From Halisarca cf. caerulea (Eukaryota > Porifera > Demospongiae > Chondrillida > Halisarcidae): a stretch of DNA of 64,000 nucleotides. The notes beneath the pieces were generated by a model that was given only the letters and a program-made list of their open reading frames with translations, had not been told where the DNA came from and did not search any database. The stretch covers positions 1,490,301 to 1,554,300 of the forward strand of contig CAUJGJ010000040.1 of assembly GCA_963170055.1 (NCBI GenBank), read 5' to 3'. How positions within the stretch are numbered: position 1 is the first letter of the stretch; each line of letters begins with the position of its first letter. Positions 1-64,000 of this stretch are shown here, piece after piece. The position numbers and the translations under genes were made by a program.

Positions 1-214
1 GGTTCGAATATGTGCATACGACAGAGGCACTGGAGAGGCATGAAGGGTATAAAAGTGTATAGCACACAAATTATCATTCAATTCAGCCGTCAGTGGAGCG
101 CAATATGCCTAGACATATCGCCCACTCCGCAAGCAAATTTCAGTATTGACACATGCTTCACTATTGTGGCATATTAAGAAACAACACTGGTCAGAACCAT
201 ACCAAATCACGTGT

Positions 215-1263
215 AGAATTGACTGGTGCCCAAAAAAGTACAGGAATGTGAACAGCTTGAGGATACATTGCAGTGGACACAATAGCTGCTTTGGAACAGG
301 TAAGATATAAACGTTACAATGCTTGTAATAGAGTCTGACATGTGCATTACTCTTACAGGGTATTGAACTTAGCATAAATGGACAATCGGAGAAGTGGTAT
401 GGTACAATCACAGTATTGTCTTCAGACAACCTGGCCAGCCAACTTGTAGGAGGATACAAGCAGCTGGGCTCTGCACTGAGGAAACGCAGGTTCTGTACGG
501 CAACAGATAAAGAGGTTCAAACTAAGGTAAGGATGTTCGATTTCATATGGAATAGGTGTAATGTGAAGCTACGTACCTACTGTACAATCAATGTGTTATT
601 GCTGTGTATACGACACCTGCATGCGTCTACAGAACTGATGCATATTCAATCCTCTGCAATAATAAAAGATAGCATGTGCATTTCATTGCAGTTCAGCGTC
701 CGTGATTTGCAGTCAAGAACAAACACATGTTTGAAGCACACTGTAGTATGCTACCTCTAGATATTTAAATGCACACGTATCAAAGCCATATGGAGTAGCA
801 TGAACATGTTCGTCAATGAGAAAAGTTACTTTAGGCTTGAGCAATTTAACAAACGACTACAGGCATTCAAGTGAGAATGATGTAACTCAGGATCAACATG
901 AAATACATAAAAATGTACTGCATCTTCTGCAGGTACTCAAGATCAGACAACAAGACTAAGCCATCCATTATACTGGATATGCATCTGAAATTAAAGAGCC
1001 ACAATCTGAAGCAATCTAGTATGTTATGCACATTGCACGAGTATGGTTTGTAGATGCTAATGGTCTGGAACCATACTTAAAAAATTACATGGCTTATGTG
1101 TGTATATTATACAGCTATGCAAATGTGGACATTAGCAAGATATTTGCCACTGCTCATTGGGGACCTAGTTCCAGAAGAAGGCAAACATTGGGAAACATTC
1201 TTAACACTACTGGATATCCTGAGAATATGCTTGGCCCCGAGGACAAATAAAGTGTGTGAATGA
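215..1263 (+). pseudogene. Multi-exon transposase-derived gene remnant
   Basis: Several exon-like blocks resemble a transposon-derived protein class common in cnidarian, sponge and fish genomes (recognised from memory, family name not assigned). Before a donor near 300 the sequence reads CPKKYRNVNSLRIHCSGH, which looks like a degenerate zinc finger. The clearest exon is 359-526 (acceptor TTACAG, donor AAG|GTAAGG) with motifs SDNLASQLVGGYKQLGSALR and RFCTATDKEVQTK. A further block starts after an acceptor at 691 (FSVRDLQSRT). The last exon, 1115-1263, reads QMWTLARYLPLLIGDLVPEE and then LLDILRICLAPRTNK before TGA; AATAAA follows at 1281. The middle exons contain stops or unclear joins, so I call it a decayed copy, although some pieces could still be transcribed. 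The catalytic part of the protein is not seen here. Confidence 0.5.
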
Positions 1264-1380
1264 GACAACCAGCAAATGCAAATAAACTAAATGCAGACAT
1301 TTGTGGCCATCTTGGCAGTAGTTCAATATATCAAATAACTATGAGCAAATAAATATGAGCATGTAATTAGTTATGATTAA

Positions 1381-2379
1381 TTAGTTAGTCATCACATTAT
1401 TACTTTTTCCAGCAGTGCTTGTAGTACTAGGTGAAGATATAGTCTTGTAGCAGCTGAAGCAAAGAATCCTTCGAAAGCGCATCCTGATAGGTTTGAAGAA
1501 AACAAGGAGTAGAACAGGAAGGGGTATCAGGGAACACGTGAGAATAATACCTTCCATATACATTACTGCTAAATCCAGTTCCTTGGTCCTTTTCACCATG
1601 GGTTCAAATGTACTAATCAGAAGTGGAATTGTTATGCCAATGAAGCTAATTGTGTTGCCAAGTATTAAAAAGGTGGCAAGTTTGATCATTTTTTTCATGA
1701 CACTTCTGTCCTGAGAAGTAGTGTTTCTTCTGATGTACATGATCCCGAAGATGGTGCTGACTGCTGTGATGAGCAGGCTACATATGCCATACACAGTGAT
1801 ATAGGCAATTGTGTACATGATTGCTGCGGCGTCTGCATCAGGTGGAGCAGGTGGAGAACAGCTGATGTGTGTGATGAAAGTGAACACCCAAACTTTAGGT
1901 GAGAATACTGCCAGGTTGGGAAGTGTTGAAAGGAACCATAACAACACCACTGACACTATTGTTGGTAGAAGTCTTATCTTTGCAATCCCATGATGCAGCA
2001 GGATGACTACAACAATCGCAAATGTTGGCATAAGAATAAGACGAGAAGCGGAGCCAACTGTCAGAGTAGTGAAAATCAGTCGGCAAACAAACTCAGATTG
2101 TAACAGGTGTTGTTGTGTTGACAGAACAATGACGTCCATATAGAACATTCCTATTCCGAGTATAACCAATTCTGAAGCACCCAAGATGTTACAAAGTATT
2201 AATCTGATGGGTACTGGTATTGTTTTCTCCACTACTACACACAGCATGAGAAAGATATCAAAGAGAAACAGTGGTGATATGAAAAAGATTACAACACACA
2301 CACTGGAATAAGCAGCGCTTCTGGTATGCTGCTCTTCAGTAGCAAGGGTTTCATTAGTAACATTCATCATCAACATCAT
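1381..2379 (-). CDS. Rhodopsin-like orphan GPCR, intronless
   Basis: A 332-residue seven-transmembrane protein, probably a plasma-membrane receptor coupled to G proteins; the ligand is unknown. The frame opens one codon earlier with GTG, so the first ATG (2379) is chosen; a cluster of Met codons makes the exact start uncertain. NVTNET near the N-terminus is a glycosylation site. Helix 1 lies near residues 25-48 and helix 2 contains RLILCNILGASELVILG. A Cys opens helix 3 (FVCRLIFTTL) and pairs with a Cys in loop 2 (HISCSPP). Helix 7 ends SLIPLPVLLLVFFKPIR, in the place where NPxxY and helix 8 normally sit. No DRY motif follows helix 3. It is a divergent paralogue of the two receptors at 57115 and 60416 and lies on the opposite strand. 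The frame is intact. Receptor identity is solid; subfamily and function are not. Confidence 0.82.
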   Translation of the reverse strand: MMLMMNVTNETLATEEQHTRSAAYSSVCVVIFFISPLFLFDIFLMLCVVVEKTIPVPIRLILCNILGASELVILGIGMFYMDVIVLSTQQHLLQSEFVCRLIFTTLTVGSASRLILMPTFAIVVVILLHHGIAKIRLLPTIVSVVLLWFLSTLPNLAVFSPKVWVFTFITHISCSPPAPPDADAAAIMYTIAYITVYGICSLLITAVSTIFGIMYIRRNTTSQDRSVMKKMIKLATFLILGNTISFIGITIPLLISTFEPMVKRTKELDLAVMYMEGIILTCSLIPLPVLLLVFFKPIRMRFRRILCFSCYKTISSPSTTSTAGKSNNVMTN

Positions 2380-2382
2380 CAC

Positions 2383-2900
2383 TTTAGTTCAACTAGCAAA
2401 TAATAACAAAGTGATAAGCACAACGAAGCTCCTATTTATACTTGTAATAATAATTGAATTGTTACCAAAAGTGGGTAATAATAATTGAATTGTTACCAAA
2501 AGTGGGTATCTCCAGGAGAGCTGAATTCAGTTCATGGTACATTCCCCTTCTATTGAAAAGTTAAAGCCAATAAATGCAGCCAAATTTCAAACCTGACAGC
2601 AGGAATTTTTGGGCCACTGAAGAGTCTTTTCGACCAGAAGAGTTCTTCGAAGTGTTATTTTAGTCAATAACAACGATTTCCAAGCGATTCGAGTTTCCAG
2701 GGCCGTAGGCAGCCCACAAGATTTATAAAATCGAATCGCTTGTTATGGGCATATAGTTCCCCTAAATGTAGCCAAATATGTATTCTGACAGCAGGAATTT
2801 TCAAGGGCATATAGTTTTCATTTGGATTAGCGGAGTGTAATGCTCGTTATATTATGTTTTATATAAAGTTATACTATATGGATGTGAAGAAAGTCACATA
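2383..2900. other. Intergenic, with a perfect 33 bp tandem duplication and a hairpin end
   Basis: Presumed promoter side of the minus-strand receptor gene. A stretch of about 33 bp (AATAATTGAATTGTTACC and flanks) is duplicated head to tail at about 2442-2508. At 2682-2741 lies a foldback, AAGCGATTCGAG facing CGAATCGCTT, which is the terminal hairpin of the Helentron-like family seen complete at 52340-52646. No gene is seen. Confidence 0.5.
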
Positions 2901-3074
2901 CAGTGAAATCTCTTTAATTAGAACCTTGATTTTCCGGTAAAAAGTTTAATTATCCATAAGTTCTAATTAACCAGCCACATATGTACTCCCTACATTAGGA
3001 ACTGTACATTTATCAATGTTTGAATTAAGCCAGATATTCTAATTATCATGAGTCTAACTATCGAGATTTTACTG
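2901..3074. mobile_element. Pogo/mariner-type MITE, 174 bp, TA duplication
   Basis: The element starts CAGTGAAATCTC and ends GAGATTTTACTG, flanked on both sides by TA. Length and termini match three other copies in this window (31964-32139, 56605-56780, 62076-62249). It is non-coding and would depend on a transposase elsewhere. Confidence 0.65.
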
Positions 3075-6000
3075 TAATACGGTCTAATAGTAATAGAGAA
3101 GTATGAAGTAGTATGGAAATATGCTAGCAATTGTTTTTAAAACAATTGTCAAGTTTACAAAACATATATAGTGTTCAGTGAATGTTTAGCTGTAGCAGTT
3201 ACCCTTCAATGTTTGCAAATGATTCCAATGAGTGGGACAGCACCCCCCACGAGTTTTTATCTCAAATTACTTCATTGTTCATTCACTTGAAACATATTAT
3301 TACAGTGCAACCATGTTACAAAAGGCTTTATGTGAAATTTTGACTGTCACAAAAGCAGAAAATGGACACTGCTATGCCCTTAGGAAATTCCTACAACATT
3401 CCTATTAATCGTATAACATGAATTCTGATAACTCGTTCACACTAATATTCTACAAGTCTAATATGTTGTCAGTGTATAGAGCATTGTATATAAGATTTGC
3501 TACAATAAAAGTGGCACAAGGTACATCAGATCTACTTGGGTGATCATTTTAAACTACATCTACTACAGCGTCACCAATTCTACACAACATATTATATATA
3601 AACCTCACCTTTAACAGTACTTTTAACTGGACCAAATCTGCAATTATCTGTACGCAATGTACAATTATACAATTGTCTGTACACACACGCTGCTCCCTTG
3701 TTCATCCGGTTCCCTAAATTTATCCAGATCAGATTTGTGAGGGTGTAAGGGAGGTCCTTTTTACTGCATTCCTTTAAAACCACAAAACGCCCCTTTGTTG
3801 ACTGGTTGTGCACATAACCTACCTGTGAGAGGGTCTCTTTGTCTCTACCATTGAGTCTTATCAAGCAGCTTTACATCATTTTTGGGTATTAGCAGAATTA
3901 AAGGACTTAGTCTGAGAATACGGAAACTATGCCTCTATTACACTTTGCTAGTGATGCTTTCAGGTGACGTCACTTCAATGTATCATGTGACAGTCATGTG
4001 ACAAAATAGCTGCTAGGTAGTTCTAGGCCAGTGAAAACTTTAATGGCTGGGAGGCAGTGGGAAACCGCCCATTGGCCTACTTTTCTTCGTTTTTAGGCTG
4101 TATTATAGGATAATACAGAACTTCCATGTTGGGGATTTTGATTCATTGCTGTATTCACAATTTATAGGTGAAAAGGTGAGCTTACATTGTTTGAAATTGC
4201 GGTTTTCAGTGATTTTCTCTAAAACTATTAGAGATCTTCAAATCCCCAACATGGAAGTTTTAGATACTTACAAGGAACCTGTATACCAATATTTATGCCC
4301 TCAGCTTTGAAGCTGCATTGCCTCTCGGCCTTTTTTCATGTTTTAATATGTTTAAGGAGAATAGTATACTTTTGTTAGAACGAACAGAATACTTTCAAGT
4401 TTGGCATCAAGCTAAAGGTAATATAGCTGTCTATACGATGATATCAGTTGGTAGAAGATAGCGCAATTTTGTCAATAGAAATAAAACAAAAAAGCGAAGG
4501 TTAATTTTGTAACCGCTGAAGCCTTAAAAGTGCGAATTGGACATGTCCCACATGCGTGGGGCTGTAGTTAAAAACTGCATGTATTGCTATCTCTACATGT
4601 AGATCTTATTGCATTAATTTGCCTATGATTGTCATTGCTTGGAGTGCACCATAATTTGATGCCCATAGAGGCAGGAGAGTACGGTGTCTCAAAGTTCATT
4701 GTATTTAGGTATACATAATACATATTAATGTTTTTCATTATTACTATTATTGTTACTTTTATTATTGTGTTGGTATATAAAAATATATTATACATTCTTG
4801 ACCTGATGCTCATAGGACTAACTTGGGGTGGGTGTTGACCCAAAGTAGGGATTATATATTATAAAGCTGCATGGCAGGGGGGAGTTACTGTGAACTCTGA
4901 CACCAGATGTCAGGGTATAACATAGCAGGTTGGGTTTTGAAGCACCTGGGGGTGATCCGGCATCCCCCTTACATCCAAGAAGGGGTTCACTAAGTGATCA
5001 CCCTTGTAGTGTATGATACATTAGGAGTATGTACCATGTAGATTGAGATAGGTAATATACAGATTGGTTCATCCCTAGTTAATTTAAGGGTGGAAGATTC
5101 CAGCCATTAAATATATCCAAATATATCTATAATAATTATGTGACGTACACAGCGAAAAGGTACCCTGAGAGATAGTTTGGGGATCGAGTGTATGTTATTA
5201 TTTTAGGCTACAATGATGTGTTTGTTATGTGAGCAAGTTTCACTTCCGTAATCCTACAGGAAATGGTCAAGCTATTAAGTATATTATCGTACTGTAGAAT
5301 CAGCCATTGTTTAGAAAAGCTTCACAAAGTTTTATATATTTCTGTACCTGGTAGCCCCATTCTACCTGCGAAGAATGGGGCTACTACATCCTGTTGGTAA
5401 GGTTTCACTTCACAGAAGCTTTCTAACTGTTCGAGGTAATCATTTTAAGAATCCTTATAATTCCTACATCTCACATCTGTGTGATGTTAAGCATTTGCAC
5501 ACCGTATTTGGTTCAACCAAACTCTGTCTAGCTCTATGTGCCGTCCAGCCTCATGCATGCCTAGCCCTGTGCCTGTCTAGCCCTATGTATGTCCCTCTAT
5601 GCTCCTCGTTCCAGTGTTTTAGTTTTGTGGCTCATAGTGTAGACACCCCTAAAAACTACGAGTCTGTAAAAGCATCCAATCCTTGCAAGTTTGGTACCAA
5701 TCGATAGCTTTCGTCAATCTGAATGCAGCGGTCTATTTTGTATGGCTGTACTACGTCTTATAACAATACAAAAGGAACTGTTATATAACAAAAAACATAT
5801 GTGTTGTTGAAAAAACTCAAGAATACGGACAGTTTACAATAATTATACAAACTTAAACTGGCGTCGTTTCCTCAAAGATGCAAAAGTGCAATTTTTAGCT
5901 CTTTTTTTGTTGTTCTGTTGTGTCGTATGCTGGATATGAAAGCATGATATGTTGCTAGAAGGTGTAAGGTTGCTGGAGAACCAATTGGGTTCACATTAAT

Positions 6001-6770
6001 TTTGAAGGCATTTTCCGCCAAGTCGTTGCACAAAGACAAGGTTGGTTATACTGGTCAAGCTATAGTACCTTTCATTCAAGCTTTACTGCAATGGGGGAAA
6101 CTTCCAGCCTCTCATAGCAAAATGTATTCTTTAGTTAGCATTCAGAAGTCATGCGCACAGAATATGAGCAGGTTAGAATGAAACTTTGCAGTTGTCATAG
6201 GATCCATTAGGATTAGGATTAGGGTTAGGATACATGACGGTTCGCTATGGTGTTTTAAACACCAATTGTTTTCAAAACACTGATGTTCAACAATGTTCAG
6301 CTGTAGCATTACTCTTCAATGCTTTGCAGACGATTTGAAGGCATGAGGTGGCAGCTCTCATGAGCTTTTAACTGAAATTACATGTTTGGCTTATGGTCTG
6401 TAAGGGGAATGTGATGACATGCAAACATGTTCGATTTTACATAAAGTGAAGATTTGTATGTAACAACATGTCATGTCATCATATTATCTACAAAAAACAG
6501 TTGAGGCCAATGCCTTGCTTCATCACCTTCTCTTACTGAAATGGGAGGGGGAGGGAGGGGATGTACTTGAGACCTGGTAGGGGGACTTTGCATCCCTGGT
6601 GGTTTATACAACAAGTCTTCATCATGACTTGTTTTTAAGGCTTGGGAATCCACAAAAATGTCAATCACCTAATACACTCTTCCCATGTTGTTGTGTACAT
6701 CATGTTCCCTGTGCATGCTGCTTCATTTGATTTGTGTGTGCATTTCCTTTTCTGTCCATGACATATATGT
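3075..6770. other. Gene-poor stretch of decayed repeats
   Basis: About 3130-3270 is a relic of the Helentron-like family. About 3750-3827 is a solo right end of the CGCAGGT family (AAACGCCCCTTTGTT ... ACCTGTG). At 4121-4138 and 4241-4260 an 18 bp inverted repeat built on CCATGTTGGGGATT brackets about 100 bp. 4540-4556 is a solo right end of the CGCATGT family (ACATGTCCCACATGCG). 6200-6240 has a short TTAGGG-like tract followed by another Helentron relic. Frames at 4568-4843 and 5375-5707 show no recognisable domain or codon signal, so I do not call genes. Confidence 0.5.
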
Positions 6771-6945
6771 ACAGAGGAATCTCAGAATCTGTCAACATCC
6801 GTCTACCATAAATGTGAAGGTGTTTATGTTTTGTCTACATCTCTCCCCATATATGTAAAGGTGCTTATGTACAGTGAAATCTGGTTTATCTGTCAGCATC
6901 TGTCTCCCATAAGTGTGAATGTGTTTATGCACAGTGGAATCTGTG
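6771..6945. repeat. Short imperfect tandem repeat, about 3 copies of 60-70 bp
   Basis: Three successive variants of a block with ATCTGTC, CCATAAGTGTGAA and GTGTTTATG in the same order. The copies are diverged. The reverse-strand frame through it is repeat-derived. Confidence 0.55.
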
Positions 6946-8420
6946 TTACACATTGACAACTGTAAGAACCGGAAGTGAAATTTTTGCACCTCATTCTAAC
7001 AACCACAATCCAAGGTCACAAGAGCGCACCACGTGTCATTTTCACAGAGGTTTTTTTTTGCTCTTCTATCTCGGTGGAATGTTGACATACTATATTGCAA
7101 CTTTTGATTATTCATAACTTCAAATTATGCGGATTACAGAAATCACAGCAAATACAATGGTAAAGAAAAATATGCGAGACAGGCAAGCTACAAAGTGACA
7201 GATCACCCAGCTGCCCTTTGGAAGCAATGTAGGCATTGTTGATGGCAATATCCACTATAAACCAGAACATGTACTTCACAGTAGGTTATGTGCACTTTGC
7301 ACATAAAACAAAATGGCGGCCACAAAAGTCGTTCGTAATTATACCCCTATTTTTTCTCCTTTGTATACGTACAGTGAATCAATGAAACGAAGGTTTAGTA
7401 TGTTGTATGAACCTTTCAAACAAACATTTGTCTACTTCATATGCTTGCAAAATATTCCAAATCAAAATAATGGGAGTCCAAGTAAAGCATATAAAATAAT
7501 CTTTGGTCAAAAAGGCAGAATACTCAGTGGCTGGCTAGTGGTACATTACTTACTTCTGCGCGAGGATTCCCAAGAACAATATCTAACTTTTCACTGCATC
7601 GCCTTTCCAAATACCACTTCTCCCCTGAGATATAAAGGTTTTTTGCAGTTTTTGAAAGACAAAAATTTACAAACACATGCACATAAAATGATTGGACTTT
7701 CATAAGGCGACGCGGTGAAAAGTTAGATTTCTCAATGTAGGTCACTGCAGTGAAGTCCTATAAGAGCAAAGGGCTCAGCACTGTTGCTCAGAAGTTCATC
7801 AATTCTTATTCCGGAGTTTTCCATTCTTGCTAAAACTTTATGATGCATAGTTTATTGTCTTTTCCATTTTTATACTTTCTGTTTGCTGTATTTGTTTCAA
7901 ATTTTAGTTAAGATGACAAGCATGACTTGTAGCCTTCATATCATGTTTCTTCATGATTCAGTCTTTCGACCACTTTGTTTATTTACCAATTTCTGATCAT
8001 TCGGTAGACTTGAAATTTTCTCGCAATTTTCAAATTATAACGTATATCACATTAGGCACTATCAGACAGATCTATTGTTACTCTATCCAACGATGTCATA
8101 CAAGCATAGGGTTACCCATGTCCATGCATCATGAATCTGCTAGAGGAACACTTCTTGGGTTGAAATAGGTACCAAGGGAATGGTCAAAGTCATAATATCA
8201 ATTGCTATTGGACAGGTGAGGGACAGAAGGACACGGTTCCAAGTGCTACTAGAGAAGAATGTAGTGCACATTTTGCTATCATCATCGACTACCCTTACTT
8301 TGATGGATATACTTGTGTTAGGGGACTTTCTACAGTGTCAGCAAGGTATAATGAAACATTCGTCTAGTGCTATAAATGTCACATCAAAGTTGGCAATAAT
8401 TTATCAATTAAAATTAATAA
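6946..8420. other. Relics of two transposon families
   Basis: About 6947-7270 is a truncated copy of the CACATTGACAACC family (AGAACCGGAAGTG and the internal GACAGGCAAGCTAC are shared with 8421-9113). About 7279-7735 is the left part of a CGCAGGT element: it shares AAAATGGCGGCCACAAAAGT with 26957-27820 but has lost its right half. The 130-codon frame starting in that shared segment is not conserved in the other copy and is not called a gene. 7740-8420 shows nothing recognisable. Confidence 0.5.
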
Positions 8421-9113
8421 CACATTGACAACCATAAGAACCGGAAGTGGAAATTTACACCTCGTTCTGACAACCGCAAGCTTAGGTCATACGAGCGCGC
8501 CACGTGTAATTTTCGAGAAGATTGTTATTTGCTCTTCTATCTCAGTGGAACAAGCTCACACTGTGTAGAAAGTCTTGTTTATTCGTAATTTCGAATGATA
8601 CAGATTACAGAAATCGCATCGAATAGAGGATAAAGGCAAAATTCGCAAGACAGGCAAGCCACAAAGTTACAACAAGGATCTAAACCACCGCGTTCGACGG
8701 TAGGTTAACAATAACCTTCGAAAAAGATATGGTGCACGTCAAACTTCTTGTAGCTTATTAGTAAGGATACAAGGTCGTCTTAAGACCTCTGTAAGCCGGC
8801 GTCTGTAGTTTCTTGGCCAGGGTTTCTTCGTAATAAGTTGAAATTCGACCGCCTTGTTTATTTAGCGATTTTTGATCCTTCAATCAATTGCAATTTTCTC
8901 GCGATTTTGGATTACAACATATAGCGCATCATACCTCATCAGAAAGCTCTATTTTTACTCTATCCAACGATGTCATACAAGCATAGGGTTGCTATACAAA
9001 GTAACGGGGGAAAATCCATTTGTAAAACATCTACGTGGTACGGGCGCATACGGCGCACGGTGATCAGAACGGTGATGCAATTTGGGCGCATACGGCGTAC
9101 GGTTGTCAATGAG
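8421..9113. mobile_element. Non-autonomous TTAA-type element, 693 bp
   Basis: The termini are CACATTGACAACC on the left and GGTTGTCAATGAG on the right, matching at 12 of 13 positions when inverted. The right flank is TTAA (9114-9117); the left flank is TTAATAA, so the duplication is imperfect. Other left ends of this family lie at about 6947, 16881, 19426 and 63910. At 16881 the motif follows TTAA directly, which supports TTAA targeting (piggyBac or Kolobok type). No transposase is encoded. Confidence 0.55.
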
Positions 9114-9117
9114 TTAA

Positions 9118-10125
9118 TCATTATTGAGATCATTTTAACTTTGGAATGCTGTTGTTATAAGTAGTATATAGACCTCATACTCAAACAGTGACATCTGAGA
9201 CACATGAGGCATTTTTGAGTGATATGCCTGCAGTGAACATATTAGCCGGAGGTAGAATTGTGTCATAGTGAACTTCTTGTAGCTAAGGACAAATATCTTG
9301 ACACAATTGAAATGTTCCAACTCTACGTACAGCTGAACACATCATGGAACATGACAGAAGAACTAAACTGACAGCTACTACTTTGGCACAGATTTTAGAA
9401 GTGTTTTCCTTCACTTTTACTCATTTTGTATGTGAAAACCACTCGGATGTCCAGCCAGAAGCATCATTGGTTAGATCTATGTTGCCAATTTTTTGTAAGG
9501 TGAAATGACTAATATGAATTCAATTTCATATAATAGTGCTCTTAAGCTCCACATAGTGATAATATGTCATTTTCCTTGCCTATAATTTATTTGTCATGCA
9601 GTTGTGTTGGGATTCAGGCTGATATTTGGGTGTTGGTGTTGGATGCCAAGTGTGTGTAAATTCTTCAGAATTTTAGCTTTTGGCTGGGTGCTACATGAGG
9701 AACAATCTGGAGACAGTTTCTTGGTCTACTTTGAGCCATGTAGTATACAACTTTTCCATGTGACAGCAAGAGAACTTCTGGAGCTTTATTTTGCCTTTAG
9801 TAAGGGTTAAGAAAACTTTACTAGCGGCTTTGTGATTAAAGCCATCCTTTTTAAGGGGGTATATAATCCTCAAAATGTATACCTTTCTACCTACTTGTTA
9901 AGCTCTTGTTTGATGTTCTGAAGCTTCTACAGGCTGAGAACACAAACCATAAACAAGACGCAAATCTTCACACCTCCATCCCACATGCAAGTGTATTGTT
10001 CTGCAAAGAGCTGGATATAGATGCTTCTGGTTCATCTGACTACCTAGGGCACTCGCCAGTTGTGTCCACTGATGGCAGAATGTGGATAGACTCCTCAAGA
10101 TGCTGCTTTACATTGAATTGAGCAT
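9118..10125. other. Intergenic, no gene recognised
   Basis: Short frames at 9604-9810 and 9906-10121 overlap sequence related to the CGCATGT family (GGGTGCTACATGAGGAACAA also occurs near 13690, in altered form), so they are probably repeat-derived. Confidence 0.4.
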
Positions 10126-11893
10126 ATGACGCCTGTTGTACAGTGGATGGAGCAAGTGATGGATACTGTACAGTGGATGGAGCAAGTGATGGATACTGTA
10201 GAGTGGATGGGGTGAATGATGGCTGTTGTACAGTGGATGGAGCGAGTGATGGATACTGTACAATGGATGGAGCAAGTGATGGATAATGTACAATGGATGG
10301 AGCAAGTGATGGATACTGTAGAGTGGATGGAGCAAGTGATGGATACTGTACAGTGGATGGAGCAAGTGATGGATACTGTACAATGGATGGAGCAAGTGAT
10401 GGATACTGTACAGTGGATGGAGCAAGTGATGGATACTGTACAGTGGATGGGGTGAATGATGGCTGTTGTACAGTGGATGGAGCAAGTGATGGATACTGTA
10501 CAATGGATGGAGCAAGTGATGGGTACTGTACAGTGGATTGAGCAAGTGATGGATACTGTACAGTGGATGGGGTGAATGATGGCTGTTGTACAGTGGATGG
10601 AGCAAGTGATGGATACTGTACAATGGATGGAGCAAGTGATGGGTACTGTACAATGGATGGAGCAAGTGATGGATACTGTAGAGTGGATGGAGCAAGTGAT
10701 GGATACTGTACAGTGGATGGAGCAAGTGATGGATACTGTACAATGGATGGAGCAAGTGATGGATACTGTACACTGGATGGAGCTAGTGATAACTGCTGTG
10801 CAGTGGATGAAGTAAATGTGACCGTACTTGCGAAAAGGGACCACTTCGTGGTAAAGCAAACATTTGAGAACGGCGCTAAAATAACAAATTATCGAAAGGC
10901 GTACGGAATTCGTTTTTTTGCATATATCGTTTTCTTAGGAAACTTTCGAACGTTCTGTGAAGTTTCAGTGCGATACGATTAAATTTAAGTGAGTTATAGC
11001 ACTTTTTATCTTGATCGCTTCCGTACAATCCGCCATTTTCTCCGCATATCTAAACTTGCGGTCAATGACATAATCACTGCCTGTATAAAAAGACAATGGA
11101 GAAGGCCTGCACGTGACGAATGCCGTATACTAACAGTATACATACTAACGGAAATAGAACCATAAACTCTCGTAGCTCAAAAGTAAAGTATACGCGATAG
11201 CGGAATAAATTCAGACGTAACTCAAGAACGGAACTTGCGACGACAGCGCGAGTGGATTCACTTTGTAGTGCGTTTGAAACGCTATCGAATCATGCAAAAA
11301 ACGCAAAATCGGCAAGACCCACGAAGTGGTCCCTTTTCGCAAGTACGGTCGCAAATGATGGATGCTGTACAGTAGATGGAATAAATGTTGGCTGTTGTAC
11401 AGTGAATGGTGCAAGTAATGAATGCTGTATGGTGGATGGGGTGAATGATGGATGCTGTACAGTAGATGGAATAAATGTTGGTTGTTGTACAGTGAATGGA
11501 GCAAGTAATGAATGCTGTATGGTGGATGGGGTGAATGATGAATGCTGTATGGTGGATGGGGTGAATGATGGATGCTGTACAGTAGATGGGATAAATGAGG
11601 GCTGTTGTACAATGATTGGGGTAAATGACGACTATTGTACAGTGGATGGAGCAAGTGATGGATACTGTTCAGTGGATGGGGTGAATCATGGCTGCTATAC
11701 AGTGGATGGGGTGAATCATGGCTGCTATACAGTGGATGGGGTGAATGATGGCTGCTATACAGTGGATGGGGTGAAAGATGGCTGCTGTACAGTGGATGGG
11801 GTGAATGATGGCTACTGTACGTACGGTGGATGGAGTGAATTATGGCTGCTGTACACCGGATGGAGTACATGATGGCTGCTTTACAGTACAATG
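10126..11893. repeat. 30 bp minisatellite split by a transposon
   Basis: The left block (10126-10813) holds about 23 units and the right block (11353-11893) about 18 units of a 30 bp repeat whose core is GATGGAGCAAGTGATGG followed by ACTGTACAG. Variant units with GGGGTGAATGATGGCTG recur at 10204, 10444 and 10564. Because the unit is a multiple of three and poor in stops, several frames on both strands stay open (for example WMEQVMDTVQ or CSIHCTVSIT repeats). There is no initiator context, flanking domain or preferred frame, so I call it non-coding. The gap at 10818-11352 is the inserted element listed next. Confidence 0.85.
10818..11352. mobile_element. 535 bp MITE inserted in the minisatellite, 4 bp duplication AAAT
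   Basis: The left end GTGACCGTACTTGCGAAAAG is matched by the inverted right end TTTTCGCAAGTACGGTCGC, and the similarity continues through GGGACCACTTCGTGG. AAAT occurs at 10814-10817 and 11353-11356. Deleting the element plus one AAAT restores the 30 bp register of the minisatellite exactly. No coding capacity is seen. A second member is at 12203-14200. Confidence 0.85.
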
Positions 11894-12202
11894 AATGGAT
11901 GAAAATTTCAGCCCCAAGAAGTGTGACAGTATTTCTTTGTAAGATGTATGAATTATGTTCTAAAATTAAAATTATTGTCACACATTTGTTGTATTGACAA
12001 GCTTGCATAGACCATGCCAACTGTGTTCAATGACACTGTTTTCTCACCATTTGCAAAACGAAGAGTGTGCCTTGTCAATGACAAACAGTAAAATTAACAG
12101 GTTATGTTTTATATTGTCCAATTATTTTTTGAAGCAATTGCTCATTATTATGGTCAACTGGCTCATACTCTATACCAAATCTCTCCAAAATTGTTTTTAA
12201 AG

Positions 12203-14200
12203 GTGATCGTACTTGAGAAAAGGGGTACTTTGGTGGGTAGGTATGCTTTGAGGTAAGCGTTAAAGCAAAGTTAGTGTCAACTTTTCGAAATCTGTTTTTT
12301 CACTTCATACACCTTAAAATACTATATTCTATCGTTTCTGAAAGTTTCAGGGCAATCCGTTCCTTTTGCACTGAGTTATGGCACCCATTATTCACGTAGC
12401 CAATTTTGATTACATTTCCTTTGTGGTCATGTTGATTTCCCGTATACATTGTTATACTAAAGAGCGGAAGTAAAGTTAAAACGTGCCATCATGCATATCT
12501 GCAAGTTTACGTAAAATCGATATTTTTTGCATATAACTTCCGACAGGAACCTCGTATGAAGCCGCTGTTATCACCTCGTTAGAACACGTCCGAATGATAC
12601 CACAAGCGCATTTTCGATTAACCCTTAATTGTTTGCGTTTCCGGTGAAAATCTAGACCCTTAACGTTTGTAAGCCAGATATCTGGCGCAAACTTCAAGCT
12701 TTAATATAGCCGGTATTTTGCTTGTGAAACTTTCTTATATGCTTATTATGTTGTCATAGCATATTAGGTAGACTTCATCAGCCCTTGTTTGCACTTATTC
12801 AGTCGGTTTTCCGTCTTGTCGGCGAAGTAAGACTTCCATAAGCTAAGTCTTGCAATACGTGCGCATTTACAGATATTGTTTTAAGGTTTGAACTGATGCC
12901 TAGTGCATAAAAAGCTTTATACACGTTGCATTCTACACGAAGAAAACCATTTCTAAACAGAAAAGCGTCTACTGTCCATTTCATGGAGAATACTAAAAAC
13001 AGTTTATCCGTACTAACTTCAGATATGAACGGAAAACTACCTGATTAATTCCAGAAGATTGTGATCGCTAAAATCCTCTTCATGAGTACCTTCATCCACA
13101 TTTCAAGTAATGAAAAACGATGTAGAACTAAAATTAGGCGAGAAATCCACTAAAATGTTTCAGATACGCAACATGGGTAGCCATTTTTGGTCAGTAAACT
13201 ATTGAATTTTTCGTATATCTATTGACGTTTCTTGTAAATTTTTGTATGATAGCAACTTTTAACAGGCTGTATCTTCTTTTGTACTGATCGCACAAGGTTG
13301 ATACTATACAAAGTTACATATGTATCCAGTATTAACACACAGATAAAGAATCAATATTATAGGACGAAATTGCAAAATACGAACTTTAAGGGGTCGCGCC
13401 AGAAAACTGGCTTATAAACGTTTAAGGGTTAAAACCACCAAAATACCCCCGCATGTGGGACATGTCCAGATTTGTTATGATAGTGCTCCTCAGTTTGCAT
13501 AGGGGTGAAACGTTATCTTTCGGCGCCTATAAGTTATTAGTCACGCATTTATCCCGTGATTCGAGCTGTTATTTGGGCGTATACGAAAGATGAATCCGCA
13601 TTTAGTGACGTTTTCTGTCGTCACAGTTGTTTTGTCACATGATGGCTCGTGACCTAACTGGATGTTCTTCGGAATTCTAGTTTTCAGCTGGGTGCTACGC
13701 GAGGGAACAAGCTGGAGACAGTTTCTTGGTGCGAGCGTCGAGCTATTTATCGAATACAACTTTTCCATGTGGGGGCAAGAGAACTTTTGTTCCTGCCCGA
13801 AGTTATAGGAGCTTGAATTTTACGTTTTGAGGGCCAATTTTGCAGATCTCGGCTTTGGAGAGGAATTGTTGATGCCCCCGCATGGAAAAGTTAGTGAATG
13901 TGTTGCTATAGCTATTTATGTGAAAAAATAGTCTTAGACACGTTCCTCCATGTAGCACCCAAAGCGTTTCGCTTTTAAGTAGGGCTTAGAAAAACCTCAC
14001 TAGCTTCTTCGTGATAATTACAGGCCTCTCAACAGGGAAATTATCGAAACGTTTATAAGTCTACCTACTTGTTAAGCCCTCGTTTGATGCTCTAAACCTT
14101 CTACAAGTTGAGAACTGAAGCTATAAAAAAGATCGAAATTTTCACACCTCCGAATTAGCGTGGACATGTCCCACATGCGCCTTTCCCCAAGTATGGTCAC
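12203..14200. mobile_element. Second 4 bp-duplication element, carrying a nested element
   Basis: The left end GTGATCGTACTTGAGAAAAG and the inverted right end (...CCAAGTATGGTCAC) are homologous to the termini of 10818-11352. The flanks are AAAG at 12199-12202 and 14201-14204. The right terminal repeat is interrupted at 13450-14179 by a CGCATGT-family element; without it the host element is about 1.27 kb. A related left end lies near 17716 and a related right end near 19935-19970. Internal frames (12476-12697, 12799-12984) have no recognisable product. 11894-12202, just upstream, shows nothing. Confidence 0.75.
13450..14179. mobile_element. CGCATGT-family MITE, 730 bp, 2 bp duplication CC
   Basis: The termini CGCATGTGGGACATGTCC and GGACATGTCCCACATGCG are near-perfect inverted repeats. 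CC precedes (13448-13449) and follows (14180-14181). The element sits inside the right terminal repeat of 12203-14200, and joining across it recreates the matching ACCCC-TTT-CCAAG sequence. A sister copy is at 62933-63604. Confidence 0.8.
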
Positions 14201-14204
14201 AAAG

Positions 14205-16799
14205 TTTAGTTCTTATTGAAGATGTACATAAATATTCAACTACATTAATACTCAACTTAGTAATGTTGTATATAACAAGGCACAAATCAAAAGTGAATAG
14301 TAATTTGGTAAGTATTACAGAATAGACAAAATTAATGGTGAAGCCCTTGATGAATAATGTTATCAATGTTATAGCTGTCCAAAAAATATGTTTACTGTAA
14401 GATGCTGTGCAGTTCAGACTATGCTGATCCTAAATGCTCAATTGTCCTATTTCTTGGATGCCCATTTTGTGTCAACTCAATTATACAAAAGTATAGCAGA
14501 TTATGGAATTTCATCCTCCCAGTCCACTAAAGTCCGCACCTGCTGCAATTTCCAGGGCTTCCACAAGGTGGTGTAAGACAAGACCCCTTGCCAGTGCACC
14601 TTGATGCCGTTGTTTTCATGCATCAGCCAATTGCGGGTTCTGATGAACATCCTTCTGAAGCACTGCCACAAGGCTCCCCTATGTTAAACTGGATATATTC
14701 TCCACGCTTCTTCTGACCAGACTATACAGAGGTCAGTACAATCCTGTGCATACCTATTACAAGTAAAAAAATTGTAGCAATGATCAATCACGTATATCAG
14801 TCTGGGAGTATCTGTGATAATATGATGCATGAAGTCTATAATATTATATGCATTTGAGGAGCACAATTTTGATCTGTTCTGGGGTTCGCAAATTTGGTGC
14901 CCCAAGTCTGCTCTGGTGTTTACAAATTCGGTGTTCCAAGTCGGCTCTGGGGTTAACAAATTCGGTGCCCAAGTGCCCTGGGATTCACAAATTCATTGCC
15001 ACAAGTCTGCTCTGATTTTCACAAATTTTGTGCCACTTTTACGAAGGGGCTATCATATAAATCATGATGTACAGTGGGATTAGAATACTGAATAATTTTC
15101 TGACAGCAGCTGTTTGAAGGGAACTCATACAAGAGTAGATTTGTAACGGATGTCCTAATATCTATAAGGCATACTTATCCTGTAAAAATTAATGGTTATA
15201 TTTGCATCCCATACCTTGTAAACCACAAACACATGTGGGACATAATCAACATTTGTTATGATAGAGCTCCTCAGTTTGCATATAGTGATATAACATTATT
15301 CTGGGCACCTACAAAGTATTTCTCACACAGTTACACAGGTGAGTTATGTGCACATAGAAGAAATTTCAAAATGGCCACTGCAAAAGTTGGTCAAAAATAC
15401 ACCCCTTTCTTTTCTTTCACAGTGCATAATAAGGAAACATGAAGGTGGAAGTGTTTATTTGAACACTTTAACTCTCCATTTCTTCACTTTGTTAGCTTCT
15501 AAATAACATATTGAAGGAAAAAAATGGAACTAATCTGATGTATACAATTTTAATTTCATCCCAAAATGCACTGTATTCAGTGATCCTGTGGAGACAAGCT
15601 ATCTACGACAAAGAGTTCTTTGGAACAGTAGCTAACTTTTCACCGTAGCACATTTAGAAATTCCACTTCGTACCAAAGATGTGCAAGTTTTTCTGGTCTT
15701 TTTGGAAAAATATTTTACAAACACGTGCACATAAAACAAAAGGAACAAGCTTTCAAGATGCGCTACGGTGAAAAGTTAGTCTTACCCTTTGTGAACAAGC
15801 TTGCAAATTCTCAAAGGTCCAACGGGTCATCTTTATCGGCGCATGTTGAGAAGAATTTTAGCTTCTCCAAATATCTTTCTTCTTCTCGTAGTCACACCAA
15901 TGTCAGGTGACTTTGGCTCATACGTTTACATTACGTCATGAATAGGAATGGTCATGGAAGCTTCAAGGTGACTTAGACTACATGTGTGTTTTCATCTCTC
16001 CATTTGTATAACAGGTGTATCTTGTCCCTGACTCCAACGATTCAACAGGTAACTATTATTGCCATTCAGAGCATTTGGATAGTGCTGAACGAAGGTCAGG
16101 ATAAGAATTGTCGGTTAGGTACCCCCTGCATGGTTTTGTACGAAATAATGCTCCAAGAATGCCCTCGAGATCACTTGTTGTAAGGTACTGATACTAATAA
16201 GCCTAGCAAACAGCCCAATTATGAACATTTGAGCTATTAATATGTGCAATATCACCGTACTGTTCACTCAGTTCTTCAGTAAACCATACTGCGCAACAAG
16301 CGATTTCAAGGGCATTTGCTCGTACAAAACCATGCAAAGAATACCTAACCTGACGATTCACAATAAATATGCAAAACCTAACCGTTGTTCAGCTCAATAG
16401 CACTAGTTCGGATCCATTTCTAGATGAGCAGTAACCAACGTGTCACAACTGGTCAGTCATCTTTTGGTCATATAAATCGCTCATGATCTGGCTAGCAAAG
16501 GTTTTACAATGTAATCACATTCTTATTACCATAGAAACGCCCCTCTAAAGCTCAACGTGTACATAGCCTACCTGCGTATCTTGTGATTAGGGCTGCTATT
16601 TGGGCATATATGGAAGCCTAATCCATGTTTGGTGACGTTTAGTGCCATCACTGCTGGTTTGTCACATACTCGCATATGACCCAACTTGCTGTTCTTCGGG
16701 ATAAATTTTAAGTTTTCTACTGGGTACAATGCACAGAATTGCCGAGGAAAATTTTCTTTACTTTGTATTGGGAGTTCACTACACAAGCCAACTTTCCAT
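14205..16799. other. Gene-poor repeat mosaic
   Basis: About 15229-15440 fuses a CGCATGT-type start (ACATGTGGGACAT) with a CGCAGGT-type start (ACAGGTGAGTTATG ... AAAATGGCCACTGC). 16520-16575 is a right end of the CGCAGGT family (AAACGCCCCTCT ... CCTACCTGCG) abutting a partial CGCATGT-family body to about 16870. No frame in the region shows a recognisable protein. Confidence 0.45.
14872..15032. repeat. Imperfect tandem repeat, about 36 bp unit, 4-5 copies
   Basis: Successive units carry TCTGCTCTGG, CACAAATT or ACAAATTCGG, and GTGCCCCAAGT in order. The plus-strand frame through it (NKFGAQVP-like) follows the repeat and is not called a gene. Confidence 0.65.
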
Positions 16800-17683
16800 G
16801 TATGTAGTGATGATATACAAAAGTCAGGATTTTCTTTGCAAAAAATGTGGTATATAATATTAAGTATTTTGGCACATTAACACATTGACAACCATTAGAA
16901 CTGGAAGTGGAAATTTGCACCTAATTTATTGGCAATAACATGGAGTGCACAACTGCTAAAAATGGATTCATCACAATTTCCAAGCAGGCCAAGTCTACAG
17001 GCCCAGTCTTCTGAAATTGCCTTCAGGGCTAGAATGTTTGTTGACCTCCAAAACAAGTAATTCGAGTTAAAAACTCATGGGGGCTGCCGCCCCACGCACT
17101 CGAATCACTTGCAAAGCATTGGAGGGTAAGTGCACAGCTGAACATTCATAGAACATACTGTTTATTGTAACTGGACGATTGTTTTGAAAACAATTGCCAT
17201 ATTTGGCAATTGTTTTCAAAACAATTCCTATAACTCATTCCTGTATAAATTCATACTTCTCTATTGCTATTATATAAATTCTCTATTATAAGACTTTTCT
17301 TCAATTCCATATTATATATATATATATATATCGGACGAGCGTTACACACCAGAAGTCCAAATGAAAACAATATAGTGGCTGCCTGCGGCAGCCCCTAAAA
17401 AGAGAAAGGTTGCATAATGATTGAATTTCACTGTGATAACCAGTGGTTGTTGTAAGGTATGTTTTTGTTGATACTAAATATGTGTTGTGGCTATTGGGTA
17501 CAAATTGTAGGAGTTCAGTATACATTCTTCAGCACACATTGCTAGCTCAGCACTCTTATGATTTTGTGATCCATGAACTCACACCTGTATATATGTTGGA
17601 TGTACGTATCGCATGAAAGTAATTGACTGTATGTATTCCTTATGGTCTTGTTCTGTACCTTATAATGTGATGTGCATAGCAGG
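16800..17683. repeat. Left copy of a dispersed duplication, interrupted by a hairpin element
   Basis: This segment, minus 17054-17400, aligns collinearly with 19346-19877. Shared landmarks are GTAGTGATGATNTACAA, TTAACACATTGACAACCATT, TTCAGGGCTAGAATGT, GAAAGGTTGCATNATGATTG and GTGATGTGCATAGCAGG. The duplication predates the insertion at 17054. Confidence 0.8.
17054..17400 (-). mobile_element. Helentron-like non-autonomous element, about 350 bp
   Basis: Read on the minus strand, the element begins with a small GC-rich foldback (GGGGCTGCC...GGCAGCC), then ATTGTTTTCATTTGGAC, a (TA)n tract and a perfect palindrome built on ATTGTTTTGAAAACAAT. It ends with a foldback of AAGTNATTCGAG against CTCGAATTACTT. 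A ~95% identical copy is at 30946-31300 and related ones at 21968-22246 and 52340-52646. The unfilled duplicate at 19591-19606 (CCTCCAAACAGAAAGG) fixes the limits. The layout (internal microsatellite, hairpin end, no clear target duplication) resembles Helentron-derived elements such as DINE/HINE; that assignment is inference. Confidence 0.65.
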
Positions 17684-19345
17684 TAAGGAAGATTACTAAA
17701 GATTAATGTATTTAACCATGCTTGGAAAAAGGGGTATTTTTGGTGGGTTTCATCGAAAATGCACTTTCGTATCATTCAAATGCTCTCTCAATGTTCTATA
17801 TAACAAGACAATAATGGTGGCTTCATATGAGTTTCCTGTTGTAAGTTATAAGTGAAGATACCCATTTTACATAAACTTGCAGTCTGTTTAGTATAGCAAT
17901 GTATATGGAAAATCAACATAACCACAAATGGATTGTTTACGGAAAAATGGAGACTACAGTCTTTTTGTCCTTTGTAAGAAGGTCGTCTGTTTTGAGGAGG
18001 TCCAAAATGTATTGAAACCATAGGAGAAATATTTTGGGACCTCAAGTTGTGTCCTTTGTAGAGATTGCCCTTGTTTCGGAGAGTCCACTATCAGAGATTT
18101 CACTGTATGGCACATGTGCCCCAATTGCGATGTATATTTACATCAACCTTTCCCCTTTTACTCTCTATAGTAAGCCAAGCTCAAACATTTCAACATTGGA
18201 AGACTAAAGATAGGGCTGGGTAATGATATATACTTGGAAAGTGCTTCCTCCAATTTAAAATTTTGAGTGATGTTATCACAAAGAAGACGAAAACATAAGA
18301 TGAACATTGACTGATGATTATTATAACTTATGCAAATACAACATCTGCAAAAGTAAAATGTACAAAACATAAGAAATACGGACAGCAGATGATAATACAG
18401 TGGAATATCCGATAATGGACACTCCAAAATAGGGACAATCTCCACACTAAGGACACAGTTTGAGGTCCCAAGATAATTCCTCCCTATCGTTATAATAAAT
18501 TTTGTATCTCACAATAAGGACAACCTCCTGACAAACTACAAAAATTCTGTCCCAAAGCATCCTGTTTGAGCTTTCTGAAAAGGGAAAAATACATTCTTCT
18601 TTGGAGGTAATGAATAGCTGCAGGTAAACTTGACCAAATTGAGTGCCTTAAATGGAGACTACAGTCACCAGAAGTACCTCATGAAGAGGTTAAGGATAGA
18701 AACTACCATTTTCCAGAAGGCTGAATTGTTAGATCATTTATGTACATCCCCGTCCACTGACTATCTCTCAACACTTAAGAAAACATCCCAAAATGGTGAT
18801 GTAATCCAGTGAATGATAGTGCACTACTTGATACAACTGGATAGTATCCTTATATCAATCGATGTCAATTAAACTGATATGAAGATTTTACATAGACAGA
18901 TGCCTTACAAATTTGTACCCATGAATGAAATGTAATGATATACCATACACAAGACTGAGCACTTTTGGTGTCAAAGTACAATACGAAGCTGAGGCAAGGT
19001 TGCATTTCAATGAAGTCCCAGGATGTGGGTGATAACTAAAAGGTACCCCATAGAAAATGCTCAGACTTATGATGCTAATGTGCATGGGACAAGTGATTGA
19101 AGTGTCACAAGGTAATGATTGCCTGTTGGGCATTATGGCTTAGGTAGTGATGCATCATGATGAAATTTATTACCCACCTAAAGTCTATACAATGGATACT
19201 GTATATCAGTTTTACTACGGAACCCCTGCCAGTACATGCATGCTGCCTTTGACAAACGATTCCGAATACAGTGGAAAATGCTATGTCACAACTGGTTTCG
19301 CAAAATTCTGACCTATTATCCATTTTGGCATATTAATCAATGTGC
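17684..19345. other. Intergenic, remnants of pogo-like and 4 bp-family repeats
   Basis: 17716-17755 resembles the left end of the GTGACC family (CATGCTTGGAAAAAGGGG ... GGTGGG). 17990-18115 and 18397-18560 resemble pogo-type ends (GAGATTTCACTGTA; ACAGTGGAATATCCGATAAT). No supported gene; short frames at 18158-18445 and 18888-19133 have no recognisable content. Confidence 0.45.
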
Positions 19346-19877
19346 CGTATGTAGTGATGATGTACAATAGTCAGGAATTTCTTTGTAAAAAATGTGGTAT
19401 ATAAATAAGCAATTTGGCACATTAACACATTGACAACCATTAGAACTGAAAGTGGAAATTTGCACCTAATTTATTGGCAATATCATGGAGTGCTGAAATG
19501 CCAAAAATTGATTCATCACATCTTGCAAGCAGGTCAGATCTGCATTCCCAGTCTTTTGAAGTTGTCCTTCAGGGCTAGAATGTCTGTCTACCTCCAAACA
19601 GAAAGGTTGCATGATGATTGAATTTCACTGTGATAACCCGTGGTTGTTGTAAGGTATGTTGTTGCTGGTACTAAGTGTTGTGGCTTATGGGTACAAATTA
19701 TAGGAGTTCAGTATACATTCTTCAACACACATTGGTAACTCAGCACTCTTTTGATTTTGTGATCCGTGAACTTGCACCTGTATGCCGGGATGTACGTATC
19801 ACAGTGATGACAGTAATCTACTGTATGTATTCCTTGTTGTCTTGTTTTGTACTTTGCAATGTGATGTGCATAGCAGG
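19346..19877. repeat. Right, unfilled copy of the dispersed duplication
   Basis: The partner of 16800-17683. It lacks the 347 bp hairpin element and so gives the pre-insertion sequence at about 19600. Confidence 0.8.
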
Positions 19878-21261
19878 CATTTCATCAAAGAAGGTTGTTA
19901 TTTTAACAGTTATCTCAAAGCATATAATATATATCTACCCACCAAAGTAGCCCTTTTCCAAGTATGCTCACATATTCCTTAGAATTCTTGCAGCAATGGG
20001 TGATCAGTATGCACAATTCTTGAAAACCTTTTCATCATTGCATGAAAGTCAATCAAGGCTCCATTTTAGTAGCTGTGGCTATAAATATAATTATAATCTT
20101 AACAGGCAAACTGCCTATTATAATCTGCCAATACCTACAAGGTCTAATAAACCTCCAAATATTCTTTCCAAAAATATTTATGTTTATATATACAGTAGTT
20201 AATATACATGGTTGCATGCACAACTGCATGTTTTGTATGTAGTTCATGTGTACTTTCCACAAAATATTGATTTAAGGTCCACAATACAACAGTTAACACT
20301 AGTGCTTTAATGAGGATCATGTTTCCCACCAATGAACTCAATGTACGGTGTAAACGTAACAGTACAGGACATATTACCGCATACCATGCATGCTCCCCTG
20401 TCAGTCTCATTGAAGATTGAACTTTTTTGGGCACTTTTGGTTTAACTCCTGTAGGTTATCTTGTAGGTTATCTTGCACAGACTACATTTGTAGCTTTGTC
20501 ATTTTGTTTGTTGTACTTCGCTTGTTTGGATCAAAATAAGTTAAGTAACTACAACTATCCAATGCGTGAAGCAAGATTTGGTTGTGATTGGCCGTTTTGA
20601 CCATTTTTGAAGCTTGTTAGCAGTGAACGGAACGTTCTTCCTGCTAAGTTGCTAGAGAACGTCAAAGAAGTCTTGACTGCGCTTAATATAACAGTATTTC
20701 TGCCTGGATTTGCAGAAATGCTCTGTTCACAGGAGTAATCAGCTTCAAAGAGGTCAAATTCTAGCATAAAGAGGGAGGCATACTCATCGTATAATTTCGG
20801 TATGTATCTTTCTTTATACACAAGCAATTACTATGAAACCTGTATTATTGAATTCAGTGTTGAATTTTCAATTGCTTAAATGGTCGCACGTCAAAATCAG
20901 TGTAAGTTATGTCATTGTGAAAGACTGCAGGGTGAGCCACATTTGTGGTCCATGCAAGATAAAGGGTTAAGAGATCCAGCATGGTTGTAGGCAACTTCTG
21001 CATCTTATGAAATCCTCATTTTTAATCAGAATCCTGATAAAATTCTATCAATAGGATATTATACTTACCCTCTGGGATACAGGGTGGCATGTGATTATGC
21101 ACTGGCATGTTTTCAGCCTCCTCCCCATTTGATTTAAAAGCATGGTATGATGAGTAATTGTAGCTGTGTTGTTAGCAGATATTTGCAAGAATCAGGAAAC
21201 ATTGTACTTCAACAATTACCAGACAAGGAAGGATATATTCTCAAACTGCAGCAAGATCAAA
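19878..21261. other. Intergenic, upstream of the secreted-protein gene
   Basis: 19935-19970 resembles an inverted GTGACC-family end (CCCACCAAAGTAGCCC). 20444-20475 contains a short direct duplication of GTAGGTTATCTTG. The rest, including the reverse frame at 20555-20827, shows no recognisable gene. Confidence 0.4.
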
Positions 21262-22817
21262 ATGATTTTGAGTGTGAATCTCGTTGTAGCCTATCTGACT
21301 GTAGTGATCTTGCAGTGGGAGGTTTCAGGAGGTAGGCTATTTGTACACTGATTGCTGTATATGTATAAAACTGCTTCAGAGCACACAAATACCTTTCTGG
21401 ACCAAAATCTATGATTTTTCACTTTACACCAGTTACTCAAGAGTATACTGTATGCCCTTACTTCATACCCGAGAAGATCCTTGTACATACAGAATGCTTA
21501 GTACTGGTGTCTGTGCATGTGACTGAGATATATAGGTGTATAAAAGTTTATGCTATAATTTTCACAGTTCAATTCCATAAAATGTGCAGTATAGACACAT
21601 GCTAAATTTAATAGTTTTCATTGTCTTGTGTAAATTTTGCTATGAGAACCTAATTTTCTTGTCTTGCATATTCTTTCAGTTTGGGTGTCTAGCGACACTA
21701 TGCCCAATGCACAAAGCTACATGACAAGTACCTCGGAGTCCACGTCCCTGGTTGACAACCTCAACCCTAGTTCTACAAGTATTGTGTCCAGTTGCGTTGT
21801 GCAGAATGAAGACCCCAACACTAGCCCTAGCCCCATTGCTTTAGACCCAGAGATTTGCGATTGCAGTGATGATGATGCTACAGGAAACCTAACAAAGAAG
21901 GAAATTGAAGAAAAAATTAACACAGTCCGGAGATGTTGTGAGTATTATAAGTATTTTTCATCAAATATTTTTGTGCCGCCCATATCGTTTTTGCTTTCAC
22001 CAGAAGTGTCCATGATGCATGCAATGATGTCTACATAATATCAACAACATTGAGGACATTAGAGTAGCACTCAATCTATCAGCTATATTTGGATAAATTT
22101 GTGTATTTCCCCCTTATTTCATTGGCGAAGAGTCTTTTAGAGCTGAAGATTACTTCATGGTGTTCCACAACGACAATTTCAACTTGATTTGAGTTTCTAT
22201 GCAGGGCCGTAGGCTGACCACAAGTTTTGTAAGATTCAAATAGTTTGTTTTCTGCCACACACCATGATTCATTGAAAATATTATGGCTTAGTTTACAACT
22301 AAAATAATTGCAGTCTGCATGGTTTAATTTTTTTTTTAAATTTGCAATTTGCAATTCTTATACTTTCCATAATGACAGTAAAATATGGGAAAACATCTGA
22401 CTCTGTTCAGCACATCATAGCATTGGTGCTCTGACTTAAGAGAGAAATATACCCACTTATGACACAAAGAAAACATAATGTATATATATTCATGGGGCTT
22501 AGAAGCTTTGTATGTACTCAAGCTAAATCTCTTACCTACTAGTATTCTTTATTCGTCTCTTAGGTGATCCATGCAGACCAAACGAAGATGGTGTACTCAG
22601 CATTAAGAGCATTGAACTTTCGGATGGGGAAGTTACCAGCAAACTGGGTACACGACAGAACACCAATAGTATCTGTGTGGTGCGAATCAGGTACAAATGC
22701 AAAAAATACTATAAGCCCAGGTACACAAGATCGGAATTTGTATGCTTTCATGTTTTTGGAGGTTTTGTTCCAGGTGGTGTTCCCAGAAGGGCAAGACCGT
22801 CAATCTGCGTGAAATAG
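21262..22817 (+). CDS. Small secreted cysteine-rich protein, three exons
   Basis: Three exons join in phase: 21262-21331 (donor GAG|GTAGG), 21680-21937 (acceptor CTTTCAG, donor GTT|GTGAGT) and 22564-22817 (acceptor CTCTTAG, stop TAG), giving 193 residues. Exon 1 encodes a signal peptide, MILSVNLVVAYLTVVILQW, ending EVSG. The next ~85 residues are Ser/Thr/Asp/Asn-rich and low-complexity. Then come KKEIEEKINTVRRCC, DPCRPNEDG, and a basic stretch with ICVVRIRYKCKK. The mature part has ten cysteines, suggesting a disulfide-bonded extracellular factor. I do not recognise the family; a cystine-knot-like ligand is one guess. An extra splice at CCCAG|GTACAC (about 22717) could change the C-terminus. 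The second intron holds a Helentron-like element. A different frame of exon 1 is also open, so the upstream structure could be larger. Confidence 0.55.
21968..22246 (+). mobile_element. Diverged Helentron-like element in an intron
   Basis: It aligns with 52340-52646 from TTTTTGTGCCGCCC through CCAGAAGTGTCC to the CAGGGCCGTAGGC hairpin region, but the terminal foldback is worn (GATTTGAG against GATTCAAAT). It lies in intron 2 of the secreted-protein gene. Confidence 0.5.
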
Positions 22818-23260
22818 TATGAACATGCCAGGAAATGAAGGAATCAGACCTCTACCCTATACAGCTTGCTGCATTATTTCCATATCAATTATATCCTATA
22901 GCCAAAATATTATGTGATTACATGATTGAACTATTGAACGATTGAAGTATTATTGCAATTGAAATGTATTTAACTTGAAAGTTGCCAAACCCATGGAGTA
23001 TGTTTGTATAGGGCATGCCCAAATGAGTGTTGTGATATTTTATATGGGAGAACAACTGAGACAAGCGATACAAAACAGCTACTACGAGGATACAGTTTCA
23101 TAATCTTGTAGAAATTACATGCACAGTAAGGATTTATGGACGTGCAATTAAATAGAAAGATAAATAGTGATATAACACCAAAGCAAAAACTGGGGGTTAA
23201 TTTTAGTGCCTACGAAGCATCGGCCATTCTATGTTATGTCCAAAATCGGACATAACTCAC
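22818..23260. other. Intergenic; right end of a CGCAGGT element
   Basis: 23190-23267 carries an end of the CGCAGGT family (GGCCATTCTATGTTATG ... CTCACCTGCG). Its terminal CAGGTGAGT, on the minus strand, coincides with the splice donor of the proline-rich exon next door. No left end is seen; 22818-23180 has nothing recognisable. Confidence 0.45.
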
Positions 23261-23938
23261 CTGCGCAGTCGGTGGAGGTACTGGTATGCTTGAAGACGGT
23301 AGGGGAGTTACAGTTGGTGGAGGTACTGACAGCCTGGGTGTTACATTGGGTGGAGGAACTGGTATGCTTGAAGACGGCGGGGACGTTACAGTCGGTGGAG
23401 GTACTGACAGCCTGGGTGTTACATTGGGTGGAGGAACTGGTATGCTTGAAGACGGCGGGGACGTTACAGTCGGTGGAGGTACTGACAGCCTGGGTGTTAC
23501 ATTTGGTGGAGGTACTGGTATGCTTGAAGATGGCAGGGGAGTTACAGTCGGTGGAGGTACTGACAGCCTGGGTGCTACATTTGGTGGAGGTACTGGTATA
23601 CTTGAAGATGGCAGGGGTAAGAAAGCCAACTGGGTTCAAGTGTTTGGCGGCAACTGCCCTTTGTTGGCATAGACTAGATCTCTCACTGCACCCAAGGACT
23701 GGAAATTTCTTTGGTATTGGTAAAAGTTTGGCGGTACCCATTGGTATAGAGGTATCTGTACGGGTCCTTCGTAGATATGGGGGCAACACAAGTTCAGCGA
23801 TCGACAACCTGATGCTGGACTGGAATGCCTTCCTCTGAATTCGTCATGTTTCCAGTACCTTTTACCTGGGTGGTGTTCGCCATGGTCTCGAGTAGGGTGA
23901 CGGTGAGGGCTATGTTCTCTATAAGGCGAACCATTCAT
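23261..23938 (-). pseudogene. Proline-rich repeat exon with one in-frame TGA
   Basis: From ATG at 23938 the frame encodes MNGSPYREHSPHRHPTRDHG and then a Tyr/Gln/Pro-rich segment ending KGQLPPNT. It meets a single TGA at 23636-23638 and continues in the same frame into four and a half 26-residue repeats of the type IPVPPPNVTPRLSVPPPTVT. It ends at GCAG|GTGAGT, a strong donor (junction 23261/23260), so a further exon is expected at lower coordinates. The frame on both sides of the stop has consistent low-complexity composition, suggesting one exon broken by a nonsense change, a terminal codon before an alternative isoform, or a base error. Another reverse frame (STSTDCN repeats) is also open, so the frame choice rests on the donor and the Pro repeat. 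No known function. Confidence 0.35.
23284..23616. repeat. 78 bp tandem repeat, about 4.3 copies
   Basis: The units combine a 45 bp block (GGTGGAGG...GTATGCTTGAAGA) and a 33 bp block (GGTGGAGGTACTGACAGCC). 78 is a multiple of three, so each unit adds 26 residues without a frameshift. Confidence 0.8.
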
Positions 23939-25384
23939 TTAATTTCCTGTTACGTGAAACGTGACTTGTTGAGGCAAATCTCCAATATTTTCATAGATAC
24001 ATTATCCTTGCGTCACCAGTTACTATGGAGATACCATAGTAACAGTGATGTCACTTGGAGCGTGCACGTCGCAGAATTAGTAATATTCTGCAAATAAAGT
24101 GCGAATTGGAAGGGTATAGCACTCAGCACTAGCTTGATTAGCCGAGAAATTCTCGATTAGGGTTAGGTTTATAGCTCCCTTCCAAAACTGTATAGAATTT
24201 ATAGGAAATCACCAAGCCCTGACGTAGTCTGTTGTGGAAATGTAAAAATTGCACAAAATCCCCAAGTGTTTGCATCTTTGCATATTCACTTTTCAATTTC
24301 AATCTTAAAGATGATGTTTATTCGTCTTTACTGGCTTTACTCACAGTAAAGGTGGTAGTAAAGATGAAGTAAACATTAGCTGGAGGGAAATCTCAGCTGC
24401 AACATGAACAATTCAAAGTGCATGAAAAGTATACTATATACATGTAGTGAGACTGTGCTGAGCTTGCCAGGCCATGCATATGCATGCCAGAATAATGTGA
24501 TGTAAATATATTTAATATATTATATATAATATATAAGTTAGGTCCTCACTCCCATGTACATGTACATGCCCGCCTGCAGCCATTTATGTTGCATGCAGCC
24601 TTTATATAATTTGGCTGAAGGGATTGTATACTTATTGTATAATAGAATGAATATATAATGATGGCTGCCCTATTAACACTATACCAGTAGCTTGGATCCA
24701 GACATATGCTTTATAATATACAAGCATGAAAATAAAATTTAATTAATTTCCATACGAGTACACTGTCAGTACAAAAAACATAAAAGTAATAATAACTAGA
24801 CCAATTTGAAGTACAAACTAAAATAAAACTGCAATGTATGCACTTTCATGTGTACATCTAAAGTGTATGTCACAGTTCTTGTAGTTGCATGTGACTGCAC
24901 AAAATTACAAAGTACGGTAACACAATCTACCTAGTACATAATGAATTCAAAAGGCAATAAAATTCTATTAAACACAACATGCAGGATCATGAGTGTCAGC
25001 ATGAAGGTGCAGTTCTTCAGGATATGACCTTGCAGTCCTGAATAAAGAGAAACACAAGCAAAGTAAATCCCTAGGCCCATGTAGGGAAACAACATACGAG
25101 GCCCATTTAGGGATAAAAAAGGCTTACGTAAGAAGCTATGTAACAGCTACTATACTTGTGGTATATGCTCCATCTAAGGATCATGCACCATAGGGAAATC
25201 AGAAAGTAACAATAAAATACAAAAATCCAGTTAAAACTAAGAGTTCTATAACTAGATGTAGCCTTGGACACAGGAGTAAGGCCACACACTAGCACTGCTT
25301 GGCAAGACGGAGAGAGCCGTTACTAAAGTCATAGATAGCCGTACCCTTACTCCTATGTTAGTGCTAAGTACTAATCAAACCATA
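23939..25384. other. Intergenic, no gene recognised
   Basis: 24016-24042 forms a perfect short hairpin, GTTACTATGG facing CCATAGTAAC. 24508-24535 is an AT-only tract. Minus-strand promoter elements for the proline-rich exon might lie just above 23938, but none is recognisable. Confidence 0.4.
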
Positions 25385-26251
25385 CGCAGGTATGACATGT
25401 CCACTTTGAGGAAGTTGAGGGGCGTTTTGTGGTTTATGAGGAATTTGATACAATACTAACACCTAATACAGGGAGTGTGCGTGCTAGTCAGGTGTTCCTT
25501 TGTGACTACGGAGATATTCTAAGAGGACTAGTGGAGAATAGGCTGATTGGAGAGCTTCACGATCGTTAGAAACAGCTAGAAGCTACGAAAGAAGAATGAA
25601 ACAGTTTCAAACGCGATCTACTGCACTCGGCCGAAATCCTCGTCGAGGCTCCATTTACGGTGACATCATAATTGTCTCGTGACAACCTTGTGATCATGGT
25701 CGAGGAGATGGGCTTCATCAAGGGCTGAATTTCTTTCGAAAAGGCGGTCATGTAAACGGCATTTTAGCGGAGCCATATATCGAAATAGAGATCACCAGTG
25801 ACAAAGGTAACTTTTCACCGTTGGATACTTTTGATCAAATGCTCCATTCCCAACATGTCCACGGGTTTGTGGCTTTACTTTGTGCCGAAAACAACATTTT
25901 GATGGACATCTTGCAAACAAAGAGGTTTATCAAAAGTATCCAACGGTGAAAATTTAGATATTTATGTTAGAAGTCTACTGACTCAGTATGGCTCCTTTCT
26001 AGGATCGTTTACAGGACCGCCTTTTCAACTGAAATATTTTTTATAGGTTCGAATTAAATATTATTTTCCTAACTATGCGAATACTTCAGAACACAAATAT
26101 ATGAGAAATGTAGCATTTAATAGTTGTAATTGTAACCCTAGTCTCAAAAAATTTAACCTTATAGAACGAAAGAAAAACGGGGGGTGATTTCAGCCGACTT
26201 TAGGGCGGCCATTCTGTTCACACCTTACATGTGGGACATGTCACACCTGCG
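25385..26251 (-). mobile_element. CGCAGGT-family element, 867 bp, TA duplication
   Basis: The termini are CGCAGGTATGACATGTCC and ACATGTCACACCTGCG, flanked by TA at 25383-25384 and 26252-26253. Its body runs opposite to 26957-27820: GGGGCGTTTTGTGGTTT is near the left end and GGCGGCCATTCTG near the right. Internal self-complementary blocks (CTAACTTTTCACCGTTGGATACTTTTG-like near 25807 and its inverse near 25930) suggest a foldback body. No transposase. Confidence 0.85.
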
Positions 26252-26956
26252 TATTTTATGCTATTTCATGTCCAAGTCATTCGTTACTAAATGTGGTATA
26301 TTACACAATAGTCCCACCCACCCCACCTCCTCCCCCAGTAAATCCTTACTAAAATTGGTATATTACACACTAGTCCTGAGTCATATATTACCAAATATTG
26401 TATATTGCACAACAATCCAAGTTAATGGTTACTAAATGTAGTTTATTACATCAGGATTCATTAAAATGTACTATTTTGTAAAATAACATGTTTTGTGTGT
26501 CCTTGTAAATGAGTCATTTCTGTAGGCTTGCTCTGCTTGTGTAAACGTTTTTTTGGCAATGAATATTTAACTAACGACTTGAGTGGATGGTACGGTACTT
26601 TTCATAGAAACCTGTCCAGTATGGCGTCAGTCATTCAGACACTTAATCAACGAAGACGGTACAAAAGGATCAATGCCGAAATTAAGTTCTAGCTTCTGCA
26701 GGTATAGCAGCACATCAGAAGGTAACTTCTCACCATAAACAGACAGTTTCATGCTAGCTGGACGTCATACGTGCATGTGCAGTATAGAGGTGGGAGTGGG
26801 GGTGGTGTTTGGGTGTGTTAGCTCCGCCGGAACAGGCTAATTGGCATATTTCAATGGTTCACGCTAGGTACAGAATCTCCCTATAATATATATATATATA
26901 TATATATCGATCCGATATATATATTATATATCGACCTGGTTTTTGATTCCATCCGT
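26252..26956. other. Inverted, rearranged copy of 52850-53960
   Basis: 26256-26570 matches the reverse complement of about 53640-53940, and 26575-26650 matches that of about 52870-52975. The order of the blocks differs, so this is a mosaic repeat and not a simple inverted duplication. 26885-26935 is an AT microsatellite with two facing halves. Confidence 0.55.
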
Positions 26957-27820
26957 CGCAGGTAGGTTATGTGCACTTTGCACATAAAACAAAATGGCGG
27001 CCACAAAAGTCGCTCGTAATCACACCCCTATTTTTTCCCTTTGTATGCGGCGGATCAACAAAACGAAGGTGTAGTGTGTTGTACGAACCTTTCAAACAAA
27101 CGTTTGTCTACTTTGTTTGCTTGTAACATATTCCAAATCAAAATAATGTGAGACCAAGTAAAGCATATAAAATAATCTCCAACCAAAAAGGCGGAATACT
27201 CATCGGCCGGCTAGTGGTATGTTACTTACTTCGGAGGATTCTCAAGAACAATATCTAACTTTTCACCGCATCGCCTTTTAAAATACCACTTCTCCCCTGA
27301 GATATAAAGGTTTTTACAGTTTTCGGAAGACAAAATTTACAAACACGTGTACATAAAAGGAATGGAACAAGCTTTCAAGAGGCGACGCGGTGAAAAGTTA
27401 GATTCATCCTTTGTCAACGACCTTGCCAAGTTTCAGCGTCTCCAGTAAGCGTTTAGATCTCCGCCCTTTCGAAAGAAATTTGGTTATTGAGAAAACTCCT
27501 CTTGGGGGCTTTGTCACGCGATTATCAGGTGACTTTGTCCACGATGATGCAATACGTTCTACTACAATGGGTCCCAACGAACGGTAGCTAAAATTTTATC
27601 GCTTGAGCTTTTGACATTCTTGTTTATTCCTGCGATATACAGGATTAGTTATTTCAGAGAAGACAAAAGAGAGAATATGACGAATTATCTAAGCTGAACT
27701 CACGCAGTCTGCACATGACCAACCCATGCAAAATTTGCTAAAGTGATTCTTTTTTATTGCATTCCTTTAAAACTACGAAACGCCCCTTTGTTTGCTGGTT
27801 GTGCACATAACCTACCTGCG
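26957..27820 (+). mobile_element. CGCAGGT-family element, 864 bp, GT duplication
   Basis: The termini are CGCAGGTAGGTTATGTGCAC and GTGCACATAACCTACCTGCG (perfect inverted repeat), flanked by GT at 26955-26956 and 27821-27822. The body starts AAAATGGCGGCCACAAAAGT and ends AAACGCCCCTTTGTTTGC. Internal inverted blocks (CTAACTTTTCACCGC and GCGGTGAAAAGTTAG) occur near 27260 and 27390. Non-coding; the ATG in the shared left part runs only a few codons here. Confidence 0.88.
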
Positions 27821-27822
27821 GT

Positions 27823-28329
27823 AGTTAAGGTCCCGATTTCCAATCCCAGTTACATAGTATAGAGTGGCTATGCATAGTCCATGTTGAATATTGCTGTCTG
27901 CGGATCTCATTTTATTGAGTGCTCTGCACTGACGAGTGACCAAGAAGTCCAAAACAGCAATATTGATTTCCTCAATGCTGACAGTACTTACTGTGGGCAT
28001 TCAGTAGTAGTATGCAGGAAGTTGTGTGTGTGTGTGTCCTTTATTCAGAATATTCCTTCAAGTTGTATTCCTTTAAGCAGTTCTTTTACTACAGTGTATA
28101 TGATTCTGTACTTGGAGACTACATTCCATTAACAAGAATATTCCTTTAAGTGGTATGCGATTAAGTGGGGCCCACTGTACTGTGTTATTAGCCAATCGAT
28201 TGCGATCGCCATATTACTCCCGAGACACCTAGAGATCGTGGATGCCCCACAATAGAGCATACTCCCAGATTTCATAGACTTCAGGGTACCATGGTGTAGA
28301 CGACCAGAGTTCGCGGACGACCCACTATA
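27823..28329. other. Intergenic repeat, partly shared with 53050-53170
   Basis: 27870-27965 matches the reverse complement of 53060-53165, including GAGTGCTCTGCACTGACGAG. No gene is seen. Confidence 0.45.
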
Positions 28330-29998
28330 GAGCAGACCCTCGGAGATTGACCAAACGGCCCAACTCACCTATAGCAGACCGCCCAACATCCCATAGCCTC
28401 CCTGCAGTAGTCCCTCCCAAAAGCCCTACAGAAGACAGCTTGACGTCACCCACCCACCCCCCCTGCAGCAGACAGCCCCAGAGTAACCGAATGCTATGCA
28501 CTAGACAGTCCTGCAGTAGACCAGGGAGGATCACACCTTCAACAGCAGACATCCAAGCGTGAAATTTTGGAGTCATCAGAACGACCTTCTTCTTCGTTTG
28601 ACTTGCGTGATACAATTTCTAATGCCAAAAACAAATTACGAGTGAGGGACATGGTAAGTAGTTGTGTTGAACACAATTCATTTATTATTATTATTATGTT
28701 GTTATAGAATTTCCTTTTAACCGTGGAATTCATGGGCTTCATTAGTTAATTTGTTGCAGGAAGTACCATAATTTTTATTATTCCTATATTATTATAATTC
28801 CTTTGTACCATAATTAATATGGCTTCTTTTCCTGTGGGCTCCAGGGTAGTGCTGGTGGAATGATGTGTCTCAATTCGTGTACGTAGAAGGTGATGATTTA
28901 ACCCTTTATCGTGGAACAAAAGTGTCCGCGAAAAACGCGTTATCGTGGAAAAGCCACTATAGTGGCTCAACTAGTAGTTGTGGGAGATCAGCGTATCTTA
29001 GCGAAATTTGTTCAAATTTTATATGCAGACTACGTGTGGTGATAAGGGCACATGCCAGCAATTCAAGAGCTGTGGTGCACATTACAACGAAGTTATAACA
29101 AATAGAAATTAGTACAAAAAAGAACTGAAATACTGTGTTATGCGGCGATTATACAATGATATGCGGAATTATGCAATGTTTTCCGAAGAATTTATTTCGT
29201 CAAAATGAGGTTCTTGGCAAAAACGAAGAGTTACAACCTCTTGCACCTTGTTACTGCTTGCAACTGTACCTTTTCGTACCCTCTGAAGAGTAATCCTTCG
29301 AAATGATGCCAAAAATCAGGAAGAAATTCCATCGTTCGACGGAATTCGCATGACAGTTTCCTTACTCGCTTCCTCAAGTGCCAGGGCTTTACCTTCAGCT
29401 GAAATTGGACGAACTACTCATTTAGGGCTTGTTTGGTACCCCTCAGTGGATTTGCGCTACTTCTGGACGGTTTCTGTGGTGAAAGTAAGCTGTTCGAACA
29501 GTGAGTATTTTCACCCGTCGACGGAACTTTCATACCCTTAGATTTCGATCTATTCCAAGTTAGTGTGTGGAAATTTCTTTTAGTTAAGTATTCATTTGTG
29601 TTTCTTATAAGCTTGGCTAGCTTTAAAACTGTTAAATAAACCGAAAGCAATGGAATTCGCTTCGAAAATGCTTGAAAAAGAAGGAGCCACTATAGTGGCT
29701 TTTCCACGACTACGGTTACGCAATTTCACAAATTAGCCCACAACAGGGATTGGTCACGCGCGAGCCACTATAGTGGCTCATCCACGATAAAGGGTTAAAG
29801 GATTCAAACCGTTGTTCAGCTTTTATCAGCACTCTCCATTTCCAACCCATTACACAATTTGTTTCCAATGCTAAGACTTATGAACTTCCTCCTATGGCTG
29901 TTGACATGTTAGCAACTGAGATTTATTCCTGGAAGCAAATGGAGAGACCAGATGAGGATTTATTCATAATGTTTTACTGGTTACAGCATGGTCCTTAA
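28330..29998 (+). CDS. Tentative two-exon gene interrupted by a MITE
   Basis: Exon 1 ends ...SFDLRDTISNAKNKLRVRDM with a consensus donor ATG|GTAAGT near 28651. It is preceded by a Pro/Ser-rich reading frame through short repeats. A second block, after a possible acceptor near 28845, reads VSQFVYVEGDDL. It meets the TTAA element at 28902 and resumes after it in the same frame as KDSNRCSAFISTLHFQ, continuing to EIYSWKQMERPDEDLFIMF and a stop at 29996-29998. Excising the MITE and one TTAA leaves an uninterrupted frame of about 84 codons. I recognise no domain. With the MITE in place the second exon is broken, so the present gene is likely non-functional unless the MITE is spliced out. Confidence 0.25.
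28902..29794. mobile_element. piggyBac-type MITE, 893 bp, TTAA duplication
   Basis: The inverted termini are CCCTTTATCGTGGA and TCCACGATAAAGGG (14 bp perfect), flanked by TTAA at 28898-28901 and 29795-29798. The palindrome AGCCACTATAGTGGCT occurs three times near the ends (about 28953, 29685 and 29763), probably transposase-binding sites. No transposase is encoded. The termini differ from the full piggyBac at 39490-43010, so it is a separate family. Confidence 0.85.
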
Positions 29999-30593
29999 AT
30001 CGCATGGCTGGTAGCACCCAAAAGTATATAGTGTCTTCTGAACCTGTGGTTGTTCCTAACGAAAAAGATTGGCTTACCGATGAAGCATTGTATGAATTCA
30101 TTACTGTATCCACTGAAGCTAAGACACAGAAACATCTCATGTGTATACTAATAGAGGTTAAAGAGGAAAAGAAATACCCGTACAAACTTTCTCGAAGAGT
30201 GTATAATACTTTACATTTGAGCTCTTTAGGTTCTTGCAACATAACGTTGATCGCGATTAGGCGCAGTGTGAGAGTCGCTGCAATTTTATTACTATAAACA
30301 GTAGCGTTCTTTCACAACACGATAATAAAAGCAATCCTACTGCAGAACTACTGATTATGCAATGTTGGTAGTGCAGATTTTTCAGGTTTTAAAGAACATT
30401 GATGAATATCTTGGCTCTCACAAAGTTGGACACTGATTGAAATTGTAAAACTTGTTTTGTTTTCGTTATCTGAGTTTAGCACACACCATTCCAGTGAACA
30501 AAATTTAATGGGTGTATTCACATGATACCACACATTCTGAAGTCTTTGACTTAAAGTATACTAAAATTACATGGCAGTCTTTGTCCAACCAAA
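29999..30593. other. Intergenic with a 97-codon orphan frame
   Basis: The plus frame at 30004-30297 (MAGSTQKYIVSSEPVVVPNE ...) has reasonable composition but no recognisable domain, and its link to the exon-like blocks upstream is unproven. 30485-30593 is one end of the tandem duplication described at 31698. Confidence 0.35.
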
Positions 30594-31197
30594 CGCAGGT
30601 ATGTTATGGTACTTTTCGCCAAAAAACAAAATGGCTTGTATAAAATGCCTTGTTTTCACTTCCTGAAGGTGAAAAGACTCAAGAAAGCATCTAGATAGCA
30701 TTTCGAACATTCCTAGTTTGTGCATAAGTAATTTAAAGAGCCCAAAACATATCGTACGTGTTGTACATGGTTGATTTTCAACCATACCAAAATAAGGAAA
30801 AAACGCAAAAGGCGCGGGTCTAGACATCTGAATTTAAACTCGCAAATCAATTCAGAAGACAGAACATGTCCAAATCTTACTTTTCTGATTTGGGGAAAAC
30901 GCTGCTCCATTCCACGGCTGTTATGTCCACTGATTTCTGATCAAACAAGTAATTCGAGTTAAAAACTCGTGGGGGCTGCCGCCCCACACGCTCGAATTAC
31001 TTGCAAAGCATTGGAGTGCAAGTGCACAGCTGAACATTCATTGAACATACTGTTTATTGTAACTGGACGATTGTTTTGAAAACAATTGCCATATTTGGCA
31101 ATTGTTTTCAAAACAATTCTTATAACTCATTCCTGTATAAATTCATACTTCTCTATTACTATTATATAAATTCTCTATTATAAGACTTTTCTTCAAA

Positions 31198-31231
<34 letters not shown>

Positions 31232-31697
31232 CGGACGAGCGTTACACACCGGAAGTCCAAATGAAAACAATATAGGGGCTGCCTGTGGCAGCCCCTAAAA
31301 AGAACAGCTATAGCAACAAGTGGCTGCGCATAAACTGAAGGGATGCACCGACAATCTTCCCCAAATCAGAATTTGAAGTTCAGTCCTTCAGCGATAATCT
31401 GACAAAGTTTTAAGCATCTACGTAGAGATCTAGACCCGCGCCTTTTTCACCATAAAATCCTTGTGGACTGGAGTGCTTCTTTAGGACTTTGTCACATGAT
31501 ATCACATGTCCACAAAGGCAAATTTTTCAATTACTCGCGTGTTTCAGCCTATAATGACGTATAATAGTCGTGTTTAAGCTGTGGTCACATGGCCAAACCG
31601 TGATAAACTGTCTGAGGCGCAACAATCTAATCGCATACCTTGTCAAACCACAAAATGCGCCCCCTTTTAGCCTCAATTCTGCCATAACATACCTGCG
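30594..31697. mobile_element. CGCAGGT-family element, 1104 bp, AA duplication, with nested insert
   Basis: The termini CGCAGGTATGTTATGG and CCATAACATACCTGCG are perfect inverted repeats; AA occurs at 30592-30593 and 31698-31699. A Helentron-like element (30946-31300) is nested inside; without it the length is about 750 bp, shorter than the ~865 bp copies. The unfilled site is preserved in the neighbouring tandem repeat unit (CCAACCAAATGCTG near 31880). Confidence 0.88.
30946..31300 (-). mobile_element. Helentron-like element, about 355 bp, nested
   Basis: Near-identical to 17054-17400 along its whole length, including the AAGTAATTCGAG/CTCGAATTACTT foldback, the ATTGTTTTGAAAACAAT palindrome, a longer (TA)n tract (about 31203-31230) and the GGGGCTGCC terminal foldback. 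Confidence 0.7.
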
Positions 31698-31963
31698 AAT
31701 GCTGTTTTAATCTGACCTATATTCAGATCAAGTCTGAAAAGTTATAATCTGCACTGTACTATATGCATATGTTACACACCCTTCCAGTGAACAAAATGAA
31801 ATGGGTGTGTTCACATGATACTACGCATTCTGAAGTCTTTGACTTAAAGTATGCTAAAATTACATGTCAGTTCATGTCCAACCAAATGCTGTTTTAATCA
31901 GACCTTTTTTCAGATCAAGTCTGAAAAGTTATAATCTGCACTGTACTATATGTATATGTTATA
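31698..31963. repeat. 187 bp tandem duplication holding the empty site
   Basis: AATGCTGTTTTAATC recurs at 31698 and 31885 with collinear sequence after it (GATCAAGTCTGAAAAGTTAT, CTGCACTGTACTATATG). The stretch before the element (30485-30593) repeats at about 31775-31884. The junction CCAACCAAATGCTG is therefore the pre-insertion form of the 30594 element site. Confidence 0.8.
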
Positions 31964-32139
31964 CAGTCAAACCTCGATAGTGAGTACACCTGGGGACCCT
32001 CCAAATTGATACTCACTATCAGTAGCACTTGCTAACAATATAGATAAGTATTATAGGTTATATGCTGGGGTATCATATCCTTGTACTTCCTAACCAGGTA
32101 TTACTCATTAACAGTGTTCTTACTAACAATGTTCTACTG
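31964..32139. mobile_element. Pogo-like MITE, 176 bp, TA duplication
   Basis: It starts CAGTCAAACCTCGATAG and ends AATGTTCTACTG, flanked by TA. Length and termini fit the 174-176 bp family. Confidence 0.6.
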
Positions 32140-33693
32140 TATATGCAATAGGACATAGGCAAATTATGATGGCTGCTGGAAGAAAAGGAGAGTTTTAAAA
32201 TATATAACAGTTTATCTCTGCAACAACGGTATCAGGTTTACGAAGGGGTTTTATCCTTAAGCTTTGTAGTTTTGCCTTCGCTGCATTTTTGAAGATAATT
32301 CACTACTTTTTAGCAGAGTTTCAGCCAGGGTTTTATTCAAGAAGCCAGCATGTATAACATATTCACAAGTAATTTGGGACAAGGGGCGGCAACCCCACAG
32401 GTTTCTTACCCAGGTTATTTGTTGAAAGTAAGTAGTTATTGTTTAGCAGTGGCTGAGATAATTTTATCTTATGATTTCTGACACTGCAGAAGGAAGTACA
32501 TTATGGGGCTGGGTGAGGAGATGGCAGGGACACAAGGAAACGGAGATACGTACGTGAATTTAGGACTGGTGCCTAAAAGGGAGATCTTTGAATGGTATAA
32601 TAATATACAAAGGTATAGTGGAATTTTCATGAGAAGATTTGGGCAATGATGTCTGTTTATGTTTTGTATGTACCACAGCAGGTATGTCTGTTCAGGCTTT
32701 AGAAGAAAAGAGTAAATCAAATTAAAGCAGCTCAAAATGTGACCAATATATACATACATACATATGTCATGTACTACAAATTGTCTTGTTAATCTGGTGA
32801 GTTTCACATACATATTATAATGTAATAGTATATTTTTCTAATTGGTTATTTTAGCAATATGTGGGTTTGTAAACTGTGTGTACAACAATTTAGAAACTAC
32901 TGAAAAACAGTATTTTACAAATACTTTACAGAGGTGTACAAATGTGTAAATTTGGTCTTTTTTGCTGTGTATGCTACAAGATGGCTGTACATAAAGTAGC
33001 ATTTGGATTCAATTTGAGATAACATGCACAATGGCTTACAGCGGGTGCACCTCACAATGAAAGTGGACATCCACAACATCAAGCACCGATTTGTTGAGTG
33101 AAAATTTGGGTACAGCTGCATCCTATTATTTTTGTTGCTCCATATATGGCGCAAAGGATAAGTATGCAAAATTGGTGAAACCGTAGCCCAAATCTTTTCT
33201 CTGTTAGGTCTGTGGGCAGAGACCGTGGAAGAGGAGATGTTCCATATTCTTCTAGGCTTAGGCCTTACTTGTTACCAGGGAATTTTCTAACTGGGTCTAC
33301 CGGCGGCTATCCCACAATAACAGCTACCCAGTGGTGGGGGAGAATGAAAGCAGGGTGGTACTGCCTTACTACCATGCTTTAGCTAAAACCCTGCAAAGTA
33401 CAAACACACACATACACACACATACACGTACACATACACAAAGTGCAAACACATCACACGCACAAACACACACACACACAAGTCATTTGTTACTACTGTA
33501 CTGGTGAAAGTTCCTAGCCGGGGCGCATGCGAACGTGATGCGAGTACTCACGAGATATTCGTGCGAGTATAGTTTTGCATGCATGTATTATGTGATTATT
33601 GTAAGACATTCAGCACTACCGCCATATACGTATGTATAATTCAGGATCACACCAAAGAGATTGAAGTGAAATTTCGAAATCAAGTTCATAGAG
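32140..33693. other. Intergenic; dispersed repeat shared with 47880-48960
   Basis: 32960-33150 resembles 48780-48960 (GGACATCCACAACATCAAGCA). 33140-33480 resembles 47880-48250 (GTTCCATATTCTTCTAGGCT, GAGAATGAAAGCAGGGTGGT), both ending in a CA-rich microsatellite (33398-33482 here). No gene is supported. Confidence 0.45.
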
Positions 33694-33802
33694 ATGGCTG
33701 TTTCGCCCTATTTCCGAGAAAGAATCGTACATCTAAAAAGTGAAGGCAAAAACATTTCTGGTATTACTGACACCATTCGTTCTGAAGGCAGACCAACCAC
33801 CC
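33694..33802 (+). pseudogene. Tc1/mariner-type transposase N-terminus, first piece
   Basis: From ATG 33694 the frame reads MAVSPYFRERIVHLKSEGKN, then ISGITDTIRSEGRPTT, where it meets the CGCAGGT element. Joined to 47328 (one CC removed) it continues in frame as RTTRTVCKWIHCWEE. This has the spacing of the first helix-turn-helix of Tc1-type transposases (PYxRxRIxxL, G, then a TVxxWxxxWE recognition helix). Family assignment is from memory of the motif. The rest of the transposase is absent. Confidence 0.6.
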
Positions 33803-34204
33803 CGCAGGTGTGACATGTCCCACATGTGGGATCTCAATAAAATGGCCGCCCGAAAGTCGGCTGTAATCACCCCCCCAATTTTCTTCCGTTTAATGTGTTT
33901 ATGGAGTATAACAAGCACATTAACCAATAATGCAACTATTGAACGATACAACAGTTCCCTTAACTTTGTTGTAACAGCTTCGCAAAGCCGGAAAAACGAC
34001 CATAGATTCGGACCTTAAAAAAAGGTTTAGTGAAAAACCCGGTCATGTAAACCATCGTTTAGAGCAGCCATACTTTGGTTATTTCTTCGTGTAAGACTCA
34101 CGAAATGCATGTTACATGTTCATGTATGCAAGTTACATGTTCATGGTTCATGTGTGCAAGTTATATCTTCCCATAATGAATACCACATGTAACATGTTCA
34201 TGTG

Positions 34205-35890
34205 CAGTAGTTGTAGTAGTTGTATTAGTTGTAGTAGTTGCAGTAGTTGCAGTGGTTGCAGTAGTTGCAGTGGTTGCAGTGGTTGCAGTAGTTGTAGTAG
34301 TTGCAGTGGTCGCAGTAGTTGCAGTAGTTGCAGTAGTTGCAGTGGTCGCAGTGGTCGCAGTAGTTGCAGTAGTTGCAGTAGTTGCAGTGGTTGTAGTAGT
34401 TGTAGTAGTTGCAGTAGTTGCAGTAGTTGCAGTAGTTGTAGTAGTTGCAGTAGTTGCAGTGGTTGCAGTAGTTGTAGTGGTTGCAGTAGTTGTAGTAGTT
34501 GCAGTAGTTGCAGTAGTTGTAGTAGTTGCAGTAGTTGCAGTGGTTGCAGTAGTTGCAGTGGTTGCAGTAGTTACAGTGGTTGCAGTAGTTGTAGTGGTTG
34601 CAGTAGTTGTAGTAGTTGCAGTAGTTGCAGTGGTTGCAGTAGTTGCAGTAGTTGCAGTGGTTGCAGTAGTTGTAGTAGTTGCAGTGGTTGCAGTAGTTGC
34701 AGTGGTTGCAGTAGTTGCAGTGGTTGCAGTGGTTGCAGTGGTTGCAGTGGTTGTAGTAGTTGTAGTAGTTGCAGTGGTTGCAGTAGTTGTAGTAGTTGTA
34801 GTAGTTGTAGTAGTTGCAGTAGTTGCAGTAGTTGCAGTAGTTGCAGTAGTTGCAGTAGTTGCAGTAGTTGTAGTAGTTGCAGTAGTTGCAGTGGTTGCAG
34901 TAGTTGTAGTGGTTGCAGTAGTTGTAGTAGTTGCAGTAGTTGCAGTAGTTGTAGTGGTTGCAGTAGTTGCAGTGGTTGCAGTAGTTGCAGTGGTTGCAGT
35001 AGTTGCAGTGGTCGCAGTGGTTGCAGTAGTTGCAGTGGTCGCAATAGTTGCAGTGGTTGCAGTAGTTGCAGTAGTTGCAGTGGTTGCAGTAGTTGTAGTA
35101 GTTGCAGTAGTTGTAGTAGTTGCAGTGGTTGCAGTAGTTGTAGTAGTTGCAGTGGTTGCAGTAGTTGTAGTAGTTGTAGTAGTTGCAGTGGTTGCAGTGG
35201 TTGCAGTGGTTGCAGTAGTTGCAGTAGTTGTAGTAGTTGCAGTAGTTGCAGTGGTTGCAGTAGTTGCAGTGGTTGCAGTAGTTGCAGTAGTTGTAGTAGT
35301 TGCAGTGGTTGCAGTGGTTGCAGTGGTTGCAGTGGTTGCAGTGGTTACAGTGGTTGCAGTAGTTGTAGTAGTTGTAGTAGTTGCAGTGGTTGCAGTAGTT
35401 GCAGTAGTTGTAGTAGTTGCAGTAGTTGCAGTGGTTGCAGTAGTTGCAGTGGTTGCAGTAGTTGTAGTAGTTGCAGTGGTTGCAGTGGTTGCAGTGGTTG
35501 CAGTAGTTGCAGTGGTTGCAGTGGTTGCAGTAGTTGTAGTAGTTGCAGTGGTTGCAGTGGTTGCAGTAGTTGCAGTGGTTGCAGTAGTTGTAGTAGTTGT
35601 AGTAGTTGCAGTAGTTGCAGTGGTTGCAGTGGTTGCAGTGGTTGCAGTGGTTGTAGTAGTTGTAGTAGTTGCAGTGGTTGTAGTAGTTGTAGTAGTTGTA
35701 GTAGTTGCAGTGGTTGCAGTAGTTGCAGTAGTTGTAGTAGTTTCAGTAGTTGCAGTGGTTGCAGTAGTTGCAGTGGTTGCAGTAGTTGCAGTGGTTGCAG
35801 TAGTTGCAGTGGTTGCAGTAGTTGCAGTGGTTGCAGTGGTTGCAGTAGTTACAGTGGTTGCAGTGGTTGCAGTGGTTGCAGTGGTTGTAA
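34205..35890. repeat. 9 bp tandem array, about 187 units
   Basis: The unit is GTTGCAGTA with C/T at position 5 and A/G at position 9, degenerating after 35890. Nine bases leave all three forward frames open and periodic (SCS-GCS, AVV, LQ patterns on the two strands), so the 500-600-residue frames here are artefacts of the repeat. Confidence 0.95.
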
Positions 35891-36188
35891 TATTTGCCTT
35901 GGTTGTACTGGTTGCAGTACCTGCAATATACTGTTACCTCCCAGTTGCCGTAGTTACAGTGGCAATGGTAGAGCAACATGTAGTACCATACGTTAGGAAA
36001 TTTTCGTGGTACAAAAATTTCGCGGCTCACCTCATTTTTGGGGTCATGAATTTTGTAGATAAATAAATTCACGGGCTCTGCCTACGGATAATGCAACAGA
36101 AGGTCTTTTCTTGTTTTCTAAGCGTTTGCCTCTCCTAATGAACGAAATTGTGTCTTTCTTCGTTTATCCTATAGGTGTAGTTAGTACT

Positions 36189-36440
36189 TCAATCTGTTAA
36201 GAGTGAACTAGTAAGATCTAGTAGGTGGAATGTAGTCCGCTTAGTGGTTATTCGTTGACGTTGTGGAAGCTTGAAGACTATTGGTGAAGATACATACGGT
36301 GTTACGTTCCTAAAGCTTAAAAGTGAACCCAAGGGAAGGTCAACGAATAATCTAAGCAATGTACATTGTATGCGATCGATTTTTGCATTCAAACAATTTC
36401 TATAAGCAAAAGCGGTACATGATCCCGTCAGCAGCCATTT
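36189..36440 (-). CDS. Conserved frame in left arm, unknown function
   Basis: An ~85-residue frame (KWLLTGSCTAFAYRNCLNAK ... LLDLTSSLLTD) that is also present in the right arm at 44775-45033 with only two or three substitutions. Conservation may reflect recent duplication or arm homogenisation. No ATG is shared with confidence and no domain is recognised. If expressed it would be an arm-encoded accessory product; otherwise it is a chance frame. Confidence 0.2.
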   Translation of the reverse strand, partial: KWLLTGSCTAFAYRNCLNAKIDRIQCTLLRLFVDLPLGSLLSFRNVTPYVSSPIVFKLPQRQRITTKRTTFHLLDLTSSLLTD

Positions 36441-37010
36441 TATCATTAATGTTTGCGGATGAATAATTTTGCGGATCCTTTCGAACCACGAAAACCACGA
36501 AATTTATTAGCCGTGAAATTTTCCTGACATACGGTATTTACTTTTACAATGCATTGCAGTGTGAATTGATAGTAGTTTACAGTCCTTCCTCGTGTCGGGT
36601 CAGTACCCCCTCTTTCAAGTTACTAACACTCAAGGAAATTTATGTGAAGAATCACGTGCACGTGACCACACGGTGCACAACACAAATGTAAATTTGAGGA
36701 CCACCTGCTTACAGAGGACACTATTACTTGGCCCTTAAGTGGTCTGTATAATTTTACAGGTATGCTTCGCTTTGTTTGCAAAGTTTTTGGACCTCATATA
36801 AAATGCTTATCGCACATTGATCGAGGGGAGTGTCGTTATAAAGTATTTGAAATTGAATGTCAAATACGTACAGCTTAACCTGTAAACGACTTTATCCTTA
36901 CAGTATGTATACACATACATTTCTGCTGTTATTGCATAATTCAGCATTGATAATGCCATGCCGTAACAAGAAGAGTATTACATGGTGTATTCCTTGCTCC
37001 ATTGTCCACA

Positions 37011-37624
37011 CAAACCCTATCTACCAAATGTGCATAATTATACATAATCAAGTAATAATAAGTATGTCACATGAACTAATTGCAATTATGCTACTTTTGA
37101 CATCTACGTCGAGGTAAAAATCCATCATGTAGATCATCAACCAGGAAATCTGCTCTTGCTCGTCAACAGCATCATCTGTAGTTGTGGCAACAGTACACTG
37201 TGTACTTGATGTAGGATGAGTGGTGAGTGGTAATTGCAGCATGGCAGTAGGCAGAGAAGCAGTGGTGATGATATCTGAAGTGGTAGCTGTGGTGATGGCC
37301 ATGGTGAGCAGTGTGCACGTGTTTGGTGGATATTCTTCAATGAGATGTTGCGTGGTGTTTGGTGGATTGCTTGAGGTAACGTGTGACATTGTGATGTGTA
37401 TTTGAGTGGACCAGGTGTATAGAGGCTCATGAGGACTGAAAGTGGTGGAAGTGGTGGTGTGTGAGTAGTTCAGGGTGATGTTAGGTGGAATGTGTCAAGG
37501 ATTTAATGGGATCGTTCATCCTCCATCGCCTACTTTCAATACTGGTGAAAGTACAGGACATCACGATGGAAGTTTTATACCGCCAATATCTTGTGGAACC
37601 CATATGTAATTTACCCACAAATTA
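37011..37624. other. Interior of the foldback transposon before the transposase
   Basis: GT-rich sequence with open frames on both strands (reverse frame at 37048-37389, Thr/Pro-rich). No recognisable domain; it probably contains the promoter or leader of the transposase gene. Confidence 0.35.
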
Positions 37625-39489
37625 ATGCCAGTTGAATCTGTCGATTGTCCTCAGAGTGGAAGGCCCAAACATGAAGGATACTGGAATGACAGCTCTTCAT
37701 CCACAAAGCAGCCCAGGATTTTAAATGGAATTGATAATATTGTGTTACTGGTCAGTTCTGTATACGTTTGTGATGGTAGACATAAAGTCATAGCACACGA
37801 TGAGATAGTTTTAGCCAATTTTCCCCTACGGGAGATGATTCCTTTCACTCTCCTCCACAAAACTGGATTTACTCGAGAACTTTTAGATATGTGCTCAGTA
37901 TCTTGCAGAAGAGGAATAAACTTCTACAGTCTGGAATTGCTTATTCTTGAATGGCGTTGGGAAACCTTTGCAAGGCAGCAAGATCTTGCAAAACAGTTTG
38001 GGAAATCTTCTTCAGATGACTTTTCGAGTTCAACATTATCTAATTAAATCCCCTAGCAATGATGTACTATCAAGATGCCTCCTGACTGACTTCCTTCAAC
38101 ATGAACATTTGTATTTAATGGAAATGGCACATATGCCACCTAGCAATAACATAAGCTTCGATCACACTTTTAAGGTTGCCACTAACATTGGGTACTTCAG
38201 AGAGGATCGTAAGTGGGTACATGTGTATGACAGCTTGTTCCTGGTAATGAGTGATACAGGACAGGTACTCACATGGCAATTAGCTAAAGGAACATCATTT
38301 GGGGAGGTCAAAAGTTTACTGGAGGATTTACGTACGTAATAGCACAGAGAAGCCAATTCAAACTGTTTATGTTGATGACTGTTGCAAACTCAGAAATAAG
38401 ATTAAAAGTGTATTTGGAGACAATGTGGATGTAAAACTGGATCTATTTCATGTAGTACAGAGAATCACGAAGACATTTTCACGTAAGCATCCCCCCTGGC
38501 CAATGTGTGTACAGGTGATTTTCAGGAACAGTGATTGTCAGCAACTCCTTCAGACACGATTGCAGCAAACTTGGCCTTATTCCTTGAGAAATGGCAGGTG
38601 ATTAGCGACAGTTACGAATTGTAGTTATTTACACCAGCGACACATGTCACAATTAAAAATTTACAACATCACATAGTGAGAGGTTGTCTGTCAAACATAC
38701 CACCTGGAATGGAAACCAACAGGAATGAAAGGTTTCATCAACATATGAAATCGTTCTTCAGTAGGAGTAGAATCGGTCTCTTACTTGCCTATGCACTCCT
38801 AAGTGTGATTATTATGCACACATGCAATACCTCCCAGCTTGTAGCTGGAAAGCAGATGATACGACCTATTACTGCTAGTCTCATGAGGGGAATGGAAGCT
38901 ACTAATCTGCCAACTGTGGGTCTCATCCGGAAAGACCGCGAAAGACAGATAAATCCACTTGACAAAACGTCGATATCTGATCCAGCTCATTGGGAAATAG
39001 ACAGGTCTTTGAGGACATTGGATTATGATGTACTTTTGCCCATCTACTCAACTTCCCTGGACAAATTAAAAATAAATAGACTTTTACAAAAGGGTGGATT
39101 GTCTCGTCTAACCAGTGTTAATTGTAAGCCACCTCCAGCAACTTTCCACTTCCCTTACCAGTTCCAAACCTGTTGGATCAGATATCAAATGTAAATTAAG
39201 TGAATATGCATGGCCTGATATCTATTGCAACCAAGCCAGATGGAAACTGCTTTTCCAAGCAGTTGCTATGAATATAAAAGCAGACAGACTCATGGTCACC
39301 CTGTCTCACTGGGGTGGGAATTTCAGCAAAAGGTGTCAAGGATGTTGAATCCTTGGCTACAAAACTCTGTACGGTATTTGTTGAGGAGCTTCTAGGAGAA
39401 CATCGGGATTCATATGTCATTGAGCAGTTCTTTACTGGAGAGGGATCAGAAGGTGATTATTCTACAGAAGCTAGGAGGTTTCTTTAACC

Positions 39490-42400
39490 CTCTGACCCGC
39501 GCCCTATACAAATAGGGAACTACAGTTCCACAACTTCCAGATTTTATTCCTACGATAGCGGCATAGCTAACGATAAATCATTTACACAAGCTGATAATAC
39601 ATTAGTAACACTTATCTTTGATATAGTACAAAATAGTAGCAAAACGGCTGAGGAAACCGCTTTTGAAAAACGCTCCCGATTCACCGAGTGAAGAACCATT
39701 ATTTCCGCATAATTTCGTAAAATTACGGATATGGCTTCCAAAGAAGATACTCGCCAACGGTTCTATCCAACGGAAGAGGTTCTCGCTTACTTCTGTACGG
39801 ACAGTAAAAGCAGCGCAACATCTACCGAAGGGTCAGAGGATGAATTGCAGTTGGGTGGTATCGAATCAGATGAAAACTCGATCGCTAAAAGAGCAAAATT
39901 CGGAATTTTGGCGACGGTGCAGAACGTTCAGCTGCAGGAAGAGCAAACAAGCAGTAACTGTGCAGTTGGCACAAGGTCAGGAGACAGAAGTAGCAGCGAT
40001 TATTCAGCGGGAAGTGAACACGAGTCAATTGAAGAAGAAGGTGAAACAAGTAGTGGGGAAAGCAACATAGTAAGAAGTGATGAGACTGAAAATGAATGGG
40101 ATGATGATAATGAAGGGGGGGATTTTGCTGATTCAGAAGTGGATAACCATGTAATACAAGAGGGTAATGGAGGTGATGAAGGGGAAAGTCTGGTGCATGG
40201 TGGTGAGAATGTTTTGGAGGACGACATTGCACGAGGCTTGATGGATGGTGGCACTGGAAATGAGGGTGACAATGAGCAAGGCTTGATGGATGATGATGGA
40301 GGACATGAGGGAGACGATGAGCAATGCTTGACGGGTGATGATAGGGGACATGAGAGTGACAATGAGCAAGGCTTGATGGATGATGACGGAGGACATGAGG
40401 GTGACAATGAGCAAGGCTTGATGGGTGATGACGGAGGACATGAGGGTGACAATGAGCAAGGCTTGATGGGTGATGATGGAGGAAATGAGGGTGACAATGA
40501 GCAAGGCTTGATTGGTGATGGTAATGATGATGATATTAGCCACAATGACAAGTCTTCTGATAACAGCAGTACATGTAGCGAAGGTGGTTCCAGAGGCGGA
40601 CGTGGCAGCAACCGTGGCAGAAGTCGTGGCAGAGGTGGTCGTAGCACAAGTCGTGGTGTAGGTAGTGGCAGAGGTGGTCAGGGAAGAGGTAGTGGCAGAG
40701 GTGGTCGGGGTAGAGGTCGTGGCAGAGGTGGTCGGGGTAGAGGTCGTGGCAGAGGTGGTCTGGGTAGAGGCCGTGGCGCAGGTAGGGGCAGAAGTCTAGG
40801 CAATAGTGAACTGAGTAATAGTCAGAGCATTGAGGGGGTTCCAGCACGTTCGGCACCTATATCCCAGGTGGACTCCGACTACATAGCAGCAGACATATTC
40901 CAACCTCTCAGAGTTCCCGGTCCACATCTTCCCGAGGGTGCTGATGATCAGGTATCAGGGCTGGATCTGGTCCAGCTCTTTATTGATGATTCTGTCCTTG
41001 AGCGATTGGTCAAATCCATGAATGACTATGCTGACAAGAACCGTACCAAGAAGCCGAATATGTATAAAAGATTCAAACGACATCCCATCACACCTGATGA
41101 AATGATGCGCTACCTTGGTTGCCTTGTACTGCTTAGCATCAACTCCGTACGCAACTATCGTTTAGCTTGGAGCAAGAAGAGTAGCCAGCACTTGCCACAA
41201 CTCCTCCGCATGCTCTCTCGTGATCGTTTTGAGGCGATAGGTGCTTTCCTCCATGTTGTAACTGAAGAAGAAGAGACTGAGTTGTCGTCCCACAAGCTGA
41301 GGAAGATTCTTCCACTACACAATGCCATCAAGAAGAAGTGTCTCGACCTGTATCAACCACTCCAACAGCTTTCAGTTGACGAACGTATGGTGAGGAGCAA
41401 GGCAAGGACACAGTTTCGCCAGTACATACGGAACAAGCCAACTAAGTGGGGGTATAAGTACTGGATTTTAGCTGACCCCACTGGCTATACAGTAGACTTC
41501 GATATCTACTGTGGCACCAACGATGCTCCATCAGGGAAGGGACTTGGCTATGATGTTGTAGCCAAACTGACTGCTCCGTTTCACTTTCAGGGATACGAAG
41601 TTTACTGCGACAATTTTTATTCTAGCTCTTCCCTGTTTTCCGACCTCCTTGAGAATGGAATTACCGCAACAGGCACTGTGAAGACAAATCGGATGGGAGT
41701 TCCTTCAGAAGTGAAATTGTTGAAGGAGGCTTTGGAGAAGACACATGTACCACGGGGTACGGGATACTACATTAGGCCCAGGGGTTCCAGGACTGTGTAC
41801 ATTGTGTGGAAGGATAGTAAGTGTGTCACAGTGATGTCAACGGGATACCCAGGACACAGCAGCAGTACGGTGAAGCGGAGAGTGAAAGTGTCCACTGGCG
41901 TGTCACACACACAAGATGTATCAATCCCCATCGCAGTACAGATGTACAACTCATATATGGGAGGAGTTGACAAGTCGGACCAGTACATCAGCTATAACCG
42001 GGTCTTGAGGAAGACGGTGAGATACTGGAAGACGTTCTTCTTCCATTTGCTGGAGATTGTAGCTACGAATTCCTGTATTCTGTATAATTGGAAGAGAATG
42101 GAGTCGGGGTTGAAGAGAGTGTCACAGACTACATTCCTGGATGGTCTTGTGCAAGAAATCGTGAACAAGTTTGGCAGGACCATACTGGAGGCAGAGGACT
42201 TCACTATCATGCATGGAAGTAGATTTAGGCTTGATGGGAAGAAGAATCAGTGTGCTTACTGCCACACCAACAAAAGTCAACGCTTTTGCCCGAACTGTCC
42301 GTTCGAACCTTCCTTGTGTCAGGTTCCCGGGCGAGATTGCCATTCTCTCTGGCATGAGGCAATCAGTTCAAGCGCAAGGAAGCAGTGGTTCAGGAAACGG

Positions 42401-43010
42401 GCAAGACAACAAAGCACCAATGAGTTAACGGCAGCAAGCAAGCGAGGGAGACCTTTAGGGAGGAAGAGTCTAAAGAAGAGAAGAGAACAAAACTTGAAGC
42501 ACTGACATGACACCATGAAACCATAGACACTAAACAAATAAACCGTACGCTGATCTTATTACAATCATGTGCTTACCAATGTTATGGCACTAATGTTCTA
42601 GAACCAAAAGTGTACGTTTCTCCCGTGTGCGCATGGAAGAGGAATGTAAATATACTCACCTCGGAAAACGTCAAATATCTGTGGAGAGGAACTTCGTAAC
42701 GCCAAAAGCTTGACAACAAACGATAGCTGGTATGATAAGCTATTCAATGATATGACGATTGGTCCAATCCTTCTTCTGAAACGGCAGCAATAAATTCTCA
42801 AACTCCTTCGAAGCGCGCGCGAGTTGATATATTCTACGTATATGATTAGGGATTCAGCCTGTTCTGTTGTATTTAGTACCTGTTTATAGCTCTATCAATC
42901 CTCTATAAAATGGTACCCACTACGTATTGATACGCCTAACGAATACCCTGTAAGCGCCTTAGAAAGCACATCTGGTGAAAAATTCTTTTCCGCACGCGCG
43001 GGTCAGAGGG
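39490..43010 (+). mobile_element. Complete piggyBac element, 3521 bp
   Basis: Perfect 15 bp inverted termini CCCTCTGACCCGCGC / GCGCGGGTCAGAGGG are flanked by TTAA at 39486-39489 and 43011-43014. It contains one long intact transposase gene, about 240 bp of 5' sequence, and AATAAA at 42537-42542. It lies inside the transposase pseudogene of the foldback element. Intact frame and termini indicate recent, possibly current, mobility. Confidence 0.95.
39731..42505 (+). CDS. piggyBac transposase, intact
   Basis: A 924-residue DDE transposase that excises and inserts DNA at TTAA sites. Residues 1-170 are acidic and Ser-rich. About 170-270 holds acidic repeats of the type GHEGDNEQGLMDDDG, and about 285-355 an RG-rich tract (GRGGRGRGRGRGG). 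The catalytic core follows: SVDERMV with Asp550, YCDNFYSS with Asp627, and GGVDKSDQ with Asp747 and Asp750. Spacing agrees with D268/D346/D447/D450 of the founding moth enzyme. The C-terminal cysteine-rich domain CAYCHTNKSQRFCPNC ... CQVPGRDCHSLWHE is complete and would bind the terminal repeats. The N-terminal extension is long for the family (typically about 600 residues). No stop or shift is seen. Start chosen as the first ATG, after which composition is continuous. Confidence 0.93.
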   Translation: MASKEDTRQRFYPTEEVLAYFCTDSKSSATSTEGSEDELQLGGIESDENSIAKRAKFGILATVQNVQLQEEQTSSNCAVGTRSGDRSSSDYSAGSEHESIEEEGETSSGESNIVRSDETENEWDDDNEGGDFADSEVDNHVIQEGNGGDEGESLVHGGENVLEDDIARGLMDGGTGNEGDNEQGLMDDDGGHEGDDEQCLTGDDRGHESDNEQGLMDDDGGHEGDNEQGLMGDDGGHEGDNEQGLMGDDGGNEGDNEQGLIGDGNDDDISHNDKSSDNSSTCSEGGSRGGRGSNRGRSRGRGGRSTSRGVGSGRGGQGRGSGRGGRGRGRGRGGRGRGRGRGGLGRGRGAGRGRSLGNSELSNSQSIEGVPARSAPISQVDSDYIAADIFQPLRVPGPHLPEGADDQVSGLDLVQLFIDDSVLERLVKSMNDYADKNRTKKPNMYKRFKRHPITPDEMMRYLGCLVLLSINSVRNYRLAWSKKSSQHLPQLLRMLSRDRFEAIGAFLHVVTEEEETELSSHKLRKILPLHNAIKKKCLDLYQPLQQLSVDERMVRSKARTQFRQYIRNKPTKWGYKYWILADPTGYTVDFDIYCGTNDAPSGKGLGYDVVAKLTAPFHFQGYEVYCDNFYSSSSLFSDLLENGITATGTVKTNRMGVPSEVKLLKEALEKTHVPRGTGYYIRPRGSRTVYIVWKDSKCVTVMSTGYPGHSSSTVKRRVKVSTGVSHTQDVSIPIAVQMYNSYMGGVDKSDQYISYNRVLRKTVRYWKTFFFHLLEIVATNSCILYNWKRMESGLKRVSQTTFLDGLVQEIVNKFGRTILEAEDFTIMHGSRFRLDGKKNQCAYCHTNKSQRFCPNCPFEPSLCQVPGRDCHSLWHEAISSSARKQWFRKRARQQSTNELTAASKRGRPLGRKSLKKRREQNLKH

Positions 43011-43587
43011 TTAAAGTGGTTTTTTGAGAGTGCAATTTGAGACTTAATGCCTATATGGCTATGGCAACTGTGTTGCAGACATCCGTCATCATTTTTACTA
43101 CAAACCCACGTATGTGATGCCCATAGCTGGAAATCCACTCTGAAATGCATTTTTGATTTATAATTCTAGTGGGCCAGGTCATTATGAAGCAGCTGTATTG
43201 TACTCATCTACTATTGGATTACCAGCTTTTCAAACTGAATCAGAGCCTGTTTCTACCTAAACTACTTCCTGCAGATGTGGAGTCAACAAAGCTTTCACTG
43301 GGATGCCGTGTACACCAGGCCTCACTTATAGTACGAGATGTAAATGCTATAACAATTCCAAAGGATGCTCATCTACCTGTCAGTGCAAAGGTTGCAAGAA
43401 CCCCTTTGGCACAAATCCATCTAAAGTCCGTAGAGGGAGGAAACGGCATCATCTGCAAAAGGTACTTCCTTCCAGTAAGCGCTTTGCTGCCAGCAGAGGT
43501 GTAATCCTGCGCAACGATGTATGGTCAGAATTTGAAACCATTAATTGTTTTGAAGGAAATAAGTGGATTGAGACTGCATCATATTGA

Positions 43588-44231
43588 TAAGATTATGGAA
43601 ATGTTAAATGACATCGTATACTATTCAACATCTCTTTCTGTACAGTCCCTCTGGCGGCAGACATTGTCTTCAGAGAAGACAATGGCTCAAATTTAGACGA
43701 AGATTTTACATGAAGTCATACGCACAGTGCAGATAACTGGGAAATTTTTATGAATTACCACACTATGTGTACCTCGTTTCTTGTTAAACTATACTTTACA
43801 GTAGCTCGTTGTAGACCTCAAATCAATTATCATAGAACTTGATCATAGAACTAGCTTGTATGTAACAAGATCATGCACAATCATTCTGCTGTATGCATGT
43901 CAATATCATTTCAAACTATGTCATGCATCGTTTCAGCTTACCTGCAATCCAATTGACAAATTTCGAACACCTACAATATGTCCAATTTGGTCATTTATAA
44001 CGATTCTCACTCTAATATATTATGCAAACTTATACCCTATATGTTGGGTGTAGGGTAGGCTAGTTAGGGGAACATGTGTGTAAATTAGATTAGGATAAGT
44101 TTACCATATGAACATGTGTGTAACCCTACCACTAACCCTAACCCTAGCATAGCTTATGATTCTACAATGTCATGGTGGATTTTTGCCTACACATGAATGC
44201 GTAGAAGTCAGAAGTACTACAGTAGGTTATA
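43588..44231. other. Interior of the foldback transposon after the transposase
   Basis: 43640-43710 retains a short frame that may be the last transposase residues (PLAADIVFREDNGSNLDEDF). A TAACCC-like tract is at 44122-44155. Nothing else is recognisable. Confidence 0.4.
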
Positions 44232-44774
44232 TTGTGCACTAGAGCAAAGGAATACACCATGTAATACTCTTCTTGTTACGGCATGGTATTATCAATGCTG
44301 AATTATGCAATAACAGCAGAAATGTATGTGTATACATACTGTAAGGATAAAGTCGTTTACAGGTTAAGCTGTATTTGACATACAATTTCAAATACTTTAT
44401 AATGACACACTCCCCTCGATCAATGTGCGATAAGCATTTTATATGAGGTCCAAAAACTTTGCAAACAAAGCGAAGCATACCTGTAAAATTATACAGACCA
44501 CTTAAGGGCCAAGTAATAGTGTCCTCTGTAAGCAGGTGGTCCTCAAATTTACATTTGTGTTGTGCACCGTGTGGTCACGTGCACGTGATTCTTCACATAA
44601 ATTTCCTTGAGTGTTAGCAACTTGAAAGAGGGGGTACTGACCCGACACGAGGAAGGACTGTTAACTACTATAAATTCACACTGCAATGCATTGTAAAAGT
44701 ACATACTGTATGTCAGGAAATTTCGTGATTTTTGTGGTTCTAAAGGATCCGCAAAATTATTCATCCGCAAACAT

Positions 44775-45033
44775 TAATGATAAATGGCTGCTGACGGGAT
44801 TGTGTACCGCTTTTGCTTATAGAAATTGTTTGAATGCAAAAATCGATCGCATACAATGTACATTGCTTAGATTATTCGTTGACCTTCCCTTGGGTTCACT
44901 TTTAAGCTTTAGGAACGTAACACCGTATGTATCTTCACCAATAGTCTTCAAGCTTCCACAACGTCAACGAATAACCACTAAGCGGACTGCATTCCACCTA
45001 CTAGATCTTACTAGTTCACTCTTAACAGATTGA
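44775..45033 (+). CDS. Conserved frame in right arm, unknown function
   Basis: The counterpart of 36189-36440, sharing LRLFVDLPLGSLLSFRNVTP and the C-terminus LLDLTSSLLTD. An upstream in-frame ATG at 44686 would lengthen it. Function unknown; it may be only arm sequence. Confidence 0.2.
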
Positions 45034-45324
45034 AATGCTAACTACACCTATAGGATAAACGAAGAAAGACACAATTTCGTTCATTGGGAGAGGCAAACGC
45101 TTAGAAAACAAGAGAAGACCTTCTGTTGCATTATCTGTAGGCAGAGCCCGTGAATTTATTTACAAAAATTTATGACCCCAAAAATGAGGCGAGCCGCGAA
45201 ATTTTTGTACCACGAAAATTACGTACAGTACTACATGTTGCTCTACCATTGCCACTGTAACTATGGCAACTGGGAGGTAACAGTATATTGCAGGTACTGC
45301 AACCAGTACAACCAAGGCAAATAT

Positions 45325-46597
45325 TACAACCACTGCAACCACTGCAACCACTGCAACTACTGCAACCACTGCAACTACTACAACTACTACAACTACTGCA
45401 ACCACTGCAACTACTGCAACTACTGCGACCACTGCAACTACTACAACTACTGCAACCACTGCAACTACTGCAACCACTGCAACTACTACAACTACTGCAA
45501 CCACTGCAACTACTGCAACCACTGCAACTACTGCAACTACTGCAACCACTGCAACTATTGCGACCACTGCAACTACTGCAACCACTGCAACCACTGCAAC
45601 TACTACAACTACTGCGACCACTGCAACTACTGCAACTACTGCAACCACTACAACTACTGCAACCACTACAACTACTGCAACCACTGCAACTACTGCAACT
45701 ACTGCGACCACTGCAACTACTGCGACCACTGCAACTACTGCAACTACTGCAACTACTGCAACCACTGCAACTACTGCGACCACTGCAACTACTGCAACTA
45801 CTGCAACCACTGCAACCACTGCAACTACTGCAACCACTACAACTACTACAACTACTGCAACTACTACAACTACTGCAACCACTGCAACTACTGCAACTAC
45901 TGCAACCACTGCAACTATTGCGACCACTGCAACTACTGCAACCACTGCGACCACTGCAACTACTGCAACTACTGCGACCACTGCAACTACTGCAACTACT
46001 GCAACCACTGCAACTACTGCAACCACTACAACTACTGCAACCACTGCAACTACTGCAACTACTGCAACCACTGCAACTACTGCAACCACTGCAACCACTG
46101 CAACTACTGCGACCACTGCAACTACTGCAACTACTGCAACCACTGCAACCACTGCAACTACTGCGACCACTGCAACTAATGCAACTACTGCAACCACTGC
46201 AACTACTACAACTACTACAACTACTGCAACTACTGCAACTACTACAACTACTGCAACCACTGCAACCACTGCAACCACTGCAACTACTGCGACCACTGCA
46301 ACTACTGCAACTACTGCAACCACTGCAACCACTGCAACTACTGCGACCACTGCAACTAATGCAACTACTGCAACCACTGCAACTACTACAACTACTACAA
46401 CTACTGCAACTACTGCAACTACTACAACTACTGCAACCACTGCAACTACTACAACTACTGCAACCACTGCAACCACTGCAACCACTGCAACTACTGCAAC
46501 TACTGCAACCACTGTGACCACTGCAACCACTGCAACTACTACAACTACTGCAACTACGGCAACTACTGCAACTACTACAACTACTACAACTACTGCA
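45325..46597. repeat. 9 bp tandem array, about 141 units, inverted orientation
   Basis: The complement of the left-arm array (unit TACTGCAAC with A/G and C/T variants). A block of about 120 bp appears twice, at about 46080-46200 and 46260-46380, showing higher-order duplication inside the array. Confidence 0.95.
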
Positions 46598-47327
46598 CAT
46601 GAACATGTTACATGTGGTATTCATTATGTGAAGATATAACTTGCACACATGAACCATGAACATGTAACTTGCATACATGAACATGTAACATGCATTTCGT
46701 GAGTCTTACACGAAGAAATAACCCATACTTTGTTAAGAACCTTCCAACAACAATATCTAAATTTTCACCGTGGTAGAACTTACCATTCCTCTTCGTTCCT
46801 GAGATGTCCAACGAAATGTTGTTTTTCATACAAAGTAAAACCACAAACTTGGGGACATGTCGGGAATGGAGCATGCTATCGAAATCTACCACGGTGAAAA
46901 CTTAGCTTTACCTATGGTGATCTAACTCCCGCGACATGGCTCCTCTACACAAACGTTTAGATGACCGGGTTTTGGAAAAAATCTCAGTCACTAAAGAAGT
47001 CTCTTTCTCGCCGTTTGTCACAAGGCTGTCACGCGATATGATGACGTCACCCACCAAAGGTAACGATCGGTGAAATCGATACTCCTTCCAACATGAACGA
47101 ATATTCTTAAGAACGTTCTAAAAACGCTCAATGCGCATACGAAGACGATATTCGATACAATTCTCTTCTGTTTGAGAACAAAAAGGCCTATTGTTCGGGC
47201 GACTTTGTATTCTTACACGTGACTAAGGCGTGCACATTAGGAAAACGTGTTAGTATTAAATCAAATTCCTTTGCAAACCACACAACGCCCCTCGATTTTT
47301 CTGAAAGGTACATGTTATACCTGCGCC

Positions 47328-47430
47328 GGACAACACGTACAGTTTGTAAGTGGATACATTGTTGGGAAGAGTTTCGTTGTCTTCGGGACTGGCATCACCC
47401 TAACCCTAACCCTAACCCCATTCTTTCGGG
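47328..47430 (+). pseudogene. Tc1/mariner-type transposase N-terminus, second piece
   Basis: It continues the 33694-33802 frame: RTTRTVCKWIHCWEEFRCLR, then DWHH. The frame runs into (CCCTAA)n, giving PNPNPNP, after which similarity to a transposase is lost. Confidence 0.55.
47397..47425. repeat. Interstitial telomere-like tract
   Basis: About four CCCTAA units, the complement of the common animal telomere repeat TTAGGG. Shorter versions lie near 6205 and 44130. Confidence 0.7.
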
Positions 47431-49818
47431 GCATCCTAATCCTGCTGTCCTTCATGATGAGTCTTTCCTTCGAAAACTGCACAATTGAAGTTAGCAGGTT
47501 AGGATAGACACACGTGACGTTGCATGTGATGCGAACAACTTGCTGATTAGATACGAGTGTATATGAGTATATATTAGTATATACGTGTGATGTTGCGTGG
47601 GATGCAAACGACTTGTTAATTAGATACGAGTGTATATGAGTATATACGAGTACTCGCAAGAAGTTCGAATACAACACACGAAAAGGCAGCTAGAAACTTT
47701 CACCCAGGACTTTAAGTGTGGTATATTACACATTCTCCAAAGTAAATTGTTATTAAATCTGGTACAGTACATCAGGAATCATTGAAAGCAATGTCTAAAA
47801 AAATATGACTAACAACTATGACTAACGTCGAGCACTAAATGACACGTTTTCTTGCACATGTGCAGACTCATCCTATATTTTGTTGCTCCATATTTGGCAC
47901 AAAGATTAAGTACAGGAAATTGTTGAATTGAATTCTCGAGACCATTGCCCGAACCATTTCTCTGTAAGGTCTGTCAGCAGAGGCCGTGGAAGAGGAAATG
48001 TTCCATATTCTTCTAGGCTTAGGGTTTACTTGTTACCAAAGAATTGTCTACCAGCGCATATTTCACAACAACAGCTGCCAAGTGGTGGGAGAGAATGAAA
48101 GCAGGGTGAGGGAGAATAAAAGCAAGAGGGGAAAATGAAAGCAGGGTGGTACCACCCTACTACCCTGCTTTAGCTATAACCCTGTAAAGTACAAACACAC
48201 ACACATGCATGTACACATACACAAAATACATGCACACAAACACACACACAAGTCATTTGTTAATAAGTGGGGTATATTACACAATCACCCAAGTAAATTG
48301 TTACTACACAGGGGCATTATAGTTGCACGAGGACACAAGAAACTAGAGAGATTTTTCTTCAGACATTACAGACATGCATGCATGCATGCAGCCTTTACTA
48401 ATGAAAGTAACTTGTAGTTGTAGTATTATATTACAATAGAGTATTTTGCTTACAATTACAAGAGTTACATAAATATGTTTTGCAAATCAACTTGCCTAAG
48501 TTTATTCATATTGGAGGCATTATATGCTATGAAATTTGGTCAAGTGTCATGACAGATAATTTACTGTTATAACTGAGGGCTGAAATAAATACCCTATGAA
48601 GGGGGGTTACTACTTATGCCAAACATTCTCCTTGACACGCAACACTAAGTACAGTGAAAACTCATTATAACAAATCACAGAAGCATAGGTATTTATACTA
48701 CATACGTAAGTATAGAGAATCTATGGTGTTAGTGCTAAGAAGGTCATGCTTGAATTTCTCCAACTAAAAAAGTGGCTTCTATGCTACAAAATGGCTGTAC
48801 AGAAAGTAGCATTTGCATGAAATTAGAGATGACATGCACATTGGTTTGCAGTGGAAGAACCTCACAGTTAAAATGGACATCCACAACATCAAGCACCAGT
48901 ACAATGTTCATGGAATAGTATAGCATCCAAATGATTTGTTGAGTGAAATTTGGGTACAGGAATTAAATGTGCTGGCTCGGAAAGAATCTCATTGTGACAG
49001 GCAAATAAAATGGATGACGTGGGTTGCAGGGACTTTGCACTGGATATACAGACAGATTTCCGATGTTAGCTCAAGATGATGAAACTGTTTGGAGATAATG
49101 TTAATTTTTCCGTAAGTACATTATGTAGTATAGAGTGTCAATGAATGAACCTGGCTACATTTAACTTCAAGCCCAGTTTCAACACCATCTTATGCACTCA
49201 GATTCATCACAAATTTCATGCAGAGACAATAGCGGTTTTCCAAGCCATTCAAGCTCTATAGCTGGTTGCAATCACCATGCTTGCATACACATATACAAAG
49301 CATATACAAAACTATGTGGAAATAAGCATAGAATAAAATGGCCACTAAAGAATGCAGGAGAATTGAGGACGCACAAATTACTCTTTGTGCAAACAATTTT
49401 GCTTTAAAGGTCTAAAGGAAGTTTTGAAATTGTATGAAAATGCTCTTGCCACAACAGCAGAAGGCCCAACAGTACCATATCTTGTAGCACGGCTAGAGCC
49501 AATATTTATTTTTTTGGGTAATAATGGATATGTGAAAAGTGTCATGTAGTTATTAAAATGTTAAGGGTATAAATGGTCATACTTCACTGACATAGCATGT
49601 TTCAGGAATGGTATAATACCTGTAGGTATAATACTACTACTACTTATCAGCAAACTCCTGTGATGAATATGTATGAGTTGGTCACATTGTCACTTTATGA
49701 ATATAATTAACTTGATGGTCATGTGACAGCACTGTGACAGAGAAAGGGAGTTGAAGGAATACTGGCAAAGTAAGCTTCTTGACAATGCCTCCTGTTTTGT
49801 GACTTGTCCAGAGGTAGG
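47431..49818. other. Intergenic repeat mosaic upstream of the eight-helix gene
   Basis: About 47520-47660 has tandem variants of GATACGAGTGTATATGAGTA. 47880-48251 and 48750-48965 are copies of repeats at 32940-33480. A CA microsatellite is at about 48195-48251. Frames at 47219-47488 and 49192-49407 have no recognisable product beyond the Tc1 fragment. Confidence 0.45.
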
Positions 49819-51222
49819 ATGGCTGAAGGAGGGCTGAGTGATTTTGGTACCTTGTCCTATTCTACTCCCATACTTTGGTATTTTGTTCTCCTCCTGAATG
49901 CCCTATTCACAGCTATTGGTGTTGGTGCTAGGGATCTGCGTGGACCTGAATGCTTCCTAAACAACAACAGAACAATAGGCCAGGTCGAATTGTTGGACCC
50001 TGTTTCATTCTATTGGAGTACTTGTGCTATTTATCCAGCATTTTGTGCCATTGTGTTATTGTTCTTGGTACTGCGATCGAGAAAGAAAGACTCAAGTTTA
50101 TTTCAGACTTTACTGGTGACATTCATTGTAGGCCTTGGTGGTACACTCTACATAGGGGCAGCAAATTTGTACTTCTTATTAGAGCCCGAGCAGCTAGTGG
50201 GTATGGGAGTCGATGCATCCACAATTCGCAGTATTCTTGCCGCCTCTTCAATTCTTTGTACTCTTCTGGTGATTGTAATCAGACAGTGGTTTCAGAACCC
50301 TCACATACGTCAAGGACAGCACTGCACTTGTCAGGAACAGTGCTGCTCATACAAACACGGTAGGGATCAGAAGTGTAGGGGGAGGTGTTGCAATAGGGTA
50401 TGTACATTTTCCAAGTGCTGCAATTCTGAGACAATTGGCACTGAGGCAGTATGCAGGCATGGTAGAAACCATAGTGGATGTGACCAAGATAGCCATATTT
50501 GCCAACATATTGAAATCATCTGTAACTGTTCTGGTAGGTGCTGTTCAGCACACAAACAGAAGTTACCATGGGTTAAGTTCTTACTCCTCTGGTCACCTTG
50601 GGCATTGGTTATTGCAACATTTGACTCCTTGTTTATTTCTGTGACAAATGAAGTGAGTGGGGATGAAAGTGTTCGTACTGGTGCAAACTGCACTGTAGTT
50701 GGCAGATCAAAGGCTGCTGGTGGCTTTTATGGTGCAACATCCCTATTACTATTTCTTGGCCTACTTGTATTTGCCGTTTACCAGATATACAATTTGTACA
50801 AAAAGTGGAAAATTGAAGATGTTCGTATCACATGGGTCAATAGGCATCGCAACTGTATTGCAATCAGCTACATTGTAGTTGTTTCTGTACTTTTTGCATC
50901 GGTGGGTATTATCTTCATGGCCATAGACAACAATTGGCCGTGGATTTGTTTTGCTAGAGACAACGACACAATTTGCTTATGGGTGAAGCTCCGTGTGACT
51001 TTACTCGCGATAATTACTCTTTGCTTTTGTGTGATCTTCTTTGCCGTCATATACCTTTTCATTTGGGAGTGGCACTTAGAACTCTCTTGTGCTATGTGCA
51101 AGATTGGCAAATCCCAAAAGAGACACAATCATGTCAGTGACACAAGTGTATTCATGCCTCTGATATCCAATGAGGACCACAACAATTCAGAGCTTTCTTT
51201 TTCTGACGATGAGGCCGCATAA
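49819..51222 (+). CDS. Orphan eight-helix membrane protein with cysteine-rich loop
   Basis: A 467-residue intronless protein. The frame is open 15 bases further upstream from a TTG, but the first ATG is 49819 (GTAGGATGG). Hydrophobic helices lie near residues 17-36, 63-85, 95-120, 134-155, 253-276, 302-326, 346-368 and 388-413. Between helices 4 and 5 a ~95-residue loop is very Cys/His-rich (CTCQEQCCSYKHGRD, CRGRCCNRVCTFSKCC, CQHIEIICNCSGRCC), suggesting disulfides or metal binding. The tail is hydrophilic and acidic (MPLISNEDHNNSELSFSDDE) and would be cytoplasmic if the N-terminus is too. I do not recognise the family; it is not a standard GPCR. The last 178 coding bases plus the 3' flank are repeated at 51711-52268. 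Confidence 0.7.
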   Translation: MAEGGLSDFGTLSYSTPILWYFVLLLNALFTAIGVGARDLRGPECFLNNNRTIGQVELLDPVSFYWSTCAIYPAFCAIVLLFLVLRSRKKDSSLFQTLLVTFIVGLGGTLYIGAANLYFLLEPEQLVGMGVDASTIRSILAASSILCTLLVIVIRQWFQNPHIRQGQHCTCQEQCCSYKHGRDQKCRGRCCNRVCTFSKCCNSETIGTEAVCRHGRNHSGCDQDSHICQHIEIICNCSGRCCSAHKQKLPWVKFLLLWSPWALVIATFDSLFISVTNEVSGDESVRTGANCTVVGRSKAAGGFYGATSLLLFLGLLVFAVYQIYNLYKKWKIEDVRITWVNRHRNCIAISYIVVVSVLFASVGIIFMAIDNNWPWICFARDNDTICLWVKLRVTLLAIITLCFCVIFFAVIYLFIWEWHLELSCAMCKIGKSQKRHNHVSDTSVFMPLISNEDHNNSELSFSDDEAA

Positions 51223-51237
51223 CTACAACAACAATAC

Positions 51238-51303
<66 letters not shown>

Positions 51304-52011
51304 ATGTGTATACAGGACAATGAATTCTTCCTTATACAGTATGCATGTATACATGCATGTGTGTGACTGTGTGTACATGTGTTTGTCTGTGTCTGTACAT
51401 TATGTGTATGTATGTGTGTGTGTGTGTGTTGTGTGTTCTCTGATCATGAAGATTGTTTGTGAAGTTTTTATATAATTTATTTAGTTATCTAAACTGTTAG
51501 TGTCAGTAGTACACTTAATGATATTCATATGCTAGTCAATGAATTCAGTTATAAGCGGTAATAATGCTCTATAGAGGAGATTCCTGGTAGTAATTTTAGC
51601 TGCTTTGCCATGGGTACAAGTAACCAAGTGTGGCTATCATAAAGAGGAGGCAGTGTGCATGGGATTGCTCAGCCCCCTAGGTGGAGACAATGGGCGACTA
51701 AACTCTCTCTCGTCATATACCTTTTCATTTGGGAGTGGCACTTAGAACTCTCTTGTGCTGTGCTATGTGCAAGATTGACAAATCCCAAAATAGGTTTCAT
51801 GTCAGTGACACAACTGTATTCATGCCTCTGATATCCAATGAGGACCACAACAATTCAGAGCTTTCTTTTTCTGACGATGAGGCCGCATAACTACAATATT
51901 ACAATGCACACATGTATGTGTGCACATGCCCACATTACAATGAGCTCTTTCTTGTAAAGTATGCATATGTAGATGCATGTATGTGTGTGTGACTGTGTGT
52001 GTACATGCGTT

Positions 52012-52046
<35 letters not shown>

Positions 52047-52268
52047 GTGTTGTGTGTTCTCTGATACCAAGATTGTTCACGAGGTTTTCATATAATTTTA
52101 TTTATTTATATAAACTGTCAGTGTCAATAGTACACTTGATGATACTCATAGGTCTATCAATGAATTGAGTTAGTAGCTGTAAATGGCTCTGTAGAGGAGA
52201 TTCCTGGTAGTACTTTTTAGCTGCTTAGCCATGCGTACAAGTAGCCAACTGTGGCTATCATAAAGAGG
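51045..52268. repeat. Tandem duplication of a gene 3' end and flank
   Basis: 51045-51648 and 51711-52268 align from CGTCATATACCTTTTCATTT to GGCTATCATAAAGAGGA, including the stop codon, the GT microsatellite (51238-51302; second copy about 52005-52035) and GTAGAGGAGATTCCTGGTAG. The second copy is diverged by small indels. Confidence 0.9.
51711..51889 (+). pseudogene. Duplicated 3' fragment of the eight-helix gene
   Basis: It begins VIYLFIWEWHLELSC, then a 5 bp insertion (GTGCT repeated) shifts the frame; a second change near GTTTCATG follows. It still ends with the sequence of the parental C-terminus and TAA. It has no start and no upstream helices. Confidence 0.85.
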
Positions 52269-52339
52269 ATGCACCTGGTTGTGGTCGACGTTAGTCTCGT
52301 ACCATAGACACTCGTACCCACACCGCGTGTATACATCTC
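52269..52339. other. Short intergenic spacer
   Basis: Separates the duplicated 3' fragment from the Helentron-like element; nothing recognisable. Confidence 0.3.
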
Positions 52340-52411
52340 TTTTTGGGCCACCAGAAGGCAGCCCTATATTGTTTTTACTTTCACAGGAAGTGTCCGGAAT
52401 GTCCGGAACGA

Positions 52412-52457
<46 letters not shown>

Positions 52458-52646
52458 AACAACATGGCGGACGCAAAGTCAGTACGTAATCTTTCGGCTA
52501 TATTTCGGTAAAATTCATTCGTTTGCTTCTGATTTTATCAGCAAAGAGTCTTTCCGACCAGAAGAATTCTTCGAAGACAATTTCCAAGCGATTCGAGTTT
52601 CCAGGGCCGTGGGTGGCCCACAAGTTTTTTAAACTCGAATCGCTTG
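52340..52646 (+). mobile_element. Helentron-like element with (TA)n and terminal hairpin
   Basis: It starts TTTTTGGGCCACCAGAAGGC, contains (TA) tract 52419-52454 and CGACCAGAAGAATTCTTCG. It ends with the foldback AAGCGATTCGAG (52586-52597) against CTCGAATCGCTT (52634-52645). It shares its 5' part with the inverted elements at 17054 and 30946, and its hairpin with 2682-2741. Confidence 0.65.
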
Positions 52647-53191
52647 TTTTGCAGAATTGGGAAATTTAACTACATGCGCAAAAATGTCAACTTCTATGGT
52701 ATAATAATATTATACATGAAAAAATATCAGAATAAATTAATTGAATACATGTCCCTTGAATATAATATCAATTTTAGTTGAATGAAACTACAGAATTGCA
52801 AATATTACACTAGGCACGGCATACAGATATATATTTTCATTAAAATCAAATAAAACATCAATTGGCAGAGTGAGAACAATTGACTCCTGACTGAGTGCTC
52901 ATTGAGTGTCTGAACGACTGACACCATACTGGACGGGTTTCTATGAAAAGTACCGTACCATCCACTCAAGTTGTTATCTGTTATCAAACCACAAGTAGCT
53001 GTGCATGCTCATTACCACACACACACACACACACACACAACTTCCTTTCTAATGTCGTAGTATATAAGTAGTTTTACATCACAATTGCTGTTTCGGACTT
53101 ATTGGTCACTCGTCAGTGCAGAGCACTCAATACAATTGAGATCTACAGACAGCAATACATTATTACATTGGACTGAATTTATATGGATATA
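52647..53191. other. Repeat mosaic, inverse of parts of 26575-27965
   Basis: 52870-52975 and 53060-53165 are reverse complements of blocks at 26575-26650 and 27870-27965. A (CA)n tract is at about 53020-53040. No gene. Confidence 0.5.
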
Positions 53192-53545
53192 CAGTACTTA
53201 ATTCCCATAATTAAGTTAACGAAAAAGCTGGATGGATGGCGTCCATCCAAAAAGAAGCCATTAAAAAAACGTACACTGTCCGTGCTTTGCTATTTGCACC
53301 CGCTCCTATTGCATAAGACAATATTGTTGGTTGCTATCTGTCGTTGATCTTCTGCTCGAAATTCCCTCTCGCTGATCGGAAGAATGAGTATAAGGCTTAC
53401 GAAGGCTTCGGGAGCAAGTTATGCAAGTAAAAGAACATTAAGTCCTTTTCAATGGAATGATTGTGCGTGCTGCACCCCTTTCTTTTGGACAATTTCTGTT
53501 TTGGAAGGACGGGGTGCTACGTTAACTTAATTATGAGAAGTACTG
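53192..53545. mobile_element. Mariner-type MITE, 354 bp, TA duplication
   Basis: The left end CAGTACTTAATTCCCATAAT and right end AATTATGAGAAGTACTG are inverted with a 2 bp offset. A perfect 16 bp inner repeat, CATAATTAAGTTAACG, lies at 53206-53221 and, inverted, at 53520-53535. TA flanks at 53190-53191 and 53546-53547. Non-coding. Confidence 0.75.
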
Positions 53546-53989
53546 TAGAAGTCAAACATCATTTAGTACTACAAAATAATAGCTGACCCGACAAACTACA
53601 TGCATTGTAAGAACATGGACCAATTATGTACAGCACTCATAAAATATTCATTGCCAAAAAACGTTTACACAGAGCAAGCCTACAGAGATGACTCATTTAC
53701 CATGACACACAAAACATGTAATTTCCCAAAATAGTAAATTTTAATGAATCCTGATGTAATGAACTACATTCAGTAACAATCAACTTGGATTGTTGTGCAG
53801 TATACCATATTTAGTATATATGACTCTGGACTATTGTGTAATATACCAATTTTAGTAACGATTTACTGGGAGAGGAGGAGGGGTGGGTGGGACTATTGTG
53901 TAATATAGCACAATGACTCGGACATGAAATAGCATATAATAGAGGCAGCAAAAGGTATGTAGGCCAGTCGAAACAAAAGAATCATAACA
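53546..53989. other. Inverse of 26256-26570
   Basis: About 53640-53940 is the reverse complement of the block right of the 25385-26251 element. No gene. Confidence 0.5.
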
Positions 53990-55192
53990 ATGGCAGAGAA
54001 AATGGAAAACGTGTCTGAGACTACCTTAGTGCATCTATGTCTGAACAAGTTGTGGACAAACTATACGGTTTGTATACTCCTCTGTAAAATACCCATACCA
54101 GATACATTGGTGGATAAATAGTATGTACATGTTCAACATGCACAGATGAGGAAATAAATGGAAACAATTTAATGGAACTCCTGGAGGAAAGGAACCATGC
54201 AGATTTGGTACTACTGGTTCCAAAGGTAAAAGACAGGATGGCCCTACAAAAGGCAGTGGAACAGTACACTGAAGTAGTAGTACTACGTACATTACACTAT
54301 ATATAGCACTTGCACCGTTATAAAAAATAAAATTTTGCATGTCAATTATATGATTAACATTGGTACTATTCAGGTAACCCCTAATGAAGACAGTACAATC
54401 ATTTCGGATGGAAAACATACACAGAAAGAAAGAAGTGAAAGTACCATGCAACAAGAGCCAACTACAAGTGGTGTATCTAAGGTATTGGAAATGCACATAC
54501 CGTATTCAATCTATATGTCTGAATTTTCAGTATACCGTCAAAAAGTGCCAAACGCCATGTGCTGTTTGATTCTTGTCCCCAAAAAATCATCCAACTCGCA
54601 TCCATATATCTGAGTGAATATGTTATAGACATATTGCTGCCTATAATAGACATATTGCTGCCTATAATAGGCATAATATCCATATATCTGAATATGTTAG
54701 ACATATTGCTGCCTATACTAGGCTAAAGCCTACACATTTTCTCCTTTTAAACAGGACAGCAGTGAGAAAGTTCTCTCAACCGAGAACACACTGCCAAAAC
54801 CTCTAGACTTGGAAGGAGAGGTAAGTAGCAACCAAAACCACGGACCACAATCATTACTGAAACTCTCCTGTTCTATTTATATAGATTAAACTCACTCCAT
54901 TGATCATTTTGGATGACAATGAGCCTCTGCCCAATCCATTCAAACTACCCATATTTGAAAAACATCTATTGGAAGAGCTGCAAACAAAAAACTGCATGTG
55001 AAAACAATGAGGGAAGTGGCACGGGTAACTGTCAATGCCATTAGGGTAACAATGAGGGAAGTGGCACGGGTAACTGTCAATGCCATTAGGGTATACACAA
55101 CCCACCCTAATCCGGACGAGAGACGAAGGGTGGCACAGGACTTCGTTGCACGATTCCCCATACTTGCAACCCCTGGTGCTAATGGATGGTAA
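53990..55192 (+). pseudogene. SAM-like multi-exon gene, probably broken
   Basis: Exon-like blocks: MAEKMENVSETTLVHLCLNK from 53990; a block near 54143 (acceptor GCACAG) with EEINGNNLMELLEERNHADL and VKDRMALQKAVEQ, resembling the C-terminal half of a SAM domain; 54375-54480 (acceptor TATTCAG, donor AAG|GTATTG); about 54754-54820 (donor GAG|GTAAGT); and from about 54885 (acceptor TTATAG) IKLTPLIILDDNEPLPNPFK. The last frame stops at TGA soon after ELQTK. One extra A in the preceding A-run would join it to MREVARVTVNAIRV, then NPDERRRVAQDFVARFPILA and TPGANGW. A 45 bp segment is perfectly duplicated at about 55005-55094. The C-terminal motif is typical of SAM-containing proteins expanded in cnidarians and fish (from memory). 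Exon limits are tentative. Confidence 0.35.
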
Positions 55193-55925
55193 TGGATGGT
55201 AATGGATGGTGTAGTTCTTTTGCAAGTCCTAAAAATGCAAGAAGCTGCGGAAATTTTGATCTCGTCATATTACATTTTCAATGTTAAGTATCCAAAAACT
55301 CAAGCCTGTACTGACCATTTTAGAGAAACTAGTCACGAAGGAACACATGCATGCATGACTAGGGCACACACTCCCTGTTTTAGGTGTTAGTATTGTATCA
55401 GATTCCTTGTAAACTACAAAACGCCCTTCAATTTCTACGAAGTACACATGTTGTACATATATAAATAGGAAACAGGGCAGCTTAAGTTGAGAATAGTTTA
55501 TACATGTATGGAACTAAACTAATTATTATCATGTTGTGAAAGTAGGAAAATTGCCATTGTCTCACATAATTCAATTTTACAGTTTCATATAACTTACTCA
55601 TTTAGTTACCCTGTCCAGGGTATCAACAACATGCAGATGTAAACACAAATGTGCATTATAAGTAGTCTAGAAGAAAGTTGTTAAAATCACACACTAATGC
55701 TGTGTTTGTTTAGCTTGGATCACATGAAAGGATAGGCCAGTGATGTAACATCAAGAGACATTGATATTATTTATATTTTTAGTAAACACTGATAAATAGA
55801 AATGAGAAATCAATTTAACATTATTGAATATCAGAGAAAATTTAAGTTCTCAAATATCAAACAAATACAGGCTAATTGAAAAAGAAATGAAAAGAGAAGA
55901 ATTTGGCATTTTCATCATCTGCTAT
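55193..55925. other. Intergenic; CGCAGGT-family remnant
   Basis: About 55310-55440 matches, inverted, the interior left part of 25385-26251 (ACTAGGGCACACACTCCCTG, AACTACAAAACGCCC) without a proper terminus. The rest is AT-rich and featureless. Confidence 0.45.
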
Positions 55926-57040
55926 GTTATAGCCAAGGTAGAATCGCAGGCAGACTAAATCAAGGTAGTGTTCATAGATGGGACACATGAAGGCTCCTCA
56001 TCCACATTGAGGGTATGCATGTGAAGTATTGCATTTTATATGAGTGTGTTTTAGATGTAGCACAACATTGCTATAGTATATTAGGGACAGGTGCTATTGT
56101 TGGATATAGTGTCCATTGTTTGTTTCCTGTTGGATCAGTACAGGAATGTATGTACATAATGTCCAATGTGCATATTTGCATAAAATCACCTTAATTAAGT
56201 TAATGCACCATCCTTGAAGTCATATGACCAGAACTATGATGTCATCCTGTATATAAACATTTAGGGAACAGTGACTTTCTGTGACTTCCCTTTCCTACTG
56301 AGTTGATGATGCGATGTTTGTAACTTGACAACAGAGGTGAACACAATTTTCCATCACATGTTTCACTCAAAGTAGTCCCATGCACCTCCATACTATGCTG
56401 TTTTTCAAAATCTACCATGGAAAGTGCCAAACATGCCGAAATGGCAAAAACAACTTGCCAGCAAGGTCAGATAGCAGTAGCTATTTTACTAGTACATTTT
56501 TCACCGTTATAGAATTGCAGGCAGACAATATCAAGGTAGTGTTCATAGATGGGACACATGAAGGCCAACACACATATCGCCATTGAGGGTATGCATGCAT
56601 AGTACAATGAAACCTCTCTAATCTGACTACCACTGGGACCTGAAACTAAAGTCGGATTATCAAGTTGTCAAATTATGCTTTGGTGTTTATGTATTGATAT
56701 GGTGAAAGTGTGTGCTAATGTACTGTGTCGGTTTGAGAGGTTGTCAGTTTAAGGAGTTTTGGATTAGAGAGGTTTCACTGTATTGCATATTGTATGAGTG
56801 GATTTTGATGTAGCACAACATTGCTATAATAATATGAGGGGCAAGTGCTATTGTTAGAAATAGTGTATTTTGTTTGTTTCCTGTTGGATCAGTACGGGGG
56901 AATGTATGTAAATAATGACCAATGTGCATATTAGCATGAAATCACTTAAAAGTTAATGCACCTCTTTGAAGTCACGTGACAGAACTGTGATGTCATCCTG
57001 TATGTAAACATTTACGAAAACGGTGAGTTTGAGTTCTTCC
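55926..57040. repeat. Tandem duplication upstream of the receptor gene
   Basis: About 55926-56290 and 56505-57040 are collinear (GGTAGTGTTCATAGATGGGA, GATGTAGCACAACATTGCTA, TTTGTTTCCTGTTGGATCAG, TGATGTCATCCTGTAT). The second copy carries a MITE at 56605-56780 and directly precedes the receptor start at 57115. The first copy may therefore mark the promoter of a receptor gene since lost. Confidence 0.8.
56605..56780. mobile_element. Pogo-like MITE, 176 bp, TA duplication, with empty-site partner
   Basis: It starts CAATGAAACCTCTCTAATC and ends TTAGAGAGGTTTCACTG; TA is at 56603-56604 and 56781-56782. The first copy of the surrounding duplication has a single TA at the matching place (near 56023), so the insertion came after the duplication. 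Internal AGTCGGATTATCAAG is reminiscent of pogo/Tigger ends. Confidence 0.8.
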
Positions 57041-57114
57041 CTGTTCCTAGTTAGAATAAAGTATTTTTTTGAGGGAAGGGTAGTCAGAAATACAACAGAA
57101 GAGATAATTTCAAG

Positions 57115-58092
57115 ATGCTCAACAACAGTACTGAGGACCCCACAAAGCATCCTCAACTCTTTGGCTACTACAGCTTGTTTATAACACTGTTCTTCCTTGT
57201 GCCTGCCTTTGTTTTCAACATCCTTCTCTTGGTGTCCATTGTGATGGAGAAAACAATCCCAGCTGCTATCAGGTTCATTTTGGCCAACATAGTGACTGCA
57301 TCTGAGATAGTTATCATTGGCATTGCCATCATTTTGCTTCAGAATGTCATCCTTTCCGGACTCACACATTTGGAATCTTCAATTGTTGTTTGTCAGGTTA
57401 CATACGTCTCTCTTGCGTCAGGTGCGGCAGCAAGACTTTTTTTCATGGCCAATTTTGCTGTGTCTGTGTATGTGCTGGTGAGGCGAGGTGCTTCTAGACT
57501 AAAATTAGTCCCTTCACTTGTGGCTGGAGTGTTACTGTGGCTGTTTGCCATTGCTCCAAATACAGTGTTATTTTCTTCAGATTTCCTTGAGATAACTTTT
57601 CACGACGGTTCTGCTTGTGCTCCACACGGACGGAATGTCACCACGCCCATTTATACATTCAGCTACATAGCCATATATGGTTGCTGCAGTTTCATAGTAG
57701 GAATCGTATTTCCCATACTGACCATATGCTACATCAAGAAAAACACAATATCAGACAACTCACAGATGCTTAGAGGCATGGTGAAATTTGCCATTTTCCT
57801 ACTCATTGGTAACAGCATGAATTTCATGGGTATTTCCATTCCCATACTGTTTGCAACATTTGCGCCAAGTGGAGAAGAGTATTATATTTTAGAGAAGGCA
57901 TTCAACTATGCAGAGGGCATTTTACTCATGCTGTCACTCATTCCCACTCCGGTAATTCTCCTAGTATTCTTCAAACCAATTCGACATCGTTTACTTGAAA
58001 TGGTATGCTTTATCTGCGTGAATTCAAAAGCCAGAAAGGACAAAACAGTTCCAACCTCCCACACACCGGGAACTGCACAGGATACTGTTTAA
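57115..58092 (+). CDS. Rhodopsin-like orphan GPCR, intronless
   Basis: A 325-residue seven-helix receptor for the plasma membrane; ligand unknown. ATG 57115 is followed by NST (glycosylation at Asn4). Helices lie near 20-43, 51-75, 92-121, 131-155, 178-206, 220-250 and 262-285. Cys93 and Cys168 would form the conserved disulfide. A Trp in helix 4 (LLWLF, residue 142) is present. There is no DRY after helix 3 (it reads LVRRGAS) and NPxxY is replaced by LIPTPVILLVF, followed by FKPIRHRL as helix 8. It is about 50-55% identical by eye to the receptor at 60416, same strand, 2.3 kb downstream, so a tandem pair. The frame is intact. Confidence 0.87.
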   Translation: MLNNSTEDPTKHPQLFGYYSLFITLFFLVPAFVFNILLLVSIVMEKTIPAAIRFILANIVTASEIVIIGIAIILLQNVILSGLTHLESSIVVCQVTYVSLASGAAARLFFMANFAVSVYVLVRRGASRLKLVPSLVAGVLLWLFAIAPNTVLFSSDFLEITFHDGSACAPHGRNVTTPIYTFSYIAIYGCCSFIVGIVFPILTICYIKKNTISDNSQMLRGMVKFAIFLLIGNSMNFMGISIPILFATFAPSGEEYYILEKAFNYAEGILLMLSLIPTPVILLVFFKPIRHRLLEMVCFICVNSKARKDKTVPTSHTPGTAQDTV

Positions 58093-59699
58093 CAAGTGTA
58101 TGTACAGTACTTTCAAGAGTTGTTTGCTGTATTCTCCTTCCTCATACATCACTCTGTATGTGTAGGTATTTCTGAGTGTTTGTGTAACCAGATCGGCATG
58201 AAATTTACTGTATGCTTGTGTAATGACTCATGACGGGCACCATTTTCAGATTGCACTGCTTCACTTGTGTTGGTGAATATTCCAAAACACTGCAGAACTC
58301 AGTAGTTCAGCATGTTACTTTTTGTAGATAGTCACTCACTGTATACAGTGTACTACAAATCACTCATTCTTTAAACAACATCCGTTATCTGACATCTTGT
58401 TTGATGCTTGTAAAATGTTGTATTGTATAACTATTGATTTATGTATTTGATTCAATGTACTGTGGTATTTGGTTTATCAGGCAACATCTGTTCCCCATGA
58501 AGATGCCAGATAAACCAGGTGGTGGATAAATCAGGTAGAATTGTGTACATTTTCGTGACAGAGATTCACAACACATTGTGGGATGGTAAGGTTTCTGGAT
58601 AATCCATACATCAGATGTGACTGTAGTTCATAAAGGCAAAAGTGATGCAAATTTGTTAAAATTGATATATTATGAGTATGTGTTGGGGGGGCAGAAACTA
58701 ATAGCTTGTGGGAGGTATAGTGCATGCTGAGTATGTGGTTTCTATTAGCCTTATGCTCGAAACCTAGCACTGGTTTATTTTACAAATAAGGGACTGTGTT
58801 TAGAAGCACAGAACTACATTAAAATTGTGATATTGCCATATTGTTGGGAGAAAATGGCTACCCGAAGTGTGTGTGTAAAACACTAGTCCAGTAAACACAT
58901 ATATAGCACTGAATGGAATATATTTGCTAGATTCATAAATATAATTCCTTGATGTTCCAGAATATTGGGCATGTTCATCATTTCTGGTCAAAATTAATGA
59001 AGATCTGATGTACATAAGTGTGGTACGTATCCTTGCAGGACACTGTCTGACTAAAATCTGCTGGTCATTATTGAGTTTCCACACTTTAGACTTTGTAGGG
59101 CACTTTTCAGCAGCCCCAACATGGTCAAGGCCACACTGCCAGGTTGATGTGTGCGGTTAAGTGTGCTAATGTATAGCCCGTTATACAATCAGTTGGGTAT
59201 ATTCTACACGAACAACACCCTTGTGACTCACTCACTAAAACAGAAGCTATGAACAGCTGAAGAACTGAGCATTCTAGAAAATCTCACAAAAATTGTGGAC
59301 CGTATAGGGTATGCAGTGTTCACTCATGATTGAGAGCAGTTACAACCATAATATCCTATGAAACACCATTGGAACTTTGAGCTTCTCATGATTCCAGTGA
59401 ATTCCCACTACCTACTATCACATGGCTGCACTTCAATCAGATCTGTTTTGCATAACAACTATTAGAAACCTGAGCTTCTCACAATTTGAATGAATTTCTA
59501 CTAGTATATATACCTCTATTAGCACAGGCACTGACACATGCATAAGGAACTTGATTGATGTCAAGGTCAGCTTAACACCACCCCATGAAGTTGTAAGAAT
59601 CCATAGGCATGCACAGCATTGTATGGATTCCATTTGTGGGAGGATAATGTCATGAGACAACGAGGTGTTATGGCTACCTATATATTAGCAATCTGTTCA
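58093..59699. other. Intergenic between the tandem receptors, first part
   Basis: 58445-58550 contains facing pieces of the GGTTTATC pogo-type ends. 59430-59660 holds diverged copies of sequence near 59340-59420 (CACTACCTACT, GAGCTTCTCA). No gene is seen. Confidence 0.45.
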
Positions 59700-59876
59700 G
59701 TTGGACAATATACACCAGAGAAGAGCTTCACATTACAGTGAGGTATTACCGCTAGCTAGCAAATCTGCTCCGTTGGGCAACATCTACAAGACATACAAGG
59801 AAGAGCTTCACATGACAGTGAGGTGTTACAGCTACCTATTATTGTACCAATTCTACTCGGTTGGACAGCACACATA
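59700..59876. repeat. Two-copy tandem repeat, about 88-100 bp
   Basis: GAAGAGCTTCACAT, ACAGTGAGGTNTTAC and CGTTGG/CGGTTGGACA recur in order at about 59717 and 59800. Confidence 0.6.
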
Positions 59877-60415
59877 TACGTACAACAGAAGAGAGCTTTG
59901 TAGTTTTGGCTGAAGCAATAATTAATTTTGGCTTTGTTTTACTGAGTGCTGCTCATAAGGTATGGTTCATGTACTACAGATCATGTGTTACTCTGGAGAC
60001 TATATATATATTACATTGGTAGTACATCATACATACCATCATGCACAAATATGTACTCCAGCCTTTCATAATCCAGACCCATTGCTAGTCAGTAGAAATG
60101 TGTACCCAATATGCACACTGCCTTGTAAAAAGATTTGTTAATCCAGCATAATTTAGTGTAATGAAAATGTAGCAATGTGATAGTCCAGACGGACAACATG
60201 CAAAGGTAGTGTGCCTCCGTGTACTAGGTACTTGCCCTTAGGCAGACGTACTATGAGGGTTCAAAGGTAACCACAATTGAATTTTATTGTTCTTGTTTGC
60301 ATACAGCAACCCACAGTGTATACGAAGCTGCATAGCTGAACAGTAATCTTTCAGTACTGAAGAGTTTATGGATCTTTTCTAAAGAGAGTACTACAATTAC
60401 AAAGGCTGAAGGAGA
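59877..60415. other. Upstream region of the second tandem receptor
   Basis: AT-rich with no recognisable core promoter; no gene seen. Confidence 0.4.
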
Positions 60416-61387
60416 ATGTGGGTTAATGACAGCATAAATGGAACGAGACCCTCTCCACCCTTTGGCTACTTCAGCCTATTTATCACTCTGTTATTCCTTA
60501 CTCCCGTTTTCTGTTTCAACATACTCCTCTTGGTGGCAACTGTTATAGAAAAGACAATCCCTCCAACGATCAGATTGATTCTTACCAACATCATAGCAGC
60601 ATCTGAGGTGGTCATTGTAGGGCTGGCTGGCATTCTATTGCAAGCAGTGATTCTGTCGGGACTTCATCACCTTTCTCCCTCCGACTTTGCATGCCGACTC
60701 ATGTACGTCATTCTCATTTCAGGTGGGGCAGCCCGCTTAGTTCTGAAGGCAATGTTTGCTGTCACTGCTTACATCCTAGTTCGTTTCGGTCCTGCTAAGC
60801 TTTACTTCATTCCTGCCTGTGCAGCAAGTGTGGCAGTATGGATATTTGTGTTTTGTCCCAATTGCGTTCTGTTCTCACACATATTCATGAGAATCACATT
60901 CCTGGATGGTGATGATTGTGCGGCACATGGTCAGGGAACAACTACAATACTATATACATTTGCTTACATTCTAGTATATGCAGCCTTCAGCTTTGTAATA
61001 AGCATTGTTTTCCCCATCATCACTGTTGTCTATATAAGGAACCATACAATTTCGGACAATTCCCACATGCTGCACGGAATGATCAAATTTGCTTTTCTTC
61101 TCCTCCTGGGCAACATTATGAATGCGATTGGCATCTCCATTCCAATCCTATTTGCAACATTTGCACCTAGTGGACAGATGTACTACGTATTAGTGAAGGC
61201 ATTCAATTACACAGAAGGGGTATTCATCTTGTTGTCACTGATACCAACTCCTATCATTCTGCTTGCGTTCTTCAAGCCAATTCGTCTCCGATTATTATAC
61301 CTCGTCTGCATTTGCCATTCAACGGGTGAGGAAAAAAGCTTACCAAAGGCATCAAGTACAGCTGGTACAATTGAAGGAACTCTATAA
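60416..61387 (+). CDS. Rhodopsin-like orphan GPCR, intronless
   Basis: A 323-residue seven-helix receptor from ATG 60416 (AGAATGTGG). The N-terminus carries NDS and NGT glycosylation sites. It shares with its upstream neighbour FGYFSLFITL at helix 1, EKTIPPTIRLILTNI into helix 2, FACRLMY at helix 3, DDCAAHG in loop 2, HTISDNSHMLHGMIKF into helix 6 and LIPTPIILLAFFKPIR at helix 7/8. DRY and NPxxY are missing, as in the other two receptors. Loop 3 is very short, with the conserved TISDNS motif. The third receptor (1381-2379) is more distant. The frame is intact; ligand and coupling unknown. Confidence 0.87.
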   Translation: MWVNDSINGTRPSPPFGYFSLFITLLFLTPVFCFNILLLVATVIEKTIPPTIRLILTNIIAASEVVIVGLAGILLQAVILSGLHHLSPSDFACRLMYVILISGGAARLVLKAMFAVTAYILVRFGPAKLYFIPACAASVAVWIFVFCPNCVLFSHIFMRITFLDGDDCAAHGQGTTTILYTFAYILVYAAFSFVISIVFPIITVVYIRNHTISDNSHMLHGMIKFAFLLLLGNIMNAIGISIPILFATFAPSGQMYYVLVKAFNYTEGVFILLSLIPTPIILLAFFKPIRLRLLYLVCICHSTGEEKSLPKASSTAGTIEGTL

Positions 61388-62075
61388 TATATGTAAATGA
61401 TATTTACTGTTTAAATGTTTAATAACACTCTTTGTCCAATAATATTATATACATCAGCTCGTCCACTTTTATTAATCTGCTGTGCATGTCCATTTTTACA
61501 ATAATTATGGAAATGAGCGTTTGTATTTATCGATATCTGTAGGAACTCATTATTGTTGGCATAGGTAGACTACATGCACAAAACACAGATGTAGGGCACT
61601 CAGTATTTGAAATTTAATGCCAATGAACGGTATGTGGTGTTATTACTGCTGAACAGTGGGTAAATTTGTTACAAACGCCATATGTGATGGCATGTAATCT
61701 CTCACTTTAGTGTACTGAAGTACTGTTATTTCTGGTTGAGTGAAACCAATGTACATATTGTCCATCATCACCCATGTTCATTAGTACTTATCATCATCCT
61801 ACAGCTTCTTTAGTTCTTTGTAAGGAGACTTTCAATTTTGGAACAGTGACAGTATATTGGAAACATGTAAAGATAGTGAGGAAATAATTTGGGATCTCAA
61901 ACTGTGTCCTTTGTACAGGGGCTGTCCTACTTTCGGAGTGTCTACAATCGAAAAATTTCACTGTGCATAGTATCAGATCAGACAGTTTACTAAAAACATG
62001 AATTACAACGTATATAGAGTTGACTTGTGTGCTTCCACACAGGAAGACAGTTATATACTTAGTATTGTGTATATA
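61388..62075. other. Intergenic, no gene recognised
   Basis: 61855-61966 resembles the block at 17990-18115 (GATCTCAAACTGTGTCC, TTTCACTGT), a pogo-type relic. Otherwise unremarkable. Confidence 0.4.
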
Positions 62076-62249
62076 TAGTCACACCTGGTTTATCCGACAT
62101 GGGTTTATCTGAAAACCTCATTTACCCGACACTCTGCTGTGAATCACCACCACCACTCTGTGTACTGTTTACCCTGATTTATCCAACATCTGGTTTATCT
62201 GACACATTTTATGAGGAACAAACGTGGTCGGATAAACCAGGACCCACTG
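62076..62249. mobile_element. Pogo-like MITE, 174 bp, TA duplication
   Basis: The left end TAGTCACACCTGGTTTATCC and the inverted right end CGGATAAACCAGGACCCACTG-type pair share CCTGGTTTATCCGAC; TA flanks on both sides. Length equals that of 2901-3074. Confidence 0.65.
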
Positions 62250-62251
62250 TA

Positions 62252-62932
62252 TATGTATGCACAGTGGTGTTTGTGATTTTGCAGGAAACAGATCTATTAG
62301 TAACGTCTAAGGGTGATTGTATTTGGTAGCCTAGTTGTTTGGAGACTGAGTAAGTGCAGCAGGGATCACAATGAATTATGTGGAACCCCTCTAATCCAGA
62401 CCGCTGAATTAAAGAAACCCCTCTACACATCCCACTGGAAACCAAATGATTATCTATGCTTGCCACACACAGGTAGGGTTAAGTGCACGTTGAACATAAA
62501 AGGGGCATTTCTGAAGAAAGACGGAATGTGATTACCTTGTAATGTCTTAGCGAGCTAGATCATGCGTGATCTGCTTCACCAAATAAGTATGAAGTTGTGA
62601 TGCACTAGTGAATGCCTGTCTAAAAATAGATCCAAACCAGTGCTACTACTGCATGACAGTTAGGTTTTGTACTTTATTGTGAATTGTTAGGTTAGATATT
62701 ATCCATGTGGTTTGGAGGCCCAAATGACCTTGAAACCCCATACAGGTTTGAAGTTCTCCTGGTATCCTGAGGTTATTTGTATATTACACAAACATGTACT
62801 TGATGGTTAACTTGACTCTGTAATATTTACACTGTATCATTTATTGACATGAATGTACATGTTGTATGTACATGTACACACACACACGCACACACACACA
62901 CGATTTACACAGCCATCTTGCGAGTAGCATGT
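62252..62932. other. Intergenic; truncated CGCAGGT left end and CA microsatellite
   Basis: 62468-62515 resembles a CGCAGGT-family start (ACACAGGTAGGGTTAAGTGCA). The CA tract is at about 62877-62901. No gene. Confidence 0.4.
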
Positions 62933-63604
62933 CGCATGTGGGACATGTTCAGATTTGTTATGATAGGGCTCTTCAGTTTGTATAGTGATGAAATGATATT
63001 TTTGGGCGCCTATACTAGTCACGCAGTTATCTCATGATCCTGGCTGAAATTTGGGTGTATATGATAGCCTAATCGTGTTTAGTAATGTTTACTGTTGTCA
63101 CTGCTGGTTTGTCACATGCTCGCATGTGATCCAACATGCTGGTCTTCTTCTGGGTGCAACACACAGAATTGCCGAGGAAACATTTCGTTACTTCGTATCA
63201 GGAGTTCACAACTCAACTTTTCCATGTATGAGAAATTGTACTGCGCTTCGTGTCCGAAGTTATGGGAGTTTAAAATTTTGCTGGTAAGCCCTGTTTTGCT
63301 AATACTTGAGTTTTGTAAAGAGATGCTAGATCCCATGCATGGAGATTTTTAGTAAATCTTCTGGTATAGTGTTATGCCAGCTTACTCACCCTTGGGGGTG
63401 TTCCTGTGCTTTGTACCCAACCCATTTTGGTCTTAAGTAGGGGTCAGGAAACTGGTCATATTTCACCGATGAAGGGCAGAGACGTTGTTCTCCTAGAAAT
63501 GTGTTTAGTGATCCTTCTCAGAGCCACAAAGACTAAGAACAAACCTTTGAAAAATCGACGCAAATTTCACACCTATCAATTAGCGCGGACATGTCCCACA
63601 TGCG
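62933..63604. mobile_element. CGCATGT-family MITE, 672 bp, 2 bp duplication GT
   Basis: The ends CGCATGTGGGACATGT and ACATGTCCCACATGCG are perfect inverted repeats of 16 bp, flanked by GT at 62931-62932 and 63605-63606. Its body matches 13450-14179 (CAGATTTGTTATGATAG, GGTTTGTCACATG). Non-coding. Confidence 0.85.
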
Positions 63605-64000
63605 GTGACTGCGCATGTGTAGTCATCATACTATGACCGAGGAAAAGGTAGGTACAGTTGACAAGAAAATCTATGGGGAAATGAGTTGGAAAAGAAAAGT
63701 AGCTCTCTCCATTGTATGATTAGTCAGCAGCCATTTTGGAATTCTGGTGTTATTACACCTAGACACTTGCCATATCACCCCTACAGACGCGGCTCTCCTT
63801 ATCAACCTGGTCAACGTATGCGCCAGCCACAACATGCACTCCTCGAGCAGCGAATAAATTCTCCTTTGCCGTTGATTTGCAACCCTCCTCCAGTATTTAA
63901 CAAATCTTGCACCATAAGAAACCGGAAGTAAAAAGCACCTCATTCTAAATACCACAAGATTTGACACCTTCACGCGACTCATGACTTTAGTAGAGAGAGG
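63605..64000. other. Window edge; start of a CACATTGACAACC-type copy
   Basis: From about 63910 ACCATAAGAAACCGGAAGT matches the left part of 8421-9113. The frame at 63686-63931 has no recognisable domain. Confidence 0.4.

Follow-up and report, generated by a model that had tools for sequence, protein, structure and literature searches.

At a single site on assembly contig CAUJGJ010000040.1 of Halisarca cf. caerulea, four DNA elements lie nested one within another: a Tc1 remnant holds a CGCAGGT element, this holds a foldback element, and the foldback holds a piggyBac. We analysed the surrounding stretch of 64,000 nucleotides (the window); letters and ends were rechecked, and all four layers and their junctions lie where the initial annotation had placed them (Table 1). 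We are nearly certain that the nest is a succession of four insertions with the outermost the oldest, its contiguity resting on the assembly. Nesting of transposons is in itself ordinary; among the open-licence papers listed, no title or abstract opening describes a comparable nest. Of the four layers, the foldback is of greatest interest.

Table 1. Features of the nest, in window coordinates
Feature	Position	Strand	Basis
TA duplication of Tc1 remnant	left 33494..33495, right 47713-47714	.	placed from ends of sister copies; letters checked
Tc1 remnant, left part, helix-turn-helix start MAVSPYFRERIV...EGRPTT	33496..33802	+	sister frames; Pfam DDE_3
Tc1 remnant, right part, internally deleted	47328..47712	+	sister comparison
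CC duplication of CGCAGGT element	left 33801..33802, right 47326-47327	.	letters checked
CGCAGGT left piece, 274 bp, ending in one copy of CATACTTT	33803..34076	.	sister contiguity
CGCAGGT right piece, 594 bp	46732..47325	.	sister contiguity; family ends
8-bp duplication CATACTTT of foldback	left 34069..34076, right 46724-46731	.	sister copies
Foldback element, 12,647 bp including piggyBac, ends GGTTATTTCTTCGTG / CACGAAGAAATAACC	34077..46723	+	sister copies; letters checked
Left arm array, 9-bp unit TGCAGTAGT, ~191 copies	34203..35919	+	Tandem Repeats Finder
Right arm array, 9-bp unit TGCAGTAGT inverted	45295..46597	-	Tandem Repeats Finder
TA-flanked MITE, left arm, ends CCATACG / CATACGG	35986..36534	.	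solo copy L008; letters checked
Copy of TA-flanked MITE, right arm	44706..45228	.	solo copy comparison; letters checked
Foldback transposase gene before piggyBac, several frames; DDE core, OTU start	37499..39484	+	tblastn with P0007, P0020; motif positions
Foldback transposase gene after piggyBac; OTU end, CXC domain	43084..43674	+	tblastn with P0007, P0020; MSL2-CXC on C415 copy
piggyBac, 3523 bp, TTAA 39484-39487 and 43011-43014, ends CCCTCTGACCCGCGC / GCGCGGGTCAGAGGG	39488..43010	+	letters checked
Intact 924-aa piggyBac transposase frame	39731..42505	+	Pfam DDE_Tnp_1_7 5.8e-72; no internal stop

Order of the four insertions

The outermost layer is a Tc1/mariner copy, recognised by its TA duplication and by the helix-turn-helix plus DDE transposase of its sister copies. 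An uninterrupted 338-aa frame is present at the sister loci on C44, C369 and C172; in the C44 copy, a stretch of 315 aa matches Pfam DDE_3 (8.6e-19). As annotated, the window's frame breaks at 33802/47328, where CC is duplicated, and resumes in phase once the insert is removed; the annotated range of 33694..47430 was too short, the remnant reaching from 33496 to 47712 with TA on both sides. Its right part includes a telomere-like CCCTAA filler (47398-47419). All five sister loci are contiguous through the CGCAGGT site.

The two CGCAGGT pieces sum to 868 bp, as had been claimed, and ends of this family were found 436 times at ≤1 mismatch vs 90 times for a reversed control pattern. The proposed check for CGCAGGT copies lacking the foldback gave a uniform answer: 13 of 13 sisters examined are contiguous across the junction (11 gap-free, 2 with one unaligned base). 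The innermost layer is identified as piggyBac by its TTAA duplication and DDE_Tnp_1_7 transposase. Foldback copy L009 (on C415; left arm cut by the contig end) has a single TTAA at the piggyBac site and is the only copy to provide a clean empty site; copy L010 (on C79) has a ~50-bp deletion over the site and copy L011 lacks the region.

Since sister copies are uninterrupted at the next layer's site, the insertion order is strictly Tc1, CGCAGGT, foldback, piggyBac, as the initial annotation held. Divergence from sisters is an independent match to this order. It drops inward from 8.8% (Tc1) through 2.0% (CGCAGGT) and 0.85% (foldback) to 0.34% (piggyBac), every drop being significant (Fisher p = 2.6e-7, 0.005 and 0.003), in counts that differ in sister number between layers and time the bursts of families no less than the insertions. 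These counts leave out L057 (Tc1), L022 (CGCAGGT) and L011 (foldback), as well as the aligned piggyBac copy L039. Empty sites and falling divergence are the demonstrated part of the explanation. The annotated order of activity thus stands for these four copies and not for the activity of whole families.

That the nest is an assembly chimera of unrelated repeats is hardly credible. The 9-bp repeat arrays of 1.3-1.7 kb are hard to assemble and contiguity is known from the assembly alone, but at every junction the target duplication is specific to the family and the element ends are exact, a pattern that chimeric joining would not produce, and the inward fall of divergence also speaks against it.

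In the succession of insertions that we favour, a Tc1 copy landed with duplication of TA and then decayed; the 868-bp CGCAGGT element entered it, duplicating CC; the foldback entered CGCAGGT, duplicating the 8-bp CATACTTT; and an intact piggyBac finally entered the foldback transposase gene, probably broken already, duplicating TTAA. The statement that four superfamilies meet at this site is unproven, because the 2-bp target duplications of CGCAGGT vary in sequence among copies and the single longer end pair that was read (C40:1232060-1234920) revealed no autonomous partner. This 2.8-kb copy, L081, was considered as a coding partner and rejected; it is another CGCAGGT copy, interrupted by an insert in which the longest open frame has 115 aa.

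Boundaries and arms of the foldback

The foldback does sit within CGCAGGT, as annotated, but the 10-bp duplication and the length of 12,645 bp given for it were each off by one base per end. Sister copies set the ends at GGTTATT...AATAACC, so that the element is one base longer at each end. Judged by the window's letters only, GTTATT...AATAAC is flanked by 10 identical bases (CCATACTTTG), and in L011 and L077 an A replaces the extra G at the left end. The 10-bp reading nevertheless costs one mismatch in L010 and two in L011, whereas 8-bp duplications are perfect in both copies (one mismatch in L075, L076 and L077), and the extra G is included in the match for 39 of the 47 ends listed, a total that includes two from the window itself. 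We therefore rejected the 10-bp duplication as very improbable.

With its long inverted arms built of tandem repeats, the 8-bp-duplicating element belongs structurally to the foldbacks; the array lengths are taken from the assembly and may be wrong. The count of four elements proved incomplete, as a fifth, a TA-flanked MITE, sits in both arms. A solo copy (L008) shows the TA flanks and inverted ends, and foldback copies L009 and L010 likewise have the MITE in each arm. Among the 41 matches listed, 33 cover the left-arm MITE stretch alone (84-93% identical).

The foldback transposase gene and its protein family

The initial annotation had piggyBac splitting the foldback transposase gene. The split is real and TTAA is duplicated; as the cause of the gene's breakage we rejected piggyBac, because all three foldback copies compared share a frame break that L009 and L010 carry without it. 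The gene was thus probably broken before piggyBac landed, judging from these sequences, and it may contain introns. The foldback would have been moved in trans by the enzyme of a relative, putatively a DDE transposase with OTU and CXC domains and an IS256/Mutator-like fold. This transposase probably attaches to the conserved ends and, by analogy, to the 9-bp arrays in the arms.

Proteins of the foldback family combine a DDE core, an OTU protease domain and a CXC domain. Profile scores for OTU and CXC are modest: P0002 stays just below both Pfam cut-offs (OTU 22.2 vs 23.3, CXC 24.7 vs 26.7), and MSL2-CXC on the C415 copy reaches E 9e-5 and 23 bits, below the cut-off of 26.7. The Pfam scan covered 47 family members and matched 40 families, 25 of them among the matches listed; transposase matches were weak and homologs carry no family name. 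Within these listed matches there was no MULE model, no KDZ profile (Zisupton and relatives) and no PHD family, and rve appeared as a single weak match (0.11).

The structural comparison, a VIA-align re-examination of the Foldseek top 1000, put ISCth4 first for the predicted DDE core (model residues 8-431, the OTU and CXC parts lying outside the match). ISCth4, a bacterial insertion sequence, has what we take to be an IS256-type transposase. The NCBIfam IS256 model gave a weak match in one of five members (E 0.023, 13.7 bits vs a cut-off of 150). Both matches argue against placing the foldback in another DDE group (hAT, P, Zisupton/KDZ or ISL3), which we consider unlikely. In favour of such a placement, 8-bp duplications are compatible with several superfamilies, MULE models are missing from the listed matches, and Pfam ISL3 matched weakly in 3 of 47 homologs (best E 0.0017), which does not point to IS256; Galileo, itself a foldback, has a P-type transposase (PMC3169594).

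Arrays with a 9-bp period occur in 4 of 11 relatives 33-41% identical (L066, L069, L074, and L079, which lies beside L064). None was found in the flanks examined of the other seven (L065, L067, L068 and L070-L073), which is not decisive because the window's own arm array ends ~2.7 kb before the matched core. End sequence shared with the foldback is clear in L079 (score 48 vs 33, the maximum of 100 shuffles) and borderline in L066 (36 vs 36); in the parts compared it was not found in L065 (30 vs 40), L068 (30 vs 36) or L069 (24 vs 31).

Relation to known foldback transposons

In our reading the foldback stands for a branch, so far undescribed, among the IS256/Mutator-like foldback transposons; in the open-licence literature, which does not include Repbase, none of the listed titles and abstract openings describes a comparable foldback or OTU/CXC transposase. 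The duplication of the foldback falls within the 8-11 bp of MULEs (PMC6446971), and a Mutator-like fold of its DDE core is predicted through the likeness to ISCth4; ISCth4 itself differs in being bacterial and in matching without the OTU and CXC parts. Rehavkus, with a Mutator-related DDE transposase, likewise contains a minisatellite, but it is described with a 9-bp duplication, a PHD finger and the minisatellite before the 3′ end (PMC6446971), whereas the foldback has 8 bp, OTU plus CXC, no PHD among the matches listed and arrays in both arms. The Mutator-Foldback elements Tm1 and Phantom share foldback ends with internal repeats, MITE-like derivatives and duplications of mostly 9 bp (8-10) (PMC3169594); they differ in a ~14-bp internal motif and a FLYWCH-MULE transposase, where the foldback has a unit of 9 bp and an OTU-CXC protein with no Pfam MULE among the matches listed. 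Galileo and Tetris have long inverted arms with tandem repeats, those of Galileo containing extra transposase binding sites (PMC4079207), but Galileo has a P-type THAP transposase and Tetris has repeat units of ~220 bp. Some Ginger1 transposases carry a C-terminal OTU domain (PMC2836005); they are described with a Gypsy-integrase-type DDE and 4-bp CCGG-like duplications, unlike the 8 bp and the one weak rve match listed among 47 members here.

We tentatively propose, as a reading of slightly less than even probability, that this layer belongs to a widespread but as yet undescribed branch of DNA transposons in animals. Its transposase, with an IS256-fold DDE core, an OTU protease domain whose Cys and His are conserved and a CXC DNA-binding-type domain, would recognise conserved GGTTRTT... 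ends and arms offering a binding site every 9 bp, the period being kept while the unit changes between lineages.

The nest amounts to a relative stratigraphy in which four element families are layered at a single locus; it needs no calibration, since empty-site sisters of all three outer layers exist within the genome itself. Its foldback leads to a family of transposases with a deubiquitinase-type domain, a family that sequence profiles leave unnamed. Two questions thereby become accessible to experiment: do the arrays serve the transposase as binding sites, and for what reason is an OTU protease part of a transposase?

The four-layer nest

We confirmed that the four-layer nest is real and can account for it; nests of this sort are nothing unusual. 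The window occupies C40:1490301-1554300 in a genome of 194 Mb and 454 contigs. In the outermost layer the Tc1 frame was found back in phase past the insert as initially claimed, with MAVSPYFRERIV...EGRPTT before it and TTRTVCKWIHCWEEFRCLRDWH after it, and at the join exceeds its sisters by two residues. The CGCAGGT insertion position was read through without a break in all five Tc1 sister loci found, and an uninterrupted 338-aa frame is present at three Tc1 sister loci (contigs C44, C369 and C172), a piece of the C44 copy matching Pfam DDE_3 (8.6e-19). Most of the Tc1 gene is missing from the window copy beyond the resumed frame. At the internal deletion point of this remnant lie ∼3.5 units of telomere-like CCCTAA repeats (47398-47419); no doubled CCCTAA repeat occurs in the five fetched Tc1 sister stretches. 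A short CCCTAA-like run is also seen within the foldback element (44132-44147).

Features of the nest and of the remaining window (window coordinates)
Feature	Coordinates	Length	Remarks
Tc1 remnant, layer 1	33496-33802 and 47328-47712		between TA dinucleotides; contains frame beginning at 33694
CGCAGGT element, layer 2	33803-34076 + 46732-47325	868 bp (sum of pieces)	sum agrees with the initial annotation
Foldback element, layer 3	34077-46723	12,647 bp	ends from sister copies
piggyBac, layer 4	39488-43010	3523 bp	TTAA at each side, inverted ends
TA-flanked MITE, one per foldback arm	35986-36534 and 44706-45228
Second CGCAGGT element	25385-26251		more diverged: about 72-81% identity to nested copy
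CGCAGGT fragment	55384-55434
Similar membrane-protein-like open frames	1381-2388, 57073-58092, 60410-61387		no Pfam match at 0.1
Arrays of related 30-bp repeats	10137-10809 and 11353-11887		several frames open

The unfilled CGCAGGT junction was examined in 13 sister copies taken from 40 scored matches: all 13 are continuous across the foldback break, 11 without a gap and two with one unaligned base. Matching 2-bp duplications (TA, CA, TC, GT, GC or TG) flank 11 of the 13, some of which show an altered last element base; the exceptions are L019 and the degenerate L022. Genome-wide, CGCAGGT ends at ≤1 mismatch number 436 versus 90 for a reversed control pattern. No transposase partner of the CGCAGGT element was found in the one longer copy read, so its standing as a separate superfamily is tentative.

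The innermost piggyBac carries an intact 924-aa transposase frame, and its two complete sisters (99% identity) likewise lie between TTAA. The empty site was found in the foldback sister L009, which has a single TTAA there and is cut by a contig end in its left arm. In L010, with both foldback ends present, a deletion of ∼50 bp takes out the stretch around the piggyBac target; the third sister, L011, is without this region.

Ends and arms of the foldback element

In the window by itself, a 10-bp duplication (ends GTTATT...AATAAC) and an 8-bp duplication (GGTTATT...AATAACC) are equally good. The sister duplications are perfect only at 8 bp: GTTATGTT in L010 has one mismatch at 10 bp and AAAAATTC in L011 has two. 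Three miniature copies (L075, L076 and L077) show 8-bp duplications with one mismatch apiece, and exactly 8 bp separate two adjacent foldback ends in L078. With the terminal 126 bp as query, 47 matches were listed, the window itself supplying two; 39 of the 47 start at 34077, six one base later and two further in. Since sister duplications and terminal matches decide for 8 bp, the boundaries in the table replace the 10-bp duplication and the length of 12,645 bp proposed initially.

Both arms consist of arrays of a 9-bp unit. L009 and L010 likewise carry the MITE in each arm, and L008 is one of the loci where it stands alone. Counting the MITE, the stretches enclosed by the two arrays agree at 94.8% of 1082 aligned positions. 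Most likely the MITE entered before the L009, L010 and window copies spread; one arm would then have been copied onto the other. The foldback gene has one frame break common to all three copies compared.

Order of the layers

Differences from the sister majority amount to 31/352 sites for Tc1 (4 sisters), 17/855 for CGCAGGT (12), 47/5533 for foldback (2) and 12/3523 for piggyBac (2), with L057, L022, L011 and L039 dropped from the counts. Tested between adjacent layers, these differences have p = 2.6e-7, 0.005 and 0.003, working inward, and this ranking matches the nesting and the proposed order Tc1, CGCAGGT, foldback, piggyBac. The CGCAGGT sisters alone span 0.8 to 3.5% divergence, so these figures give a ranking of the layers and reflect the age of family bursts no less than that of individual insertions.

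The foldback family and its relatives

Organism-named homologs of the foldback transposase are few and include those of the sponge Dysidea avara and the hydrozoan Clytia hemisphaerica, which makes a sponge or a comparable animal the likely source. Period-9 arrays of units unlike the window's adjoin transposases 33-41% identical to its own: a TAGTGTGTC unit, in one orientation, near L066 (39%), L069 (36%) and L074 (33%), and a AGACACCAG unit in L079, near L064 (41%). The examined flanks of the other seven relatives hold no period-9 arrays. L079 terminates, in inverted orientation, in GGTTGTTACTTCATATAAGACTCACGAAAT, which resembles the window's GGTTATTTCTTCGTGTAAGACTCACGAAAT with a score well above shuffles; the counterpart in L066 is borderline. 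Short palindromes with GTCTCGTACCCAG-type ends, apparently further MITEs, adjoin a foldback relative in L080 and at the start of L066.

In Galileo, additional transposase binding sites lie inside the arm repeats (PMC4079207). By analogy, we propose that the 9-bp arrays likewise bind the transposase, possibly through its CXC domain. Matches of the family to ISL3 are weak. The foldback family looks like a new variant, an IS256/Mutator-side foldback with OTU and CXC domains, which may already bear a Repbase name.
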